From Xanthocytophaga agilis (GTDB lineage Bacteria; Bacteroidota; Bacteroidia; Cytophagales; 172606-1): a stretch of 64,000 nucleotides of DNA. The position numbers and the translations under genes were made by a program. This document shows, in pieces, positions 1 to 64,000 of the stretch. Location of the stretch: contig NZ_JASJOU010000007.1 of NCBI RefSeq assembly GCF_030068605.1, positions 1 to 64,000 of the forward strand, in the 5' to 3' direction. The stretch's first letter is position 1; each line of letters opens with the position of its first letter. A model generated the notes under the pieces. The model ran no database searches and was not told where the DNA came from. It saw only the letters and a list, made by a program, of their open reading frames with translations.

Positions 1-111
1 TCCGAAGACATTCAAAAGATTATGAGAAAACAACTAAAAGTGCACAAGCCTGGATTTTATGGGCTAACTGCCAAATTATTCTTAACCGTTTCTAAATTGT
101 TCACAATTTAA
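1..111 (+). CDS. C-terminal end of an unidentified protein (partial)
   Basis: Frame 1 is open from the first base to a TAA at 109-111 and gives 36 residues ending in LFLTVSKLFTI. No start is present, so the gene begins upstream of the window. The next gene starts 29 bases later on the same strand, which would fit co-transcription. The fragment is too short to assign a family, and it is called only because the frame is open to the window edge and the spacing is gene-like. Confidence 0.45.
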   Translation, partial: SEDIQKIMRKQLKVHKPGFYGLTAKLFLTVSKLFTI

Positions 112-140
112 TTTTTAAACATACTCTTAGCAAATACTCT

Positions 141-893
141 ATGAAACGCATTATTACTATTTTTATATTTTTAGTAATTCAAATACCCTCATTAGTTGCT
201 CAGCAGAATTTTTTTAATGTTCCCTCTTCCGAGATTACCCAAAAAGGAAAGCTATTGTATCAGGGACAAGTCAATATCACCAGTGAGGAAACAGAGATCA
301 ACAATACCTTTTCCTATGGACTGGGCAAAGATCTGGAAGTAGGCATTAATATATTTGAATTCACCTTTGATCCCAAGCACCATTTTCATTTTGAACACAA
401 CGATACACTCCCTAAATCACCTGTCTATCCGCTTGTACTGCTTAACATTCAAAAGGCATTTGAGCTGCTTCCTGACTTTCAGCTATCTATTGGTACGCAA
501 AATGGTTTAAATCCTGCCCGACATATGCACTGGGTCAATTATACGTATCTTAATCTGGCCTATGAAATTCCTGGCCTTGAAACGAGACTGGTAGCCGGAG
601 CTTATACATTCAATAAAGCTTTTGTAGGCGACTGGAGAGGGAATGAGGAAACATCTGCTGATAACAAGTGGGGAATTGGTTTCCAGGCAGGTATTCAACA
701 ACCTATCATAAAGGAAAAGCTACTCTTTACAGCCGATTTTCTCTCACATCGCCATAAATTAGGCGAAAGTGCCTGGGGATTGGCATATTACATAACAAAA
801 AGCTGGGTACTCTCGATGGGGTATCAACTTCCCAATCCGGGAAGTTTATCCAATAAAGGACTTATTTTTGAAATCACGCGTGTACCTGAGTAG
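141..893 (+). CDS. Secreted or outer-membrane protein of unknown function
   Basis: The 250-residue product starts with a clear Sec signal peptide (MKRIITIFIFLVIQIPSLVA, then QQ). The rest has many alternating hydrophobic/polar stretches rich in aromatic residues, Gly and Asn, for example FSYGLGKDLEVGINIFEF and WGLAYYITKSWVLSMGYQLP. That pattern is usual for small outer-membrane beta-barrels. I do not recognise a named family. ATG 141 is the start because the signal peptide follows directly. No regulatory site is evident. A weak 6-bp hairpin (ACTCAG and CTGAGT) lies just after the stop and may help termination. The barrel reading is inference from composition. Confidence 0.75.
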   Translation: MKRIITIFIFLVIQIPSLVAQQNFFNVPSSEITQKGKLLYQGQVNITSEETEINNTFSYGLGKDLEVGINIFEFTFDPKHHFHFEHNDTLPKSPVYPLVLLNIQKAFELLPDFQLSIGTQNGLNPARHMHWVNYTYLNLAYEIPGLETRLVAGAYTFNKAFVGDWRGNEETSADNKWGIGFQAGIQQPIIKEKLLFTADFLSHRHKLGESAWGLAYYITKSWVLSMGYQLPNPGSLSNKGLIFEITRVPE

Positions 894-1018
894 ACTATAT
901 ATTTACTCAGTGATGTTAATCTGAGTTAACCCTGCCTAAAGTATCACTGTTGAAAAAGTAAGGTATCATCTTTGTACCCCTCTGTGTACATTTTTTAAAC
1001 TAAAACGGATGCCTCTTT

Positions 1019-1777
1019 ATGAAAGAATATAACAAAATGTTGTGGTTAGTGTTGGGGATGGTTCTTCTAAATGCTTGTGGAGGTAAAAATACTTCATCCA
1101 ATGTAGAGTCACCAGGTGATGAGAAAACGGCAAAGGATAAAACCCTGAATACAGGAGCAGATATTCTGCAAAGCAAGACTCCGCTTAAAAAATTCAGCAC
1201 CTATCTGGATGGTTTCCACTTTTACAATGGCAATATAAATGCTCAGATGGAAGCACATCATTATGTAAGCCAGCTTAATGAAGATCTGTATCAGGCTATT
1301 ATTTTTGATGGCAATGATGAGAATGCCAAGATTATGGGAGTAGAATATATTATTACAGAAAAGCTTTTTAAAACATTACCCAAAGAAGAAAAGACACTTT
1401 GGCATTCGCATCATCATGAAGTAAAATCCGGATCACTTATAGCTCCGGGCATTCCGGATGTAGCAGAACACGAGTTAATGGAAAAGCTTGTCTCCACCTA
1501 TGGTAAAACAATCCACACCTGGCATACAGATCAGGAACGAACACTGCCTGTAGGCTCTCCTATGGTGATGATGGGCTTTACAAAAGAAGGACAGCTACAT
1601 CCGCAGTTACTTCAGGAACGGGACAAACGATTTGATATTTCCACAGATAAGATAAAAGCAAAAAGAGCAGACATCCCTATGCCACAAGTTGATCCGATGG
1701 CGAATGCATGGGAAAAAGGACAGGTAAGGCAATTTGTCATCAGCCACAAAGCAGACAGTGCCCAGCACAAACACTAG
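1019..1777 (+). CDS. DUF1264 (OBAP-like) lipoprotein
   Basis: The product has 252 residues. Residues 1-20 form a lipoprotein signal ending in LLNAC, with Cys20 as the lipidation site. Residues of about 45-235 match the DUF1264 family, related to plant oil-body-associated proteins. Recognisable blocks are MEAHHYVSQLNED, GVEYIITEKLFKTLP, WHSHHHEVKSG, APGIP and YGKTIHTWHTDQ. The His-rich blocks (HH and HSHHHE) are typical of the family and could bind metal, but no biochemical function is established. The protein is probably anchored to the outer or inner membrane facing the periplasm. The gene stands alone, with about 860 bp of repeat-rich DNA downstream. Confidence 0.85.
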   Translation: MKEYNKMLWLVLGMVLLNACGGKNTSSNVESPGDEKTAKDKTLNTGADILQSKTPLKKFSTYLDGFHFYNGNINAQMEAHHYVSQLNEDLYQAIIFDGNDENAKIMGVEYIITEKLFKTLPKEEKTLWHSHHHEVKSGSLIAPGIPDVAEHELMEKLVSTYGKTIHTWHTDQERTLPVGSPMVMMGFTKEGQLHPQLLQERDKRFDISTDKIKAKRADIPMPQVDPMANAWEKGQVRQFVISHKADSAQHKH

Positions 1778-1831
1778 AGCTGTACCCTGTTCCATAACTT
1801 TACTGGAAAAAGGGGCTATAAATATAAAGTC

Positions 1832-2030
1832 ACTGGCGTGGGTGTCCAACCGTACCCAATTTGAAACCAGTGCACGGCCAATGCTGTCAGCTTAAGAAAA
1901 TTTCTCTACTCTTTTTATTTCTTTTTTTGTCCTTCTGAAAGAAACTTTTGACAAATAGAGCCATGTTTGATTTCTGAGAAAATACTCTCCAAAAGGAAAG
2001 TCCACCGATAGTACCACACCTGTCTGGATA
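1832..2030 (+). repeat. Dispersed hairpin element, family B, degenerate copy 1
   Basis: It shares with the copy at 9.8-10.0 kb (read in reverse) an outer segment with GGCGTGGGTGTCC and TGTCAGCTTAAG, and then the core start GTCCTTCTGAAAGAAAC at 1929 followed by GACAAATAGAGCCATG. The second arm has decayed: after about position 2000 only traces such as GGAAAG remain. It is non-coding. The short open frames across it are compositional. Confidence 0.6.
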
Positions 2031-2032
2031 AA

Positions 2033-2302
2033 GGAGGGAAAGGTGGGATGATATGGGGGTAACAATGGGGGTAGCTTAACTGTCTGATAATCAGACGGGG
2101 TAAGAGGGGCGTCATTTTTTGACAAAAACTCTCCCCGGACAACAGAAATAGCGGGGTAGTAGGGCTATATATATACTTTCTTTTTATATTATATACTTAC
2201 TATTATATAGAGGAAATCCTACCCCTCTTACCCCGCCTCAATATCAGGCAGTTAAATTTACCCCAAATTCTACCCCTATCATACCCCACCTACCCCGCCA
2301 GT
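2033..2302. repeat. G-rich long inverted repeat
   Basis: The left arm (about 2033-2110) contains five G-tracts, including two GGGGG and two GGGG runs on the plus strand. The right arm (about 2217-2302) is the imperfect reverse complement with matching CCCC runs. The best-matched inner part pairs 2074-2110 with 2220-2256, sharing TTAACTGYCTGATA and GGGGTAAGAGGGG. The spacer is about 110 bp and very AT-rich. The arms could form a cruciform, and the G-tracts could form a G-quadruplex on either strand. No ORF of quality lies inside. Confidence 0.65.
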
Positions 2303-2641
2303 AAAAGAATGCTATTTCCGTTATTTAACTATCTGATTAATAGCATGTAAAAAGCCAAATCTCATCTGTAAAGCCTGTGCTCCCAATGAGATTGGAATAC
2401 TTTCTCTCAATAGATCAATACTGATAAATCAACTTAACATAGTGAAACGCACACCTGCAGGGCCATGCCTTACTAGATTAGCTGCTATCAGAAAAATACA
2501 CTTCTTACCTACAATCAGGCTCCTATTCAAATTCCTGATATCTTTTTACCTACCGTATCTATTTGGATACAACATAGCGACTTTTGACTACATCCTTCCT
2601 TTCCTCCCTGTATAGATTTGCATAAACAAAACAATAACATT
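2303..2641. other. Intergenic, nothing recognised
   Basis: This stretch leads to the NmrA-type gene at 2642. I see no TAnnTTTG box, hairpin or conserved small ORF in it. Confidence 0.5.
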
Positions 2642-3547
2642 ATGAACATCGTACTCACAGGCTCTCTTGGTAACATTGGTAAGCCACTCACAAAAACACT
2701 GATAGAAAAGGGACATTCCGTAACCGTTATAAGCAGTAATGCCAACCGCCAGAAAGATATTGAAGCACTAGGTGCATCGGCAGCAATTGGTAAAATGCAG
2801 GATGCCGATTTCCTGGCCCAAACTTTTCAAGGCGCAGATATCGTTTATCTCATGGAAACGATGGAAGCTGTAGGAGATATGTTTGACCAATCCATTGACT
2901 TTATAGGCGGCATCACCCAAATCGGTGAGAACTACAAAAAGGCTGTTGAACGCTCCGGAGTGAAGAGGGTAATCCACCTGAGCAGCATCGGCGCACATAC
3001 AGACAAGGGCAATGGCATTCTCTTGTTTCACCATAACGTCGAGCAACTTCTGCGGCAACTGCCAGACAATGTGTCTGTCAAGTTTATGCGTCCTGTAGGC
3101 TTCTATATCAACTTGTTTTCATTCATTCCGGTTATCAAGTCACAAGGTGCTATCATCTCCAACTACGGCGGTGAAAACAAAGAACCCTGGGTTTCGCCGA
3201 AAGATATTGCTGCGACTATAGCAGAAGAAGTAGATAAGCCATTTGCAAGCAAAACAGTGCACTATATTACCAGTGATATGGTATCACCTAATGAAATTGC
3301 CAAAGCACTTGGCAACGCTATCGGCAAACCTGATCTGAAATGGAAAGTTATTCCAAGTGAGCAACTCCTGAATAGCTGGCTGAGTATTGGCTTTAATGAA
3401 CAGGTCGCAAGAGGATTTGTGGAACTACAGGAAAATCAGGGCAACGGCAAACTGTATGAGGACTACAACCAGCACAAGCCAGCACTGGGTAAAATAAAAC
3501 TGAAAGACTTCGCTAAAGAATTTGCAGAAGCCTATAATCAGGAATAA
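2642..3547 (+). CDS. NmrA-family NAD(P)-binding reductase-like protein
   Basis: The product is an atypical short-chain dehydrogenase of the NmrA/NAD(P)H-binding type. The N-terminus MNIVLTGSLGNIGKPLT carries the Rossmann motif TGxxGxxG. The body has the family layout: GADIVYLMETM, then RVIHLSSIGAH, then a C-terminal substrate region. It is 301 residues with ATG 2642. A TTG at 2618 would add eight residues (MHKQNNNI), but the Rossmann strand begins right at ATG 2642, so this start is preferred. Proteins of this type act as quinone or aldehyde reductases or redox sensors in the cytosol, and the substrate cannot be told from sequence. An AraC regulator follows 236 bp downstream on the same strand and may control it. 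Confidence 0.82.
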   Translation: MNIVLTGSLGNIGKPLTKTLIEKGHSVTVISSNANRQKDIEALGASAAIGKMQDADFLAQTFQGADIVYLMETMEAVGDMFDQSIDFIGGITQIGENYKKAVERSGVKRVIHLSSIGAHTDKGNGILLFHHNVEQLLRQLPDNVSVKFMRPVGFYINLFSFIPVIKSQGAIISNYGGENKEPWVSPKDIAATIAEEVDKPFASKTVHYITSDMVSPNEIAKALGNAIGKPDLKWKVIPSEQLLNSWLSIGFNEQVARGFVELQENQGNGKLYEDYNQHKPALGKIKLKDFAKEFAEAYNQE

Positions 3548-3783
3548 ATACTGACAGGAACGTGTAGCCCAACAGGTGACCTGTGAATTTGATGTATATT
3601 TTCTCAGGAACCAAGCATAACTCTCTATTTGGCATCAGATTCTAAAAGAGGTAAATGGGAGTCAGAAGAATTGGATAATTTAGCATCTGATAACGAACTG
3701 ATTAACTTTCTTATGTATTCCCATTGATAACCTCTACCTTGTAAATGCTTCTAGTATTGATAATACACTAAAAAGGTAAGCGC

Positions 3784-4701
3784 ATGGCAAGCATTCAACG
3801 ATTAAAAACAATCTCTGAATTTCATCGCACCAGAGGACTAACTCCACCAGAGCACCCCCTGATCAGCATCGTGAATTATGCAGAAGTGCAAATGTTGCCG
3901 GAATACAACAATTGTCAATGGGTGTTTGATTTCTACTTTATCTCACTCAAAAAGAACATTGCCGGAAAGATCAGATACGGACAGCAGTCTTACGATTTCG
4001 ATGAGGGAGTGATGTTCTTCATCGGGCCAGGACAGGTATTTGGACTTGAACGGCCCACAGAAGCGCCATCCAATAAATCCGGCTGGATGTTACTCATACA
4101 CCCGGATTTTTTTTGGAACACTTCCCTTGCCAAAGAGATAAAAAAGTATGAATATTTCGGTTATGCCATCCATGAGGCCCTGTTTGTGTCTAAAAAGGAA
4201 GAAGATACGATGATTGGTATCATCAAAACCATTGAACAGGAATACCGCTCGAACATCGATAAGTTCAGCCAGAGAATCATTATCTCACAGATAGAGACAT
4301 TGCTCAATTACTCCGAACGATTTTATAACCGTCAATTCATTACCCGACAGCGTGCTGGCCACCAACTCCTAGATAAGTTAGAGGAGTTGTTTGTGGCCTA
4401 TTTCAAAGATACAGAGCCTTCTAACGGATTGCCTACAGTACAGTATTTCGCCGACCGACTGAATGTATCCCCCAAGTATCTGAGCAATATGTTGAAGGCA
4501 CTGACGGGCCAAACTGCACAGCAACTCATCCACGAGCAGCTAATTGAACTAGCTAAACAGAAGCTATCAATAACAAACCTCACCGTGAGTGAGATTGCCT
4601 ACGAATTGGGGTTTGAACATTCTCAATCTTTCAGTAAGCTGTTTAAGAGCAAAACAAATCTCTCTCCATTGGAATTCCGAAAATCGTTTCATCCAAATTA
4701 G
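3784..4701 (+). CDS. AraC-family transcriptional regulator
   Basis: This is a 305-residue cytosolic DNA-binding protein. Residues of about 40-160 form a cupin-like sensing domain (FDEGVMFFIGPGQVFGL). The last 100 residues hold two helix-turn-helix motifs of the AraC/XylS type: YFADRLNVSPKYLSNMLKAL, then VSEIAYELGFEHSQSFSKLF and the usual ending SPLEFRKSFH. The gene follows the NmrA-type reductase on the same strand and faces the DUF4267-cupin gene. Either neighbour could be its target; that is inference from position. The start at ATG 3784 has no competing upstream start. Confidence 0.9.
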   Translation: MASIQRLKTISEFHRTRGLTPPEHPLISIVNYAEVQMLPEYNNCQWVFDFYFISLKKNIAGKIRYGQQSYDFDEGVMFFIGPGQVFGLERPTEAPSNKSGWMLLIHPDFFWNTSLAKEIKKYEYFGYAIHEALFVSKKEEDTMIGIIKTIEQEYRSNIDKFSQRIIISQIETLLNYSERFYNRQFITRQRAGHQLLDKLEELFVAYFKDTEPSNGLPTVQYFADRLNVSPKYLSNMLKALTGQTAQQLIHEQLIELAKQKLSITNLTVSEIAYELGFEHSQSFSKLFKSKTNLSPLEFRKSFHPN

Positions 4702-4762
4702 CACAGTTGTATCATCCTATTACTTCTGCCTACATTTTCCAACCCTATGTTAGAGACAAGGT

Positions 4763-5662
4763 TTATTCCCTACAGTATGTAAGCTCCAATTCTTTCAAAC
4801 GCCCATTTTTAATTGCTCTTGCTGCAATATAATTAAACAAGGGTTCGGCTATTTTTTGAAGTCCAACCATTCGTGAGTTGTTTAAGTAAACGAATAAAGC
4901 AAGGTCAGATAATTTTGCAGGAACTCCCGATGCACTTGCAAAACCATCTTTCGCAAGCCCTTTTAGTATTAAAAGAGCATTTTCAAAGTTTTTATTGCCT
5001 GAGCTTATAGTCACTTTCACTAAACAGTCGGCAGTTGAAATGTTGTGAAAGTAGTGTTTCTCATTGGGCATTATTGTGACACTATCGCCTTGTTTCAACT
5101 GATATACCTGATTGTTTTGTCCAACTTCCAATGTTCCTTTGAGTACTTCAAAAGTCTCAGAGAAAAGTGTGTGGTAGTGCCAGGGCGTCTTTTCAGTTGG
5201 CACAATAGCATACTCAATCACACTTTCGCTATGTGTATCTGCTGATTGAATGATTTTAGCAAAACCATGGTATCCATTGCTTTGCTCCTTCTTATTTCTC
5301 AATAAAAGGATTCCGAATAAAAAACAAACAACAATGGCAGAAATATGGGGAATAGCTTGTGTTATGCCATTATACTCTTTAGTTAAGACGATAAGCATAT
5401 CCACAACCGGAATAATAGTGCCCAACAACAAAGTTATCGCCAATGCTTTTGTTTGTTTACTTACTAAAAAAGTACAAATGAGTAAACCTGAAAACAAGTC
5501 ACGTATTCCTTTGATATAGTGAAAGGAGTAGTCACCTTGTTCATTAAAATGTATTCCATATCCAAGTTCTGCTGTTTCTGGTGCTATCAGAAATCTTGCA
5601 CCAATGAAGATCATTCCTATACCTGTCAGGAAAGCGATTGCAAGAGAGAGTGTCTTTGTCAT
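4763..5662 (-). CDS. DUF4267-like membrane domain fused to a cupin
   Basis: The product is 299 residues with an unusual two-part layout. Residues 1-125 form four hydrophobic helices with the DUF4267 pattern: FLTGIGMIFIGARFLIAPE, YIKGIRDLFSGLL, LLLGTIIPVVDMLIVL, then a fourth helix ending in RNKKEQ. Residues of about 150-225 form a cupin barrel with metal-type motifs WHYHTLFSETFEVLKGTLEV and GDSVTIMPNEKHYFHN. Residues 226-299 are helical and unassigned. The cupin probably faces the cytosol after an even number of helices (inference). The gene converges on the AraC gene, with 61 bp between the stops. Substrate and function are unknown; the cupin could bind a small ligand or metal at the membrane. 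Confidence 0.78.
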   Translation of the reverse strand: MTKTLSLAIAFLTGIGMIFIGARFLIAPETAELGYGIHFNEQGDYSFHYIKGIRDLFSGLLICTFLVSKQTKALAITLLLGTIIPVVDMLIVLTKEYNGITQAIPHISAIVVCFLFGILLLRNKKEQSNGYHGFAKIIQSADTHSESVIEYAIVPTEKTPWHYHTLFSETFEVLKGTLEVGQNNQVYQLKQGDSVTIMPNEKHYFHNISTADCLVKVTISSGNKNFENALLILKGLAKDGFASASGVPAKLSDLALFVYLNNSRMVGLQKIAEPLFNYIAARAIKNGRLKELELTYCRE

Positions 5663-6067
5663 AAAAGTTTTGTTTAAAATTTATGACACAAAGTTCTATA
5701 GCCACCCCATGAAACTTATGCACCTGAGTTAATAAATCATTTGCGGTTAAAAATTCTTTTGGGAATATATCATCGAGTGGTGCATTTGCGTCTGAACAAC
5801 ATGGTAGACAAGTCAGAAGGCAATACAATACACAAGCCAAATTCTGGAAATTCACTTTTATCTTTTACTATCTGCGGTTGTTTACAGATAATCTATAGGC
5901 CAGCTTCACTCCCTTATTCAAACATTTGGCTCCCAAAATCCTACGACTCATCCTCCATCACAAATCCATATGCTAAAAAAGTCAGTTGTATACCTGTCTT
6001 CACAAAACTATTCAGGAGACAGTTGTACACATTTTTAAAACTATTCAAAAACACAAACCGTATTCGT
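5663..6067. other. Intergenic region between divergent genes, no gene recognised
   Basis: The region separates the minus-strand DUF4267-cupin gene and the plus-strand fasciclin gene. Both strands have open stretches: the fasciclin frame is open back to 5741, and a minus frame runs 5855 to 5544. Neither has gene-like features that hold across its length. No perfect TAnnTTTG box was found. Both promoters are expected here. Confidence 0.5.
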
Positions 6068-7099
6068 ATGAAAATGATTTTTTTGCCATTCAGAACTGTT
6101 CTGATGATTGCATCTTTAACCTTATTTGTAATGAGCTGTAAAGATGATGATGACGATGACAATACTTCAGACGGGCAAACTGTTTTACAGATTGCTGTAG
6201 CCAACAATGATTTTGATGTATTGGAAGCAGCTGCCCTGAAAGCAGGTTCCAGTATAACCAATGTTCTTTCTTCTTCATCCAAGATTACTGTTTTTGCGCC
6301 TACTGACGCCGCCTTTATTTCTTATCTTGGCGCTACAAATGAGGCCGATGCGATTACCCGTGTAAATGCTTTGACATCAGCACAGGCAGCAGACTTACTA
6401 AGCTATCATGTGTTAAACAGCGAAATTAAAGCGGCAGCGGTGCCAGCAGGCCCTAATGCAGAAGTAACTACACTGCGTTCAGGTGCAAATAACAAAGCTT
6501 ATGTGACAAAATCAGGCAGTACCGTTTCGATAAACGGAGCTACTGTTACTACTGCTGATGTACAGGCAACCAATGGGGTTATCCATATCATTAATCAGGT
6601 TCTCTATCCACCAGCAGGAAATCTGGTTGAGACAGCCTCAGCCAATACAAATTTTGAATTGCTGGTTGCGGCAGTAAGTAAAGCAGGTCTGGCAGAAGCT
6701 TTAAGCGGAAGCAATCCTCTAACGGTATTTGCCCCAACAGATTCGGCACTTTTAGCTACTCTACGTGCAGTATTAGGCAACCCTAATCTGACAGAAGCTG
6801 ATGCCAAAGCAGCGATTCCTACCCTGACAGATACATCAGAACCGCTCAATGTACCTACACTGAAAAATATTCTTCTATACCATGTAGTGAGTGGTAGAAA
6901 CTATTCTGCCCAGTTAACTGCCGGAGCAGTGCCTACATTGCTTACCAATAACTCTGTTACAGTCGCCTTACCTTCCGGTGGTGTTACAGTAACAGGTAGT
7001 GGCAATGGCGGGTCGGCTGCCAAGGTAGTGATGGCTAATATCACAACAACGAATGGTGTAATCCATGTGATCGACCGGGTATTACTCCCTGCTCAGTAA
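6068..7099 (+). CDS. Two-domain fasciclin (FAS1) lipoprotein
   Basis: The product is 343 residues from ATG 6068. The frame is open upstream, but a lipoprotein signal (FLPFRT, then LTLFVMSC, Cys24) starts only at this ATG. An acidic linker (KDDDDDDN) follows. Two FAS1 domains follow, about residues 36-180 and 183-343. Each carries the family marks VFAPTDAAF or VFAPTDSAL, a YHV motif (LLSYHVLNSE and LLYHVVSGR), and the ending NGVIHIINQVLYP or NGVIHVIDRVLLP. FAS1 domains mediate adhesion and carbohydrate or protein contacts, so this is probably a surface or periplasmic adhesion-type lipoprotein. The gene is monocistronic and is followed 40 bp later by a repeat element. Confidence 0.9.
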   Translation: MKMIFLPFRTVLMIASLTLFVMSCKDDDDDDNTSDGQTVLQIAVANNDFDVLEAAALKAGSSITNVLSSSSKITVFAPTDAAFISYLGATNEADAITRVNALTSAQAADLLSYHVLNSEIKAAAVPAGPNAEVTTLRSGANNKAYVTKSGSTVSINGATVTTADVQATNGVIHIINQVLYPPAGNLVETASANTNFELLVAAVSKAGLAEALSGSNPLTVFAPTDSALLATLRAVLGNPNLTEADAKAAIPTLTDTSEPLNVPTLKNILLYHVVSGRNYSAQLTAGAVPTLLTNNSVTVALPSGGVTVTGSGNGGSAAKVVMANITTTNGVIHVIDRVLLPAQ

Positions 7100-7139
7100 T
7101 CTATAGATAAGGGTTGACAAACATCCGATATTTAAAATA

Positions 7140-7523
7140 ACATGAGTCATCTCAAATTTTGAGTAAAAGGGTGTCATTGAGAAAATAATAAGAATGTTAC
7201 AAAGAGAGCAAAGATATCTTCAATCGTGGAAGGTAGTGTAGGTGCGTTGGCAATCCTTTTCCCGCGAGGTTGGCCTTTGGCCTGCGGGTGGAAGGATCAG
7301 GAAAAGGTGCCCTTTTTTGCTCACGCACAAATCTGGCTCACCAAATTCTCATTTGGTGCCCTGTTTTTTGGGCAAGCAAAAAATGAAGGAGCTACAAGAA
7401 GAGTGATGAAAGGGGCAATAAACAAACGCTGGAAGAGAGATTGCTTAAAAATTAACCCAAGCCTATATTTTCAAAAACATAGGCTTGGGTTTTACTCTCA
7501 TCCAAATTCGGGATCACTCATGT
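7140..7523. repeat. MITE-like element, family A, copy 1
   Basis: This is a 384 bp non-coding element with imperfect terminal inverted repeats: ACATGAGTCATCTCAAATTT at the left end, and at the right end the complement of ACATGAGTGATCCCGAATTT. It is clearly homologous end to end to the element at 54099-54480. Internal hairpins are CACCAAAT/ATTTGGTG (7339-7358) and AACCCAAGCCTAT/ATAGGCTTGGGTT near the right end; the latter is followed by TTTT and could terminate transcription of the fasciclin gene. A 103-codon frame across it has no protein-like character. No transposase is encoded. Confidence 0.8.
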
Positions 7524-7617
7524 TTCTCAAAAGTTAATCAAGAGAGACAACTACTCATAAGGTTTTCACCAGTTAAAATCTGATTCTCATGGAATGGGTT
7601 ATGCTTAAGATATACTC

Positions 7618-7625
7618 TACCTTTG
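7618..7625 (+). promoter_or_regulatory. Probable -7 promoter box (TACCTTTG)
   Basis: It matches the Bacteroidota -7 consensus TAnnTTTG exactly and lies 40 bp before the histidine-kinase ATG. No good -33 TTG is seen at the usual spacing, so the call rests on the -7 box and position. Confidence 0.45.
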
Positions 7626-7665
7626 TAAACTAACTTTCTCTTTACTCAAGAATCCAGGATGGATT

Positions 7666-8709
7666 ATGTTTTCACATCCGTACCGTTACCTGTTTATTCT
7701 TCTCATTGCTGTTTATTCTTATCTGAATACACTCTATGTAGAGGTATTCGTTTATTATCACATTCCCTTACAGCCTTGGGAGGCTCTGCTCACATTTGTC
7801 TTTATCGTTTTATGTATCTGGGAAGGCAATCGTTTGCTGGAAACTAAAGTAGAGACACTGCAAAACTGGCTAAAGGACATTGGCAAAAGGCAGATCCATC
7901 CTTTGCTCATACTGTTTGGAGGTAGCATTGTCATTACTACTCTATCAGTTAGTATACCGGTTGTTGTATTTGGGCATTATGAGTTTGATTACAACTGGCA
8001 GCAAATGCATATGCCTGTCAAACTAGCCTTTACGCTGGGATTCCGCATAAATTTATTTCTCAATACACTTAATGCCATTTTCTTCTTTCTCCGCCAGCAA
8101 CGGCAGGCTCAGCTGGAAGCAGAACGTCTCAAGAAAATAAGTATACAAGCCCAGTTTCAATCCCTGAAAAACCAGGTAAATCCACACTTTTTGTTTAACA
8201 ACCTGAATGTATTATCAACACTGGTCTTCAAAGACCCGGTTATTGCCTCTGAATTTATAGAAGAACTCGCCAGGGTCTACAGGTATGTCCTACAAAACTT
8301 TGAAAAGGAGCTAATCGAGCTTAGTACCGAACTAAACTTTATCAGATCTTACAGATACCTTCTCGACAAACGGTTTAACAGTAGTCTACATATTCAGATT
8401 AATGTGCCAGAACAGTACCAGCATCATTATATAGTTCCTCTGGCACTCCAGATGCTGATTGAGAATGCCATAAAACACAATATTGGCTCACGCAATCGAC
8501 CACTACATATTCGAATCTACGTGGATGAAAACCAGTTGCTGGTAGTAGAAAACAATCTGCAACCCAAACTGGAAAAAGAGCTATCTACTCAGATTGGCCT
8601 CGAAAACATTGCCCAACGGTATCAGTTTATTAGTCAGCAAACCATCACTATTCAGCAAGATTCCGAATCTTTTATCATTCGATTACCCTTGCTTGCTGTG
8701 TTTGACTAA
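7666..8709 (+). CDS. LytS/YehU-type membrane sensor histidine kinase
   Basis: The product is 347 residues. Four hydrophobic segments lie at about residues 8-30, 38-54, 79-103 and 118-142, followed by a short coiled coil (RQQRQAQLEAERLKK). The His_kinase domain (PF06580 type) has the phosphoacceptor motif NQVNPHFLFNNLN with His174. The HATPase part carries the N-box LQMLIENAIKHNI. The G-box is short and modified (QIGLENIAQRYQFI), which is normal for this class. It should autophosphorylate at the inner membrane and pass phosphate to the LytTR regulator encoded 156 bp downstream. The signal is unknown; there is no periplasmic domain of size, so membrane state or a lipid-soluble ligand is plausible. 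Confidence 0.93.
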   Translation: MFSHPYRYLFILLIAVYSYLNTLYVEVFVYYHIPLQPWEALLTFVFIVLCIWEGNRLLETKVETLQNWLKDIGKRQIHPLLILFGGSIVITTLSVSIPVVVFGHYEFDYNWQQMHMPVKLAFTLGFRINLFLNTLNAIFFFLRQQRQAQLEAERLKKISIQAQFQSLKNQVNPHFLFNNLNVLSTLVFKDPVIASEFIEELARVYRYVLQNFEKELIELSTELNFIRSYRYLLDKRFNSSLHIQINVPEQYQHHYIVPLALQMLIENAIKHNIGSRNRPLHIRIYVDENQLLVVENNLQPKLEKELSTQIGLENIAQRYQFISQQTITIQQDSESFIIRLPLLAVFD

Positions 8710-8865
8710 TTATTTGTCAATTATTTCAAACAACTTACAAAAAATCTGGTTTATCTAATTTATCTGGATATTCCTTATAGCTGATACAACTGAGGAGTGG
8801 AATGAGTATTACATGGCACAAAGGTTATTTTTACTGAATTATAACAAACTTTTTTCTTTCAACCT

Positions 8866-9630
8866 ATGCGTGTATTGATTCTGGAGGATGAATCACTGGC
8901 AGCAGAAAGACTGCAGGACCACTTACGGCGTTACGATGCCTCTATTCAGGTAGAACAGGTACTTGATACCGTGGAGGAAGGAGTACAATGGTTGCGTTCG
9001 AATCCATCTCCTGATCTGATGTTAATGGATATTCATCTGGCCGACGGATTGAGTTTTTCTATCTTTACACAAACTTTTGTAAATAGTCCTATCATCTTTA
9101 CCACAGCTTATGATCAGTATGCTCTTCAGGCTTTTAAGGTAAACAGCATTGATTATCTGCTCAAGCCGATTTCCTATCAGCATCTGGTGGAAGCTATGCA
9201 GAAATTACGCCGCATCAAGGCTGAGCCGCCTATGATATCGCCACAAATCATCCAACAGCTTATTAACCTTATCCAGAAACAGCGTCCCAACTACAAGTCT
9301 CGCTTTCTGGTTAAGTTTGGCGACCGCCTTCAATATAAAACTGTGGAGGATGTATCGTATTTTTATGCAGACGGCAAAGTAGTATATCTGGTTAGTAATG
9401 AAAACAAACGCTTCATTGTTGACTATACACTCGAAGAATTGGAAGACCTGCTTGACCCAACCCTGTTTCACCGGATTAACCGAAAAGTAATTGTTCATCT
9501 GCAGGCAGTTAAAGACATGCGTTTATACCCCAACAGCCGTCTGAGCTTATCCTTACGGCCATCTATGGACACAGAGGTAGTGGTAAGTCGCGATAAGGTG
9601 CCTGCATTCAAAGCCTGGCTGGATCAATAA
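8866..9630 (+). CDS. LytTR-family response regulator
   Basis: The product is 254 residues. The receiver domain (1-120) has the acidic pair in LILEDES, phosphoacceptor Asp55 in LMLMDIHLADG, Thr in FTTAYDQYALQAF, and Lys in YLLKPIS. A linker of about 20 residues follows. The C-terminal LytTR DNA-binding domain (about 145-254) has FLVKFGDRLQYKTVEDVSYF, FHRINRKVIVHLQAV and a late SRDKVPAFKAWL. It is the evident partner of the LytS-type kinase just upstream. Such pairs often control nearby genes, but the DNA next to it holds only repeats, so targets are probably elsewhere. A 156 bp gap separates the two genes, without an obvious terminator. Confidence 0.93.
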   Translation: MRVLILEDESLAAERLQDHLRRYDASIQVEQVLDTVEEGVQWLRSNPSPDLMLMDIHLADGLSFSIFTQTFVNSPIIFTTAYDQYALQAFKVNSIDYLLKPISYQHLVEAMQKLRRIKAEPPMISPQIIQQLINLIQKQRPNYKSRFLVKFGDRLQYKTVEDVSYFYADGKVVYLVSNENKRFIVDYTLEELEDLLDPTLFHRINRKVIVHLQAVKDMRLYPNSRLSLSLRPSMDTEVVVSRDKVPAFKAWLDQ

Positions 9631-9803
9631 ACCAATGACAGACTTCATCCCGAATTTTAAAAGGCGATTACCTGTCCAAACAATAGATGCTGACTTCACA
9701 GCAAACCTTGTTTCATATTTTGTTCCATGTCTTTTCTGGAATAGAGGTTTGTAAATAAAGAAAAAACACTCTCCCTGTCCTCCTGAAAGGAACTCCCCTC
9801 GCT

Positions 9804-10003
9804 GTCCTTCTGAAAGAAACTTGTGACAAATAGAGCCATGTCCGGTTTCTGAGAGAGAAAAATATCTCCAGTCGGAAAGGCCACTAACCTTTTCACAAGG
9901 TTCTTTCAGAAGGACAGGTAAGGTAGTTTGAGTGGTTTTCTTAAGTTGACTGCATTGAGAGGATACTGCTTTCATACTGGGCACGGGTGGACACCCGCGC
10001 CAG
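9804..10003 (-). repeat. Dispersed hairpin element, family B, copy 2
   Basis: The core is 9804-9915 (112 bp): its left end GTCCTTCTGAAAGAAACTTG pairs with its right end, the complement of GTCCTTCTGAAAGAACC. Outside the core, CTTAAGTTGACTGCATTGAG and a GGACACCCGCGCC block continue the homology with copy 1 in reverse. Just before the core, 9776-9797 repeats part of the arm (GTCCTCCTGAAAGGAACTC). The element is non-coding and downstream of the LytTR gene. Confidence 0.75.
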
Positions 10004-10080
10004 AAATTTTCTTTATTTCCACAAAAAATATGGTACATTATAAGACCTTGCTCTTGCGTTTTATCACGATATAAAAAGGA

Positions 10081-10212
10081 TTGCGCATAGTTCTAGTCAG
10101 GCAAAAGTTTTGCGGTGAATTCCGTTCAAATTCTTTTTTGGCGTGAGTTATGCGCAAGAGAAAAAGTGATCGGAGTTCCGGTCAAAATGAGAAATGATCG
10201 GAACTCCGATCA
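10081..10212. repeat. Cluster of palindromes and short inverted repeats
   Basis: TTGCGCATA (10081-10089) and TATGCGCAA (10149-10157) form a perfect 9-bp inverted pair. Two 18-bp near-palindromes follow, TGATCGGAGTTCCGGTCA (10167-10184) and TGATCGGAACTCCGATCA (10195-10212); the second is a perfect or near-perfect complement of the first. The word GCGGTGAA also occurs three times, near 10112, 10224 and 10291. No coding potential is evident. It may be an operator cluster or a decayed small repeat. Confidence 0.55.
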
Positions 10213-10423
10213 AAATAAAATCTGCGGTGAATAACAGGCAATCTGTTCATTGATCAATGAGACTACATTGCCCTTGTTAAAAAATAATCTGCGGTGAAGT
10301 GTGCGCAGCCAGAAAAATTTTGCTAAAAGCAATCACAGCCTTACAGTTGGGATAGATACTATTCTGAAGGCTATCTTGTCATGAAGTTGTTCAGTCAGAC
10401 TAATCTACTATCACAACAGAAAC

Positions 10424-10726
10424 TCATTTGCTCCTTTTAGCTATTTTATTTAGAGAGATAGGTTTTTGCTGCGTACATTTAAACCGACTGCCTTGATGCG
10501 CCCCCTTAGCCAGGTGCTTTTGACTTATGGTTGAATTGACACGTTTACGCCATAAATTGAAACTTGTCCGGCTGATTGTCTTACGCATTAGGCGAATAGT
10601 TTCTGCTTCTGAAACACCAAACTGGTATTTTATGGCTTCAAATGGTGTTCTGTCCTCCCAAGCCATTTCTATTATTCGATCAATTTCCTTTTCTGTCAAC
10701 GATTCAATACCGGATATGTTCTTCAT
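10424..10726 (-). CDS. DUF2805 / TIGR03643 family small protein
   Basis: The product is 100 residues and starts MKNISGIESLTEKEIDRIIE. The conserved region is residues 8-85 with MAWEDRTPFEAIKYQFGVSE, then RLMRKTISRTSFNLWRKRV. That pattern is the TIGR03643/DUF2805 family, known for occurring beside cryptochrome/photolyase-type genes. It looks like a small helix-turn-helix-type domain followed by a basic tail, but its function is not established. It is the last gene of a three-gene minus-strand run, 49 bp after the DUF2256 gene. The tail after about residue 80 is Lys/Ser/Gln-rich and poorly conserved. Confidence 0.85.
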   Translation of the reverse strand: MKNISGIESLTEKEIDRIIEMAWEDRTPFEAIKYQFGVSEAETIRLMRKTISRTSFNLWRKRVNSTISQKHLAKGAHQGSRFKCTQQKPISLNKIAKRSK

Positions 10727-10775
10727 ACTTTTATATTCTATCGCTTTGTGTTCACGTCTGGTGACATACAGTGTA

Positions 10776-10949
10776 TTATTGGCTGCTCTTCATTCTTCTG
10801 CATCGCTCACTACAATATTTTACCGAATCCCAGTCTTTTGCCCATTTCTTTCTCCAACTGAAAGAACGCTGGCAACACGAGCAGATCTTCTCCGGTAATT
10901 GAGACTTATTGCCTTTATAGGTTGTCTTTTTTGAAAGAACGGATTTCAT
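10776..10949 (-). CDS. DUF2256 small cysteine-rich protein (57 aa)
   Basis: On the minus strand, ATG at 10949-10947 opens a 57-codon frame ending in TAA at 10778-10776. The product has two CxxC-type pairs, ICSCC and YCSERCRR, around a basic aromatic core FSWRKKWAKDWDSVKY. This is the DUF2256 signature: four Cys likely binding zinc, with a WRKKW block. Function is unknown, though the family commonly sits beside DUF2805 and cryptochrome/photolyase genes. The gaps are 49 bp to the flavin reductase upstream and 49 bp to DUF2805 downstream, as expected for an operon. The plus-strand frame over the same bases is a shadow. Confidence 0.88.
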   Translation of the reverse strand: MKSVLSKKTTYKGNKSQLPEKICSCCQRSFSWRKKWAKDWDSVKYCSERCRRMKSSQ

Positions 10950-10998
10950 TGAGGTTATATAGCAGACTAAATTTTTGCAAGCCCGGTTATTATATGTA

Positions 10999-11634
10999 TC
11001 AAGTCAGAAAAGTAACTTCTTTATCTGTTTTGGCATACGACAAACGATGCAATCGTTTGGTCTTGTGGTAGCTATCCAGGCCTGAGCAGCAAAGAGTCTG
11101 TGCTTTTTCAACATCCACATAGCCATCAGGATGTAGAGTATTATCGGGAATATAGACCTCTTTGACCTGACCAATCACCATAATAGTACCATTGATGGTA
11201 ATATCTATCTTCTCTTTCAATTCAAGTCCTACCTGTAGAAAAGACTCCTGGCAGAAGGGAGCCCAAAAACCGTTTTTATATTCGGGCGTCAATCCAACAG
11301 CGTCAAACTCTGAGATTTCACGTGCATACCTTGCAGAGGTTTGATGCGCCTGCTGGTAAATATTTTCATGAATATGGTTAAATGTATAAAAACCGGTTTG
11401 CAGAATATTAGACAATGTATGTCGCTCCACAGAATCCGGACGAAATATACAAGCCAATAAGGCAGGGTTAGAACCCAAATGTGTAAAAGAGCTAAATATA
11501 GCCAGGTTAGTATTTCCTTCATGGCTACGGCTACCCACTAACCCCAAACTTTTAAATCCTGTAATTGAATTGATGAATTGTGCCCGGTAGCGTGTTTCAA
11601 AATTTAGTATAGCATCTTCGTTGATTCGCTGCAT
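10999..11634 (-). CDS. Flavin reductase-like FMN-binding protein
   Basis: The product is 211 residues, the usual size for the flavin-reductase-like split-barrel family. Typical elements are NSITGFKSLGLVGSRSHEG near residues 22-41, TNLAIFSSFTHLGSNPALL, then FRPDSVERHTLSNIL and a later FNHIHENIYQQAHQTS. It probably binds FMN and uses NAD(P)H, or acts as a flavoprotein oxidoreductase in the cytosol. It is the first gene of the run with DUF2256 and DUF2805. That grouping is known near cryptochrome/photolyase genes, which suggests a flavin supply or redox role in light-linked repair. No photolyase is in this window, so that role is inference. Confidence 0.87.
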   Translation of the reverse strand: MQRINEDAILNFETRYRAQFINSITGFKSLGLVGSRSHEGNTNLAIFSSFTHLGSNPALLACIFRPDSVERHTLSNILQTGFYTFNHIHENIYQQAHQTSARYAREISEFDAVGLTPEYKNGFWAPFCQESFLQVGLELKEKIDITINGTIMVIGQVKEVYIPDNTLHPDGYVDVEKAQTLCCSGLDSYHKTKRLHRLSYAKTDKEVTFLT

Positions 11635-11965
11635 GGTTACTCCAGATAATTTATCTTTTAAGTATTTTAAACTAGTTATATATTGGAATGAGGTCTGTCA
11701 CATTGTCGGGCTTATCTATTCAGTAAAGGTCCAGCTATCGTTTTATATTCAAATACTCCACTGTGGGGTAAACAATTGGTTTTCCAAACTCCAACCCTTA
11801 TTTCAATAACTGATTATGCTACGAATTGTTTAGCCAACGACATTTTTTGTAGCTGTCAGTGCAGAAACAAACTAGGGCCGACATTCATACCTCACGCAGA
11901 ATAGAATGAGCATTTCTCTTTGTAAAATCCCAATTACTTCCGGAAACTTTGCTTCTGAATGACAT
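11635..11965. other. Intergenic, nothing recognised
   Basis: This stretch lies upstream of the minus-strand flavin-reductase operon, so it must hold that promoter, but no TAnnTTTG match in the right orientation was found. No conserved small ORF or repeat was seen. Confidence 0.45.
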
Positions 11966-11996
11966 AAAAAAAGCCAGCATATCAGCTGGCTCTTTT
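11966..11996 (-). terminator. Intrinsic terminator of the DUF4136 gene
   Basis: The hairpin AGCCAGC-ATATCA-GCTGGCT has a perfect 7-bp stem flanked on the plus strand by a run of A, so a minus-strand transcript ends in a U tract. It lies 51 bp past the DUF4136 stop. Confidence 0.85.
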
Positions 11997-12046
11997 AATC
12001 ACACTTGTTATAAACAATCAGGGTTTACAAACATTCTTACTTTTAC

Positions 12047-12670
12047 TTAACTTACTATAGGCTTCTCATTCTGTTGAGAGTCCTGTAATCTGGGCACAGG
12101 ATACTTTTTCATAATTGCTTCCACTCCCTTGGCAACCTGTTGTTGCAGCCGTTTCACGTTATCCACATTTCCCTGGATAGAACCTCTCCATAGAAGCTCT
12201 TTTGTTTTGGCATCGATCATATCAATCACAAGGGTACCTTCAGTGTAGGTATAGCTACGATTATATCCATTTCCATAATAAGGCATCATACCCCATCCGT
12301 ACATTCTTCCCCATCCAAACGGATAGAAGCCTCCATACGGATAATAGTTATACCCGTTATAGGACTGACGTTTCTTTTCAGTATACGTATGGTATTGCAA
12401 CAGCAGATCGGGCTGGCTTTCAGTATGTACCATACCCCGCTTTGTTAATTCACTTTCCAGTGCATATTGAATATTACGATCCAGCAGTTTGCTGTTGTAA
12501 AGAGGATTAGATCCAACTTTAACATCAGGCTTCAGCCAGCCAAAAGTTTTGTATTGACCTAAACTAGCCTGAGGTGCTACCTGTGTGCTTACCAAAGAAG
12601 CACAACCTCCCATTACGAACAAACTCAAAAAAGCAATACATGCAACTACTCTCATTTTTATGGTTTTCAT
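12047..12670 (-). CDS. DUF4136 lipoprotein
   Basis: The product is 207 residues. It has a lipoprotein signal with lipobox VMGGC (Cys23), then the DUF4136 fold at about residues 28-195. Family marks are YKTFGWLKPD, LLDRNIQYALESELTKRGM, PDLLLQYHTYTEKK and GTLVIDMIDAKTKELLWRGS. The middle (residues of about 108-140) is a Tyr/Gly/Pro-rich low-complexity insert (YNYYPYGGFYPFGWG), common in Bacteroidota members. It is probably attached to the outer membrane facing the periplasm; function is unknown. It is monocistronic, with its own promoter (12743-12771) and terminator. Confidence 0.92.
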   Translation of the reverse strand: MKTIKMRVVACIAFLSLFVMGGCASLVSTQVAPQASLGQYKTFGWLKPDVKVGSNPLYNSKLLDRNIQYALESELTKRGMVHTESQPDLLLQYHTYTEKKRQSYNGYNYYPYGGFYPFGWGRMYGWGMMPYYGNGYNRSYTYTEGTLVIDMIDAKTKELLWRGSIQGNVDNVKRLQQQVAKGVEAIMKKYPVPRLQDSQQNEKPIVS

Positions 12671-12742
12671 AGCGATTGTAATCTTTGTTTCTGTTATTTA
12701 TTAATATAACAATTTAAAGACACAAATGTGTTCCTCACTTTA

Positions 12743-12771
12743 CAAAACTATTTCACTAAAAGGCTTAACAA
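12743..12771 (-). promoter_or_regulatory. Probable promoter of the DUF4136 gene
   Basis: On the minus strand, TTG (12771-12769), an 18 bp spacer and TAGTTTTG (12750-12743) match the Bacteroidota TTTG/TAnnTTTG promoter plan. It leaves a leader of about 65 bases before the ATG at 12670. Confidence 0.5.
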
Positions 12772-12899
12772 TTGAAAACCAATTAAGATAAGCCAAAGAT
12801 AGCCCCGAGACTTATATAATTATATAAAGAAACTAAATCTGCAGATCCATACTATATGCGTTTACTTATTCTTTTATAGTTGAATAACGCCCCAATTGC

Positions 12900-13124
12900 G
12901 GTAAGTACTTACCTAGCACTCTATTTACGGTAAATACCTATTTGCAAAATCACGTATTTACCGTCTTCCACAATAGAATGCGATCATTGATATTTGTAGA
13001 AGCGCAAATTACACTAATAAGTAAAAAATTAGTCTGAGAATACCCTCTTAAAATATGTAGTATACGTATTTTAAGAGAATTATAAAAAGGCATTGCTGAA
13101 TCAGAAAGGCAATTTTCATTCAGC
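12900..13124. repeat. Series of four palindromes upstream of the stressosome operon
   Basis: In order: GGTAAGTACTTACC, a perfect 14-bp palindrome (12900-12913); CGGTAAATAC and GTATTTACCG, a perfect 10-bp pair (12928-12937, 12954-12963); CTCTTAAAATA and TATTTTAAGAG, a perfect 11-bp pair (13045-13055, 13067-13077); GCTGAAT and ATTCAGC (13095-13101, 13118-13124). The first two share the GGTAARTAC word and could be one regulator's binding sites; the latter two look like RNA hairpins or terminators. Confidence 0.6.
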
Positions 13125-13223
13125 ATTTGTCTTGTACCACTCCTGAGAAGGAATTCACTCTAGTTATCAGTACCCATCCAATTAATTTGTAGTTGCTGCC
13201 AAAAGGAGTATCAATATTTTTCT

Positions 13224-13231
13224 TACTTTTG
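13224..13231 (+). promoter_or_regulatory. Probable -7 box (TACTTTTG) of the stressosome operon
   Basis: It is an exact TAnnTTTG match 47 bp before the rsbR-like ATG. The nearest upstream TTG is 28 bp away, longer than usual, so the -33 element is weak or absent. Confidence 0.45.
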
Positions 13232-13278
13232 GGGGCATTTCACGTATCCACATATTCCTCAACCAATTACTAACCGGA

Positions 13279-14145
13279 ATGAAAGTAGACATTTCCAAAC
13301 TTCTCCAGAAAAAGAAAACCCAGATCCTAGAAAGATGGATGACCAATCAGATGGCAGATGAAATTCTGCGGGAAGATTTGATCAGCAACGAAGGTCTGCG
13401 TAACCAATCCGAAGAATTGCTTACTAAACTGGTAAAACTTGTCAATGACAAAAACATTACTGAAGTGCAATCTCCGGATTTTGAACCTATCGTTGAAATC
13501 CTTGCAGGCATCTCTCATTCACGGGCACGCCAGGGGTTTTCACCGAGAGAAACAGGGTTCTATATTTTTAGTTTAAAGGATGCGTTGTTAGAAACCTTAC
13601 AGGAAGAAGTTAAAAATGATCCTTCAGCTTTGTACGAGATCACTTTAAAGGTAAGTAAGCTCCTGGATTCATTTTCCATCTCTACATTCGAAACCTTTAT
13701 CAAAGGCAGAGAAGAAGTAATTCTTCGTCAAACAGATGAGATAGCAGAGATCTCTACACCAGTTATACGTGTTTGGGATGGTATTCTGGCTCTTCCTATT
13801 ATCGGTACGCTGGACAGTGCCCGTACACAGGTAGTAATGGAAAATCTGCTTCAGGAAATCGTAGAGTCAGGTAGTGGCATTGCGATTCTGGATATTTCAG
13901 GTGTACCGGCAGTAGATTCGTTAGTAGCTCAACACCTGATCAAAACCGTGAGTGCTACCCGATTAATGGGTGCTGAGTGTATCATCAGTGGTATTCGCCC
14001 TGAAATAGCTCAGACAGTTGTGCAACTGGGAATCGACCTTTCTAACATTATTACTAAGGCTTCTCTTGCCAGCGCATTAAAACATGCCTTTTCTATGATG
14101 CGTCTGGAAGTAAAAAAATCAACCAAAGAAAATTTCAGCTTATAG
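13279..14145 (+). CDS. rsbR: RsbR-type stressosome protein
   Basis: The product is 288 residues. The N-terminal part (about 1-150) is an all-helical RsbR/RsbRD-type sensory domain. The C-terminal part (about 160-278) is a STAS domain. The two phosphorylation sites known in Bacillus RsbR correspond to Ser214 in VDSLVAQHLI (Ser in place of Thr171) and Thr246 in IAQTVVQLGI (Thr205). RsbR and RsbS build the stressosome shell that holds the RsbT kinase in unstressed cells. The gene opens a tight five-gene operon, with 6 bp before the RsbS gene. The likely promoter box is at 13224. The protein is cytosolic, and the signal is unknown. Confidence 0.92.
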   Translation: MKVDISKLLQKKKTQILERWMTNQMADEILREDLISNEGLRNQSEELLTKLVKLVNDKNITEVQSPDFEPIVEILAGISHSRARQGFSPRETGFYIFSLKDALLETLQEEVKNDPSALYEITLKVSKLLDSFSISTFETFIKGREEVILRQTDEIAEISTPVIRVWDGILALPIIGTLDSARTQVVMENLLQEIVESGSGIAILDISGVPAVDSLVAQHLIKTVSATRLMGAECIISGIRPEIAQTVVQLGIDLSNIITKASLASALKHAFSMMRLEVKKSTKENFSL

Positions 14146-14151
14146 AATCCT

Positions 14152-14556
14152 ATGGATCGTATTCCTATTCTTCAGATGGGCAAGTTTTTATTAGTCACCA
14201 TTCAGGTAGACTTATATGACCGCCTTGCCTTAAATCTGGAAACAGATCTTGCCCAAATGGTATATAAAACAGGCGCTAGAGGGGTTCTTATAGATATTTC
14301 CGCATTATCTATTGTTGATTCCTTTATGGGAAGAATCATAGGTAACATTGGCACGATGAGCAAAATAATGGATGCAGAAACCGTTTTGGTAGGTATGCAG
14401 CCAGCTGTAGCCATTACCTTAGTAGAGTTAGGGTTGGAACTGAAAGGTGTAAGCACTGCACTGAATGTAGAAAAAGGTATGCTACTATTAAGAAACAAAA
14501 TAGATTCCTTCTCAGAAACCGATATAGAAGAACAGGATGATAGTAGTGCTGAATAA
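14152..14556 (+). CDS. rsbS: RsbS-type STAS scaffold protein
   Basis: The product is 134 residues with a single STAS domain, the RsbS layout. The conserved block VLIDISALSIVDSFMGRII contains Ser57, matching the RsbT-phosphorylated Ser59 of Bacillus RsbS. It is followed by MDAETVLVGMQPAVAITLVE, a strong RsbS mark. The C-terminus is acidic (FSETDIEEQDDSSAE). It should form the stressosome core with RsbR and sequester RsbT until phosphorylated. Its end overlaps the RsbT start by 20 bases, indicating translational coupling. Confidence 0.93.
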   Translation: MDRIPILQMGKFLLVTIQVDLYDRLALNLETDLAQMVYKTGARGVLIDISALSIVDSFMGRIIGNIGTMSKIMDAETVLVGMQPAVAITLVELGLELKGVSTALNVEKGMLLLRNKIDSFSETDIEEQDDSSAE

Positions 14557-14950
14557 AGATAGCCTACTTGTTGGAAAAGAACAGGACGTAGTTCCTTTTC
14601 TCAGCCGGGTAAAAGAGTATGCGACTAAAATAAGCATGGGCCTTGTTAACCAAACCAAGCTGGTCACTGCTTGTTCTGAGCTGGCACGAAATATGTTAAA
14701 ATACGCAGGTGGTGGCTCTACTCTTATTGAAATAATTAGCAAAGGCAGAGAAAATGGAATCCGTGTAACCTTTACTGATAAAGGACCTGGAATTGAAGAT
14801 ATTCAGAAAGCAATGGAAGACGGCTTCTCTACTGGCAAGAGTCTCGGACTGGGTTTACCTGGTGCGAAAAGGCTAGCCAGCGAATTTGACATTAAAAGTA
14901 CAGTTGGCGAAGGCACCACTGTCATGATTATAAAATGGAAGAATGGTTAA
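14537..14950 (+). CDS. rsbT: RsbT-type serine/threonine kinase (GHKL fold)
   Basis: The product is 137 residues, the RsbT size. It has a GHKL ATP-binding fold with N-box ACSELARNMLKYAGGG, G1 box FTDKGPGIEDI and G2 box GKSLGLGLPGAKRL. RsbT phosphorylates RsbS and RsbR and, once freed, activates the downstream output partner. Here there is no RsbU-type phosphatase or sigma-B system in the window, so the output is probably the kinase two genes on. The gene overlaps rsbS by 20 bases and the next gene by 8 bases. ATG 14537 is used; a GTG nine bases later is possible. Confidence 0.92.
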   Translation: MIVVLNKDSLLVGKEQDVVPFLSRVKEYATKISMGLVNQTKLVTACSELARNMLKYAGGGSTLIEIISKGRENGIRVTFTDKGPGIEDIQKAMEDGFSTGKSLGLGLPGAKRLASEFDIKSTVGEGTTVMIIKWKNG

Positions 14951-15959
14951 CGATATACATCTCAGATTAAATGCTTCTGAGAGAAGTTATTTTGCTATTT
15001 TAAAAAGGGAAGTAGCTCTTCTGGCAACCTCTGCCAACTTTTCCCCAAAACGGTTAGCTGAGATTGATATTGTGGTAGCGGAGATGGTTTCCAACCTGGT
15101 TAAACATGCAAATGGAGGAGAAATACTAGTAAAACTTATTGAGGAAAAAGGGGTACAAGGTATAGAAATCATTTGTATTGATAACGGGCCGGGTATATCT
15201 GATGTTAGAAACATGATGAAGGATGGAGTCTCTTCTACCAATACGTTAGGTAATGGTTTAGGTGCGATTCAACGACTTTCCAATTTTTTTCAAATCTATA
15301 CACACAAAGGGTGGGGAACCATTCTTCTCTCCAGAATCTTTGCAAAAGAACTTCCTGTCTCCCGAGTTAGCAACCCAATAGAAATTCGTTCACTGGTAGT
15401 CCCCAAACCAGGTGAAACAGAGTGTGGAGACAATTTCTCAGTCAAACAAACCCAAGAACACATCAAACTATTTCTTGGAGATGGATTAGGTCATGGTAAG
15501 GATGCCGCTATTGCTGTAAATACAGCTATTGACGCATTTAACCTGTGTGAATCTGACAGTCCTGTTGAAAATATTCGCTTTATTCATAATTCAGTAAAAA
15601 AAACCAGAGGATTGGTTGGCACTATTGCTATATTCAGCCTCAAGAATAAACAATGGAAAATTTGTGGAGTGGGCAACATTAGTACACGAATGTTTAGTTC
15701 GGCTATAGATAAGACTCTTACTTCCTATAATGGCATTGTAGGATTAAACATACCTAAAACTATGAATGATCATCTGATTGAGTATATTCCTGGTCAGTTG
15801 ATCATGATGTGCAGTGATGGGATAAAATCAAAATGGGATGTACTGAAGCTTCCGGGTATTATGCGTAATGACTTGTCATTACTCAATGCTGCCTTGTTCA
15901 AAGACTTTACCCGAAATACAGATGATTCATCGATTGCAAGTTGTAAAATAAGCCTATGA
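14943..15959 (+). CDS. RsbT/W-like ATPase domain fused to an RsbX-like PP2C phosphatase
   Basis: The product is 338 residues. Residues 1-138 form a second GHKL domain (N-box VAEMVSNLVKHANGG, then CIDNGPGISDV and STNTLGNGLGAIQRL). Residues of about 145-338 form a SpoIIE/RsbX-type PP2C phosphatase with GETECGDNFSV, FLGDGLGHGKDAAIAV, CGVGNIS and CSDGIKSKWD supplying the metal-binding acidic residues. Bacillus RsbX has only the phosphatase part and resets RsbR and RsbS by removing their phosphates. This fused form likely does the same at the stressosome, with the ATPase domain for docking or control (inference). It overlaps rsbT by 8 bases and the kinase gene by 4 (ATGA). Confidence 0.9.
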   Translation: MVNDIHLRLNASERSYFAILKREVALLATSANFSPKRLAEIDIVVAEMVSNLVKHANGGEILVKLIEEKGVQGIEIICIDNGPGISDVRNMMKDGVSSTNTLGNGLGAIQRLSNFFQIYTHKGWGTILLSRIFAKELPVSRVSNPIEIRSLVVPKPGETECGDNFSVKQTQEHIKLFLGDGLGHGKDAAIAVNTAIDAFNLCESDSPVENIRFIHNSVKKTRGLVGTIAIFSLKNKQWKICGVGNISTRMFSSAIDKTLTSYNGIVGLNIPKTMNDHLIEYIPGQLIMMCSDGIKSKWDVLKLPGIMRNDLSLLNAALFKDFTRNTDDSSIASCKISL

Positions 15960-17665
15960 GAATGCAGGAATTAACAAGAGTCACACTCCAGAATGAAATG
16001 GATCTTATCCTGGCCCATAAACGTAGTATGCGGCTTGCAGAACTGGCGGGTCTCTCTCTTTCTGCCCAAACTACCTTTGCAACTGCTGTATCTGAAGTAG
16101 CCCGCAATACAATTGATCGTGGAAAGAATGGCCGTCTCATACTCATTGTAAATCCGGACCAACGAGAAAAATATATTATCGCTAAAATTACAGACGAGGA
16201 ATCGCAGACAAAACACTACGAAGGTCTTACCTATGCACGACGTCTGGTAAATAAATACAATATCTCTTTTGATAGTAAAGAAACAGCCATCGAGCTTTAC
16301 TTTGAGATACCGATATCTACAAAACTGGATACACAAAAACTCGATGAATGGAAGAGAATTTTCCGGAATGAACCAGCAGTATCACCTTACGAAGAAATTA
16401 AGCGTAAAAATGAACAGCTACAGGACCTGGCTCAAAAACTAGAGGAAAGGGAGCAGCAATATAAGATGCTCACAAACGCCTTACCTATTATCATCTTTAC
16501 ACTAAACGAAAAAGGGGAGCTGATCTATGCCAATGAATGGCTAAAAAGATTTACAGGTAGCAGCCTTCAGCAGCTAAATACCACTCAGTGGAAGGACATT
16601 GTGCACCCGGACGATTACGATTCCTTTTCTGTTCTTATCAATAATCAGCAACTCTCCGCAACCAGAGCATCTGCCATTAAAACGCAATGTCGGCTAAGAC
16701 ATAGAAATGAAGATGACTACTACTGGCATATGGCATCCATCTCTCCTTTGAATGATGAGAATGGTAAATTACTGTACTGGATAGGTTATATTGTGGATAT
16801 CAATGCACAGAAACTGGTTGAAGAAACCCTTAAAAACAATCATAAACTGAAAGAGACCCAGCGACAATTAAATGAGAATCAGATTGTACTGGAAACAAAT
16901 ATAAAAGAGCTAAACAGAAGCAATCAGGAATTACAACAATTTGCCTATGTGGCTTCTCATGACTTACAGGAACCGATTCGTAAAATCAGTTTTTATAGTG
17001 GGTATCTTCTGGATAAGTACAAGGATGTACTGGATGAAACAGGTTTAAGCTTTCTGACAATTATGTTGTCTGCATCCAAGCGGATGCGTAAGCTTATCAA
17101 CGACTTACTAGCCTATTCCCGTGTAGAGCGTCAGCAATTGCAGTTCAAACCCGTAAGTCTTACTCAAATAGCACAGGAAGTAGTTAAAGATCTGGAGTTG
17201 CTCATAGCTGAAAAAAATGCCACTATACAGGTAGATGAACTGGCAACTGTCGATGCGGATGAGGGACAGATGCATCAGTTGTTTGAAAACCTGATCGGTA
17301 ATGCCATTAAATATGCCAAGGATGATGTTCCTTCGGTCATACATATCAACTGTAAACCTATTGACGATCAGCTACAGATTCAGGTAAAAGATAATGGGAT
17401 TGGATTTGATGAAAAATATCTACCCCAAATGTTTGCCCTGTTTCAACGACTTCATTCCTCTGAGAAATATGAAGGAACAGGTCTGGGACTTGCAATTTGC
17501 CAAAAAATTGTAAGCCTGCACAATGGCAAAATTACAGCACAAAGTCAGGAAGGAGAAGGAGCTACATTTATTGTAACACTACCTATATCACATTCACCTG
17601 CATTCAGTCCGGAGAAAGATTGGCTCGCCAATGGATTGCCTGAATATAAACCTGCTCATAAATAA
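15956..17665 (+). CDS. Stressosome-linked PAS sensor histidine kinase with an RsbT-like N-terminus
   Basis: The product is 569 residues with no membrane segment. Residues 1-120 resemble an RsbT/RsbW GHKL domain: VSEVARNTIDRGKNG keeps the N-box, but the usual DxGxG is replaced by ITDEESQT, so ATP binding may be lost. Residues 150-170 are coiled coil. Residues of about 172-290 form a PAS domain (LPIIIFTLNEKGELIYAN, IVHPDDYDSF). A second coiled coil (290-325) precedes HisKA with His335 in YVASHDLQEPIRKI and a full HATPase (NLIGNAIKYA, KDNGIGFDE, GTGLGLAICQ). No receiver domain is present, so the partner regulator is encoded elsewhere. It is probably the output or a parallel input of the stressosome. 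Confidence 0.9.
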   Translation: MRMQELTRVTLQNEMDLILAHKRSMRLAELAGLSLSAQTTFATAVSEVARNTIDRGKNGRLILIVNPDQREKYIIAKITDEESQTKHYEGLTYARRLVNKYNISFDSKETAIELYFEIPISTKLDTQKLDEWKRIFRNEPAVSPYEEIKRKNEQLQDLAQKLEEREQQYKMLTNALPIIIFTLNEKGELIYANEWLKRFTGSSLQQLNTTQWKDIVHPDDYDSFSVLINNQQLSATRASAIKTQCRLRHRNEDDYYWHMASISPLNDENGKLLYWIGYIVDINAQKLVEETLKNNHKLKETQRQLNENQIVLETNIKELNRSNQELQQFAYVASHDLQEPIRKISFYSGYLLDKYKDVLDETGLSFLTIMLSASKRMRKLINDLLAYSRVERQQLQFKPVSLTQIAQEVVKDLELLIAEKNATIQVDELATVDADEGQMHQLFENLIGNAIKYAKDDVPSVIHINCKPIDDQLQIQVKDNGIGFDEKYLPQMFALFQRLHSSEKYEGTGLGLAICQKIVSLHNGKITAQSQEGEGATFIVTLPISHSPAFSPEKDWLANGLPEYKPAHK

Positions 17666-17964
17666 ACACTACAGACATCTCTCCAGACTTGCCTGTATTC
17701 ATACCTTATAAAAAGCAAACCTAAGGCAGATAAAAAACAGAAATTTGTCACGATATCCTTTCCTCGGGAAAGGAAAAGGTATTTTTCTCAAGAAGATGAC
17801 CGGATCCTTTTGAAGGATAAATAAAGGTATTGTCTCAGAATATGTATGTAATGCAAAAGCTGGTTGAGTTACATCGTTCCAATGATGTGCGATACTAATA
17901 TATCACTGATTTATTAATCGTTGAGATTATCTGTAAAATGAGAGGTTATACTTTCTGGAAATAA

Positions 17965-18001
17965 AGGCAGACTTACTAATTATAAGATTGTAAGTCTGCC
18001 T
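17965..18001. terminator. Bidirectional terminator hairpin
   Basis: AGGCAGACTTA and TAAGTCTGCCT form a perfect 11-bp stem with a 15-base loop between the convergent stressosome operon and aldehyde dehydrogenase gene. It could end both transcripts. The rest of the gap (17666-17964) shows only a small CCTTTCC/GGAAAGG hairpin near 17757. Confidence 0.7.
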
Positions 18002-18020
18002 GTGTTCTTTGATTTTCAGA

Positions 18021-19508
18021 CTATCTGATTTTTATGCTATTATTTGTCCATATGCCATTTATTACCCGCATGATAGACAGCGTATTCTCATTTCTTAATT
18101 CTACAGGCAAAAAGGCATCCGGGCAATCCTGATAGCTTACCGGACGCACAAACCGGTAGATAGCATCAGTACCTACGGATGTAAATCGGGAGTCTGTAGT
18201 AGACGGAAAAGGTCCGCCATGCTGCATGGATTTACAGACTTCTACTCCTGTGGGAACACCATTATAAATCAGTCGGCCACAACGCTGTATCAACAATTCA
18301 GCGATATCTGTGTAGTTGCCTAGTTCCTGTTCTGTTCCGAATAAAGTAGCTGTCAGTTGTCCTTTCAGACTGGTAATTACAGCACTCAGCTCCTCTTTGC
18401 TTTTACACTTCACAATCAGGGAATAAGGACCAAATACCTCCTCTTTTAATACAGAATTATCAATAAAATCAGATGCTGAAACAGTTGCAATCGCAGGAGT
18501 ACCAGTAATATCATCTTCCTGCACCGAAACAACAGTCGCCAATGTTGTAATTCCGTCCTGTGATAAAGCTTCTTTCTTTCTGGTTTTGTAACTGGAAGCG
18601 ATTCCTGTATGCAACATCTTTCCACCTGAACCTGCCAGAATTGTGGTAGACAATCCATCCAGAAACTCATCGAGCCCAGACTCTTCCAGCACCAGTATCA
18701 ATCCAGGGTTTGTGCAGAATTGCCCAACTCCAAGCATAATAGAAGATGCCAGTGTAGCAGGCAGGTCTTTTTTGGTCTGCAGCACTTCAGGTAACACAAC
18801 TACAGGATTGATACTTCCCATCTCAGCAAAGAATGGGATAGGTTCTTCCCGCTGATTAGCCAAATCAAACAATGCTTTACCACCTGTATAAGAGCCAGTA
18901 AAGGCAGCTGCTTTGGTAACAGGGTGTAAGATTAACGATTGCCCAGCCTGTATACTATGATCTGCTACATGTTGAAACACATGTTCGGGGACGTTGGATT
19001 GTGCAATGGCTTTGTTGATAGCTCCCGCTACCAGCAAAGAAGTGCGTGGATGGCCAGGGTGACTCTTTACTACAACAGAACAGCCCGCAGCTAATGCAGA
19101 AGCCGTATCACCACCAGCAGTAGAAAACGCCAGCGGAAAATTACTTGCACCAAAGACAACTACGGGTCCTACAGGTTGCATCATTTTACGCAAATCAGGT
19201 TTGGCGACAGGTTTTCTGTCAGGATCACCCGTGTCAATACTAGCTTGTACCCAATCTCCAGCCTCAAGCAACTTTGCAAATGCCAGAAGCTGTCCCGTTG
19301 TGCGGCCCCTCTCTCCAGTCAATCGTGCCAGCGGTAGATTCGACTCTTCCATAGCGGTCTGGATCAATGTGTCTCCCAGCGCCTCTATCTGAGCAACAAT
19401 AGCTTTTAGAAAAGCTGCTTTATCGGATGCACTACATTTGCGGTATGCAAGAAAAGCTTCCTGTGCCTGCTGCATTACCAAATCAATATCTTCTGCTATC
19501 TGTATCAT
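18021..19508 (-). CDS. Aldehyde dehydrogenase, 2-oxoglutarate-semialdehyde (2,5-dioxovalerate) type
   Basis: The product is 495 residues. The N-terminal NAD(P)-binding part has VVVFGASNFPLAFSTAGGDT and VVVKSHPGHPRTS. The catalytic Glu229 lies in PFFAEMGSINP, and the nucleophile Cys265 in GVGQFCTNPGL. The GASNFPLA...GGDT and KSHPGHP blocks are typical of the NADP-dependent enzyme that oxidises 2,5-dioxovalerate to 2-oxoglutarate in pathways from pentoses, glucarate or hydroxyproline. No other gene of those pathways is next to it, so the exact route is open. It is cytosolic. The divergent AraC-type gene at 19997 is a natural candidate regulator (inference), and a 314 bp repeat element lies between the two genes. 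Confidence 0.88.
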   Translation of the reverse strand: MIQIAEDIDLVMQQAQEAFLAYRKCSASDKAAFLKAIVAQIEALGDTLIQTAMEESNLPLARLTGERGRTTGQLLAFAKLLEAGDWVQASIDTGDPDRKPVAKPDLRKMMQPVGPVVVFGASNFPLAFSTAGGDTASALAAGCSVVVKSHPGHPRTSLLVAGAINKAIAQSNVPEHVFQHVADHSIQAGQSLILHPVTKAAAFTGSYTGGKALFDLANQREEPIPFFAEMGSINPVVVLPEVLQTKKDLPATLASSIMLGVGQFCTNPGLILVLEESGLDEFLDGLSTTILAGSGGKMLHTGIASSYKTRKKEALSQDGITTLATVVSVQEDDITGTPAIATVSASDFIDNSVLKEEVFGPYSLIVKCKSKEELSAVITSLKGQLTATLFGTEQELGNYTDIAELLIQRCGRLIYNGVPTGVEVCKSMQHGGPFPSTTDSRFTSVGTDAIYRFVRPVSYQDCPDAFLPVELRNENTLSIMRVINGIWTNNSIKIR

Positions 19509-19568
19509 TCCGGTTTCAGTAATTAGGGTGTATAGGTTCGGTTATAACCAATCGAATAGTAAGGTTTT

Positions 19569-19882
19569 AGAGGTTGTCTAAAATTAGTATTAAAAAAGCA
19601 AATAGATCAGATTTTGTAGCGAGCTAAGTTATTTATCTATAAGTCAATCGCAACATAGCCAGCGGCTATGTCTTCAATATGGGCGAAATCGCGGCCTAAA
19701 ATCTGCCTTTGAAGCTTTCAATCCCTAAGCTCGTGTTCTCACCAACTTACATGAGGGGAAACAACTCGTTGGTGAGAACACCAACGATGGGAAGAAGGCA
19801 CAGCACATATATTTTTAGTTTTTATAGAACTTGTATCAAAATCTGCCTTTGAAGCCTTTAAGAATAATTTTAGACTACCTCT
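19569..19882. repeat. MITE-like element, family C
   Basis: The element is 314 bp with terminal inverted repeats: AGAGGTTGTCTAAAATTA on the left and the complement of AGAGGTAGTCTAAAATTA on the right (17 of 18 match). The middle holds a perfect 14-bp hairpin, GTGTTCTCACCAAC and GTTGGTGAGAACAC (19733-19746, 19768-19781). The word AAAATCTGCCTTTGAAGC occurs twice, near 19699 and 19840. No transposase is present. It separates the aldehyde dehydrogenase and AraC genes and may have displaced their shared promoter region. Confidence 0.72.
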
Positions 19883-19996
19883 TAAAACAAATATCTTCTT
19901 TTTGGTGATGATAATCTTTACAGATATTAGCTACCACTAATACTATATTGATCACACTCTTTCATATAACAGAAAAAACACATTAATTTAGTATAT

Positions 19997-20860
19997 ATGA
20001 AAGTCGTAGCCTTTAAGATACCTAAAACCCACAGAGAAGCTGTTCGTTTGCAAATAGACGACATGCCTCATTTGTATGATAAGCTGCATCAGCATCCTGA
20101 AATACAAATTGCTCTGATTGAAGAAAGCGAAGGCACCCTCATTGCTGGGGATTATGTAGGAAGGTTCTCGCCAGGAGACATTGTAGTCATTGGCTCCAAT
20201 CTTCCTCACGTCTTTAAAAATGATCCGGAATATTATGATTCACCCACTGGAGCGAAGGCACGTATGATCTCTGTGTTCTTCGATGAAGACTCTTGGGGCA
20301 AGGAATTCTGGTACCTGGCAGAAACGCAACACATCCGCGAATTTCTGAAATATACGAAACGTGGCTTCCTGCTTCACTCACCATTACAGGAGAAGGCGGC
20401 TGTATTTTTACATCAGCTATTGTGCAGCAAAGATATCGAGCGCCTGATTTATTTCTTTCAGCTATTGTCTCTGCTCAGTCAGGAAAGAAAACATATGCAA
20501 AGTCTTTCACTACATGAACTGAACTATGACATTAAGCGAGGAGAAGAAAAGCGGATGAGTAATATTATTCAGTTTACGCTGAATGAGTATGGGCGACCGA
20601 TCACTCTGGAAGAGGTAGCCTCTATTGCCAATATGACAAAAGAGGCCTTCTGCCGTTATTTTAAAGAGCGAACACGCAAAACCTATGTATCCTTTCTGAA
20701 TGAAATCCGGATCAGCAATGCCTGTCGCCTACTGATGGACCCTCAGAAAACAAAGGCATCCATTGCCTGCGAAGTAGGTTTTAGTAATTTGTCTCACTTT
20801 AACCGGATATTTCGAAAGGTAATGGGCCAGACACCTACAGATTATCAGACAAACTTTTAA
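19997..20860 (+). CDS. AraC-family transcriptional regulator with cupin sensor
   Basis: The product is 287 residues. Residues of about 20-110 form a cupin-type ligand domain (LHQHPEIQIALIEESEGTL, GDIVVIGSNLPHVFKN). The C-terminal 100 residues have two helix-turn-helix motifs, VASIANMTKEAFCRYFKERT and SIACEVGFSNLSHFNRIFRK, with the closing GQTPTDYQ. This layout is common for regulators of sugar catabolism in Bacteroidota. It is divergent from the aldehyde dehydrogenase gene, 488 bp away across a repeat element, and may control it. ATG 19997 is well supported by the cupin start. Confidence 0.9.
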   Translation: MKVVAFKIPKTHREAVRLQIDDMPHLYDKLHQHPEIQIALIEESEGTLIAGDYVGRFSPGDIVVIGSNLPHVFKNDPEYYDSPTGAKARMISVFFDEDSWGKEFWYLAETQHIREFLKYTKRGFLLHSPLQEKAAVFLHQLLCSKDIERLIYFFQLLSLLSQERKHMQSLSLHELNYDIKRGEEKRMSNIIQFTLNEYGRPITLEEVASIANMTKEAFCRYFKERTRKTYVSFLNEIRISNACRLLMDPQKTKASIACEVGFSNLSHFNRIFRKVMGQTPTDYQTNF

Positions 20861-20879
20861 TGAAATAGCAATCTGCCTG

Positions 20880-21053
20880 CTACTGTTTAGGTGTGATCTG
20901 AAAGCTTTTCTCGCTTTTCTGATTCAGAATTGCCTCTATTTCATATAAACCAGATCGGTTTGCCATGAATAATCGTACTTTATCTCCTGACTTACCAGCG
21001 GCCAGGAGTTCTTTTAACATAGTAGTAGCCGTCTTTCCATTCTCATCTATTGC
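20880..21053 (-). pseudogene. C-terminal remnant of a PDZ-type protein
   Basis: On the minus strand, 57 codons are open between an immediate upstream stop and TAG at 20882-20880. The translation contains AIDENGKTATTMLKELLAAG, then KSGDKVRLFMANRSGLYEIE and a closing QKSEKSFQITPKQ. This looks like the last strands and helix of a PDZ domain, such as ends M61-type peptidases. The rest of the domain is missing, so this is probably a decayed gene end. The family guess is from memory of the pattern, not a search. It lies just downstream of the permease gene on the same strand. Confidence 0.4.
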
Positions 21054-21083
21054 TTAGAGGTTATACATATAGACAGATAAACT

Positions 21084-22523
21084 TCAAGCATTTACACGTT
21101 CTTTCTGTTTCTTATTCATGACCAGATAGTAAACCGGTATACCCAACAAAATGATAGCCAATCCGGGTAAGGTAAAGCTGGTCTCAACAATCAGTAACAA
21201 TACAGCCAAACCTGTTGCCACCAGTATGTATACAGCAGGCAGTACAGGATAGCCGAAAGCCTTATAGGAACGAGGGACATCTGGCTGTTTTTTACGTAAA
21301 ATGTAAATACCCAGGATGGTCAGCACATAAAAAATAAGTACCCCAAAAATTACCAATGCCAGCAAGTCATTATATTTTCCTGTCAGACATAACAAAGAAG
21401 CCCAGATACATTGCAGCCACAGACTATATTCAGGTACCTGGTGTTTATTGAGTGTCCCTGCCTTCGCAAAAAACAACCGATCTTTTGCCATTGTATAATA
21501 AACCCTTGCTCCTGCCAGAATCAATCCATTGTTGCATCCAAAGGTGGAGATCATAATCATGACGGCAATGATAATAGTACCTTTCGCACCAAAGATATGT
21601 TCGGCAGCTACCACCCCAATCCGATCACTTTTAGCAAAAGCAATTTCCTGCATAGGCACCACAGCCAGATACATGATATTCGTTAGTACATAGACAATAG
21701 TTACGATTACTGTACCCAGAAAGAGGCTTAACCCAATATTTCGCTGAGGATTTTTTACTTCTCCCGCAATAAAAGTGATGTTGTGCCAGGAGTCACTGGA
21801 AAACAAGGTTCCTTTCATGGCAATGGCTATTACACCCAGCGATGCCACACCTGTTACAGCAGATTGGATCATCTCTCCATTGGTCAACGTCAGTTCAGAG
21901 AGCTTCCATGCATTCTGCCAGTTGGCATTCCAAACCTCAGCATCAGCTCCCCAGATAAAGCCGAAAACAATCAACCCAAACAATGAAATAAGTTTTACCA
22001 TTGTTAGAAAGGTCTGTATGAATACACCATTTTTTACCCCTTTACTATTTAAAAAGGTAAGCAATACAATAACTCCAATAGATGTTAGCTGTGCCGCTGT
22101 AATATGTAATCCTCCCAGTTCTATCAGATGATTGTCTTCACTTACTACCGGAATCAGATAGGAAGTAAACTTGGCAAAAGCCACTCCAACTGCAGCAATA
22201 GTCCCTGTTTGAATTACTGTAAAAAATGCCCATCCATATAAAAAGCCAACCAGTGGATTATACGCTTCCTTCAAATAAATATATTGCCCGCCAGCCTTGG
22301 GAAACATAGCCGAAAGTTCACCATAACTTAGTGCGGCAATGATGGTAACAACTCCGGCAAGCACCCACATGGCAATCAAATAGCCAGCCCCTCCCACATT
22401 ACGAGCAATTTCGCTGCTAACAATAAAAATCCCGGAACCAATCATGGAGCCTGCTACAATCATAGTAGCATCCAACAGGTCTAATCTGGGCTTAAACCCG
22501 TTTTCTAATGGTTTTTCTTTCAT
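21084..22523 (-). CDS. APC-superfamily amino-acid permease
   Basis: From ATG 22523 the product is 479 residues, the normal size for this family, with about 12 hydrophobic helices. The first helix has the APC mark LDATMIVAGSMIGSGIF. Others include VVTIIAALSYGELSAMFPKAG, GWAFFTVIQTGTIAA and LFSSDSWHNITFIAGEVKNP. It resembles LAT-type antiporters or uptake carriers for amino acids in the inner membrane. The frame is open further upstream; an ATG at 22562 overlaps the stop of the peptidase gene and would add 13 residues. ATG 22523 fits the family start better. It follows the S9 peptidase gene without a gap, so peptide cleavage and amino-acid uptake may be linked (inference). Confidence 0.88.
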   Translation of the reverse strand: MKEKPLENGFKPRLDLLDATMIVAGSMIGSGIFIVSSEIARNVGGAGYLIAMWVLAGVVTIIAALSYGELSAMFPKAGGQYIYLKEAYNPLVGFLYGWAFFTVIQTGTIAAVGVAFAKFTSYLIPVVSEDNHLIELGGLHITAAQLTSIGVIVLLTFLNSKGVKNGVFIQTFLTMVKLISLFGLIVFGFIWGADAEVWNANWQNAWKLSELTLTNGEMIQSAVTGVASLGVIAIAMKGTLFSSDSWHNITFIAGEVKNPQRNIGLSLFLGTVIVTIVYVLTNIMYLAVVPMQEIAFAKSDRIGVVAAEHIFGAKGTIIIAVMIMISTFGCNNGLILAGARVYYTMAKDRLFFAKAGTLNKHQVPEYSLWLQCIWASLLCLTGKYNDLLALVIFGVLIFYVLTILGIYILRKKQPDVPRSYKAFGYPVLPAVYILVATGLAVLLLIVETSFTLPGLAIILLGIPVYYLVMNKKQKERVNA

Positions 22524-22554
22524 ATATGTGGTAAGTTTAAGTTGCTTGTTTGTG

Positions 22555-24819
22555 TTATTCATTGATATCATCTTTGGGTTCCTGATGTAGAAGATGATGA
22601 ATAAAGAAATTCCAGCGTTTGTGATCAACATAACGGGAATAAGCCTCCGGATAGCCATGATGAGCACTGGGTATGATCAACAGGTCAAAGTTTTTATTTG
22701 CCTTGATTAACGCTTCACTCAGCTTGAACGTAGCAGACGGGTTCACATTTTCATCAATACCTCCATGAATCAGCAACAGTTTCCCTTTTAAACGGGGTGC
22801 CATAGTCACATTGGATTGCAGATGATAAGCGGAGTCTACAGGCCAGCCCATATACATTTCAGGCCACCAGTCTTTCTCCATCCGGTGGTCATGGTCTGCC
22901 GATTGTGAAACAGCTACTTTATAACATTCCGGAAACTGCATCAAGGCATGGGCAGCATCATATCCACCGGCAGAATGACCAAAAATGCCAACCCGTGATG
23001 TATCGACCCATTTGTATCGCTGCCCTAACTGCTGAATAGCCAGCACATGATCTGCCAGCCCATACCCCAGCTTGCGATATGACCAGTTATGAAAGGCCTT
23101 GGAACGTCCGGCAGAACCCAGTCCATCAACAGACATGACAATAAAGCCCATTTCTGCCAGTGGCTGGTTCCAGGTAAATACAGCTTTCTTAAAGCTATTG
23201 GGAAATACATTGGTTTGAGGACCTGTATAGCTATAATCAATAATAGGATATTGAGTCTTTTTGTTAAAATGGGTAGGCTTCCACATGGCTCCATAAATCG
23301 GGGTTTTTCCATCCCGGGCTACCGCTTCAAACACCTCCGGAAAATACCAGCCGGTAGCCAGCAAATCTTTGATATCTGCACTATCTATTCTAGACAACAA
23401 ATTGCCTGTATGTAAATCCCGCAATACAGAAACAGTTGGTTGAGTAGCAGAGGAATAGTTATCTACAAAAAAGTTTTTCTCTGGTGACAGTACTACTTCA
23501 TGGTGGGCTATTTCGGGTGTAAGCAGCTTGAGGTTGTTGCCATCAAAACTTATCTGATATAAAAAGTCAAAATAAGGATTGGCACCTTTCTCTTTGCCTG
23601 CAGCCGTAAAGTAGATTAGCTTTTGTTTTTCATCTACTTCAACAATCTGTTTTACCACAAACGCCCCATTAGTCAATGCACTGAGTTTGCCTGTTGTCCA
23701 ATCCAGCTTATAGAGTTGATTCCATCCAGTGCGTTCAGAAGTAAGCAAAGCAAATCCATGCTCTTCCAGCAAGCGAAAATCCATACCCTCCACAAAGGTC
23801 TCATTGATCTCTGCCCACATCAGAGTCACTTTACCTGTAGCAGGATCAACTTTTATTACATCCATCTGTTTATACCCCCGATGGTGATACAAACCATACA
23901 GGTAATCCCCTTTCTGACTCCACCTCAGCGAGTTCCAGATAAAATAAGGCAATGGAGGAACAGCAACCTTAGCCATCTTCCTGGTTGCGACATCAAAGAC
24001 TACCGGAATCATGTGAACGATATTGGTATCACCCGGAGAGCCACGGTAATACGACAACACCCGAGGTCGATACAGGGAATCAACCGACCAATCCAACAGA
24101 TGCATTTTCCGGGCATTGCGGACATCCAGAATCTGCGTCATGATTTTCTTACTATCAGGTGACCAGGATGCTGTTAAATGTACAGGACGCGCCTGACATT
24201 CGCCTACCAGAATGTCATCCCAGGACAGATATTCACCATAGGCATAATTATCATATCCGTCTTTTGTGAGTGCAATAGGTTCACCACCTTTTGTAGACTG
24301 GAGATACATATTATGGTCTTTGGTAAATGTGACCCAGTTGCCATCAGGCGATGTTATTCTGTTTTCTTCTCTGGAGGTTTTTGGAGTAGCAGGAGCAGAA
24401 ACAATCTGATAGGTTTGCAAGTCTGCCTCATACCGCCTGGATTCAACCTGAAAAATAATCTGAGTAGCAGACTTCCATTCCAGATCTCTGATTGACAAAC
24501 TTTGTGCTGTTATCGTTTTGCCTGTTATACCAGCTAATCCCTGAGCCAGCTTCTGGTGATCAAATGCCAGTGTACGCTGATATCCGGGAATACTTACTTT
24601 GTAATACTGCTCTCCTTCACGGGTATTAGTCTGATACCAGAAGCCTGATCCATCGGTCAACCAATGGGGTTGCACTTCCAGATGGAAAATCTTTTTACTG
24701 ATGTTTTTACGATAAAAACTTTCTGCACGTGTATAGTCTGCTTTAGTTATCTGGCATGTAGCCGAACTACCAGCTAGCAGGCCATACAAACCAGCAAGTG
24801 ATAAAATAAAATTCTTCAC
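22555..24819 (-). CDS. Secreted S9 family peptidase (DPP IV-like)
   Basis: The product is 754 residues, starting at GTG 24819 followed directly by a signal peptide (KNFILSLAGLYGLLAGSS). Residues of about 60-470 form the DPP IV N-terminal beta-propeller (SPDGNWVTFTKDHNMYLQ and DGYDNYAYGEYLSWDDILVG). The C-terminal alpha/beta-hydrolase has Ser616 in GIFGHSAGGYDA, Asp689 in IHGGIDENVNP and His721 in PSAHHGYPEAY. It should remove N-terminal dipeptides, typically X-Pro, or act as a related oligopeptidase in the periplasm. It probably leads an operon with the amino-acid permease, whose start lies at or overlaps its stop. Confidence 0.92.
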   Translation of the reverse strand: MKNFILSLAGLYGLLAGSSATCQITKADYTRAESFYRKNISKKIFHLEVQPHWLTDGSGFWYQTNTREGEQYYKVSIPGYQRTLAFDHQKLAQGLAGITGKTITAQSLSIRDLEWKSATQIIFQVESRRYEADLQTYQIVSAPATPKTSREENRITSPDGNWVTFTKDHNMYLQSTKGGEPIALTKDGYDNYAYGEYLSWDDILVGECQARPVHLTASWSPDSKKIMTQILDVRNARKMHLLDWSVDSLYRPRVLSYYRGSPGDTNIVHMIPVVFDVATRKMAKVAVPPLPYFIWNSLRWSQKGDYLYGLYHHRGYKQMDVIKVDPATGKVTLMWAEINETFVEGMDFRLLEEHGFALLTSERTGWNQLYKLDWTTGKLSALTNGAFVVKQIVEVDEKQKLIYFTAAGKEKGANPYFDFLYQISFDGNNLKLLTPEIAHHEVVLSPEKNFFVDNYSSATQPTVSVLRDLHTGNLLSRIDSADIKDLLATGWYFPEVFEAVARDGKTPIYGAMWKPTHFNKKTQYPIIDYSYTGPQTNVFPNSFKKAVFTWNQPLAEMGFIVMSVDGLGSAGRSKAFHNWSYRKLGYGLADHVLAIQQLGQRYKWVDTSRVGIFGHSAGGYDAAHALMQFPECYKVAVSQSADHDHRMEKDWWPEMYMGWPVDSAYHLQSNVTMAPRLKGKLLLIHGGIDENVNPSATFKLSEALIKANKNFDLLIIPSAHHGYPEAYSRYVDHKRWNFFIHHLLHQEPKDDINE

Positions 24820-25670
24820 TGATTAGGATTGATAAGTGGTTGTTAGAGTCATTACAAAAATGCTGAGAGATGAAATCAAAACTCCTGACATTTCACTGAT
24901 AATCAAGACATGGTTTATTCTTCCTGCCTTTCTCAAAAGGTTCTGGTTTTCTCAAGCCCTGTGATTCGCTATAAATTTCACATTTCAGTGATTCGTACTC
25001 TTGTATAATTTCATATAGCTTTATCAAAAGTAAGTTTCAATTCAGAAAAGTTGTGACACTAAAATTAACAAACCCTAATGCAATATTGATAAATAGAACA
25101 ATCACCAACATATTAGCCCATAAAATCAAGAAAAGACAATCACTTAATTTTACAAAGCTGAAATTTTACAAAATTTTCAACTGACACACCCAATAAAAAC
25201 CTCCTAAAAACAAGTAATTACCATAGTATCAACAGAAACATATCTCTCTGACTTTTAAACAGATACATTATTTAATTCAACTATTCGATTAGTAATTCTT
25301 ACGTATAGGCCACTAACTACCCTATCTCTGGAAAATAATAATTCACTCACGTTACTGCTGGCAGGCCCACTTTGTACTTTTTTGATGTAAGTATGTATGC
25401 AGATTAAGCATAAAATAGGCGGAGATAATAACAAAACATTTATAGGCTTAAAAAGGAACCATTCTTAGTAAAGAATACTTATCTTTCTGGTGGTTACCTA
25501 ATAAGTCCAGACATAACTAAGCTATGATATAAATGATTTCTATTTGTTTGATACAACCTTCTGTTTATTAGATTAATCCTAGTGAGGTAAAATAGGATAT
25601 CAGAGATAATCAAATAGGATAATTTATTTATTACAACGGAATAATACAATAAAATACAATTTATAGTTCT
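24820..25670. other. Long AT-rich intergenic region between divergent genes
   Basis: About 850 bp separate the S9 peptidase and mqo genes. The sequence is very AT-rich. I found no repeat shared with the other elements, no conserved small ORF and no riboswitch-like fold. It must hold the promoters of both genes; only the mqo -7 box at 25671 stands out. Confidence 0.5.
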
Positions 25671-25678
25671 TATTTTTG
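25671..25678 (+). promoter_or_regulatory. Probable -7 box (TATTTTTG) of mqo
   Basis: It is an exact TAnnTTTG match 41 bp before the mqo ATG. No TTG was seen at the standard upstream spacing. Confidence 0.42.
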
Positions 25679-25719
25679 CTACGTTATCAAGGACCATACA
25701 TTTTCTACGTAATGAGGTT

Positions 25720-27237
25720 ATGAAAAAGAGTCGTTCTTCAGAAAAATCACCTGACGTTGTATTGATCGGCGCCGGGATTATGAGTGCCACACTAGGCGTA
25801 TTACTTAAAGAGTTACAACCTAATTTAACTATTGAGATATTTGAGAGGTTGGATGTGGCGGCGGCAGAAAGTTCCGATGCATGGAACAATGCAGGGACGG
25901 GACATTCTGCGTTTTGCGAATTAAATTATACACCAGAACTTCCGGATGGATCTGTTGAGATCATAAAAGCAATTAAGATTGCTGAGTCTTTTGAAGTGTC
26001 CAAGCAGTTCTGGGCTTATCTGGTTGAAAAAAACTTTCTTCGTTCTGCACCTGAATTTATACGCACTATCCCACATATGAGCTTTGTATGGGGCCAGGAT
26101 AACGTTAATTACCTCAAAAAACGCTACGACGCACTACAAACCAATCACCTGTTTAAGGGAATGGAATATACTGAAGATCCTCAGCTAATCGAGGAATGGA
26201 TTCCATTAGCCATGGAAGGTCGTGACCGCTCACAAAAAGTGGCAGCTACCCGGATGGAGATCGGTACAGATGTAAACTTCGGAGCTCTGACACGTTGTAT
26301 GTTTGAGCAGTTGCAAAAGATGGACGGAGTAAACATGCACTTCAACCATGATGTAAAAGACCTGGATCGTGATAGCGATGGAAGTTGGAAAGTGAAGGTA
26401 AAAGATCTGGGTACTGGTCAGAAGAGAACGTTAAAGACTAAGTTTGTATTCATTGGTGCAGGAGGTGGTACATTGCATCTTCTGGAAAAATCAGATATTC
26501 CGGAAGGAAAAGGATTCGGAGGTTTCCCTGTGAGTGGACAGTGGCTTAAATGTACCAATCCGGAGATTATTAAGAAACATCATGCCAAAGTATATGGGAA
26601 AGCAGCCGTAGGTTCACCTCCTATGTCCGTTCCTCACCTGGATACCCGTATGATTGATGGCAAACAGGCGTTGTTGTTTGGACCCTATGCAGGTTTCTCA
26701 ACCAAGTTCCTGAAAAACGGTTCATACTTCGATTTGCCACGTTCTATCCGGATCAATAACATCCGTCCAATGCTGGCTGCCGGAATTCATAATATCCCTC
26801 TTACCAAGTATTTGATTGATCAGGTACGCCAGTCGCCGGAAGATCGTCTGGAAGCGCTGAAAGAATACTTCCCTGAAGCCAAAATGGAAGACTGGGAACT
26901 GGAAATTGCCGGACAACGTGTACAGGTAATTAAGAAAGATGAAAAGAAAGGTGGCGTACTGGAATTCGGAACCGAAATGGTAAGTGCCGCTGACGGAAGT
27001 CTTGCAGCACTGCTGGGTGCCTCTCCAGGAGCCTCTACTACAGTATCTATCATGCTTACGATGCTTCAACGTTGTTTCAAACAACAGATCATGAGCGAAG
27101 AATGGCAGACTAAGCTGAAACAAATGATTCCATCCTATGGCCTTTCATTGGCAAAAGATGAAGAACTTGCTGAAAGTATTCGGGCTCAAACCAGTGAAGT
27201 ACTGGATTTAAACAATCCTGAAACTGTAATTAGCTAA
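25720..27237 (+). CDS. mqo: Malate:quinone oxidoreductase
   Basis: The product is 505 residues, full length for Mqo. The FAD-binding motif is [18 protein letters not shown] near residue 12. Other family blocks are [82 protein letters not shown] and [18 protein letters not shown]. It is a peripheral membrane flavoprotein that oxidises malate to oxaloacetate and passes electrons to quinone, joining the citric acid cycle to respiration. It is monocistronic with its own -7 box and terminator. Confidence 0.97.
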
Positions 27238-27268
27238 ATAAGCTATATAGAATATATTTTATTTAAAT

Positions 27269-27302
27269 CAGAGCCTACGCTTTTTCAAAAGTGTAGGCTC
27301 TG
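27269..27302 (+). terminator. Terminator hairpin of mqo
   Basis: CAGAGCCTACGCTTTT and AAAAGTGTAGGCTCTG form a stem of about 15 bp with one G-T pair, 32 bp after the mqo stop. The T tract after it is weak (GTGTTTAT). Confidence 0.75.
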
Positions 27303-27467
27303 GTGTTTATAGAGTACCTCTTGTTTTATTCTATCAGATTCCTCTCTTCCAGAAAGTAGCATCTCCCCTTTTTATCCTTCTGGAAAAATTATTTATTTTC
27401 TTTCTATCTTACTGCAAGGTCTATTCCCTTTTTCCTCATGAAAAGTCTTTTTCTTATTTATTTTATT

Positions 27468-27574
27468 GTCCTTCTGAAAGAAACTCGTGACAAATAGAGC
27501 TGCGTTCGGTTTCTGAAAAACACATTCTAATGGGAAAGGCCGCCGGTCTTGCCACGAGTTCCTTACAGGAGGAC
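27468..27574 (+). repeat. Dispersed hairpin element, family B, copy 3
   Basis: The core is 107 bp. Its ends are GTCCTTCTGAAAGAAACTCG and the complement of GTCCTCCTGTAAGGAACTCG, so the whole unit can fold into a long hairpin around a loop of about 55 bases. It is almost identical, in reverse, to copy 4 at 29508-29614. Degenerate pieces of the arm word TTCTTTCAGAA recur in the flanks (27377, 27601, 27660). It lies between mqo and the nucleotidyltransferase-like/methyltransferase gene. Confidence 0.82.
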
Positions 27575-27717
27575 AAAAGGGGAGGAATCGACTGAGAGGA
27601 AAGATTCTTTCAGAAAGACAAAAAAGAAGGTGCTTTTCACAGGAGCAAAAAAGGAATGTTCCATTCAGAAGAACAATGAAGAATAAGAATTCCTTTCTTG
27701 AGGATAACAAAGTGTAA

Positions 27718-29325
27718 CTACAAAATCCGTTTCTCGGCCAAAAACAACATATGGGTAACCGGAAAATCCAAAGGTTTTAACCCATCAGTAGTTTTGCTGA
27801 ATAGTTCTGCCTTGCCTGTGAATCTGTTTTTCACAATCCAATCATTTTGATAAGCATGGGATTGAGGAAGAATGGAAAAGCCCGCTTTACTCATTTCCTT
27901 TTCCCAGTCAGCATAAGTCCAGAAACAAAACTTCTCATGCATTTCACTTTGCCAGTTGTCAGTATAGTCTTTCTTAAGCAAAAACTCCATAGCATTACGG
28001 AGAGACAACTGCAGATTGCTTTTATGTTCTTCAGTCGACAAAAGTTCATAGTGTAAGGCTTCATTCTCTTTATGACGGAAATCTCTGGCAAAACGTAAAA
28101 ACCGGGCATAGGTAGACAAGCCCTGCAGATAAGCGGATAACTCATCCCGGTTTGTAATCTCTCTTTCCCAATCATCGTTTCGTCCATCTTCTTTTGTAAG
28201 GACAAGAACCACTTCCTCATCCGGATTGTCAGGGCCTACTACATCCCGATTGATCCAGATACCGCCAGTAGCCAGTTCTTCATAGCGGTTTCGGATAAAT
28301 GTAAGCAGGTCTTCTCTGCTGCCATAGGATTCGATTTCATGTGTAAGGGAAGAGGTGTTAATAGTATGCATGGAGTTCTTCTCATAGACCAATCCTGTAA
28401 CAGCGTTTTTCTGGGCAAAAAATACGAACGGGTTGCCAAACTCTCCATTGTGCTTTCGTTGCTGGCAAATATCAAACAGATGACGGGCCACTTCAATGCC
28501 ATAAAAATCGGATTCATGCAGCAGGTCCTGCTGGCAAGCCAGTCGTATCCATGAACCTACTGCACACCCAATATCGCCAATTCGGCCAGGCCGGATATAG
28601 GGTGCAGTCTCTTTAAACTTTAATTCTGCAATGTCATCCATCTGCCGTACATAGCTGTTATAGTCACGAGTGGTGGTAATATCGCCATCATCACTGATGA
28701 TCCGATCCCGAAACAACATCTGCACCTTCTCCCCTAGTTTATATTTCTTCCAAAGTGAATAAGATGCCGGATGCATGTGCTCCAATACATACCGATCTGT
28801 CAGCCACGCATCCCCAGCCTTCGCAATATATTCTACCAGATCCCACGGCAGCCCTGTTACAAACTGCTGGGTCTGGCGATCTAACAACTCAGCAGGCAAG
28901 ACTCTGAAATCGAGTTTCTCATACATATTCATCACAGGTGTTGAGCATACGACTACTGTATTTTGTGGAGTGAGATCAAACATTCCATCGCTTTCATGTC
29001 GGATCCGTTTGATGGTATAATCTGCAAAGTTTTCCAATACGCCTACTTCGTCTATTCCATACATATAGGCAGGCACAGGCAAATCATCTGAAAAATCTTC
29101 CAGTTGCAATACCCGCAAATGAAAAGGCAATGGATTGCGTCGGGTGTGGCTGTGATTGGCTGAGGTTACCGCAAAGATGATGGCATCAATAGGTCCAAAG
29201 TCGTTTCCCAGAAGCTGCCCATTGGCATCCGTTTCCTGAGACAGTCCTGCCTGAATAATTCTGTATAGATAATTAAACTGAAAGTTGGTGAGTAGCTGGT
29301 GACGGCCAGGAAAAAGTAAATACAT
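27718..29325 (-). CDS. Nucleotidyltransferase-like domain fused to a SAM methyltransferase-like domain
   Basis: The product is 535 residues. Residues 1-165 recall NMN adenylyltransferase-type folds: FPGRHQLLTNFQ sits where GRFQPxHxGH is expected, then AIIFAVTSANHSHTRRNPLP, and FRVLPAELL with LPWDLVEYIAKAG. The His pair of the nucleotidyl motif and the final SGT-R motif are degenerate, so activity is doubtful. Residues of about 240-440 look like a Rossmann methyltransferase with motif I IGDIGCAVGSW (249-259) and a later INRDVVGPDN. The C-terminal part (FCFWTYADWEKEMSKAGF) is typical of methyltransferase ends. No substrate can be named. The gene stands alone, bracketed by inverted copies of family B elements. 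Confidence 0.7.
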   Translation of the reverse strand: MYLLFPGRHQLLTNFQFNYLYRIIQAGLSQETDANGQLLGNDFGPIDAIIFAVTSANHSHTRRNPLPFHLRVLQLEDFSDDLPVPAYMYGIDEVGVLENFADYTIKRIRHESDGMFDLTPQNTVVVCSTPVMNMYEKLDFRVLPAELLDRQTQQFVTGLPWDLVEYIAKAGDAWLTDRYVLEHMHPASYSLWKKYKLGEKVQMLFRDRIISDDGDITTTRDYNSYVRQMDDIAELKFKETAPYIRPGRIGDIGCAVGSWIRLACQQDLLHESDFYGIEVARHLFDICQQRKHNGEFGNPFVFFAQKNAVTGLVYEKNSMHTINTSSLTHEIESYGSREDLLTFIRNRYEELATGGIWINRDVVGPDNPDEEVVLVLTKEDGRNDDWEREITNRDELSAYLQGLSTYARFLRFARDFRHKENEALHYELLSTEEHKSNLQLSLRNAMEFLLKKDYTDNWQSEMHEKFCFWTYADWEKEMSKAGFSILPQSHAYQNDWIVKNRFTGKAELFSKTTDGLKPLDFPVTHMLFLAEKRIL

Positions 29326-29444
29326 AGCAGACAGAGGGATTGAGTAAATGAATCTGCGGAAATATTACTAGCTATTGGTTAAAAAAACAATCGTTTTGAG
29401 GAAAAGGTGGATAAGTAAGGATGTAAGTTAGTAGAACGTAACTA

Positions 29445-29711
29445 CTAGTTCGAACGTCCGTTCAAAACAGTCAGCTTAAGGCAACCACTCAGAACACACC
29501 CCATTTTGTCCTCCTGAAAGGAACTCGTGGCAAGACCGGCGGCCTTTCCCATTAGAATGTGTTTTTCAGAAACCGAACGCAGCTCTATTTGTCATGAGTT
29601 TCTTTCAGAAGGACAATAAAATAAATAAGAATGAATAGAGAAACTTGCTTAAGTTGACAACATTGAACGGATTCTGCGTTCAAATTAGGTCCGAACGGAC
29701 GTTCGAACCAG
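29445..29711 (-). repeat. Dispersed hairpin element, family B, copy 4 with outer arms
   Basis: The core 29508-29614 (107 bp) is the near-perfect reverse complement of copy 3; I count two differences. Around it lies a second pair of inverted arms: TTCGAACGTCCGTTC (29449-29463) and GAACGGACGTTCGAA (29693-29707), a perfect 15-bp match that extends a few bases outward with one mismatch. Between arm and core, CAGCTTAAG and GCTTAAGTTGAC also pair. The whole unit is about 267 bp, non-coding, and lies upstream of the methyltransferase-like gene and of the fucosidase gene. Confidence 0.8.
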
Positions 29712-29779
29712 TAGGTGCTCACTTTCACTGAAAAAAGAGTATTTTAGCCACTGACATTCCATTATAACCAGTCAAAGTC

Positions 29780-31210
29780 ATGAAAAAATTGCTTCTCTTC
29801 CTTTTTATCCTTCTTTATGCAGTTCCTTTTTCCAGCCAGGCGCAAAAGAAGAGCAAAACTACTCAAGCTACTTCTACCGGAAAGTACCAGGCTAACTGGG
29901 CTTCGATAGACAGTCGGCCTATTCCTACCTGGTTTGAAGATGCCAAGTTTGGGATTTTTATTCACTGGGGATTGTTTTCAGTTCCATCCTGGGGACCCAC
30001 TCCGAAAGATGGAGCCAGCATTTATGACTGTTATTCCGAATGGTACTGGTACCGGCTTACTGATCCCAACTCGAAAGTGAATCCATTGTTTGTAAAGTAC
30101 CACACCAGTACCTATGGCAAAGATTTCCGGTATCAGGATTTTGTTAAAGATTTCAAAGCTGAATTTTTCAAACCTGACGACTGGGCCAGCGTGATTCAGG
30201 ACGCAGGAGCCAAGTATGTGGTGCTTACCTCCAAACACCATGAAGGCTTTACCCTATGGCCTAGTGCGCAGGCATGGAACTGGAATGCAGTGGATGTAGG
30301 CCCTCACCGTGATCTGGCAGGAGATCTGATCAAATCTGTAAAAAGCAAAGGACTGCGAATGGGTTATTATTACTCATTGTATGAATGGTTTAATCCTCTT
30401 TATAAGGCAGATGTGAATCGGTATGTAGATGAACACATGCTGCCTCAGTTAAAAGATCTGGTAACCCGTTATAATCCGGATATTGTATGGACAGATGGGG
30501 AATGGGACCATCCCAGTGAAACCTGGAAAAGCACTGAGTTTCTGGCTTGGCTATACAACGACTCCCCGGTAAAAAACGATGTAGTAGTTAATGACCGATG
30601 GGGCAAAGAAACCCGAAGCAAACATGGGGGCATCTATACAACGGAATATGATCTGGTACATGAGAAGGCGCAAACAGAAGGCTCTCTACCCCGTTACTGG
30701 GAAGAATGCCGGGGTATTGGGAGTTCGTTTGGCTATAACCGTAATGAAAATCTGGAAGACTACTCATCAGCGGAACAACTGGTGCATATACTGATCGATA
30801 AGGTATCTCGTGGTGGCAGTCTGCTGCTGAACATTGGCCCTACTGCCGATGGCCGCATTCCGGTAATTATGCAACAACGACTCAAAGAAATGGGCCAGTG
30901 GCTTAAGGTGAATGGAGAGGCTATCTATGGAACCCGTATGTGGACGGCTGCTCCTGCCAAAAAGATCCCGGATGTATTCTTTACAGCAAAAGGCAAGGAC
31001 GTATATGTAATCTGTACCAAATGGCCTGAAAACGGTATCGAACTGGAAGGAGTTGCGCTGCCTTCCAAGATTACGATGTTGGGATACACAGGTCCGGTCA
31101 AGGCAGCGTTCCAGAATAATAAACTGATGCTTACTCCTCCGGTTGTTTCTCCGGCAACGGTTCCCTGTGACTATGCCTGGACATTTAAATTGGAAAATGC
31201 GGTAAAATAG
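29780..31210 (+). CDS. Alpha-L-fucosidase, GH29 family
   Basis: The product is 476 residues with a signal peptide (MKKLLLFLFILLYAVPFSSQA). The GH29 catalytic barrel covers about residues 40-385: FEDAKFGIFIHWGLFSVPSW, YVVLTSKHHEGFTLWPS and PDIVWTDGEWDHP, where Asp239 is the expected nucleophile, then GGSLLLNIGPTADGRIP. A short beta domain ends the protein. It should release alpha-linked L-fucose from glycans in the periplasm or outside the cell. No SusC/D pair is adjacent, so it is not part of an evident polysaccharide locus. YjbQ follows 116 bp downstream. Confidence 0.95.
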   Translation: MKKLLLFLFILLYAVPFSSQAQKKSKTTQATSTGKYQANWASIDSRPIPTWFEDAKFGIFIHWGLFSVPSWGPTPKDGASIYDCYSEWYWYRLTDPNSKVNPLFVKYHTSTYGKDFRYQDFVKDFKAEFFKPDDWASVIQDAGAKYVVLTSKHHEGFTLWPSAQAWNWNAVDVGPHRDLAGDLIKSVKSKGLRMGYYYSLYEWFNPLYKADVNRYVDEHMLPQLKDLVTRYNPDIVWTDGEWDHPSETWKSTEFLAWLYNDSPVKNDVVVNDRWGKETRSKHGGIYTTEYDLVHEKAQTEGSLPRYWEECRGIGSSFGYNRNENLEDYSSAEQLVHILIDKVSRGGSLLLNIGPTADGRIPVIMQQRLKEMGQWLKVNGEAIYGTRMWTAAPAKKIPDVFFTAKGKDVYVICTKWPENGIELEGVALPSKITMLGYTGPVKAAFQNNKLMLTPPVVSPATVPCDYAWTFKLENAVK

Positions 31211-31326
31211 TCAAAGCTTTGTACAGGAATTATTTTTTATCTTTTAGAGATGGTTTAACGCATTTATAAAACAGTGTAGACCACCTCTTCAAACTTTGTG
31301 AATACATTAATCCAGAAAACAGCGTT

Positions 31327-31746
31327 ATGCATTGGTTCCAGAAAACGATAAAACTCCCTGTATACAAAAGAGGCTTTCATTTGATTACCAATATAGTACT
31401 TCGCGAACTTCCCGAAATACAACAGATTCGTACAGGGTTGTTGCATGTGTTTATCCAGCATACTTCTGCCAGCCTGACCATCAACGAGAATGCAGATTCT
31501 ACTGTACGATCAGACTTTGAAGCGCACTTTAACCGTGCCGTTCCGGAAGATGCACCTTACCAGCATGACTATGAAGGTCCAGACGATATGCCAGCACATA
31601 TCAAGGCATCTATGTTAGGTAGCTCGGTCTCTATCCCTATCACGGATGGGCGGTTAAATCTCGGGACATGGCAGGGGATTTACTTATGCGAGCATCGGGA
31701 TGAAGCAACTCCACGTAAACTGGTAATTACTGTGTATGGAGTGTAA
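31327..31746 (+). CDS. yjbQ: YjbQ / UPF0047 family protein
   Basis: The product is 139 residues, the family length. The conserved blocks are GLLHVFIQHTSASLTINENA, RSDFEAHFNRAVPED, GPDDMPAHIKASMLG and the ending GRLNLGTWQGIYLCEHRD. The conserved His and Glu residues form a small active-site cluster. Family members are reported to have weak thiamine-phosphate-synthase activity, but the true role is uncertain. A second, broken copy of this gene lies at 45020-45175. A terminator hairpin follows at 31785. Confidence 0.93.
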   Translation: MHWFQKTIKLPVYKRGFHLITNIVLRELPEIQQIRTGLLHVFIQHTSASLTINENADSTVRSDFEAHFNRAVPEDAPYQHDYEGPDDMPAHIKASMLGSSVSIPITDGRLNLGTWQGIYLCEHRDEATPRKLVITVYGV

Positions 31747-31784
31747 CTGCATTTAAAGAGTGTTCAAAAGATCCTTTAAAGTAT

Positions 31785-31814
31785 AAAGTCCTTATCTAAC
31801 AAGATAAGGACTTT
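31785..31814 (+). terminator. Terminator hairpin after yjbQ
   Basis: AAAGTCCTTATCT and AGATAAGGACTTT form a perfect 13-bp stem with a 4-base loop, 38 bp after the yjbQ stop. Confidence 0.8.
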
Positions 31815-31986
31815 ATAAATACGCAACTTCTATAGTTCATTAGTTTTCGTATTTCTAGAACATTTCTACAAACCTCAAAATACTGCTCTGCAAAACATGC
31901 CCTTGCATTGGAAACAGGGGCTTAGCACTTTGTAGCATATACAGAATCCACCAAAATATGAAAATTTGTGGTAGGTAATAGGTATA

Positions 31987-32490
31987 TTACCAAACTATAT
32001 ACGCTACTTTTGGATTCTTACTCTGATACAAGACCTTATAATCTTTGCTCTCTATGAACTTTACTTCAGAAGGTAAACTTTGATAACGTTCATACTCTTT
32101 ACCTTCCACTTGATAAGTGAAGCGAATTGCTTCGTTTATAGAAACTTCTTCAACCATTGTGGTCCAAGTAACAGCAAAATCCTTTTTGTCTAAAATAGCT
32201 GGTTTATCGAACAGCATGATAGATTCATCTGCATTTGATGAATCGTACAGAACCTCATATTGCTCACCTGTCTCCAAACTAACTGCAGGCTTGGAAGTAA
32301 CACGAGTATAAGGCTTTCCATTAACGAAGTAGGTATATTTTATGTTACTACCTTTTATGGAAACCTTTGCTGTCGTTCGCTTACCATACTTGATTAGCCA
32401 ATCGTGTGCGTTACCTTGCTCTCGAATGGAATAGATAAATAAAGAGATTAAAAAAAAGCTTATTAAATAAATCGTGGTGTTTCTTCTCAT
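31987..32490 (-). CDS. Small membrane-anchored protein with two DUF3592-like repeats
   Basis: The product is 167 residues. A single N-terminal hydrophobic helix (TTIYLISFFLISLFIYSI) anchors it. The rest contains two related units, about residues 36-98 and 112-167: IKYTYFVNGKPYTR...YEVLYDSSN and IRFTYQVEGKEYER...YKVLYQSKN. The pattern Y-x-Y-x-V-x-G-K-x-Y, then V-L-Y-x-S, is like DUF3592. It is the last gene of the LamG-LRR-RHS-RHS run, 13 bp after the large RHS gene. That position is where an immunity protein would sit, but nothing in the protein proves such a role. Confidence 0.7.
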   Translation of the reverse strand: MRRNTTIYLISFFLISLFIYSIREQGNAHDWLIKYGKRTTAKVSIKGSNIKYTYFVNGKPYTRVTSKPAVSLETGEQYEVLYDSSNADESIMLFDKPAILDKKDFAVTWTTMVEEVSINEAIRFTYQVEGKEYERYQSLPSEVKFIESKDYKVLYQSKNPKVAYIVW

Positions 32491-32503
32491 ATTTCGCTTT
32501 TTA

Positions 32504-35500
32504 TTATTTTATAGCGTCTTTCGCTTGTTCTCCAGTGTACGATGAGGTTGCACCAGCCGCCATATTTACCGCAGTTTCTCTGGCTTTCATTTCACTTTCA
32601 GCAGCGACTTTTTTTGCCTGTTGTTTTACATAGCTTTTACCACCAATAGGTACTTTTCTCATAGCTTTAGCAGCGGCGGTTATTTCCTTGTTCAAGATAT
32701 GATTTACAGCTTTACCTGCTTGTTTGCCAGCAAATCCACCACCTGGACCACCTACAACATCCACGACAGCGTTTTTTAAATCTTTCTTTTTACCAACAAC
32801 TCCACCTACAGTTTCCACCTGTATCCCTTTTTTATCTTTATCATACTTGACATCTACACTTGCTTTTATTATCTCAGGAGCCAAAGCTTTGCCCAATTGC
32901 ACGGCCTTGGCAATTCGAGTTGACGCAGCGGCTACTTGGACTCCGCCATTTAATCCTGATGTTAAGGCACCTACCGCACCGGCCACCGCTATATCTGCCA
33001 AATCTACATCAGTAATAGCTTCTTTCAAACCCTTACCAAGAGCAAAATTAACTATCACTTGTGTGCCATACTCGATAGCCACTGCCTGCAAGGCACCTGT
33101 GATTGGATTTCCTGTTTTCCCATCTGGATCATTATGTCTTATAGGGTCACAGTATACATAATGATAAGGCGACCATGACTCTTGATCTTCTTCTTCAGAG
33201 GCAGGATCAATCACATGCCATCTACCTAATTGCGCATCATACATTCTGGCTCCATAATCCATCCAGTTCAATCCAAACTCTTCCTGCTTTTCCTTCCCAT
33301 TGTACTGAAACTTATGATTAGGATTCCCCTGCACTTCAATCCCTGCCAGATTCAATCCCCATGGATCATAATGATTCTCCTGTACAATAATAGGTGGCTC
33401 CTGTGTCAGGGTCAAATCATCAAAATAAGCAGATACCCTGGATGAAGAGTTAACCACACTTACTTCTACGATCTGCTCTTCCTTAGGCTGATAGACCAGT
33501 TCCAACTTCTCCCAACTACCAATGGCTGACTTACTTAATTTCTGTGTCTGTAAAGATAAAACTTTTCCTGAACTGTCTCTGGCAATTATCTGTAGATACG
33601 CTTCTGGCAGTTCAGTCTGTTTTTTTCCAAACTTCAAGGGCAGTGCCAGTCCTGCTTTTAAGGCCAGCTTTTTGTGTACTTTGCCATCGGCTACCGTTGG
33701 CTCTTGCCCAATAATGGGAACAGGTATCCAGTTGATGCGTCTGGTTTGTTTTTCTTCCACATACCCATACACACTGGCCCAGAGTGTTTCTCCTGCCTGT
33801 AGCTTTACGGTTTTGCCAGGTCCGGTTTTGGCTAGCAGTCTGGCTGCATAGCGTCCACTGTGAGCGGGTCCTGCCACACGACTCAGACTCACTTTCTGGA
33901 AAGCCGCTTCTTCCTCAACAGCCATAGTAGGTTCCATTGTCAAACGAGCCGAGGAGGTCTGGCTTCGTTGCTGACGGTATGCTACCCGCAAATTACCCAG
34001 ATGATCTTTGTAATGGTACTCGTAGGCAAGTTGTCCACTTTGTGGATCTGTAATCACCCGTCCTTCTTCATGGGCAATAAAGCTCAACGCATTCGATGTT
34101 CCTTTCACTGGATCGGTTTCAAATACATTCTCTCCATCATAATCGGTCAGAGCAGATTGCTGGGTAGTCACATTCAAGGCTTTCTTTCGCCACTTGCGAC
34201 CTGTCGCGTCATAGGTATAACTAATCTGAAAAGGAATGGTTGTAGTTCCTACTTTCTGACTACCAATTACTGTTTCTACTAGTCCCAGATAGTTATAGGT
34301 AATTGAAGTAATGCCTTTGTTAAGATCTTTGATCAAACTTCCTTCCGCATCATAATCATAATCAACGCCTGTACTTAGATTACGAAAATCACCTACGCCA
34401 TCCGGAATAGCACTTGTCACGGCATCACTGACCGACTGTAGTCTGTTTCCATTATTCAGATAGGTGTAACTCAGTTTGTCAATCACATTGCCACTTACAT
34501 TTGTTCCACTAGTAGATCCAAAAGTAGGAAAGATCAGTTTGCCCCCTGTCATGCCATTTCGGGTCAGCGCCTCAATATTGCCGTTTTTGTCATACTTCAT
34601 ACCTGACAGTGAATAATTCTCTCCACTGTATTTGCCACCTGAATAAGCTGCTGCCACAAGTCGATTAGCCGCATCATAGCTGTAATCATACACCCGGTTG
34701 GGACGATTACGTACACTGTGACTGATCCAGCTTTGTTTGCTGATATTGCCATTGTAGCTTTCTCCATCCTCCTGGTAATTGAGCCTCATGCCAAACAAAT
34801 CATTTTCATTGGCATTGAGTGCTCCCTGATTGACACTTGTCAGCCAATTGCGGATATTATAGGTATAATCTATCTTCTGCAAAGCCGTGGTTGTACCTGT
34901 GGTAGGAGCCATGGGCTCTGCACTATAGATTGTTCCTGACCCAGCAATGACAAACCCTTTTTTAAAGGTAATCTTTCCAGCCCTGTCTTCGACAATTCCT
35001 TCCAGCAGTGCATCACGCACAAGCTGAGACGTAGACTGGGTGGCTTCAATGGTATTATAGGTTCCTGGCTGGATATTTTTGCGCACCAGTCTGCCCAACT
35101 CATCATACTCATAGGTTGCCAAGGTCAATGCTTGAGGAGTAGTGCTACCTTGTCCAATGGCATGATTGGTCTGAACCTTGTGCCCCATCTCATCATAGCT
35201 ATATTCAGTCACTACGGTATAGGAAGGCTTGCCATCATTGTACTGACTTATTACTTTTTTACTCATCACCTCTCCCACAAAGTTGAGCGTTAAGTCTGTT
35301 CGGGTCTGTCCGCCAAAGGGATTTTGAGAATAGGTCTGCACCGGACGGTTTTTCTCGTCATAGTACGTAACACTGGTTAACATCTGATTTCCAAACTCAG
35401 TTTGTTCCAGCAACCGAGCCATTGAACCGGTAGCCAGGCCGCGGGCAGATTGTTGTATCAAACTGTTGAAGGAGGTAAAAGCCATTGAAGCAGGGACTGT

Positions 35501-36691
35501 CCAACTGTAGTCATCATAGTAGTTAACTAAATTCACCTGTGTATCTGTTACAGAAGGATAGGCATTATTGGTATAGCCAAACACAGAACCTGTACGAGAT
35601 TCAAATGGGGTACTGCTCGCAGCCGCAGATCGCAGATCGGTAAGTGCACTGGTAAGTGTCATTTCGCCCGAAAGTACAACACGACTGAAGACATCGTATT
35701 TGGTAAAAGTCCATTTATTGGTTGCTGCCTGGCGGGCAGTCTGAGTCAGAACAGGTAGATCCACTTTGTTGTAAATGATCTGTGTCCAGCCACCACCCGG
35801 TACCAGCTTTTCAATTACTCTCCCTCTATCATCATAATGATACGCAAATAAAAGTTCACTGTCAACGGCTTCGCTCAAACTCACGGCGGCTGTTGTTATC
35901 TCCACTTTGGTAGCATAGAGTTTAGGCGGAATGACAAATACCAGTTGATCCAGATCATTGTACACATAGGAAGTGACCATCCAGGTAGGAGCTGAAGCAG
36001 TACCTCCATCCTGTACATTTTTCTGAACAACCTTCCCTTCCTTGTCTTTATACTCAATGACCAGATGCTGATTTTCATCCATAATCTGGGTTTTGAATAA
36101 TTCTCCACCAGCATAAAAGCCTGCAGAAGCCAGTGAAGCCGTGTTGATACCGCTGGCAGCGGAAGCCGTCCACAAACGCACATTGTCACTGGAAGCAGAG
36201 ACCAGATACTGTGTCTTTACTGGTCTGTCGGCTGTCCGCCAGGCATCCCCTGCCCCATACTGGCTAAGTACCCGATTGAGAGGAGACGCCTCATAGACAG
36301 GTTGTACAAAAGCATTAGTTTCTCCATAAAAGCTAACGGCCTGTGCAGGTTGATCGCTAACCAGTTCTCCGGTAGCAGTTGTAACCGGAGTAGGCAAGTA
36401 GGTACGATCCGTCCGGCCAAAGGCATCATAAGTTATCGAAGTAACCACATCTCTTTTAGATACTGACTGCCCTGGTCTGGGCAATGCCCCCTGGTATTGC
36501 ACCGATTGGATAGGTCGTCCTAGTCCATCCACATAGTCAATAGTAGTGACCGCTTGTGTACCATTGGCTCCTCGAAAGGTGCTTGACTGCACATAGTTCT
36601 GAGAAGAACTTGGCGTCTGTGCCCATAATGGTAGGTTGCCAGCTAGCGTAGTCAGAAAGAACAATGCCAGGCATTGAAAATGATTTCGCAT
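32504..36691 (-). CDS. RHS-repeat protein with DUF6443 N-terminus
   Basis: The product is 1395 residues with a signal peptide ([20 protein letters not shown]). A DUF6443 domain follows ([20 protein letters not shown]), then many YD/RHS repeats such as [26 protein letters not shown] and [12 protein letters not shown]. The RHS-associated core is [20 protein letters not shown] followed by DPASEEE, ending near HNDPDGK. The last 203 residues are a separate Gly/Ala/Val/Lys-rich tail ([19 protein letters not shown]) with no nuclease or other toxin motif that I recognise. RHS proteins make a hollow shell that can hold a C-terminal toxin or act in contact and adhesion. Gaps: 117 bp to the gene before it, 13 bp to the one after. 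Confidence 0.9.
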   Translation of the reverse strand: [1395 protein letters not shown]

Positions 36692-36738
36692 ATAGTGTTA
36701 GATAGAAGATTCGTATGTATGGATATGTCCGATCTAGC

Positions 36739-36773
36739 CCTCGATCTGAAAAAATCTATTTTCCAGATCGAGG
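36739..36773. other. Stem-loop between the two RHS-type genes
   Basis: CCTCGATCTG and CAGATCGAGG form a perfect 10-bp stem around an AT-rich 15-base loop. There is no U tract on the minus strand, so it may be a weak terminator or an mRNA-processing or stability hairpin that sets the ratio of the two proteins. Confidence 0.5.
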
Positions 36774-36808
36774 AGATTATCGGATTATAGTACTAGTTTA
36801 GTTACAAC

Positions 36809-39800
36809 TCACTCTTTGTAATGATACTGATAGGATTTGAGCAGGTTTCCTGGCTGATTATTCACTCGATCTCTCACTGTCTGCAAACGTTGAAAAGCAT
36901 CATACTCATAATAGGTTGTTACCCCATTGGGATCAGTCACCGACGTCACACCTACCAGCGGATTATAGGTATAGATGGAAATGAGTGCATTTGTCATACT
37001 GGAATGAGTACGAAGGGTGGTTAAGGTAGCACGAATCGCTGCTTCATCACTAAGTGCATTGAGCTGGGCTTCACTAACTCCCTGAGCCGCTAAAGCAGTG
37101 AGTACTTCGCTGTAGGTAGCATTCTTGATTTCAGCAATAGGATAGGTTTTATTATATCCCCACAGATATACACTATTAATATCTCCATCTTTGGCCTGTT
37201 CAAGCAAATTGCCACTGGCATCATAGCCATTGAAATGGACTTTCGCTTCGAGTGGTCCTGTTCCTAACTGTTGTTCAATCAGGGAAGGCTGTATCAGCTT
37301 GCTATCTGAAAACCAATCGGTATAGGTAATACGGGTACGGCTAACCGGGTTACCATTGATTGTTTTGCTAGCCTCTATCACAGAAGCTGTCATATTACGA
37401 TTGACCATTTTCTGATAAATGGATTCTGTCGCAGCTTTCTCATGTGGATACTGGAATGTTTCTACAATGGTTTGCTGTTTACTATTAGTAGAGGTTTTCT
37501 GTGTTAAATTCAGATGGGAAGGACTTTGATAGTCAAAATTTTCTACAATAGTATTTTCATTACCCTGATCGTCAATTGTTTTTTTCTCACTTGAGGTCAA
37601 AAACATATAACCACTCTCTATTGGGTAAGTAAAGAAAACAAAATCCGCTGATACAGCACCAGGCGTTTGCGTTAAACAACCACTGTGGCTGTATCTCATC
37701 TGAAATTTAGTGTTTGAAAACGAAGTTTGACGATTGAGCACATAGTTGTTCTTTACCTTAGTAATAGGTTTAAAAACATCATTTTCGACTTTGCCACTTT
37801 GCTCCTCCAGCAAAAGTCCTGACCTCCATGCATTGGATACGAAAAACTGACCTAATGCATTAAATTCAGCAGGAATAGCAAGTGACTGATCCGGTTCTAC
37901 CGAAAACTGAGAAACCTGTTTTCCATTTTTACCACCATTTTCCGAAACCTGATATTTAGTGACATAGTCATATACTACAGGACTACCACTCATCTGTGAA
38001 ATAGGAATTAGATTAGAAGACTGATAAGTTCGAGCAGGCGAGCTCGTAGAGTAATAATCACATAAGCTACTACATAATGCTCCATCTTGAGACCATTCAC
38101 TTCCCGTTCTAAATTTAACATTAGCATAATTGATATAAATAGCGTAGCTGGTAGTAAGTAATTTACCAATACCATCTTCTTTCTGTCCGTACTTATACAA
38201 ATCTTTATTAATAAAGTTACCATTATGATCATAATTGGTAATAGATGCAATCCGCAATCCACCTTCAGAGCGTATATCTTTCTGTTTTGTGTCTGAAACA
38301 TACTGAATAGTAGCATTTACAGTAACAGCTTGAACTTGTGGAGTTGTAGGCCTGCTAGGATCTGTTGATACAGAGGCATGAATCTTATACGTATGTCCAG
38401 GTACCAATGGCCACAAAATAGGCCATTGACCAGAGCTAACTGTCTCCGAGGCGTTTGCATGGCCAATAGATTCAACTTCACCAGTTGTTACATCTTCAAT
38501 TTTTATATAAGGACGCTCTACGATGCCAGTGACATTATAGGGTGAAAGATAATACTGAATGGTTGCATCTTTAGCATAGGGTTCATCTTCAGCAACAGTA
38601 AACTCTGTCATACTATAATTAACATTGCCTGGATGCCATCCTGAAGCACCTGCACTAAATGTCTTTTTTTCAACCTTTGGCTCTTCCATCTCAAACTGGT
38701 GGGGCTCAAATTCAAAGACAGTTTTTCCTCCTGTAGGATATTTAATTTCTTTAATCATACAAGCCTTCATCATAGTAGGATTGGACGATCTATTCGCGTT
38801 GCCAAACTTATAATACCTACCGCCTAGAACCGTCTCAGTAACAGGCATTAAGGTAACATTGTCAGTAGCACCATTATTAAATCCCCATCGGTCTTGACCA
38901 TTATTATTCACTGGAGCCATTTGTGTGGTTTCATAGGTAAGTGTGTAAGCCTGTGGAGGAGTTGTCTGATCCGAACCATAAATTGTCACCTGATCAAGAC
39001 GCAATCGATCATAATTGCGGAAAAAGTTAATAGGATCATCACTAGGTTTGGGATAAGAAAAATAAGTATGACTTAAAACTACCTTCTTAATCAGAGTATA
39101 TCCTGTTGCTGTTTTTTGGAATACCTGTATCTCTTTTAATCTTGCAGCTAAGGAGAAATCAATTCTGTCACATTCATAGAGAAAATCTACTTTTCCAGTT
39201 TTGAATACTATCGAACTTACATTCAAAGCTTGAAAGCTGTATCTTTCCATTGAGGAAGTAATAGTATTAGGTTCACCATACATAAGCACTTCCTCCTTTG
39301 GATGGCAAGGTCCGGTTACCCGAGCTTTAGCCCCAATGGCTGTAGAATAATTGGTTGTATAATAGAATGACTGACCACAATCAGGTGTATATGAGAATGA
39401 GATTTCATCAACACCTGTTGCAGATGTAATTTTGGAAGCGTGCCAGGTACTTACATATGGAAGAATCTGCCTATTATATCCAGCAGCATAAGAATCTTGA
39501 GAAACTCTTTCTGTTTGGTCAAAAGTATAGCTTACACCTTGATTAGTTGTGATAAGAAAACCACCTTCTGTTCTTTTGGTAATCTTATTATCACTCAAAG
39601 GAATTTGAAAAATACTTTTATCTTTCTGAAACACAAATTTGCCACTACTACCTACTAAATTATAAGAAAACTGATCTGGCTCTATATCTCTATTTCCTCT
39701 GTAAACATCATAATACATTGTATAGTATTGATTAATAGTAGCTCCGTTATCTGTTAGATCAGGATTATTTAGAAAACCCCAACTATCCTCATCTGGCAAT

Positions 39801-40129
39801 CCTACCATGTTACGGGAAACCTGAGGATCAGCAGAAAGAGACCATCCTAATCCTACGTTGGAGGCTACTTCATTGACCCTAAAGCCTGCACTATGGTAAT
39901 TCAAGGAGATAGGCAGATTTATTCCACCCACGTTAATTTCAAAAATAGGAATACTTATATTGGGTACTCCAGTATGTAAGCTCACAGGGATATTACCAAA
40001 CTTTCCTAAACTACCTGCATTAGGAGGTTGTGGGGCTATGGTTCTTATTCCTGTAGTATATTCTGGTGTCTGCGCCTGCAGTGTTCCAATACATGCACTC
40101 AATAATATAAAGTAGATTAAATACCGCAT
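36809..40129 (-). CDS. Giant secreted RHS/YD-type companion protein
   Basis: The product is 1106 residues with a signal peptide (YLIYFILLSACIGTLQA). The N-terminal part carries a pattern seen ahead of RHS genes in Bacteroidota: GKFGNIPVSLHTGVPNISIP, then LPISLNYHSAGFRVNEVASN and VGLGWSLSADPQVSRNM. The middle is unassigned beta-rich sequence. The end has YD-type repeats (VTDPNGVTTYYEYDAFQRLQ). It ends in HYKE without a DPxG core or a variable tail, unlike the next gene. The two probably act together at the cell surface, this one supplying the N-terminal half of an RHS-like shell (inference). Confidence 0.82.
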   Translation of the reverse strand: MRYLIYFILLSACIGTLQAQTPEYTTGIRTIAPQPPNAGSLGKFGNIPVSLHTGVPNISIPIFEINVGGINLPISLNYHSAGFRVNEVASNVGLGWSLSADPQVSRNMVGLPDEDSWGFLNNPDLTDNGATINQYYTMYYDVYRGNRDIEPDQFSYNLVGSSGKFVFQKDKSIFQIPLSDNKITKRTEGGFLITTNQGVSYTFDQTERVSQDSYAAGYNRQILPYVSTWHASKITSATGVDEISFSYTPDCGQSFYYTTNYSTAIGAKARVTGPCHPKEEVLMYGEPNTITSSMERYSFQALNVSSIVFKTGKVDFLYECDRIDFSLAARLKEIQVFQKTATGYTLIKKVVLSHTYFSYPKPSDDPINFFRNYDRLRLDQVTIYGSDQTTPPQAYTLTYETTQMAPVNNNGQDRWGFNNGATDNVTLMPVTETVLGGRYYKFGNANRSSNPTMMKACMIKEIKYPTGGKTVFEFEPHQFEMEEPKVEKKTFSAGASGWHPGNVNYSMTEFTVAEDEPYAKDATIQYYLSPYNVTGIVERPYIKIEDVTTGEVESIGHANASETVSSGQWPILWPLVPGHTYKIHASVSTDPSRPTTPQVQAVTVNATIQYVSDTKQKDIRSEGGLRIASITNYDHNGNFINKDLYKYGQKEDGIGKLLTTSYAIYINYANVKFRTGSEWSQDGALCSSLCDYYSTSSPARTYQSSNLIPISQMSGSPVVYDYVTKYQVSENGGKNGKQVSQFSVEPDQSLAIPAEFNALGQFFVSNAWRSGLLLEEQSGKVENDVFKPITKVKNNYVLNRQTSFSNTKFQMRYSHSGCLTQTPGAVSADFVFFTYPIESGYMFLTSSEKKTIDDQGNENTIVENFDYQSPSHLNLTQKTSTNSKQQTIVETFQYPHEKAATESIYQKMVNRNMTASVIEASKTINGNPVSRTRITYTDWFSDSKLIQPSLIEQQLGTGPLEAKVHFNGYDASGNLLEQAKDGDINSVYLWGYNKTYPIAEIKNATYSEVLTALAAQGVSEAQLNALSDEAAIRATLTTLRTHSSMTNALISIYTYNPLVGVTSVTDPNGVTTYYEYDAFQRLQTVRDRVNNQPGNLLKSYQYHYKE

Positions 40130-40194
40130 ATGAGTAAAGTTCGTTAGCTTTTCGGTTTGATAGGTATATTTTGGATAATAGTATACTAAATAGC

Positions 40195-41877
40195 TTATTT
40201 ATTTCCCCACCCTCTGGTGACCCATTCAGGAACTAATGTTTTGGACATATTCAGGCGAAGTTTGCTCAGCTCTGTCTGAGATAAAAGAGAAGTATCCAAT
40301 CGAAAACTTTCCAACTGCTTTAACTCTCCCAAGCCATCGGGCAGCTTCTCTAACGGATTACCTTCCAGCCCAATGCTTTTCAGATTGGTCAGTTTGCCTA
40401 CACTTTCAGGTAAGGATGTTAACTGATTTTTATCCAGATGTAATCCCTGTAACTGGCTTAATCCTCCCAGGCTTTCCGGCAAAGAAGCCAGTCCATTCTG
40501 ATTCAGATTCAACTGCTTGAGCTTACTCAACTCACCTAAACTTTCGGGTAAAGCACTCAGCTTGTTTTGTGACAATTGTAAACTTTCCAGGTTTTTCAAC
40601 TTGCCTAACTCGGGCAACTGTGTCAGTTTGTTGTCTGTCAGATTCAGCGAAGTAAGCTTATCCATATTACCCAGTTCTTTAGGCAAGGATTCCAGTCTAT
40701 TGCCGGATGCGGAAAAACGGGTCAACTCTTTCAGATTGCCCAGTGAAGAAGGTAGTCCCTTCAAGGCGTTACTGCCTATATCGAGTGATCCCAGTTTATT
40801 TAGATTTCCCAGACTTTCTGGCAGAGCTGAAAGCTGATTGCCATGCAGATTCAACTGCTGAAGACTTTTCAGATTACCTACACTCTCTGGCAGAGACGTT
40901 AGTTTAGTTTGCATGGCTGTCAGCTCTTTTAGATTACCCAGCTTCCCAATCTGTTCGGGAAGTCTTTCCATCGGATTCAGACTCAGTGTCAACTCTTGCA
41001 AGCTGCTCAGATCGCCAATCTCTGAAGGCAGAGTGGATAGTTGGTTATTGGTCAGATTCAGCGATTGCAAACTTTTTAATTCAGAAATGGAAGAAGGCAC
41101 CGATTGCAGATAGCCATTGCTCAGATTCAATTCTTTCAGATTGGCAAACGAACCAATCGAAGATGGTACCTCTTTCAATCCACTCAGTTCCAGACGCATC
41201 ACCTGCGAAGGATTTTTCAGCGCTTCTTCAATCGATGTATACACAGGCAGTTTAGCCAGTTCTTCTTTGCGAAGAGGTATATTGCCTAAGGCATTACCTC
41301 TGAGTTCCAATTCTGAAACATGAGAAAACTTTTCCAGGGGTGCTCCCAGAGTTTTGAGCTGGTTATTAGCCAATTTCAACACCTGCAGTTTAGGCAAAGC
41401 CATCAGTGAATCAGGCAGGCGGGTGAGTTGATTGGACTCGACATTGAGCACTTGCAAAGATTTAAGTTTGCCCACAGAAGAAGGCAGACTTTTAAGTTGA
41501 TTGCCTGACAAATGAAGCTCTTCGAGTTGATTGAGATTGCCAATCGAAGCAGGCAGTTGAGTCAGTTTGCTGTTTTTAATCTGAAGTACTTTCAGATTAG
41601 TAAGTTTGCCAACGGAAGAGGGCAGTGAATCGATCTGAGACAATACGAGCACTTTCACCTTTTGGGGATGACGCAATGCCTGTTTCAGATCGGTATAGAC
41701 TCCTTCCTGAACAGACAAACTATCTGTAAGTGTTTTTTCAGCCTGTGGTTGATCCGCAACCTGACTTTTAGTGATCGTTTGTTTTGGTGACTGCTTTGAC
41801 TGGGCAGAGAGAGTCTGTGGATTTACACAGAACAGACTTGCTCCAAGCAATCCCAGAGGCAGAATGCGTCGAAACAT
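40195..41877 (-). CDS. Secreted leucine-rich-repeat protein
   Basis: From ATG 41877 the product is 560 residues; the open frame before it starts only with TTG. The signal peptide is FRRILPLGLLGASLFCVNPQ. From about residue 80 to the C-terminus it is built of some 20 LRR units of 23 residues with the plan LxxLPxSLGNLxxLxxLxLxxNxL. One interruption near residue 215 (LPVYTSIEEALKNPSQVMRL) repeats the N-terminal cap sequence (VYTDLKQALRHPQKVKVL), so the protein looks like two LRR arrays joined. It is likely a protein- or glycan-binding surface receptor. It lies 60 bp after the LamG gene and 65 bp before the RHS companion, on the same strand. Confidence 0.9.
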   Translation of the reverse strand: MFRRILPLGLLGASLFCVNPQTLSAQSKQSPKQTITKSQVADQPQAEKTLTDSLSVQEGVYTDLKQALRHPQKVKVLVLSQIDSLPSSVGKLTNLKVLQIKNSKLTQLPASIGNLNQLEELHLSGNQLKSLPSSVGKLKSLQVLNVESNQLTRLPDSLMALPKLQVLKLANNQLKTLGAPLEKFSHVSELELRGNALGNIPLRKEELAKLPVYTSIEEALKNPSQVMRLELSGLKEVPSSIGSFANLKELNLSNGYLQSVPSSISELKSLQSLNLTNNQLSTLPSEIGDLSSLQELTLSLNPMERLPEQIGKLGNLKELTAMQTKLTSLPESVGNLKSLQQLNLHGNQLSALPESLGNLNKLGSLDIGSNALKGLPSSLGNLKELTRFSASGNRLESLPKELGNMDKLTSLNLTDNKLTQLPELGKLKNLESLQLSQNKLSALPESLGELSKLKQLNLNQNGLASLPESLGGLSQLQGLHLDKNQLTSLPESVGKLTNLKSIGLEGNPLEKLPDGLGELKQLESFRLDTSLLSQTELSKLRLNMSKTLVPEWVTRGWGNK

Positions 41878-41937
41878 ATAAATAGTAGATTTAGAGTGCA
41901 ATGAGTAGTAAATAGACTTGTGGCTGTTTGGAATACG

Positions 41938-43902
41938 TTATTGTTGTACCACATCATCTGATACGGTAGCCATGTTGATCTGAGAGCCAGCCGGAGCCTG
42001 ATTGGTGATCTTCACCTGCTTCCTGAAGATATTACCGCCATTACTTACATCTGTACCACTACCTGTTTTAGTGATCGTCACATCGGAGTTGAAAGTAGAA
42101 CCATTCAGTTTAATATGTGGAGTTTTGGCTGTAACAGGTCCTATGAAAGAGGTTAGTTTATCGAAAATAAGCGTCCCCGTGTTGGTTTCTGTTCCCCCTG
42201 AAGATAGATCTATTGTTGTCATTGCCGTTGTCTGGAATTGACAGTTGGCGAAAGCTAAATTGCCCTTGAGAAATTTCGTAATATTTAATGAAGCAGTTGG
42301 CATAAAAATACACGAAACGGGTGACGCATAATCTCCAAAACGAACTTCCACCGGGCTTATATTTGTATTGGAAGTACTATTATTGGAAATAGTAATAGGG
42401 CCATAAAATCGGTTATACCGAGTTCCTCCTCCGCTTTTATTATTGTTATCATATCCTAGATAAATGGAACTTCCATACGTGGTTGCGCCTATATTATTAA
42501 TATTTAAAATCACTGCCTGTTCAAAGGTTGCAGATCCTTTTTGACCATTAGAGATTATGATTGGACCTACAGAATTATGATTTACCACTACATTTCCCTT
42601 AAAAAGCAGGTTATCTCCCCCTATCACAAAAAAATCCCATGCATTCTGATTGAAGGTAGCTGTTCCTGTAACAGTAACAAGTGGAATCGGGTTGGCATTG
42701 CCATAGCCAAAATAAATCCGATAGGCATTATTCGTAACTGTCAGATTCCCATTAAAGAAATCACTTTCCGAGCTGGCAGTCTGGAGTATACCATTGCCTC
42801 CCGGGCTATTGAGAATGGTAGTATTTCCATTAAAGGTATTTCCTCCTGCCCAATTTCCGGTTCCTGATCCGTTTCGCTCCAGTGTAATATCACCGGTTAC
42901 AGTAGTCCGATAAAGTTGATTGAAAAGCAAAGATGTCAGCCTTCCTCCATTACTGGTAATAGAAGTACTTCTGATTTGCAGATCCCGTAAGGTAGTTAGT
43001 GTATAGGTACCAATATCGAACTTAGCCCCTGTATTCAGTGTCAGATTTTTTACAGTTGTAGTGGTAGCCAGTTTAGGACAGGTGGTACAGGAATTGACTA
43101 CTGCATCATCATAGGTAGAAGGGATACCTGCAGGAGTCCAGTTGGCAGCTGTATTCCAGTCTGTACTGACAGATCCATTCCAGGTGTAAGCTGCAGGAGT
43201 ACTCGGATAAGCATATAAATTAAAAATGTCTGCTTCACTCAAGGCTCTTTCGTATAATCGTACCTCATCTATTTTACCCCGTATGGCATTGGCCGCTGTA
43301 GTGCTTCCTATAAAAAAGCCAGTCCAGGCTACAGGAGCCGTCATCGTTTTACTTACAACTAGATTACTGTTTTTGTACAATTTTCCTGTCCCAGCCGAAT
43401 AAGTAAACACAAAGTGCTGCCATTGATTTAAGGCTAAGGTTCCTGCTGCTATGTTTGTAGGTGTCCCCATTCGTGTAGCCACATCGGTTCCTACCCACAA
43501 ACCTCCTGTGGCATCCGAATGAAACAGAAACGCGTTCCATCCATTGATAGCTCCTGCCAGGGTCATATTGGTTCCGTAGGAAGTAGGATTCACCCAAAAA
43601 GAAACAGTAAAACCAGTAGTAGCGGGATTCCAGCTCCAGCCACTGGCAGCGGCAGCCCATCCCTGATTGGATACCCACTCCAGAGAAGAATTTACTTTGC
43701 CTGCACTTGAAGCAGGGGTAGTTCCGGTTATGGTACCCGAATAAGTACCTGTCTGATCTATAAGTGGGCTATTTACTGGATTGTCATCCATATTCCAGTA
43801 AACTTTTAAACCTGTAGTAATATTCTGGGCATTTAGGTTCACAACAATTCCCAGGTTAATAACAAGGCAAATACAAAAACGATAAAAGTACACGTAGTTC
43901 AT
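41938..43902 (-). CDS. Secreted LamG-domain protein with beta-helix-like C-terminal region
   Basis: From ATG 43902 the product is 654 residues with a signal peptide (YRFCICLVINLGIVVNLNA). A concanavalin-like LamG domain covers about residues 25-240 (LKVYWNMDDNPVNSPLIDQT, FTVSFWVNPTSYGTN, LNQWQHFVFTYSAGTGKLYK and GKIDEVRLYERALSEADIFN). A short YTWNGSVSTDWNTAANWTP block follows, then some 360 residues of Asn/Thr/Gly-rich repeats like a beta-helix (FNGNLTVTNNAYRIYFG). The end (NMATVSDDVVQQ) is abrupt and lacks a T9SS sorting domain, so it may be truncated compared with relatives. It is the first gene of the five-gene minus-strand cassette. Confidence 0.82.
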   Translation of the reverse strand: MNYVYFYRFCICLVINLGIVVNLNAQNITTGLKVYWNMDDNPVNSPLIDQTGTYSGTITGTTPASSAGKVNSSLEWVSNQGWAAAASGWSWNPATTGFTVSFWVNPTSYGTNMTLAGAINGWNAFLFHSDATGGLWVGTDVATRMGTPTNIAAGTLALNQWQHFVFTYSAGTGKLYKNSNLVVSKTMTAPVAWTGFFIGSTTAANAIRGKIDEVRLYERALSEADIFNLYAYPSTPAAYTWNGSVSTDWNTAANWTPAGIPSTYDDAVVNSCTTCPKLATTTTVKNLTLNTGAKFDIGTYTLTTLRDLQIRSTSITSNGGRLTSLLFNQLYRTTVTGDITLERNGSGTGNWAGGNTFNGNTTILNSPGGNGILQTASSESDFFNGNLTVTNNAYRIYFGYGNANPIPLVTVTGTATFNQNAWDFFVIGGDNLLFKGNVVVNHNSVGPIIISNGQKGSATFEQAVILNINNIGATTYGSSIYLGYDNNNKSGGGTRYNRFYGPITISNNSTSNTNISPVEVRFGDYASPVSCIFMPTASLNITKFLKGNLAFANCQFQTTAMTTIDLSSGGTETNTGTLIFDKLTSFIGPVTAKTPHIKLNGSTFNSDVTITKTGSGTDVSNGGNIFRKQVKITNQAPAGSQINMATVSDDVVQQ

Positions 43903-44084
43903 TTTATTATATAACTGATTTAAAATTAAACACATATATTACTAAAAATGATAAAAAAAATAATCATCATTACTGTGCACTCCGCTATCCAGTAAGATAC
44001 CTCCTATCCAATTATATCTTTAATAACCAAATACGCCCTATCATAAACATTCATCATGAAAAATATTTATAAATATAAATCATA

Positions 44085-44113
44085 CAAAAATACATTTAAA
44101 TAATACAATACAA
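44085..44113 (-). promoter_or_regulatory. Probable promoter of the LamG-LRR-RHS cassette
   Basis: On the minus strand, TTG (44113-44111), an 18 bp spacer and TATTTTTG (44092-44085) fit the Bacteroidota promoter plan. The leader to the LamG start would be about 175 bases. The region is AT-rich, so a chance match is possible. Confidence 0.4.
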
Positions 44114-45019
44114 GAAATACTAATAAATGGAATATAAGAATTGAATAGAACAGGCGATGAAAACAACAGAGAAAAGAGCTAGTCAGATTACCAACACAGG
44201 AATAACCATATACTGGACATTGACAGAACAAGTGATAGGTAAGAACACCAGTTAATCAGGATAACTCAATCTCTTATTCAACGTCAAACCCATTCCTGCA
44301 GAATAGGCTAAGAAGAAATCTTACATAGGTGGAGCTTATTGATTTTTTACAGGGATAAATGAGATATACCAGGATTTATCAGTCATTTCTTTCATAGGAA
44401 AGAAATAAAATTCAGTAGTGATAAAACCGTTTTTATGGATGTATTTGAGTTATTGGTTATAGGAGAGACAAATTTACAGCAGCTATTCTACACTAAAAAC
44501 AGATTTTCTCTACAATGTAATATTTGAGATAAACTTATCTGGTGCTTAAAAAGAGAGGACTATTAATTCTAAAATGAAAGAATAGTAAACATTTTTTCTT
44601 TTACAGCTGACATTTTTTTCGACAAGAAACCATCACAGTAAAAGGGTAGCTTTGTCACAAAACAACAAAAATCTCATTGCTAGATAGTTAGCCAAACAAA
44701 ATATGGAACACAAACCAATGGTCTGATTACACTCAACAGAAAATATATTTTTCAACACTGTAATAAATCTGCTCAAAAAATATTGGAGTAAGTAGATCTT
44801 CTACTTTCAAAGGTGTTAACCTGGATAGTTATCTTACATAGAGTATGCTGTATAAGTAACTACAATTGGTTACCTCTCAAGGATAATTCTATTGGGATAG
44901 TATTCTATAGAAATGAATGAATAAGTTTTGTAAAAGGAATGGGGGTACAAGAAGGCTGTATTTGTACATATAAGTGGATATTCAGCACAAAATTCATAAT
45001 AGTAGTGAATCATGTCCCT
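44114..45019. other. Gene-free AT-rich stretch
   Basis: About 900 bp with no ORF of quality, no shared repeat and no clear hairpin. Together with the decayed yjbQ and the family B element that follow, it forms a desert from 43.9 to 46.0 kb and may be the edge of a past insertion or deletion. Confidence 0.5.
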
Positions 45020-45175
45020 ACAAGTATGCTGCATGTATTTATCCAGCATACCTCTGCCAGCCTTATATCAACAAAAACGCAGATTTTACTGTACGATCCG
45101 ACTTTGAATCGCACTTTAACCGAGCTATCCCTGAAGATGCACTCTACCAACATGAAGGCCCTAATAATATACCTT
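45020..45175 (+). pseudogene. yjbQ: Decayed yjbQ fragment
   Basis: About 150 bp match the middle of the intact yjbQ at 31.4 kb: the coding blocks HVFIQHTSAS and then, one frame over, NADFTVRSDFESHFNRAIPE and DALYQHEGPNNIPY. A frameshift between the two blocks, the missing start and the missing C-terminal third show it is broken. It probably arose by duplication or by transfer of a related gene. A family B element follows 170 bp later. Confidence 0.8.
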
Positions 45176-45346
45176 ATCTTGTCCCATAGCTTTTGTGAAA
45201 ATGAGGTTTTTAGGGAAAAGGTACTTGTTCGAAAAGAAAGACGCTGGTTCGAACCCAGAATGACAGCAACGTTTGTTACGTTGGGACAAATTGAGCCAAG
45301 TTCAGCTATGTGATAGTACTCAAACAGGGTCTTACCTACCAACGCA

Positions 45347-45569
45347 GCGTCCGCTCCATGCTGTCAAGGTAAGGGAGTGTATTTCTTTTTTTCATATTTC
45401 TTTATTGTCCTTCTGAAAGAATCTTGTGACAAATAGAGTTGCGTTTGGATTATGAGAGAAAAAATCATCTCTAGTCGGAAAGGCCGCTAACCTTGCCACG
45501 AGATCCTTACAAGAGGACAGGAGAGGTAGTTTGAGTGGTTTTCTTAAGGTGACAGCATTGAGTGGACGC
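45347..45569 (+). repeat. Dispersed hairpin element, family B, copy 5 with outer arms
   Basis: The core 45407-45518 (112 bp) has ends GTCCTTCTGAAAGAATCTTG and the complement of GTCCTCTTGTAAGGATCTCG. Outer arms pair GCGTCCGCTCCATGCTGTCA (from 45347) with its near-complement TGACAGCATTGAGTGGACGC (ending 45569). This copy shows best that the element is a nested inverted repeat of about 223 bp. It is non-coding. Confidence 0.8.
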
Positions 45570-45964
45570 TTGCGCCAGAAACTTTCTTTGTTTCCAGAAA
45601 AGATATGGGACACGATAAGAATAATATACCAACCCATATCCAAAGCTACAGAGAACTGCTAACTGAATTACCAACCCAATTACGCCATCTATGGTAAATA
45701 GATGATATTTCTCTGTTTCATCACTAAACAAAATCTAATCAGTGGAAGTACATTAGACTGATCCAGGAGTTGCGGCATAGTTGTATATTCGCAATGTGTA
45801 CCAGTTTTTTGCACTGACTGGCACCACTTATATCAATAGAAAATATACCTGTCAGTCAAAGATCTATACAAATATTGCTGGTGATTGTACTCTGACTATG
45901 GATTTATCAATACCTTTTCATCCATTGGTTAGCCGCTTCTTTATTTGTATTAATTACATAGGTT

Positions 45965-47116
45965 ATGCTTAATCTTTCACTCTTAAGTCTTATCATACTT
46001 TTAGGTTCTATACAGGGTAGCATTCTAACCTTGGTATTATTTCTATCCAAAGAGAAAGGGCCAGTCAGGCAAAAATACCTGGCATGGTTTACATTAATAT
46101 TAGCCTATAATAGTATTCAGGTATTTTTATATACTACAGAATCTCCTCTGGTCATTTATTGTCCTAATACGTTTTTTCCTGTCTTTCATATCTTTTGTCT
46201 GGGACCTTTGTTGTTATTATATATTGTCAGCAATACAATAGGAGTTAGCAACTTACCTTATTCTTTATGGAAATACTTCATTCCTTCTATCATCAGCTTT
46301 TTAATTAATCTTATTCACGCCTTATTATTTTTCACCAAAGCGTTGGGACCTTCTACTCCACAAATGCTCTGGCCTGTATTTAGCCGTATTTTACAAGCCG
46401 AGCATATTATCCTGATTCTGGCATTTGCCTGGTTCTGGTTTCAATCCTATTCTATTCTGAATAGATGGAATAAAATAAACCAGCAAGACAAAGAAAACCC
46501 AGAGACAACAAATCCAATTATATATATCTGGTTAAAACGATTACTATTTGCCTTATTAACTTCCTATGGAATCTGGGCAATCACCATCTTTGCTACCATC
46601 CTGTTTGACCTTACTGTCAATCTTGCATTTCCGTTAGAAATTTCCCTGGCATTACTGGTATACTGGATCGCCTTTGTTGGAAATCAGAAAATACAGATCC
46701 TACAAATTCAGAAGGAAAAGATCAATTCATCCATACTCGATTTGCTGGAACCTTCAGAGATAAATACTTTGATCAACAAAATGCAACAGATTATGGAACA
46801 GCAAAAATGTTACCTGGACCCGGAGCTTAACCTGAGTCGCTTTGCTCAGGTTACAGAACTAAATAGCCGATATATCTCTGCAATATGTAATCAGGTATTA
46901 AAACTTGGGTTTGGAGAGTTTGTGAACCAATACAGAATACGGGAGGCCAAAACCCGTTTATCTGATCCGCAATATCAGCATCTCACCATTGCAGGAATTG
47001 CACTGGAATCGGGTTTCAATTCCATTCAGACTTTTCAGCGGGTATTCAAGCAGACTGAAGGAATAACTCCTCGGGAATTTCAGAATAATCAACCAAAAAC
47101 TTTACTCAAAACATGA
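45965..47116 (+). CDS. Membrane-bound AraC-family regulator
   Basis: The product is 383 residues. Residues 1-240 contain about seven hydrophobic helices (LSLLSLIILLGSIQGSILTL, CLGPLLLLYIVSNTIGV, IILILAFAWFWFQSY and ALLVYWIAFVG). The C-terminal 110 residues are an AraC-type DNA-binding domain (LSRFAQVTELNSRYISAICN, and IAGIALESGFNSIQTFQRVF, ending GITPREFQNN). Regulators of this layout sense signals in the membrane and bind DNA directly. The serine hydrolase gene begins 71 bp later on the same strand and is the likely partner or target. Confidence 0.9.
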   Translation: MLNLSLLSLIILLGSIQGSILTLVLFLSKEKGPVRQKYLAWFTLILAYNSIQVFLYTTESPLVIYCPNTFFPVFHIFCLGPLLLLYIVSNTIGVSNLPYSLWKYFIPSIISFLINLIHALLFFTKALGPSTPQMLWPVFSRILQAEHIILILAFAWFWFQSYSILNRWNKINQQDKENPETTNPIIYIWLKRLLFALLTSYGIWAITIFATILFDLTVNLAFPLEISLALLVYWIAFVGNQKIQILQIQKEKINSSILDLLEPSEINTLINKMQQIMEQQKCYLDPELNLSRFAQVTELNSRYISAICNQVLKLGFGEFVNQYRIREAKTRLSDPQYQHLTIAGIALESGFNSIQTFQRVFKQTEGITPREFQNNQPKTLLKT

Positions 47117-47187
47117 TTTGAGTAGATCAATAGAGGCGCGGATGAGATTATTGCAACGATTTCATATTGCTATAATCTCATTAACTC

Positions 47188-49080
47188 ATGCAGTCTACCC
47201 TTACCTGTTTTCTCAGTTATCTTCTCAAGAGATTATTCTCTCTTGTTTTTCCTTTACTATTACTTTCTTTCTGGGCGAAAGGACAACCTCTGCCGAAACC
47301 GTTAACACTGGTCGAGTTGAAAACAATATTGCAGAAAGAAATGGCCCAACAGCACATTGCTGGAATGTCAGTCACTCTGGTGACAAAAGATTCAACTCTC
47401 TGGTGTGAAGGCTTGGGATTGGCAGATGTGGAAAGAAAAACTCCAGTTACCAATCTGCATCTGTTTCGAATGGGTTCTACTACCAAACTATTCACTGCAC
47501 TGGGCATATTTAGTCTGATCAATGAAAGAAAGTTGTCTGTGGCGACCTCTCTACGCCAAATAGCCCCGGAAGTACCCTTCCAAAACTCCTGGGAAGATAG
47601 CAATCCAATTACGATTCAGCACTTGCTGGAACACTCAACAGGCTTTAGTGACAAATCACCCATAGAAGAATTCAATTATGCGGACACAGATGTAAGTACT
47701 CTCCAATCACTACATATTTTTGAGAAATATATGGTATCCAAATGGAAGCCGGGAGAAAGGCATTCATACTCCAATGTAAACTATGCAATTCTGGCATATA
47801 GTATTGAAAAGCTATCTGGCCAGCCTTTCAATGAGTATATGAGGAAACATGTTTTTCAGTCTCTTACTATGTTAAATACAAATGTTTATTTACGTTCAGA
47901 TAACACAAACAACTATGCAAAAGGTTATATCTGGCAAAATGAAAAGTTCAGACAAATTCCATCATTACCTCAATACAATCCCGGAAACGGTTCCTTACAT
48001 ACGAATGCTATGGATCTTTCTCACGTATTACAGGCTTATCTGAATGAATGGCAGACACCACAAGGACAATTTCTTTCCAAGACAATTCTTTCTGATAGTG
48101 AAACTCCTCACTCCTATCTGTCTGCCCAGACAGGCTTGCAGAACACGTATGCATACGGCAATGATTTATTGGTAGAATTACCCGATGGATTTCAGTTTAG
48201 GGGCCATACAGGGATAATTGGACCATTTTCGTCCACATTTGCTTATAATCGGGAACTGGGTATAGGTTATGCTTATGCAGTTAATTCTCCCTGCAATGCT
48301 TTTCCATTAGATAGTATAATCCGACATTATCTGACTCAACATGTTCCCAAACCTCAACCAGTGTCTCATCCACTGGATAAAGAATCTATAGAACCTTATC
48401 TGGGATATTATCGGTTTGATAGTCCCAATGATTTGCGTATGGGATTTCTGGAAAGCTTACAGTTTACCTTTTTACTTTCCAGAAAAGGAGAAGAACTGGA
48501 GGCTAAACGACTTTTGGGAGGAGGTACATCATGGACATCTGTCAGTCATAAAATTTTTAGAGATTCACACACTCTCATCGCCAGAATTGCATTAGTAAAA
48601 AATTCTGAGAATGAACCGGTTGTTATGCAGAGTGGATTGTATTTCAAGAAGATCAATGCTATAGAAGCATGGTTACCTACTATTGTACTAACCCTATGTG
48701 TGTGTTTGCTTTTTATCAGTGTCCTTTATGGGATAGTGGTTCTTATCTGGTTTGTCATTCAGCGAATACGTAAACAGTCTCCTTCATTTATCATTATACT
48801 TCTTCAGATTCTGCCATCACTAGCAGCAGTCAGTCTGGGAATGGCACTGATTTATTTTTCATCTATCATAAGCTATTTATACGAAGGTATTCCTGTTACA
48901 CCTGTTGTAACCAAATCAACCATTGCTTTGTATGGATTTGGTTTGTTTACAATAACAATGATTATACTTCTGTTGATCAGGTTTCGTTCGTTAAATACAT
49001 TTTTAAAAACATATCTCAGTTTAATAACTTTAGCTGGTAGTTATATACTTATTCTACTTTTGATTCATCACTGGTTCTGA
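47188..49080 (+). CDS. Membrane-anchored serine hydrolase (class C beta-lactamase fold)
   Basis: The product is 630 residues with an N-terminal signal or anchor (FSLVFPLLLLSFWAKGQ). The beta-lactamase/penicillin-binding domain covers about residues 40-380. Ser97 and Lys100 lie in FRMGSTTKLFTALG, the Tyr motif is HSYSNVNYAIL, and a third motif may be RGHTGIIGPF. A beta-domain follows (420-500), and then four hydrophobic helices end the protein (TIVLTLCVCLLFISVLYGIV, IILLQILPSLAAVSLGMAL and others). Such proteins hydrolyse D-amino-acid peptides, esters or beta-lactams, and the substrate is unknown. The long C-terminal membrane part resembles that of some self-resistance or bacteriocin-linked family members. 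Confidence 0.88.
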   Translation: MQSTLTCFLSYLLKRLFSLVFPLLLLSFWAKGQPLPKPLTLVELKTILQKEMAQQHIAGMSVTLVTKDSTLWCEGLGLADVERKTPVTNLHLFRMGSTTKLFTALGIFSLINERKLSVATSLRQIAPEVPFQNSWEDSNPITIQHLLEHSTGFSDKSPIEEFNYADTDVSTLQSLHIFEKYMVSKWKPGERHSYSNVNYAILAYSIEKLSGQPFNEYMRKHVFQSLTMLNTNVYLRSDNTNNYAKGYIWQNEKFRQIPSLPQYNPGNGSLHTNAMDLSHVLQAYLNEWQTPQGQFLSKTILSDSETPHSYLSAQTGLQNTYAYGNDLLVELPDGFQFRGHTGIIGPFSSTFAYNRELGIGYAYAVNSPCNAFPLDSIIRHYLTQHVPKPQPVSHPLDKESIEPYLGYYRFDSPNDLRMGFLESLQFTFLLSRKGEELEAKRLLGGGTSWTSVSHKIFRDSHTLIARIALVKNSENEPVVMQSGLYFKKINAIEAWLPTIVLTLCVCLLFISVLYGIVVLIWFVIQRIRKQSPSFIIILLQILPSLAAVSLGMALIYFSSIISYLYEGIPVTPVVTKSTIALYGFGLFTITMIILLLIRFRSLNTFLKTYLSLITLAGSYILILLLIHHWF

Positions 49081-49098
49081 TGAACCCCTCAAAAATGA

Positions 49099-49144
49099 CA
49101 GTATCCTGTGGTGTATAGTTTACACAATACACCACAGGATACTG
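49099..49144. terminator. Bidirectional terminator
   Basis: CAGTATCCTGTGGTGTAT and ATACACCACAGGATACTG form a perfect 18-bp stem with a 10-base loop between the convergent serine hydrolase and susD-type genes. A-rich sequence on the left and right gives short U tracts in both directions. Confidence 0.9.
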
Positions 49145-49168
49145 AAAATCTCAATTAGTAAGCTATTT

Positions 49169-50800
49169 CTATTCGTATCCAGGATTCTGCTCTAATACAG
49201 CATCCTTGTTCAACTGAATTTCTGACAATGGAATAGGCATCAGTAAATGGGTGCTGGTCAAACCTCTAAGTGGATTAACCGGGTTATTGGAGTTAAGTCG
49301 GGTAGCCCTGTCTACCAGTGTTTTGGTACGCATCAGTGTCATTCGGCGGTTTTCTTCTCCAATCAACTCACGTACACGCTCATCCAAAATGAAATCCAGC
49401 GTGATATCAGAGGCAGACACTTTACCAACAGTTGGGTAATCCGGGAATGCCCGTTCCCGTAATACATTGATACTAGCCGCCGCTTCTTCCAGTTTTCCTT
49501 GCTTAAACTGTGCTTCTGCCAGCAACAGGTACGTTTCTCCTAAACGCATCAGAATAAAATCTTTGATCATAGCATAGCCGAAGGTATCATTGGGGTCAAA
49601 CTGGTACCACTTGGTAGTATGTGGAGCAAGATTGAATAAGGTATCTGTCCCTGTATAAGGTACAGGTTTGCCATATGTGGCAGACTGTTTGGGGTCATTA
49701 TACACATATCTTCTCCGAATACTATATTGTGAGTTGCGGATGTCACCTGGCTGATATAAGTTATAGATAACCCAATTACTCAATCGCAAACGACCCAATG
49801 CGCGACCACCTGTAGAATCAGACAATGCCATACCTTTTACATTGTGATAGGCAGCTCCCCATACGCGGCGTTGTTGAGGGTTATCGGTAATTCCTCCTAC
49901 TACTGTATTGGGATTTTCCTGCTCCAGCACCCAGATGGCTTCTCTGTTGCCTTGTACACGTCTCTGATTTCCATAAATAAACATATCTGCATAATAATCA
50001 CCGGGATTACTTGACTTGATACCATAACGACTCTTAATCAAAGAAAACTGGCCACTATTAATGATTGTCTGAAGCTGAGCCTCTGCCAGAGCAGGTTCGC
50101 CAATGCGTAAATATACTTCTGCCAGTAATTGCATAGCCATGTATTTATTGGCACGACCATACAACTTACCTTTACTATTCGAACGTACAGCCTCAATATC
50201 CGGAAGATGTTGTGCAGCAAAAGTCAGGTCAGCAACAATCTGCTCATTGACTTCATTCAGAGATGCTCTTACAAAATCCGTTTTCGGAGCAGTAAGAGCC
50301 TGTGTAATCAAAGGTACTCCCCCAAAGCAAGTAGCAAGATTGTTATAAGCATATCCTCTGAAGAATTTTGCTTCAGCACTGATCAGATCTTTTCCTCCAT
50401 TGCTAATACCTGTCAATGTAGGAGATTCAATGCTATTGATAATAATATTGGTCAGATTGACCATGATATAATTACGGTTCCAGGTACGTGCAGCAGCGCC
50501 ATCTGTAGGAGTCAGCACTGTATAGTTATAGTATGGAATTTCTACGCCTTGCTGATTCGCTGTTGCATTGGCAACATCTGTACCAACCTGCCATACACTA
50601 GGCCATCCCTGTTGATCAGACCAGGAAAAGATAGTACTGGTATGATTATATAACCCTACCAGAGAAGCTTCAAACCCCAGGGAATCATTTAAGGTAATAG
50701 GTGTATAGGAAGAATAGGGCTTTTCATCCAGAAAAGCATCTTTACAGGAAACTGTCAATACCACTACAAATAGAAACAGTATTTTGATATATGTTTTCAT
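49169..50800 (-). CDS. SusD/RagB-family glycan-binding lipoprotein
   Basis: From ATG 50800 the product is 543 residues; an ATG at 50809 would add MSN before the signal. The lipoprotein signal is IKILFLFVVVLTVSC. The SusD helical fold is shown by AEAKFFRGYAYNNLATCFGG, RANKYMAMQLLAEVYLRIGE, FILMRLGETYLLLAEAQFKQ and the ending LLMPIPLSEIQLNKDAVLEQ followed by NPGY. It sits on the outer-membrane surface over the SusC channel and binds oligosaccharides. It begins 32 bp after the SusC stop and is the last gene of that operon. Confidence 0.95.
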   Translation of the reverse strand: MKTYIKILFLFVVVLTVSCKDAFLDEKPYSSYTPITLNDSLGFEASLVGLYNHTSTIFSWSDQQGWPSVWQVGTDVANATANQQGVEIPYYNYTVLTPTDGAAARTWNRNYIMVNLTNIIINSIESPTLTGISNGGKDLISAEAKFFRGYAYNNLATCFGGVPLITQALTAPKTDFVRASLNEVNEQIVADLTFAAQHLPDIEAVRSNSKGKLYGRANKYMAMQLLAEVYLRIGEPALAEAQLQTIINSGQFSLIKSRYGIKSSNPGDYYADMFIYGNQRRVQGNREAIWVLEQENPNTVVGGITDNPQQRRVWGAAYHNVKGMALSDSTGGRALGRLRLSNWVIYNLYQPGDIRNSQYSIRRRYVYNDPKQSATYGKPVPYTGTDTLFNLAPHTTKWYQFDPNDTFGYAMIKDFILMRLGETYLLLAEAQFKQGKLEEAAASINVLRERAFPDYPTVGKVSASDITLDFILDERVRELIGEENRRMTLMRTKTLVDRATRLNSNNPVNPLRGLTSTHLLMPIPLSEIQLNKDAVLEQNPGYE

Positions 50801-50832
50801 GTTACTCATTATAAATCTGAGGTTGCTGACAA

Positions 50833-53800
50833 TTAACGAAGGGTTACATTTATCCCAAATACAAAGGAACGGGTTACAGGATAGTTATTTACCCAGCTAT
50901 CCCCTGAGGAAGAAGTAACTCCGCGAGGTTGTTGAACAGCTTCAGGGTCCCATCCAATCCAATTAGTGAATGTATGAAGGTTTCTGCCACTCGCATAAGC
51001 TGTAAGACTTCCCAAATGCAGCTTATCTACTATCTTCTGTCCAAATACATAACTCAAGGTTACGTCTTTGATTCTGGTATAGCTGGCATCAGAAGCATAT
51101 CCATAACCACGAGGATTTTTAAATGCCAGCGATGGACGCGTGTTGCTTTGGTTTTCAGCAGTCCAGTAACCTACATCACTGGGTGTATTGCGTTTACCTG
51201 TTTCATCTGCATAGGTCAGATCCGGATTGTTTCGGGTAATACCTTGTACCGTTTGGATAAAAATGCTCAAATGCAGATTCTTGTAATGAAACGTATTAGT
51301 CAGCCCTCCAGTCCACTTAGGAGCTAATTGTCCCAATATCATTCGGTCGCCATCTGCTGTAATCTTTTTGTCACCATTCAGATCAGCAAATTTTAAATCT
51401 CCAGCTACGGCACCAGGATCTTGTGATGAAGCATCTTCTCCTGTTTGCCATACTCCAGCCATTTTGTAATCATATACTACACTAACGGGTTGGCCAATAA
51501 ACCAGCGATTTCCCAGATCATCTTTCTTATCCCCATACAAATCCACAATACGGTTCTTATTGGAAGTGAAAACGATAGTACTTTCCCATTTGAAATCCCC
51601 TTTGTCTATATTGTGTGTGTTTAGTGTAACTTCGATTCCTTTGTTGGAAGTTTCCCCTATGTTATCCCAAACACTTGAATATCCTGTAATGATGGGTAAG
51701 CTTCTCAGAAGTAATAAATCTTTGGATGTATTTGAATAAATATCTATACTACCACTGAAACGATTATTAAGAAATCCAAAATCTAAACCCAGATTACGAC
51801 TCAATGTTGACTCCCAATGCAAGTCTGCATTTCCCAGATTACCAGCTACAGCTCCAATGGTACTCACACCATTAAATGGGGATCGAACAGTGCCATTAGT
51901 TGTAATAGTACGATAGACAGGAATTGCTTCATTACCGGTTTTACCATATGAAAGACGTAGTTTCAGATTACTGATGGGGGTAATATTTTTCATGAAAGCT
52001 TCATTACTAATGTTCCAGCCTATGGCAGCAGAAGGGAATACTCCATATTTACTTGTATTCCCACCCATCACAGAAGCGCCATCACGACGTGCTGTCAATG
52101 TCAATAAGTATCGGCTATCATAAGAATAGTTAATACGTCCCATCTGCGAGTTAAGAGCATACCTGTCTGCACCTGAAGTACTGGTTTGAGTAGCACCAGC
52201 TCCCAGATTATTAAAGGACAACTGATCATTCACAAATCCTGTTGCGTTAGCACTGGATGTATTGTATCTCCGCTGCTGGGCACTATACAAGGCGGTTACA
52301 TCTAAGTGATTCACACCCCAGTCCCTGGTATATGAGAGGATGTTTTCCAACACAAAACTATTAGTCTCAGAATAGGAAGTTCTTGCAGTTCCTAACATAT
52401 CATTGGCAAGACGTCCTGTATAACTGGCAGTGCGGGTAGGCAAATAGGTATATCCTAAGTTCATGCGGTATTTCAATCCATTCAATGCACCACCAAACTT
52501 AATTTGAGCATATGCATTCCCATTCACATTGGTACTACGGTCTACCCGATCTGTAGTTAGTCCAAGCAATGGATTAGTATACAATTGTTCTGGAAACATA
52601 GGATAGATTTTATACGATCCATCTGCATTGTACATCTGTCCATACGGGCTCATCGCTGAGGCATTCAACAAATTGGATCTTCCCCCATCATAATTGTTAT
52701 TTGCAATAAACAAAGATGTCCCAGCTGTTAGATAATTGGTCACATCTACATCCAGATTAGACCGGAAGCTTACCCTTTTGTATTGATAGCCTTTGATTAC
52801 CCCTTTTTGATCCAGGTATTCACCAGAAATAAAATAACGTGTCTTATCTGAACCTCCGGATATACTCAAGTTATGATCTTGTAGTATACCTGTCTGGCTT
52901 GATTCCTTAATCCAGTCTGTTGTGATTCCAGCATTATAGTTAGGCAGCTCATCATAATTTGGTACAGGACTGGTTTGAGTCTGCCCTGTCTGAATCATAT
53001 AGTCTTTGTATTTCTGAAGATACTCCTCCCCATTTCGTGGTTTTAGAATATGGGAATAATTTTCAATTCCAGTATAGGCATTGTATCGGATAGTAGGTTT
53101 GCCACTTGTTCCCCGTTTGGTTGTAATTAGGATAACTCCATTGGAACCATTGACACCATAAATGGCCACAGCAGAGGCATCTTTTAGAATTTCCATTGAC
53201 TCAATGTCATTGGGATTGATGTCATTCAATGAGCCTCCTGTTTTGCTTAAAGGAATTCCATCCACAACAATAAATGGTGAAGTACTGGCATTAATAGAAT
53301 TTTGTCCCCGAACAACGGTTGAAGGTGTAGAACCTGGTACTGAAGAGGGTTGAGAGATATTAACCCCGGCTACAGATCCTTGTATGGCCTGCATTACATT
53401 GGTGACAGGTAACTGCGAAAGTCTAGCCTTTGGTACAGAAGCTACGGCCCCGGTAATATCCGAACGTTTTTGGGTACCATATCCTACTACCACGACTTCA
53501 CTTAAAGATTGCAGGTCAGGAAGTAACTTTATATCTACAGCTGTACGGTTTCCAACTGTGACCTCCTCAGTAGTATACCCAATAAAAGAAAAGATCAATA
53601 CAGGATCTTTAGTACCGTCTGGTATATTGATCGAATATTTTCCTTCACTATTAGTAGTTGTACCAATAGAAGTTCCCTTTAGCAAAATACTTACTCCTGG
53701 CAATACTTCTCCTTTATCATCAGTAATAGTTCCTGTTACCTGTATATCCGCTATACTGGTATTGGATTTCGACAAAGGCAACAAAGAGGTAGGTTTTGAA

Positions 53801-53886
53801 GAGTTTTTATGGCTTTCAGGAGCAAGAGCAAAAACTCTTTCAAACGGAAGCCATATACATAAGAGTAGTAACCATCTGATTTTCAT
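50833..53886 (-). CDS. SusC/RagA-family TonB-dependent outer-membrane transporter
   Basis: From ATG 53886 the product is 1017 residues; the frame before it begins with TTG. A signal peptide (IRWLLLLCIWLPFERVFA) and a carboxypeptidase-like domain (VTGTITDDKGEVLPGVSILL and GYTTEEVTVG) come first. The plug follows with SEVVVVGYGTQKRSDITGAV, GSVAGVNISQ, VVDGIPLSKTGGSLNDINP and NDIESMEILKDASAVAIYG, then a 22-strand barrel. It imports glycan fragments with SusD, driven by TonB. The promoter box is at 53964 and the shared operator motif at 53999, so expression is probably switched on by the hybrid regulator at 58154. Confidence 0.97.
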   Translation of the reverse strand: MKIRWLLLLCIWLPFERVFALAPESHKNSSKPTSLLPLSKSNTSIADIQVTGTITDDKGEVLPGVSILLKGTSIGTTTNSEGKYSINIPDGTKDPVLIFSFIGYTTEEVTVGNRTAVDIKLLPDLQSLSEVVVVGYGTQKRSDITGAVASVPKARLSQLPVTNVMQAIQGSVAGVNISQPSSVPGSTPSTVVRGQNSINASTSPFIVVDGIPLSKTGGSLNDINPNDIESMEILKDASAVAIYGVNGSNGVILITTKRGTSGKPTIRYNAYTGIENYSHILKPRNGEEYLQKYKDYMIQTGQTQTSPVPNYDELPNYNAGITTDWIKESSQTGILQDHNLSISGGSDKTRYFISGEYLDQKGVIKGYQYKRVSFRSNLDVDVTNYLTAGTSLFIANNNYDGGRSNLLNASAMSPYGQMYNADGSYKIYPMFPEQLYTNPLLGLTTDRVDRSTNVNGNAYAQIKFGGALNGLKYRMNLGYTYLPTRTASYTGRLANDMLGTARTSYSETNSFVLENILSYTRDWGVNHLDVTALYSAQQRRYNTSSANATGFVNDQLSFNNLGAGATQTSTSGADRYALNSQMGRINYSYDSRYLLTLTARRDGASVMGGNTSKYGVFPSAAIGWNISNEAFMKNITPISNLKLRLSYGKTGNEAIPVYRTITTNGTVRSPFNGVSTIGAVAGNLGNADLHWESTLSRNLGLDFGFLNNRFSGSIDIYSNTSKDLLLLRSLPIITGYSSVWDNIGETSNKGIEVTLNTHNIDKGDFKWESTIVFTSNKNRIVDLYGDKKDDLGNRWFIGQPVSVVYDYKMAGVWQTGEDASSQDPGAVAGDLKFADLNGDKKITADGDRMILGQLAPKWTGGLTNTFHYKNLHLSIFIQTVQGITRNNPDLTYADETGKRNTPSDVGYWTAENQSNTRPSLAFKNPRGYGYASDASYTRIKDVTLSYVFGQKIVDKLHLGSLTAYASGRNLHTFTNWIGWDPEAVQQPRGVTSSSGDSWVNNYPVTRSFVFGINVTLR

Positions 53887-53963
53887 AGGCAACTTTAGAT
53901 TTAAAATACAGTGATTTTTAAAAAGATTCGCTAACAGGCATACAATTTTGTATTCGAATAATG

Positions 53964-53971
53964 CAAATCTA
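53964..53971 (-). promoter_or_regulatory. -7 box of the susC-susD operon (TAGATTTG)
   Basis: On the minus strand this is an exact TAnnTTTG, 78 bp before the SusC ATG. The shared 29-bp motif begins 27 bp further upstream. No -33 TTG is present, as expected for an activator-dependent promoter. Confidence 0.6.
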
Positions 53972-53998
53972 AAGAAGCTTATTGGAGGTACTGGGGGG

Positions 53999-54027
53999 AG
54001 TTTTCGCCAAAAAAGGGGGGTAAATTA
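53999..54027 (-). promoter_or_regulatory. Putative operator of the hybrid regulator, susC copy
   Basis: On the plus strand it reads AGTTTTCGCCAAAAAA, then GGGGGGTAAATTA. It matches the copy at 58115-58143 at 26 of 29 positions. It lies 27 bp upstream of the -7 box, where activators bind. The side nearest the gene also has GGGGGG (53993-53998), making a partly symmetric GGGGG...GGGGG arrangement. Confidence 0.62.
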
Positions 54028-54057
54028 AAAAGGAGGGGATTTATTTCAAGGAATAAG

Positions 54058-54092
54058 CCACTCTGAATCAAAATTTTAGAGGCTCAGAGTGG
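54058..54092. terminator. Terminator-like hairpin upstream of susC
   Basis: CCACTCTGA and TCAGAGTGG form a perfect 9-bp stem. Its left half (54053-54080) is repeated directly at 54482-54509, on the other side of the family A element. Confidence 0.6.
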
Positions 54093-54098
54093 ATAAAC

Positions 54099-54480
54099 AC
54101 ATGACTCATCCCGAATTTTGAGTAAAGAATGTCATTGAGAAAGGATAATAAATGTCACAAAGAGAGTAAAGACAATTTAACTAGCGAATGGCCGTGTAGG
54201 TGCGTAGGGATAAAAATTCCGCGAGCCTAGCGTTGGCCCTGTGGGGCGAAGCTTTGGAATTTTTTGCCCTTTTTTGCGGCTGGCACACATCCTGGCCCAA
54301 CAAATTCTCATTTGTTGTCCTTTTTTGGGCAAGCAAAAAATGAAGAAGCTGCAAGTAGAAGAATGTAAGGGAATATAAACCGATTCAGAAAGAAACATCT
54401 CTCAAAATAAACCCACACCCACACTTTCAAAAGCATAGGCTTGAGTTTTACTCTCATCTAAAATTCGGGATGAATCATGT
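54099..54480. repeat. MITE-like element, family A, copy 2
   Basis: The element is 382 bp, homologous along its length to 7140-7523. Terminal inverted repeats are ACATGACTCATCCCGAATTT and the complement of ACATGATTCATCCCGAATTT. The internal hairpin CAACAAAT/ATTTGTTG (54298-54317) differs from copy 1 by a compensating base pair. It lies between the DUF2264 gene and the susC promoter, splitting the polysaccharide locus into two transcription units. Confidence 0.82.
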
Positions 54481-54527
54481 AATAAGCCACTCTAAATCAA
54501 AACTTTAGATTTCCAGAGTGACTTATT
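54481..54527 (-). terminator. Terminator of the GH43-GH105/DUF2264 operon
   Basis: AATAAGYCACTCT and its complement pair across the site, forming an almost symmetric hairpin of about 18 bp that ends in CTTATT. It starts 8 bp after the DUF2264 stop. Confidence 0.75.
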
Positions 54528-54534
54528 AAGTAGT

Positions 54535-55788
54535 TTATCTCAAATCGGCACTGTGATCATTATGAAAATCCTCTCCACTCCAGATTTTCTGAGCACTCCA
54601 TTTGGCAGCCGGACCAGCCCAGAAAGGATCAGATTCAGATAGGCCTAAAGGCAAAAATATATTGGTACAGATGTATAAACTACCCTGATTATTGTAAAAA
54701 TCAGCAATGTCTGGTTGAGAACCATACAAGCCAATTGTCAGCCATCCATCTTTGTAAGTAGATGGGCTTTCCAGTGTCTTTTTGATAACAGCAGTCAACG
54801 CGCAACGCACCTGTGCCGGACTCAACTGCTCAGGCAATGCTTTGCGCCAGGCCATATCTGCCAGGTGGTGAAAAGCAGCTCCACGATATACAATCGAACG
54901 GCCTGTAGCAGGATAGGTTCCATCTGTATTGATTAGTCTTTCCTGAATGATAGCATATCGTTCATTACGCTTCTTAATCTTCTCAATCATGTGATTGTAG
55001 GCATTCGTCTTCTGGCTAACGATACTGGTAATAGTAGCCAGATAAGGATGTATCACATAACTATTGTAGTAATCAAATGCATAACTCATACCATCTGTAT
55101 ACATCCCGTCTCCCACATACCATTGCTCCAATTGCTGAAGGGCGTAATCTACCCGCATAGGGTCCCATTCATACCCATATTTACAGAAGAAGGCTTCTGT
55201 CATAGCCGAAAAGAGTAACCAGTTTGAGAAAACGGGCTTAAATTTCCGGGTTGTTCGGAAAGAAATTACGAGACGTTGTTTATCTGTAACACTCATATTC
55301 TCCCATATCCAGGGAGCACGTATAAGAGCATAGGCCAGATACGAAGCATCAACCAACTGCTGACCACCAATATCAAAACGCATATAATCCTTTGATGTAG
55401 AATCCAATGCATGCGAAATACCTTCCAGCACCCACTGGCGATATTGGTTCCGCAGAGCAACTTCGTTAGCACTACCCCCTTCCAGTTGCAGCCAGGGAGC
55501 AATCCCACTCAATACCCGCCCAAGTACTTCCAGATATTGTACCTGTATCCGGTGATTCCGATTGTCAATCCGGACAGAGGTTACCTGTGGCATAGCTATC
55601 CGTAGGCTATCATGAGCCAGGCTGCGCACCATAGGTCTCACCATTTTATCCATTTCCTTCAACCAATACGCACGATCATTTAAGGGTTGAGTTTTTTTTG
55701 CATTTTGTTTCTTTTGAGCATATCCTGCAGTACTTATAGTGAGGGTTAGTAAAACAAGAAATAGAGAATAGAAATAGTATTTCTTCAT
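54535..55788 (-). CDS. DUF2264 protein, probable glycoside hydrolase
   Basis: The product is 417 residues with a signal peptide (YYFYSLFLVLLTLTISTAGYA). DUF2264 covers most of the rest: DRAYWLKEMDKMVRPMVRSL, YLEVLGRVLSGIAPWLQLEG, ASYLAYALIRAPWIWENM, FSNWLLFSAMTEAFFCKYG and WYVGDGMYTDGMSYAFDYYN. The fold is an alpha/alpha barrel. The family includes members linked to uronic-acid release (as I recall, now grouped in a CAZy family of glucuronidases), but I cannot verify that here. It is 48 bp after the GH43-GH105 gene, in one operon. It probably acts in the periplasm on glycans imported by SusC/D. Confidence 0.88.
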   Translation of the reverse strand: MKKYYFYSLFLVLLTLTISTAGYAQKKQNAKKTQPLNDRAYWLKEMDKMVRPMVRSLAHDSLRIAMPQVTSVRIDNRNHRIQVQYLEVLGRVLSGIAPWLQLEGGSANEVALRNQYRQWVLEGISHALDSTSKDYMRFDIGGQQLVDASYLAYALIRAPWIWENMSVTDKQRLVISFRTTRKFKPVFSNWLLFSAMTEAFFCKYGYEWDPMRVDYALQQLEQWYVGDGMYTDGMSYAFDYYNSYVIHPYLATITSIVSQKTNAYNHMIEKIKKRNERYAIIQERLINTDGTYPATGRSIVYRGAAFHHLADMAWRKALPEQLSPAQVRCALTAVIKKTLESPSTYKDGWLTIGLYGSQPDIADFYNNQGSLYICTNIFLPLGLSESDPFWAGPAAKWSAQKIWSGEDFHNDHSADLR

Positions 55789-55836
55789 AAGGTGAATTAT
55801 TTTGAAATAGAATAATAAAGATCTTGCATCGAAAAA

Positions 55837-57978
55837 CTACTTGATATTTTTCCGGTTGAGATAGCGGTACATTTCACATCCAGCCAACAGAAAAGCTCCT
55901 ACTCCAAAATTGGAGGTTGAGTTCTTGTCAACCACTTGTCTTGGAATAGCCTTTTCTCCAATAGGCTGTACATAGCCTATTTTACCATCCGATTGTAAAG
56001 CAAACGTTGAAAGATATTGCCAGCTTTTCTGAACTACAGGTAAATAAGTTTTCTCATCCAGATAGCCATTGTTGATGCCCCATAGAAATCCATAGGTAAA
56101 AAAGGCAGTTCCACTGGTTTCAGGACCTGGAGCATGTGTAGGATCAAGCAGACTTCGGGTCCAATATCCTTCGGGTTGCTGACACATACGAATTGCCTCT
56201 GCCATACCTTTGTATTTAGTAATGTATTCCTGTCTGTGGGGATCATTTGCAGGAAGATCTTTCAGTACCTTTGCCAAAGCAGCAAATACCCATCCATCGC
56301 CCCTTGCCCAAAAATCCTTTACACCATTTACACTCTTGTGTTTGGGATATACATATTTGGCATCCCGATAATACAGCTTAGCCTCTGCATCATACATAAT
56401 GCTGTTGGCATAGGTGAAGTATTCGTATAGTTTATCCAGGTATTGTTTATTCCCTGTCTCCTTATACAATTTCGTCATCACAGGCATGACCATATACAAC
56501 CCATCAGCCCACCACCAGTAATCTGATTTTAATGTCGACATTTCATACTCCATCACTTCCTTTGCACGAGCTATTCGGATAGAATCGTGTTTAAGTGTGT
56601 ACAGGTCAATATAAGTCTGAAAACAGACTTGCCAGTCACCAAACAAAACATAGTCATCCGTTTCACCATAGCTATATTTCCAGGTAGATTTATCGGTAGA
56701 CTTAGCCCCTTTCCATTCATTATGCTCTGCCCATGCCTGCGAATAGTTTCGGTATGCTTCCTCTCCAAATAAAAAATACGCTTCCATGTTTCCTGTATGA
56801 TAGGCTGCATTATCCCAGAAAGCTCTCCCATGTGTAGGGTTAGTAGTCTGCCAGTAGTTGTTTACTTTCTGAATAATAGATTTTACTTCTTTTTGGGTAG
56901 TAGGCAAAGGATTCCAGCCAGTAGTCAGATTCCAGTCTTCTGTCCATTCAATAACCGGGCTGTTGTTCTCAAATGTAATGGGTAACCAAAGATATCGGCT
57001 ATCTGTCAGGTTCTTTGGGTTCCATCTGTCTGCCATAAAGATAAACGCATCTTTTTTCCCCTGCACTGTTAGAATGTAGGTTGACTGTCCATCAAATGTT
57101 TTCTCTGCCAATACACCTTTCATTGGATCACCTACCATTTGCCAGGGGCCAAACAAAGATTTGGATGTATGAAGACTGGCACGATTGGGAGCCCATCCGG
57201 TACAACCACTAGTAATCAAATAATAGTCACCTTTATATTTAAACAAGGCTGGGGCCTCCCGGTGTTCGCTGAATAACAACGTATCTTTCCGGGTAGCACT
57301 CAAAAAGTCATCAGATAACTTTACAATACGCAAATCATAATTATCACGGGCAGAATAAATATGATAAGCAGATCCATCCTCATCCACAAACAAAGTCATA
57401 TCTCTGGACATGTGTCCATTAGGCCGAAAACTATGCAGATATTTATAAGGTCCTGTTACCTTATCACTCACTGCAATACCTACTCTTGCAGCACTATAGC
57501 CTTTACCAGGTAGTTCCAGATGGAACCACATCACATATTTCTTTGTCTTGCGGTTGTAAATCACTTTAGGTCGCTCCATCAAACCTGTAGTAGCTATTTC
57601 ACTGGCAGGATCTGTAGATTTGGCTAATGCTATACCTTCATATCTCCAGTTATATAAGTCCTTAGACGAATATACATTCACACCTTCCGAAGCCTTTGCT
57701 CCTCTTTTCTCACCAAACCAGTAATATGTTTTTTTATCATATAACAATCCCCCTCCATGTGCATTGATTAACTTTCCACTTTCATCATACCAGCGTGCTC
57801 CTGGTTGAAAACTGATTCTCTTTTTCAACGAATCTTCAGGTAAGCCATCCGGTAAGTGCATAACAGATAGTTCTCCGCCAAAATGTTTCTTTGTATATCC
57901 CATACTATGAAATGAGATTACTAAAAGACAAAGCAACAATAAATGGGGCTTCCTTAATTTTATTGGTAATACAATCAT
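55837..57978 (-). CDS. GH43-like propeller fused to a GH105/GH88-type hydrolase
   Basis: From ATG 57978 the product is 713 residues; the longer frame begins with TTG. After a signal peptide (PHLLLLCLLVISFHSMG), residues of about 40-335 form a five-bladed propeller of the GH43 type (WYDESGKLINAHGGGLLYD, GVNVYSSKDLYNWRYEGIAL, MSRDMTLFVDEDGSAYHIYS and DDFLSATRKDTLLFSEHREA). Residues of about 365-705 form an alpha/alpha barrel of GH105/GH88 type (YWWWADGLYMVMPVMTKLYK, DFWARGDGWVFAALAKVL, PEGYWTRSLLDPTHAPGPET). GH105 enzymes cut unsaturated uronic acid left by lyases, so the target is likely pectin- or rhamnogalacturonan-like. The promoter box is at 58081 and the operator motif at 58115. Confidence 0.9.
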   Translation of the reverse strand: MIVLPIKLRKPHLLLLCLLVISFHSMGYTKKHFGGELSVMHLPDGLPEDSLKKRISFQPGARWYDESGKLINAHGGGLLYDKKTYYWFGEKRGAKASEGVNVYSSKDLYNWRYEGIALAKSTDPASEIATTGLMERPKVIYNRKTKKYVMWFHLELPGKGYSAARVGIAVSDKVTGPYKYLHSFRPNGHMSRDMTLFVDEDGSAYHIYSARDNYDLRIVKLSDDFLSATRKDTLLFSEHREAPALFKYKGDYYLITSGCTGWAPNRASLHTSKSLFGPWQMVGDPMKGVLAEKTFDGQSTYILTVQGKKDAFIFMADRWNPKNLTDSRYLWLPITFENNSPVIEWTEDWNLTTGWNPLPTTQKEVKSIIQKVNNYWQTTNPTHGRAFWDNAAYHTGNMEAYFLFGEEAYRNYSQAWAEHNEWKGAKSTDKSTWKYSYGETDDYVLFGDWQVCFQTYIDLYTLKHDSIRIARAKEVMEYEMSTLKSDYWWWADGLYMVMPVMTKLYKETGNKQYLDKLYEYFTYANSIMYDAEAKLYYRDAKYVYPKHKSVNGVKDFWARGDGWVFAALAKVLKDLPANDPHRQEYITKYKGMAEAIRMCQQPEGYWTRSLLDPTHAPGPETSGTAFFTYGFLWGINNGYLDEKTYLPVVQKSWQYLSTFALQSDGKIGYVQPIGEKAIPRQVVDKNSTSNFGVGAFLLAGCEMYRYLNRKNIK

Positions 57979-58080
57979 GTAAGAATAAAATTTGAGTAGA
58001 TAACGCAATTGACTACTTGTACTCTGGAAAATAGAAAATACTGAAAATCAAAAATTTTTCAATCTATCATTTGAATTGTG

Positions 58081-58088
58081 CAAAAATA
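58081..58088 (-). promoter_or_regulatory. -7 box of the GH43-GH105/DUF2264 operon (TATTTTTG)
   Basis: On the minus strand this is an exact TAnnTTTG, 103 bp before ATG 57978. The shared motif begins 26 bp upstream, the same layout as at susC (27 bp). Confidence 0.6.
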
Positions 58089-58114
58089 AAGTCACTAAAA
58101 AATCAGGGACGGAT

Positions 58115-58143
58115 AGTTTTCGTCAAAAAAAGGGGGTAATTTA
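58115..58143 (-). promoter_or_regulatory. Putative operator of the hybrid regulator, GH43-GH105 copy
   Basis: On the plus strand it reads AGTTTTCGTCAAAAAA, then AGGGGGTAATTTA. It matches the susC copy at 26 of 29 positions and has the same orientation and distance to its -7 box. It also lies 10 bases before the regulator's own ATG, so binding there could reduce the regulator's own expression. Confidence 0.62.
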
Positions 58144-58153
58144 GTCTTATCGT

Positions 58154-61100
58154 ATGAAGTATCTAGTTAATTATATTCTCAATTTTCTCAGTATCTGTTG
58201 CATTGTCACAGAAGGTTTACCTCAGAATAGCCCGGAAGAATTTAAGTTTGAACATATTACAGTAAATGAGGGACTGGCACATAGTGATGCCATGGCTGTG
58301 ACTCAGGATAAACAAGGATTTATCTGGGTTGGAACCAACAAGGGAATCAATCGGTATGATGGGTATGCCCTGAAAAAATATGATCTTCCGCTCAATGACC
58401 AGACTGGTCTAGCCAGTAATCGAATTAAAGCGTTGTATGTAAGTAAAGACAGTTCTCTCTGGGTAGGTACAGAACGAGCAGGTTTATTTCGATATGATAC
58501 AGGTAAAGATACATTTGTCAATATAAAGGACCACCTAAAAGACCCTGTCTATCACAGTCTGGCTAGTATACTCAGTGCCTCTACCATTTCTTCCATTACC
58601 TCCGATTCTCAGGGCCGATTATGGGTAGGCTCTGCCCGATATGGAGTATTTATGATTCAGGTCAACAACCAGAACTTCATTACAAATATCCGGCAAATCC
58701 ATCTGAAAGATCCATCTCTTAAAACTACCTCTCCCTATGATTATTCTATCAGCCGAATTGTAGCAGACAAACACAATACAATTTGGATTGGCACTATCAG
58801 TAATGGTTTATGGAAATTTCAGATCACCGACAATTATTCAGCTACAGTCTCTCTTCAGGCAACAAAAGTTAACTCTATCTCTGCCTATACGATCAGAAGT
58901 CTGCATATGGACCGACGAGGTGACCTATGGTTAGGCACAGGCAATCAGGTTTTATGGATAAGCAGCAAGCATCTTTCAGATCCTTCTGATCTACAAGCAA
59001 AACCATTGCAAAGAACATTTGGAGATATTGAGAGTCTGTATCTTGACTCCTTTAACCGTCTCTGGGTTGGCACTAACTTCGGTTTACTACTGGTAGGCGC
59101 AGGAGTATCAGAAAATGATAGACCTCCTGTTAATGAGTCTATGATTCATACATTTCTGCCATTAGACACAGATCCTTATAGTATCAATTCAGTGCGAGTA
59201 CATGAAATCATGGAAGATTGCTTTCATAATTTATGGCTGGCAACATCTGCTGGTGGACTCAATCAGTTAAAACTAACTACCAAATCTTTCTATCAACTCC
59301 GCAGGCAACTATCAGGTCAGGATACGCCTGCCAATAATTATATAAACGCTATTTATCAGGACACTCAAAAAAAGCTGGTATGGATTGGTACACGTAATGG
59401 TTTTGCAACATACAATTTTTCACAGAAACGTTATACCAACTACCTCAACCGGGCTCTTTCTGGTGATGTAAATGGAATTGATGTCACAGCATTCTATGAA
59501 AGAAAAGATGGTACAATCTGGATAGGTACCCGTTTTCTTGGCGTTTATATACTAAGCAACCAAAATACATTACAAAAACTACCTGCTCTACCCGCCAATG
59601 AAACAAACTGGAACAATATAAGTATTGAGAAAATACTGGAAGATAAAAATGGATATATATGGATCGCAACCTTTAATGCCGGGTTGCTTCAGTTTACACC
59701 ACAGGGTACTTTTCTCAGATCTTATTCTCTGCAAAACAAAAAACTTCCTACAGATCAACTGACAGCCTTGTTGTATGAAAAAGATACCAATATTCTATGG
59801 ATCAGCACTCGGGATGCGGGATTGTTAAAAACAAAACTAACAGCTGACTCGATAAAGATACTCCACCACTTCCAGCATGAACCCAATAACACAAATAGTT
59901 TACAAACTAATTATATATGGCCCTTGCTAAAAGATAAAAAGGGTAACCTTTGGATTGGTACTATAGGCGGAGGATTACATCTGTTAACCACAAATGAGAA
60001 AGGAACAGAAGTCATAAAAAGCTACAGTCAATGGGTTCCTGAAACAGATGTAGAAAGCCTGCTGGCTGACGAAGCAGGTGACTTGTGGATTGGAGGAGCA
60101 GGTTTGTATCAGTTCAATCCATCCACCAAACGCCTCATTCACTACGATGTATCCGATGGCTTACAGAGCAACTCTTTTAAAGTAGGTGCAGCCTTCCATG
60201 CTTCGGATAGTACAATGTATTTTGGAGGCACAAACGGAATCACCTATTTTCGTCCACAGGCCATTCAGGATAATCCTTATCCTCCTTTGGTTCAGATTAC
60301 AGGGTTACGTATCATGAATCATCTGGTCTCTGTGGGTGATAGTTACAATGACAGAATTGTGGTTACCAAATCTTTTTCCAAATCACAGACTATAGAACTG
60401 AAAGCCTCAGAAAACGATTTTTCCATTGAGTTTGCCGGTATAAATTATGACAATCCACAAAAACATCAGTATGCATACATGCTCAAAGGATATAACTCCC
60501 GTTGGGTATATGCCCCTCCAGGCCAACGAACTGCCAGCTTTTCCAACCTGCAGGCCGGAACATACCGATTTATAGTCAAAGCCAGCAACGGGGATGGTAT
60601 ATGGTCAAACCAAAATACTACATTAGCTGTTACCATACTTCCCCCCTGGTGGAAAACCTGGTGGGCTTATATACTGTATGCTTGTTGTATCGTTGGTGCA
60701 CTGGCATTGTATCGTCGCATTACCTTAAAACAACAAGAGCTCAAAAACAAGTTAGCGTTTGAACACTTTCAATACGAGAAAGAAAAAGAAATCAATGATC
60801 TGAAATTACGCTTCTTTACCAATGTGTCCCATGAACTCCGGACACCATTAACTCTGATATTAGGTCCAATGGAAGAGCTTGTAACGGCAACAGGTAAATT
60901 AACAGGTTTAAAGGATAAAGTGCTCTTAATGCATAAACAAACACGTAAGTTGCTGGACCTGGTAAATCAGTTGCTGGATTTTCGTAAAGTTGAATCTGGC
61001 AATATTTCACTTAAGGCTAGCAGACAAGATATTATTGGTTTTCTAACAGAAACATTCCTTATTTTTAAATTAAAAGCGGAAGAATTAAATCTGGATTATC

Positions 61101-62419
61101 AACTAGCAGTCCCCTCCCAGCCCGCATTTCTGTATTTTGATCGTAGCAAAATGGAGATTATTTTGACTAATCTCCTCTCCAATGCCTTAAAGTATACTCC
61201 TTCAGGAGGAAAAATTGTTTGCTCTGCCACAATAGCTGGTAATCCCAATGAAACAGCGATTATAAAAAATGGAGATATTCAGACTAACTATTTACTGATT
61301 ACTATACAGGACTGGGGTATTGGGATGAAAGAAGAAGAGGTTGATAAAATATTTGATCCTTACTATCAGGCATCTCAAACAGAAACATTGCGTATGATGG
61401 GTACCGGGATTGGCCTATCACTGGTAAAGCAGTTGGTAGAACGGCATGCAGGTAAAATCACTGTAAAAAGCCAACCTGGAGCAGGTACACTATTCACAAT
61501 CAAAATGCCTTTTGGAGAAGACCATTTAGCTCCTGATGATATTCGGAACGAATCTGTTACACCTGAAGCAGAATATGAAATTTCACATTCAGGAGAATTA
61601 CCAGTAACAGAACAACTACAGACTTCGCTACCAGGATCATTACGCATTCTGTTGGTGGAAGACAATGAAGATGTTCTTCATTATTTGCAGCAAATGTTTG
61701 AATCCAACTTCGAAATCCTTACAGCTCCTGATGGGCATGACGGCTGGATCACTGCACTGGATACTTGTCCGGATCTGATCATCAGTGATGTGATGATGCC
61801 ATGCAGTGATGGTATGGAATTATGCAAAAAGGTGAAACAACATCCTAAAACCATGCATATTCCAGTAATCTTACTTACAGCCCGAGCCTCTGCTGTTCAT
61901 GAACTGGAAGGCCTGGAAACTGGTGCAGACGATTATATTATTAAGCCGTTTAATCCCAACATTTTATACGCAAAAGCCGATGCAATTCTGAGAAATCGAT
62001 TTAAGCTTCGCACTTACTATCAACGTCAGATTTTGCTGGAACCCACAGAAGTAGTGATTCCGGATGAAGATAAACTATTTCTTGAGAAAGCAATGAAAAT
62101 TGTGGAATCCAGATTGAGTGAACAGGAATTTAATGTACAGATTCTGGTACAGGAAATGGGAATGAGTCAATCTGTCTTTTATCGTCGCATCAAAAGTATC
62201 ACAGGCCAGACAGTCGTTGAATTTATCCGGGACATTCGCATGAAAAGAGCTGCTCAGCTTTTGGCTCATACAACCTTGCGGGTTTCTGAAATTGCATTTG
62301 AAGTAGGAATTGAAGACAATAAATATTTCCGGCAGACTTTTCAAAAAATCTACAATATGACACCATCTGAATACGCCAAACTTCATCGTAAAACAGAAAA
62401 AGAAGAGTCGAATAAATAA
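58154..62419 (+). CDS. Hybrid two-component system regulator (HTCS)
   Basis: The product is 1421 residues with a signal or anchor at the start (YLVNYILNFLSICCIV). Two seven-bladed propellers of Reg_prop repeats follow (DKQGFIWVGTNKGINRYDGY and many LWIGTxxxGL words, about 30-720), then a Y_Y_Y domain (about 750-830) and a membrane helix (WAYILYACCIVGALALY). The kinase has His893 in FFTNVSHELRTPLTLILGP and a full HATPase (GIGMKEEEVDKIFDPYYQ, MMGTGIGLSLVKQLVERH). The receiver has Asp1212 in LIISDVMMP. An AraC domain ends it (VSEIAFEVGIEDNKYFRQTF). It senses glycan fragments in the periplasm and activates the locus transcribed divergently. Confidence 0.97.
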   Translation: MKYLVNYILNFLSICCIVTEGLPQNSPEEFKFEHITVNEGLAHSDAMAVTQDKQGFIWVGTNKGINRYDGYALKKYDLPLNDQTGLASNRIKALYVSKDSSLWVGTERAGLFRYDTGKDTFVNIKDHLKDPVYHSLASILSASTISSITSDSQGRLWVGSARYGVFMIQVNNQNFITNIRQIHLKDPSLKTTSPYDYSISRIVADKHNTIWIGTISNGLWKFQITDNYSATVSLQATKVNSISAYTIRSLHMDRRGDLWLGTGNQVLWISSKHLSDPSDLQAKPLQRTFGDIESLYLDSFNRLWVGTNFGLLLVGAGVSENDRPPVNESMIHTFLPLDTDPYSINSVRVHEIMEDCFHNLWLATSAGGLNQLKLTTKSFYQLRRQLSGQDTPANNYINAIYQDTQKKLVWIGTRNGFATYNFSQKRYTNYLNRALSGDVNGIDVTAFYERKDGTIWIGTRFLGVYILSNQNTLQKLPALPANETNWNNISIEKILEDKNGYIWIATFNAGLLQFTPQGTFLRSYSLQNKKLPTDQLTALLYEKDTNILWISTRDAGLLKTKLTADSIKILHHFQHEPNNTNSLQTNYIWPLLKDKKGNLWIGTIGGGLHLLTTNEKGTEVIKSYSQWVPETDVESLLADEAGDLWIGGAGLYQFNPSTKRLIHYDVSDGLQSNSFKVGAAFHASDSTMYFGGTNGITYFRPQAIQDNPYPPLVQITGLRIMNHLVSVGDSYNDRIVVTKSFSKSQTIELKASENDFSIEFAGINYDNPQKHQYAYMLKGYNSRWVYAPPGQRTASFSNLQAGTYRFIVKASNGDGIWSNQNTTLAVTILPPWWKTWWAYILYACCIVGALALYRRITLKQQELKNKLAFEHFQYEKEKEINDLKLRFFTNVSHELRTPLTLILGPMEELVTATGKLTGLKDKVLLMHKQTRKLLDLVNQLLDFRKVESGNISLKASRQDIIGFLTETFLIFKLKAEELNLDYQLAVPSQPAFLYFDRSKMEIILTNLLSNALKYTPSGGKIVCSATIAGNPNETAIIKNGDIQTNYLLITIQDWGIGMKEEEVDKIFDPYYQASQTETLRMMGTGIGLSLVKQLVERHAGKITVKSQPGAGTLFTIKMPFGEDHLAPDDIRNESVTPEAEYEISHSGELPVTEQLQTSLPGSLRILLVEDNEDVLHYLQQMFESNFEILTAPDGHDGWITALDTCPDLIISDVMMPCSDGMELCKKVKQHPKTMHIPVILLTARASAVHELEGLETGADDYIIKPFNPNILYAKADAILRNRFKLRTYYQRQILLEPTEVVIPDEDKLFLEKAMKIVESRLSEQEFNVQILVQEMGMSQSVFYRRIKSITGQTVVEFIRDIRMKRAAQLLAHTTLRVSEIAFEVGIEDNKYFRQTFQKIYNMTPSEYAKLHRKTEKEESNK

Positions 62420-63334
62420 AAGCTCTTCTTTTCTTATCCCATCTATTAATCCTCTCACTATGAAGTATTGCTGGCAAACTTATGGAAAGAGTCTGGCAAT
62501 CACAATTCCTAGAATAATCCAGTTTTTCTATTGCTAAATTATTTTCCGTCCAATACTCTTGGATATACCTATTGCCTTTATCTATTAACAGAGATACTCT
62601 ACTCAATTTTGTTTTCATCACCTAACCTGGAATACTTAAATAACTAAATTGGACTTATCTGTAGAAAAAGTGTGATTATACTAAAATCATAACTCTAAAT
62701 ATGTTACTATTTAGTGTATTTTTTGTCATATTTAATGCAATTATTACACAAGCAATAAGAAGTACCTATCCTCTAAAATAATTCTCCCCACACAAACTAA
62801 CTTTACAGACAACAGTCTGTATATCAACGCAATAAAAACAAAAATAGTATATATAAACTTCCAACGCAGACCCTTGTAAGTACAATTCCCGAGTCCGTTA
62901 TCTGCATTGACAGACATAATCACAACCTACACATGTGTTTTCCAAAACACTTATCTAATTAAAGAATAGCCTCTCTCTTTTAATCACCTTTTAATGCTAC
63001 GTTAATTTCCCTTTAATTCAGCTGTTGCACTTTTGTAATAGAGAAGAGAATAAGTATTCCAATTTATGCGTCTTTTTAGTAATAATTTGTTAAGAATGAT
63101 CTGTCATCTGACAGGCATTGCCTCGGGGAAAACTGCATTATCGGCATCAACTACATTGACAATTTTACTGTCAATAACTCAGCATATATTTCGAGTAAAG
63201 AAATATGTACTCCCCGCCCCAAATTACCTAATCAACAACGCTGAATATCAATAGTAAAAATCAGAGCAGCTATAGTTATGTGTATTGGTTACACATCTTT
63301 TAACGAAACATAAACCAAACTGTACAAATAGATT
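62420..63334. other. Intergenic region before the efflux operon
   Basis: About 900 bp of AT-rich DNA. Open frames at 62223-62621 (minus) and 63066-63254 (plus) have no signal, domain or codon character of real genes. No TAnnTTTG match at a useful distance from the next ATG was found; CACTTTTG near 63028 is one base off. No repeat from the families above occurs here. Confidence 0.5.
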
Positions 63335-64000
63335 ATGAGTAGAATTTTCATGTTCATGAGTTTGTGTGCCTTGTTATGTTATACAAGTTGTACATCACAC
63401 AAAGAAGAAGAAAAGGAGGAAGAAACTGAATTCCTGGTTACCAGTCCTTTGCAAAAAGACACAACAGTTCTCAGAGACTATGTGTGTCAAATCCATGCCA
63501 TAAGCCACATTGAACTTAGAGCACTGGAAAAGGGCTACTTGCAGAAGATTTTTGTGGACGAAGGAAAGATGGTTAAAAAAGGGCAGATTATGTTCCAGAT
63601 TATGCCGATGCTTTATCAGGCTGAACTGGAAAAATCGAAAGCAGAAGCCAATTTTGCGGAGATTGAATACCTGAACACAAAAAGACTTGCGGATAGCAAT
63701 GTAGTAGCTCCTAATGAATTAGCATTGGCTAAGGCTAAGCTGAACAAAGCAAAAGCTGAATTATCCTTATCTCAAGTCCATTTAGGTTTCACAGAGATCA
63801 AAGCTCCTTTTGATGGTATCATGGATCACTTTCAGGTGCGGTTAGGTAGTCTTGTAGATGAAGGTGACTTGTTGACTACTCTGTCAGATAACAGCAAAAT
63901 GTGGGTGTACTTTAACGTTCCGGAAGCTGAATACCTGGATTATAAAACTAAGGTAAAAAAAGACAGTCTGATAAAAGTAAACCTGATGATGGCAAACAAT
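63335..64000 (+). CDS. RND efflux periplasmic adaptor (partial, 5' end)
   Basis: The frame opens at ATG 63335 and runs off the window end after 222 codons. A lipoprotein signal (RIFMFMSLCALLCYTSC, Cys19) is followed by an acidic stretch (KEEEKEEETE). The adaptor layout is then visible: lipoyl half (LEKGYLQKIFVDEGKMVKKG), a short coiled-coil hairpin (YQAELEKSKAEANFAEIEYL to NKAKAELSLSQVHL), the second lipoyl half (FTEIKAPFDGIMDHFQVRLG) and the beta-barrel start (MWVYFNVPEAEYLDY). It bridges an inner-membrane RND pump and an outer-membrane channel, and the pump gene should follow outside the window. Confidence 0.93.
   Translation, partial: MSRIFMFMSLCALLCYTSCTSHKEEEKEEETEFLVTSPLQKDTTVLRDYVCQIHAISHIELRALEKGYLQKIFVDEGKMVKKGQIMFQIMPMLYQAELEKSKAEANFAEIEYLNTKRLADSNVVAPNELALAKAKLNKAKAELSLSQVHLGFTEIKAPFDGIMDHFQVRLGSLVDEGDLLTTLSDNSKMWVYFNVPEAEYLDYKTKVKKDSLIKVNLMMANN

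What the first reader, a model, noticed from the sequence alone, without database searches (positions are those of the whole stretch)
31987..43902. Five-gene secreted cassette: LamG, LRR, RHS-companion, RHS, small membrane protein
Seen: five minus-strand genes with gaps of 60, 65, 117 and 13 bp, one promoter candidate (44085-44113) and no strong terminator inside. Four products have signal peptides. LamG and LRR proteins are binding modules, while the two RHS-type proteins look like two halves of one shell system. Inference: the cassette may be a contact or recognition system, with LamG/LRR as receptors and RHS as the effector or adhesion shell. I know of RHS genes paired in Bacteroidota but not of this exact set as a described system.
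Basis: partly seen in the sequence, partly recalled or inferred. Interest (0 to 1): 0.72.

Follow-up and report, generated by a model that had tools for sequence, protein, structure and literature searches.

The report
Two-part Rhs toxin cassette with immunity
A run of five bacterial genes most likely builds a secreted toxin weapon: a two-piece protein shell that carries a toxin tip, two partner proteins that probably recognise surfaces, and a small membrane protein that probably protects the producer from its own toxin.

Summary
The five minus-strand genes are real, with gaps of 60, 65, 117 and 13 bp. The core is an Rhs polymorphic-toxin locus. P0002 (DUF6443, YD repeats, Rhs core) ends in a rare 203-aa C-terminal domain (CT). 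P0001 (membrane-anchored, DUF3592) is most likely its immunity protein: in two distant genomes a related CT is followed at once by a P0001 homologue. P0003 is the other half of the shell: its family lies upstream of 31 of 37 sampled Rhs genes and is fused to 3. Its AlphaFold model matches Tc-toxin B subunits (first in Foldseek), T6SS Rhs shells (first by VIA Z) and the SpvB N-domain. LRR and LamG are accessory recognition modules: in relatives LRR (8 of 30) or LamG (4 of 30) is fused to the Rhs N-terminus; in the window that extension is missing and both are separate genes. Toxin activity, membrane targeting, delivery route and co-transcription are inferred. New variant of a known kind.

The parts
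41938..43902 (-). P0005: signal peptide, LamG (ConA-like) domain, then a repetitive beta domain beginning YTWNGSVSTDWNTAANW ('F' domain, my label)
   Evidence: Pfam Laminin_G_3 E=1.2e-21; F homologues beside Rhs loci in L065/L121, L076, L081, L078, L109, L115, L117, L118; low-confidence model, pLDDT 59
40195..41877 (-). P0004: secreted leucine-rich repeat protein
   Evidence: Pfam LRR_14 E=1.1e-56; best non-self match (50%) also lies next to an Rhs gene; LRR tree: sister of that LRR, 99/98
36809..40129 (-). P0003: RHS companion, SpvB/TcB-like shell half
   Evidence: YD repeat near the C-terminus; AlphaFold pLDDT 73, pTM 0.75; Foldseek best hit YenB E 4.6e-21, TM by query 0.40; VIA Z 15.8 over 622 residues with TcdB2-TccC3, Z 13.9 with the SpvB N-terminal domain
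33116..36691 (-). P0002 constant part: signal peptide, DUF6443 (residues 35-163), YD repeats, Rhs core (1108-1191)
   Evidence: Pfam PF20041 E=5.1e-35; NCBIfam TIGR03696 E=2.2e-16
32504..33115 (-). P0002 variable C-terminal domain (residues 1193-1395), predicted toxin; moderately hydrophobic glycine/alanine-rich stretch
   Evidence: matches in 2 of 291 order genomes and 3 of 395 class genomes, own included; relatives L134, L136 by BLASTP, L139 through these two
31987..32490 (-). P0001: N-terminal transmembrane segment plus DUF3592; predicted immunity protein
   Evidence: Pfam DUF3592 E=9.9e-7; homologues directly downstream of related CTs in L134 and L139; GC 35.3% against 45.5% for the Rhs body
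44085..44113 (-). candidate promoter, TTG-N18-TAnnTTTG
   Evidence: pattern match, 3 in window against 1.58 expected; weak
45019..45155 (+). decayed partial copy of the UPF0047 gene 31327-31746, same orientation, on the far side of the cassette
   Evidence: 115 of 138 alignment columns identical

Best explanation
It is an Rhs polymorphic toxin-immunity locus of a Cytophagales bacterium (same genus as Xanthocytophaga flavus by inference). P0003 and P0002 are exported through Sec and together form a hollow two-piece Rhs shell of the TcB/TcC type. The shell carries the last ~200 residues of P0002, the exchangeable toxin. P0001, encoded 13 bp downstream, is an inner-membrane-anchored protein that neutralises that toxin in the producer; this and the toxin's glycine/alanine-rich stretch suggest that the toxin acts at or in the inner membrane. 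LamG-F (P0005) and LRR (P0004) are secreted recognition or anchoring modules that in relatives are fused to the Rhs N-terminus; here they are separate chains. Supported by computation: gene content, rare variable CT, CT-immunity pairing, shell-half relation, module fusions. Inferred: toxicity, membrane target, surface display, target binding, delivery route (unknown), co-transcription.
For: (1) Rhs core with a rare CT: a match in 2 of 291 order and 3 of 395 class genomes, own included. (2) CT-immunity linkage met from both sides: L134 was fetched by its CT and proved to carry a P0001 homologue 5 bp downstream (two-sequence BLASTP E 5e-7); L139 was fetched by the small-protein profile and proved to follow an Rhs CT related to those of L134 (E 4e-6) and L136 (E 5e-6). 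Background: among 67 CT/next-gene sets (2211 pairs) 14 CT pairs and 4 next-gene pairs reach E<1e-5. (3) Own genome holds 27 P0002 matches; 15 are core-region matches in ORFs under 550 aa, six of them in a row downstream of a full Rhs gene on C15. (4) Of 37 Rhs genes of named genomes the companion is upstream in 31, fused in 3; 35 have a same-strand ORF under 450 aa starting within 400 bp downstream. (5) P0003 model matches TcB and Rhs shells. (6) N-terminal extensions of 30 DUF6443 Rhs proteins: LRR in 8, LamG in 4, Ig_7 in 10; LamG seen individually in L081 and L117.
Against: No toxin domain was recognised in the CT. In the 67-set test none of the pairs window/L134/L139 reaches E<1e-5 on both sides: window-L134 CT 1e-7, next gene 3.5e-4; L134-L139 CT 4e-6, next gene 2.7e-4; window-L139 CT 0.11, next gene 1.6e-7. 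L139's small protein is below the DUF3592 cut-off and L134's has no Pfam match. Most other P0001-like proteins found have no Rhs CT directly upstream in the stretch held. CT relatives L136 and L137 are followed by membrane proteins without shown homology to P0001. No secretion-system gene was identified. P0003 has no SpvB/TcdB Pfam hit. G003:C18 shows LamG-F, X, LRR and a frame-broken Rhs but no companion; its contig ends just after the Rhs gene.
Confidence: 0.7

Rival explanations
1. The cassette is a surface adhesion or recognition apparatus without a toxin: the Rhs pair is an adhesive shell (as in teneurins) and LamG/LRR are receptors; P0001 is an assembly or anchoring factor.
For: Teneurin and SGS1 structures also match P0003; no toxin domain is recognised in the CT; LamG/LRR/Ig domains are adhesion types.
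Against: The CT is rare while the core is widespread, its relatives in L134 and L139 come with a P0001 homologue, and the genome keeps orphan core-CT strings, hallmarks of toxin exchange.
Confidence: 0.15
2. P0005/P0004 are unrelated secreted proteins that only happen to sit beside the Rhs pair.
For: Exact five-gene order found in no other locus examined; only 9 of 37 named Rhs genes have an LRR fused or near; LRR matches are abundant in the genome (25 at E<=1e-20).
Against: LRR and LamG are fused to the Rhs N-terminus in other genomes; an LRR gene lies in all 3 own-genome loci with DUF6443 Rhs genes; 5 of the 6 best non-self matches of P0004 lie in Rhs loci (two of them near-copies in sister species), against 0 of 15 lower-ranked LRR regions examined; R. 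zeae L078 has Rhs, companion, LRR, X and F together.
Confidence: 0.15
3. A true Tc (ABC) toxin locus aimed at eukaryotes whose A component is encoded elsewhere.
For: P0003 model's top Foldseek hits are YenB and TcdB2.
Against: None of the five flanking genes scanned is TcA-like; the TcA probe found nothing in the genome, but its control rang nowhere, so it is uninformative; no Pfam SpvB/TcdB hit in P0003; a downstream putative immunity gene points to bacterial targets (inference).
Confidence: 0.06

Closest known systems
Sec-exported Rhs polymorphic toxins (Zhang et al. 2012, PMC3482391; passages and section 42 seen)
   Same: Constant N-terminal part, Rhs repeats, exchangeable C-terminal toxin, downstream immunity gene, toxin cassettes; Laminin-G at toxin N-termini is already described there.
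   Different: Here the shell is split into two genes and LamG and LRR are separate genes; the one LRR passage I was shown concerns immunity proteins.
Tc toxin BC complex (TcB plus TcC; census PMC7861908, passages seen)
   Same: Two-gene shell, first half TcB-like in fold, second half with Rhs core and variable C-terminus.
   Different: No A subunit seen, a putative immunity gene, no SpvB/TcdB Pfam match; that census reports mainly Proteobacteria and Firmicutes, and a search of its main text for 'bacteroid' found 0.
Porphyromonas gingivalis Rhs/YD-repeat locus PGN_1816-1825 (PMC6775972, passages seen)
   Same: Bacteroidota Rhs genes with conserved core, variable C-termini and an upstream secreted-protein gene.
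   Different: Not compared by sequence here; that upstream protein is called a T9SS cargo, whereas no T9SS tail was reported by Pfam in the window proteins.
Membrane-acting effectors: Tse5, a pore-forming Rhs toxin (PMC10684867, PMC9637101, search listing only), and EsxX (PMC12744356, abstract and outline seen)
   Same: Tse5: Rhs protein with a pore-forming toxin. EsxX: glycine-zipper membrane-depolarising C-terminus, with membrane proteins protecting against the extracellular form.
   Different: Works-like comparison only; no homology of the CT to either was tested directly or shown.
TANFOR polymorphic toxins of Bacteroidetes (PMC7073777, passages seen)
   Same: Polymorphic C-terminal toxins with downstream immunity in Bacteroidetes.
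   Different: No TANFOR hit among the NCBIfam results; whether that library holds a TANFOR model was not checked.

Membership tests
Rhs polymorphic toxin | YD/RHS repeats and Rhs-associated core before the C-terminal domain | tested here: met
   TIGR03696 E=2.2e-16 at 1108-1191; RHS_repeat E=2.5e-6
Rhs polymorphic toxin | C-terminal domain hypervariable between otherwise related proteins | tested here: met
   14 of 2211 CT pairs reach E<1e-5; this CT in 2 of 291 order genomes
Rhs polymorphic toxin | cognate immunity gene directly downstream | tested here: met
   Gene pairing only: P0001 13 bp downstream; homologues behind related CTs in L134 and L139. Immunity function not testable here
Rhs polymorphic toxin | orphan core-CT cassettes in the genome | tested here: met
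   15 of 27 P0002 matches are core-region matches in ORFs under 550 aa, some with stops inside
Rhs polymorphic toxin | toxic activity of the C-terminal domain | not testable with these tools
   needs an expression assay
Tc toxin B subunit (TcB) | SpvB-type N-terminal shell plus Rhs strands | tested here: inconclusive
   Fold level positive: VIA Z 13.9 with SpvB N-domain, 15.1 YenB, 15.8 TcdB2-TccC3, but RhsP scores 18.6 and no Pfam SpvB match was found
Tc toxin B subunit (TcB) | TcA-docking beta-propeller (recalled) | tested here: inconclusive
   no propeller or TcdB family in Pfam; residues about 432-615 match jelly-roll domains (Z 8.1-8.8); the alignment there was not inspected
Tc toxin | A component | tested here: inconclusive
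   no PF18276 hit in the genome, but the control search rang nowhere
T6SS Rhs effector | N-terminal PAAR domain | tested here: not met
   no PAAR match in P0002/P0003 at E<=0.1 in Pfam or NCBIfam
T6SS Rhs effector | T6SS genes in the neighbourhood | tested here: inconclusive
   only five flanking genes scanned, none T6SS-like; genome not searched for T6SS
T9SS cargo | C-terminal sorting domain | tested here: not met
   no Por_Secre_tail or CHU_C match in the five proteins at E<=0.1; both families were detected in other proteins
DUF3592 immunity | homologue adjacent to a related toxin domain | tested here: met
   two genomes besides the window (L134, L139); most other P0001-like hits had no Rhs CT directly upstream

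The most novel reading that the evidence does not exclude
A TcA-free, TcB/TcC-like two-chain toxin capsule is widespread in Cytophagales, and its targeting parts (LRR, LamG-beta, Ig) are modules that evolution either fuses to the shell or supplies as separate secreted subunits, while the toxin tip and its membrane immunity protein are exchanged independently at the other end; the window carries a new membrane-acting toxin family with DUF3592-type immunity.
Probability: 0.35. Interest if true: 0.7.

Novelty: new variant of a known kind. Interest (0 to 1): 0.5.

Why it matters
How Sec-exported Rhs toxins of Bacteroidota find and enter targets is, as far as I know, open (PMC6775972 says that the role of Rhs genes in Bacteroidetes had not been studied, passage). 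Fused and split versions of the same LRR and LamG modules on one conserved two-part shell are a natural experiment: gene removals can ask whether LRR/LamG matter for target choice. The CT plus P0001 pair is a directly testable toxin-immunity candidate and offers a role for some members of the uncharacterised DUF3592 family.

Tried and rejected
Defence system: PADLOC gave one weak LRR match only. LRR as a type III effector: XopAE/XopL matches lie far below their curated cut-offs, generic LRR similarity. P0005 fold search: six hits at E<=0.001 and the listed 50 are LamG/ConA-like proteins (arabinanase domain, sialidases, neurotoxin binding domains), query TM under 0.2, model pLDDT 59; no functional meaning drawn. 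Promoter and terminator scans did not clearly exceed chance. TcA probe PF18276 was uninformative. Literature searches with 0 papers: DUF6443, DUF3592 with immunity, Tc toxin + TcB + Bacteroidetes + Rhs, Rhs + Bacteroidota + toxin + Cytophaga + immunity protein; open-licence PMC papers only.

Limits of counts. The 37 Rhs genes come from 49 loci found by similarity to P0002, not a random sample; ORFs lacking DUF6443 or core were not counted. In one search the rows L085, L091 and L102 (printed 'down' with negative gaps) are companions overlapping the Rhs start, and L081's companion lies upstream beyond X and F; I counted all four as upstream, so 31 = 25 within 1 kb + 3 overlapping + 3 with genes between (L071, L076, L081). 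The 30 N-terminal extensions are 30 of 35 listed; two repeats and three short ones were left out, and some are near-copies from sister species (L081/L117). The 16 control LRR regions (L148-L163) were taken roughly in rank order, with some ranked hits skipped and some contigs short; L148 ranks in the top six and has no Rhs gene on its 12.7-kb contig. The LRR tree is weakly resolved (8 of 30 inner branches starred, bootstrap not settled). P0001-like hits were judged by eye, those also with the core model, in about 1-1.5 kb of flank. L137's CT relation rests on the two-row profile alone; its CT was translated in a wrong frame and that row was discarded.
Full report
WHAT IS THERE. The five minus-strand genes are present at the stated coordinates; with starts at 41877 and 43902 the gaps are 60, 65, 117 and 13 bp. 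In transcription order: P0005 (signal peptide, LamG, then a repetitive beta domain I call F), P0004 (LRR), P0003 (RHS companion), P0002 (DUF6443, YD repeats, Rhs core, 203-residue CT), P0001 (membrane-anchored DUF3592 protein). The genome is 9.77 Mb in 66 contigs. The same-genus genome G001 has a contig of the same length (322,100) as X. flavus YF14B1 JASJOS010000014, so I infer G001 = X. flavus and the genus Xanthocytophaga for the window.

THE TOXIN END. The P0002 CT has a match in 2 of 291 order genomes (own and G059) and, with a two-row profile, in 3 of 395 class genomes (own, G092, G656). In G059 (L134) the CT closes an Rhs core protein and the next gene, 5 bp on, is a P0001 homologue (two-sequence BLASTP E 5e-7). 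From the other side, a profile of P0001-like proteins hit 10 of 395 class genomes; one of them, G384 (L139), lies directly behind an Rhs CT that is homologous to the CTs of L134 (E 4e-6) and L136 (E 5e-6), and its small protein matches P0001 at E 1.6e-7. The direct window-L139 CT comparison is weak (E 0.11), and in that set-wide search the next genes of window and L134 match only at 3.5e-4. L136's CT is followed 2 bp on by a 127-aa membrane protein without detectable homology to P0001, and L137's CT (related by the profile only) by a 214-aa membrane protein of another kind. So four CT relatives are each followed by a small membrane protein, two of them homologous to P0001. Window, L134, L136 and L139 CTs share a moderately hydrophobic glycine/alanine-rich part. 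Most other P0001-like proteins found have no Rhs CT directly upstream; G141 (L181) has an Rhs core about 0.9 kb downstream. DUF3592 is therefore not an immunity-only family. Inference: a toxin-immunity pair whose immunity protein is anchored in the inner membrane, so the toxin probably acts at or across it.

POLYMORPHISM. Over the loci held at that point, 79 distinct Rhs CTs were cut out, 67 with a following gene; of 2211 pairs 14 CT pairs and 4 next-gene pairs reach E<1e-5, 2 of them both; none of those 2 is among window, L134 and L139. The own genome has 27 P0002 matches; 15 are core-region matches in ORFs under 550 aa, some with internal stops, six of them in a row downstream of a full Rhs gene on C15 with small ORFs between. 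This is as described for polymorphic toxins (PMC3482391, passages and section 42 seen).

THE SHELL. In 49 named-genome loci, 37 ORFs hold both DUF6443 and core. The companion lies within 1 kb upstream or overlapping in 28, upstream with genes between in 3, fused into the same ORF in 3 (L089, L097, L106), only downstream in 2 (L099, L108), and was not found in 1 (L103); 35 of 37 have a same-strand ORF under 450 aa starting within 400 bp downstream (four rows re-read by hand, see Tried and rejected). The AlphaFold model of P0003 (29 rows, pLDDT 73, pTM 0.75) has as best Foldseek matches the B subunits of Tc toxins (YenB E 4.6e-21; TcdB2-containing chains), ahead of T6SS Rhs shells and teneurins; separate TcC chains score E 2e-6 to 3e-5. 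Query TM-scores are only about 0.4. VIA-align gives Z 18.6 with RhsP over 311 residues, 15.8 over 622 with TcdB2-TccC3, 15.1 over 656 with YenB and 13.9 with the SpvB N-terminal domain; by Z the T6SS shells rank first, by aligned length the Tc proteins. A sequence profile found only Rhs proteins at weak scores (Tre23 E 5.8e-5, Tse5 0.001). It works like an Rhs shell half of the TcB kind; membership in TcB is not claimed. P0002 itself was not modelled.

THE RECOGNITION MODULES. In relatives the DUF6443 Rhs protein often has a long N-terminal extension, mostly 350-700 residues. Of 30 such extensions scanned, 8 hold LRR, 4 LamG, 10 Ig_7; LamG was seen individually in L081 (X. flavus) and L117 (own genome). 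In the window DUF6443 starts at residue 35, so the extension is missing, while LRR and LamG are separate genes upstream. The own genome has three loci (four genes) with a DUF6443 Rhs gene (window, C8, C15), and each has an LRR gene: between LamG and companion here, one small ORF downstream of the Rhs gene on C8, and divergent beside a companion on C15. Ranking P0004's matches in 59 genomes, five of the top six non-self matches lie in Rhs loci (G003:C18, G000:C15, G001:C5, G000:C8, G003:C7; G000:C15 and G001:C5 are near-copies); the other (G051:C212) and 15 lower-ranked LRR regions had no Rhs gene in the stretch held. Runella zeae (L078) has Rhs, companion, LRR, gene X and F together in another order. 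Gene X (about 365-434 aa, DUF4097/DUF7330-like only below cut-off), next to F in the relatives, is absent from the window cassette. Outside the family the linkage is loose: of 37 named Rhs genes LRR is fused in 7 and near in 2, F near in 3. The exact five-gene order was not seen again in any locus examined.

THE SITE. Against X. flavus, synteny holds over at least 27610-31746 (95%) and from 45654 to at least 51999 (92%), both limited by the stretches compared, and is lost in 31747-45653, where both X. flavus contigs approach their ends. The contig beside UPF0047 carries a frame-broken Rhs-core fragment with a different tail, so this looks like a shared Rhs hot spot with different content (inference). 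A decayed UPF0047 copy lies at 45019-45155, across the cassette from the intact gene.

VERDICT. Observation confirmed; interpretation partly supported. Supported by computation: gene content, rare variable CT, CT-immunity linkage in two other genomes, companion as shell half, LRR/LamG as Rhs modules. Inferred: toxicity, membrane target, secretion path beyond Sec, receptor function, one transcript. Filed as an Rhs polymorphic toxin locus, a new variant with split shell and split recognition modules. On checking I lowered the main confidence from 0.72 to 0.70, because no window/L134/L139 pair passes the strict threshold on both sides.

Noticed in passing
window 45019-45155 and 31431-31568: A decayed partial duplicate of the UPF0047 gene lies on the far side of the cassette in the same orientation (83% over 138 columns), suggesting past duplication or recombination at this site.
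   Followed up: partly
window about 45172-45622; also pieces at 27448-27575 and 29455-29680: A repeated intergenic element: most listed matches of the query in the same-genus genome G001 (71 in all) fall in this stretch, and it matches the left flank in both orientations.
   Followed up: no
L116 (G000:C15:25000-44500): Six orphan Rhs core-CT fragments in a row with small ORFs between them, downstream of a full-length Rhs gene: a possible reservoir of toxin tips; some have stops inside.
   Followed up: partly
L170 positions 1-1865 (G001:C8 contig start): At the same chromosomal site X. flavus carries a frame-broken Rhs core fragment with a different tail; the other flank (L171) holds small ORFs near its contig end.
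   Followed up: partly
L076, L081, L115, L117, L118, L078, L109, L065: A secreted gene X (about 365-434 aa, DUF4097/DUF7330-like only below cut-off) sits next to the F-domain gene beside Rhs loci; absent from the window cassette; function unknown.
   Followed up: no
L131, L132: A P0001-like 175-aa protein follows, directly or after one small ORF, a long NHL-repeat protein with a T9SS sorting tail in G001 and the own genome: a possible other role of this family.
   Followed up: no
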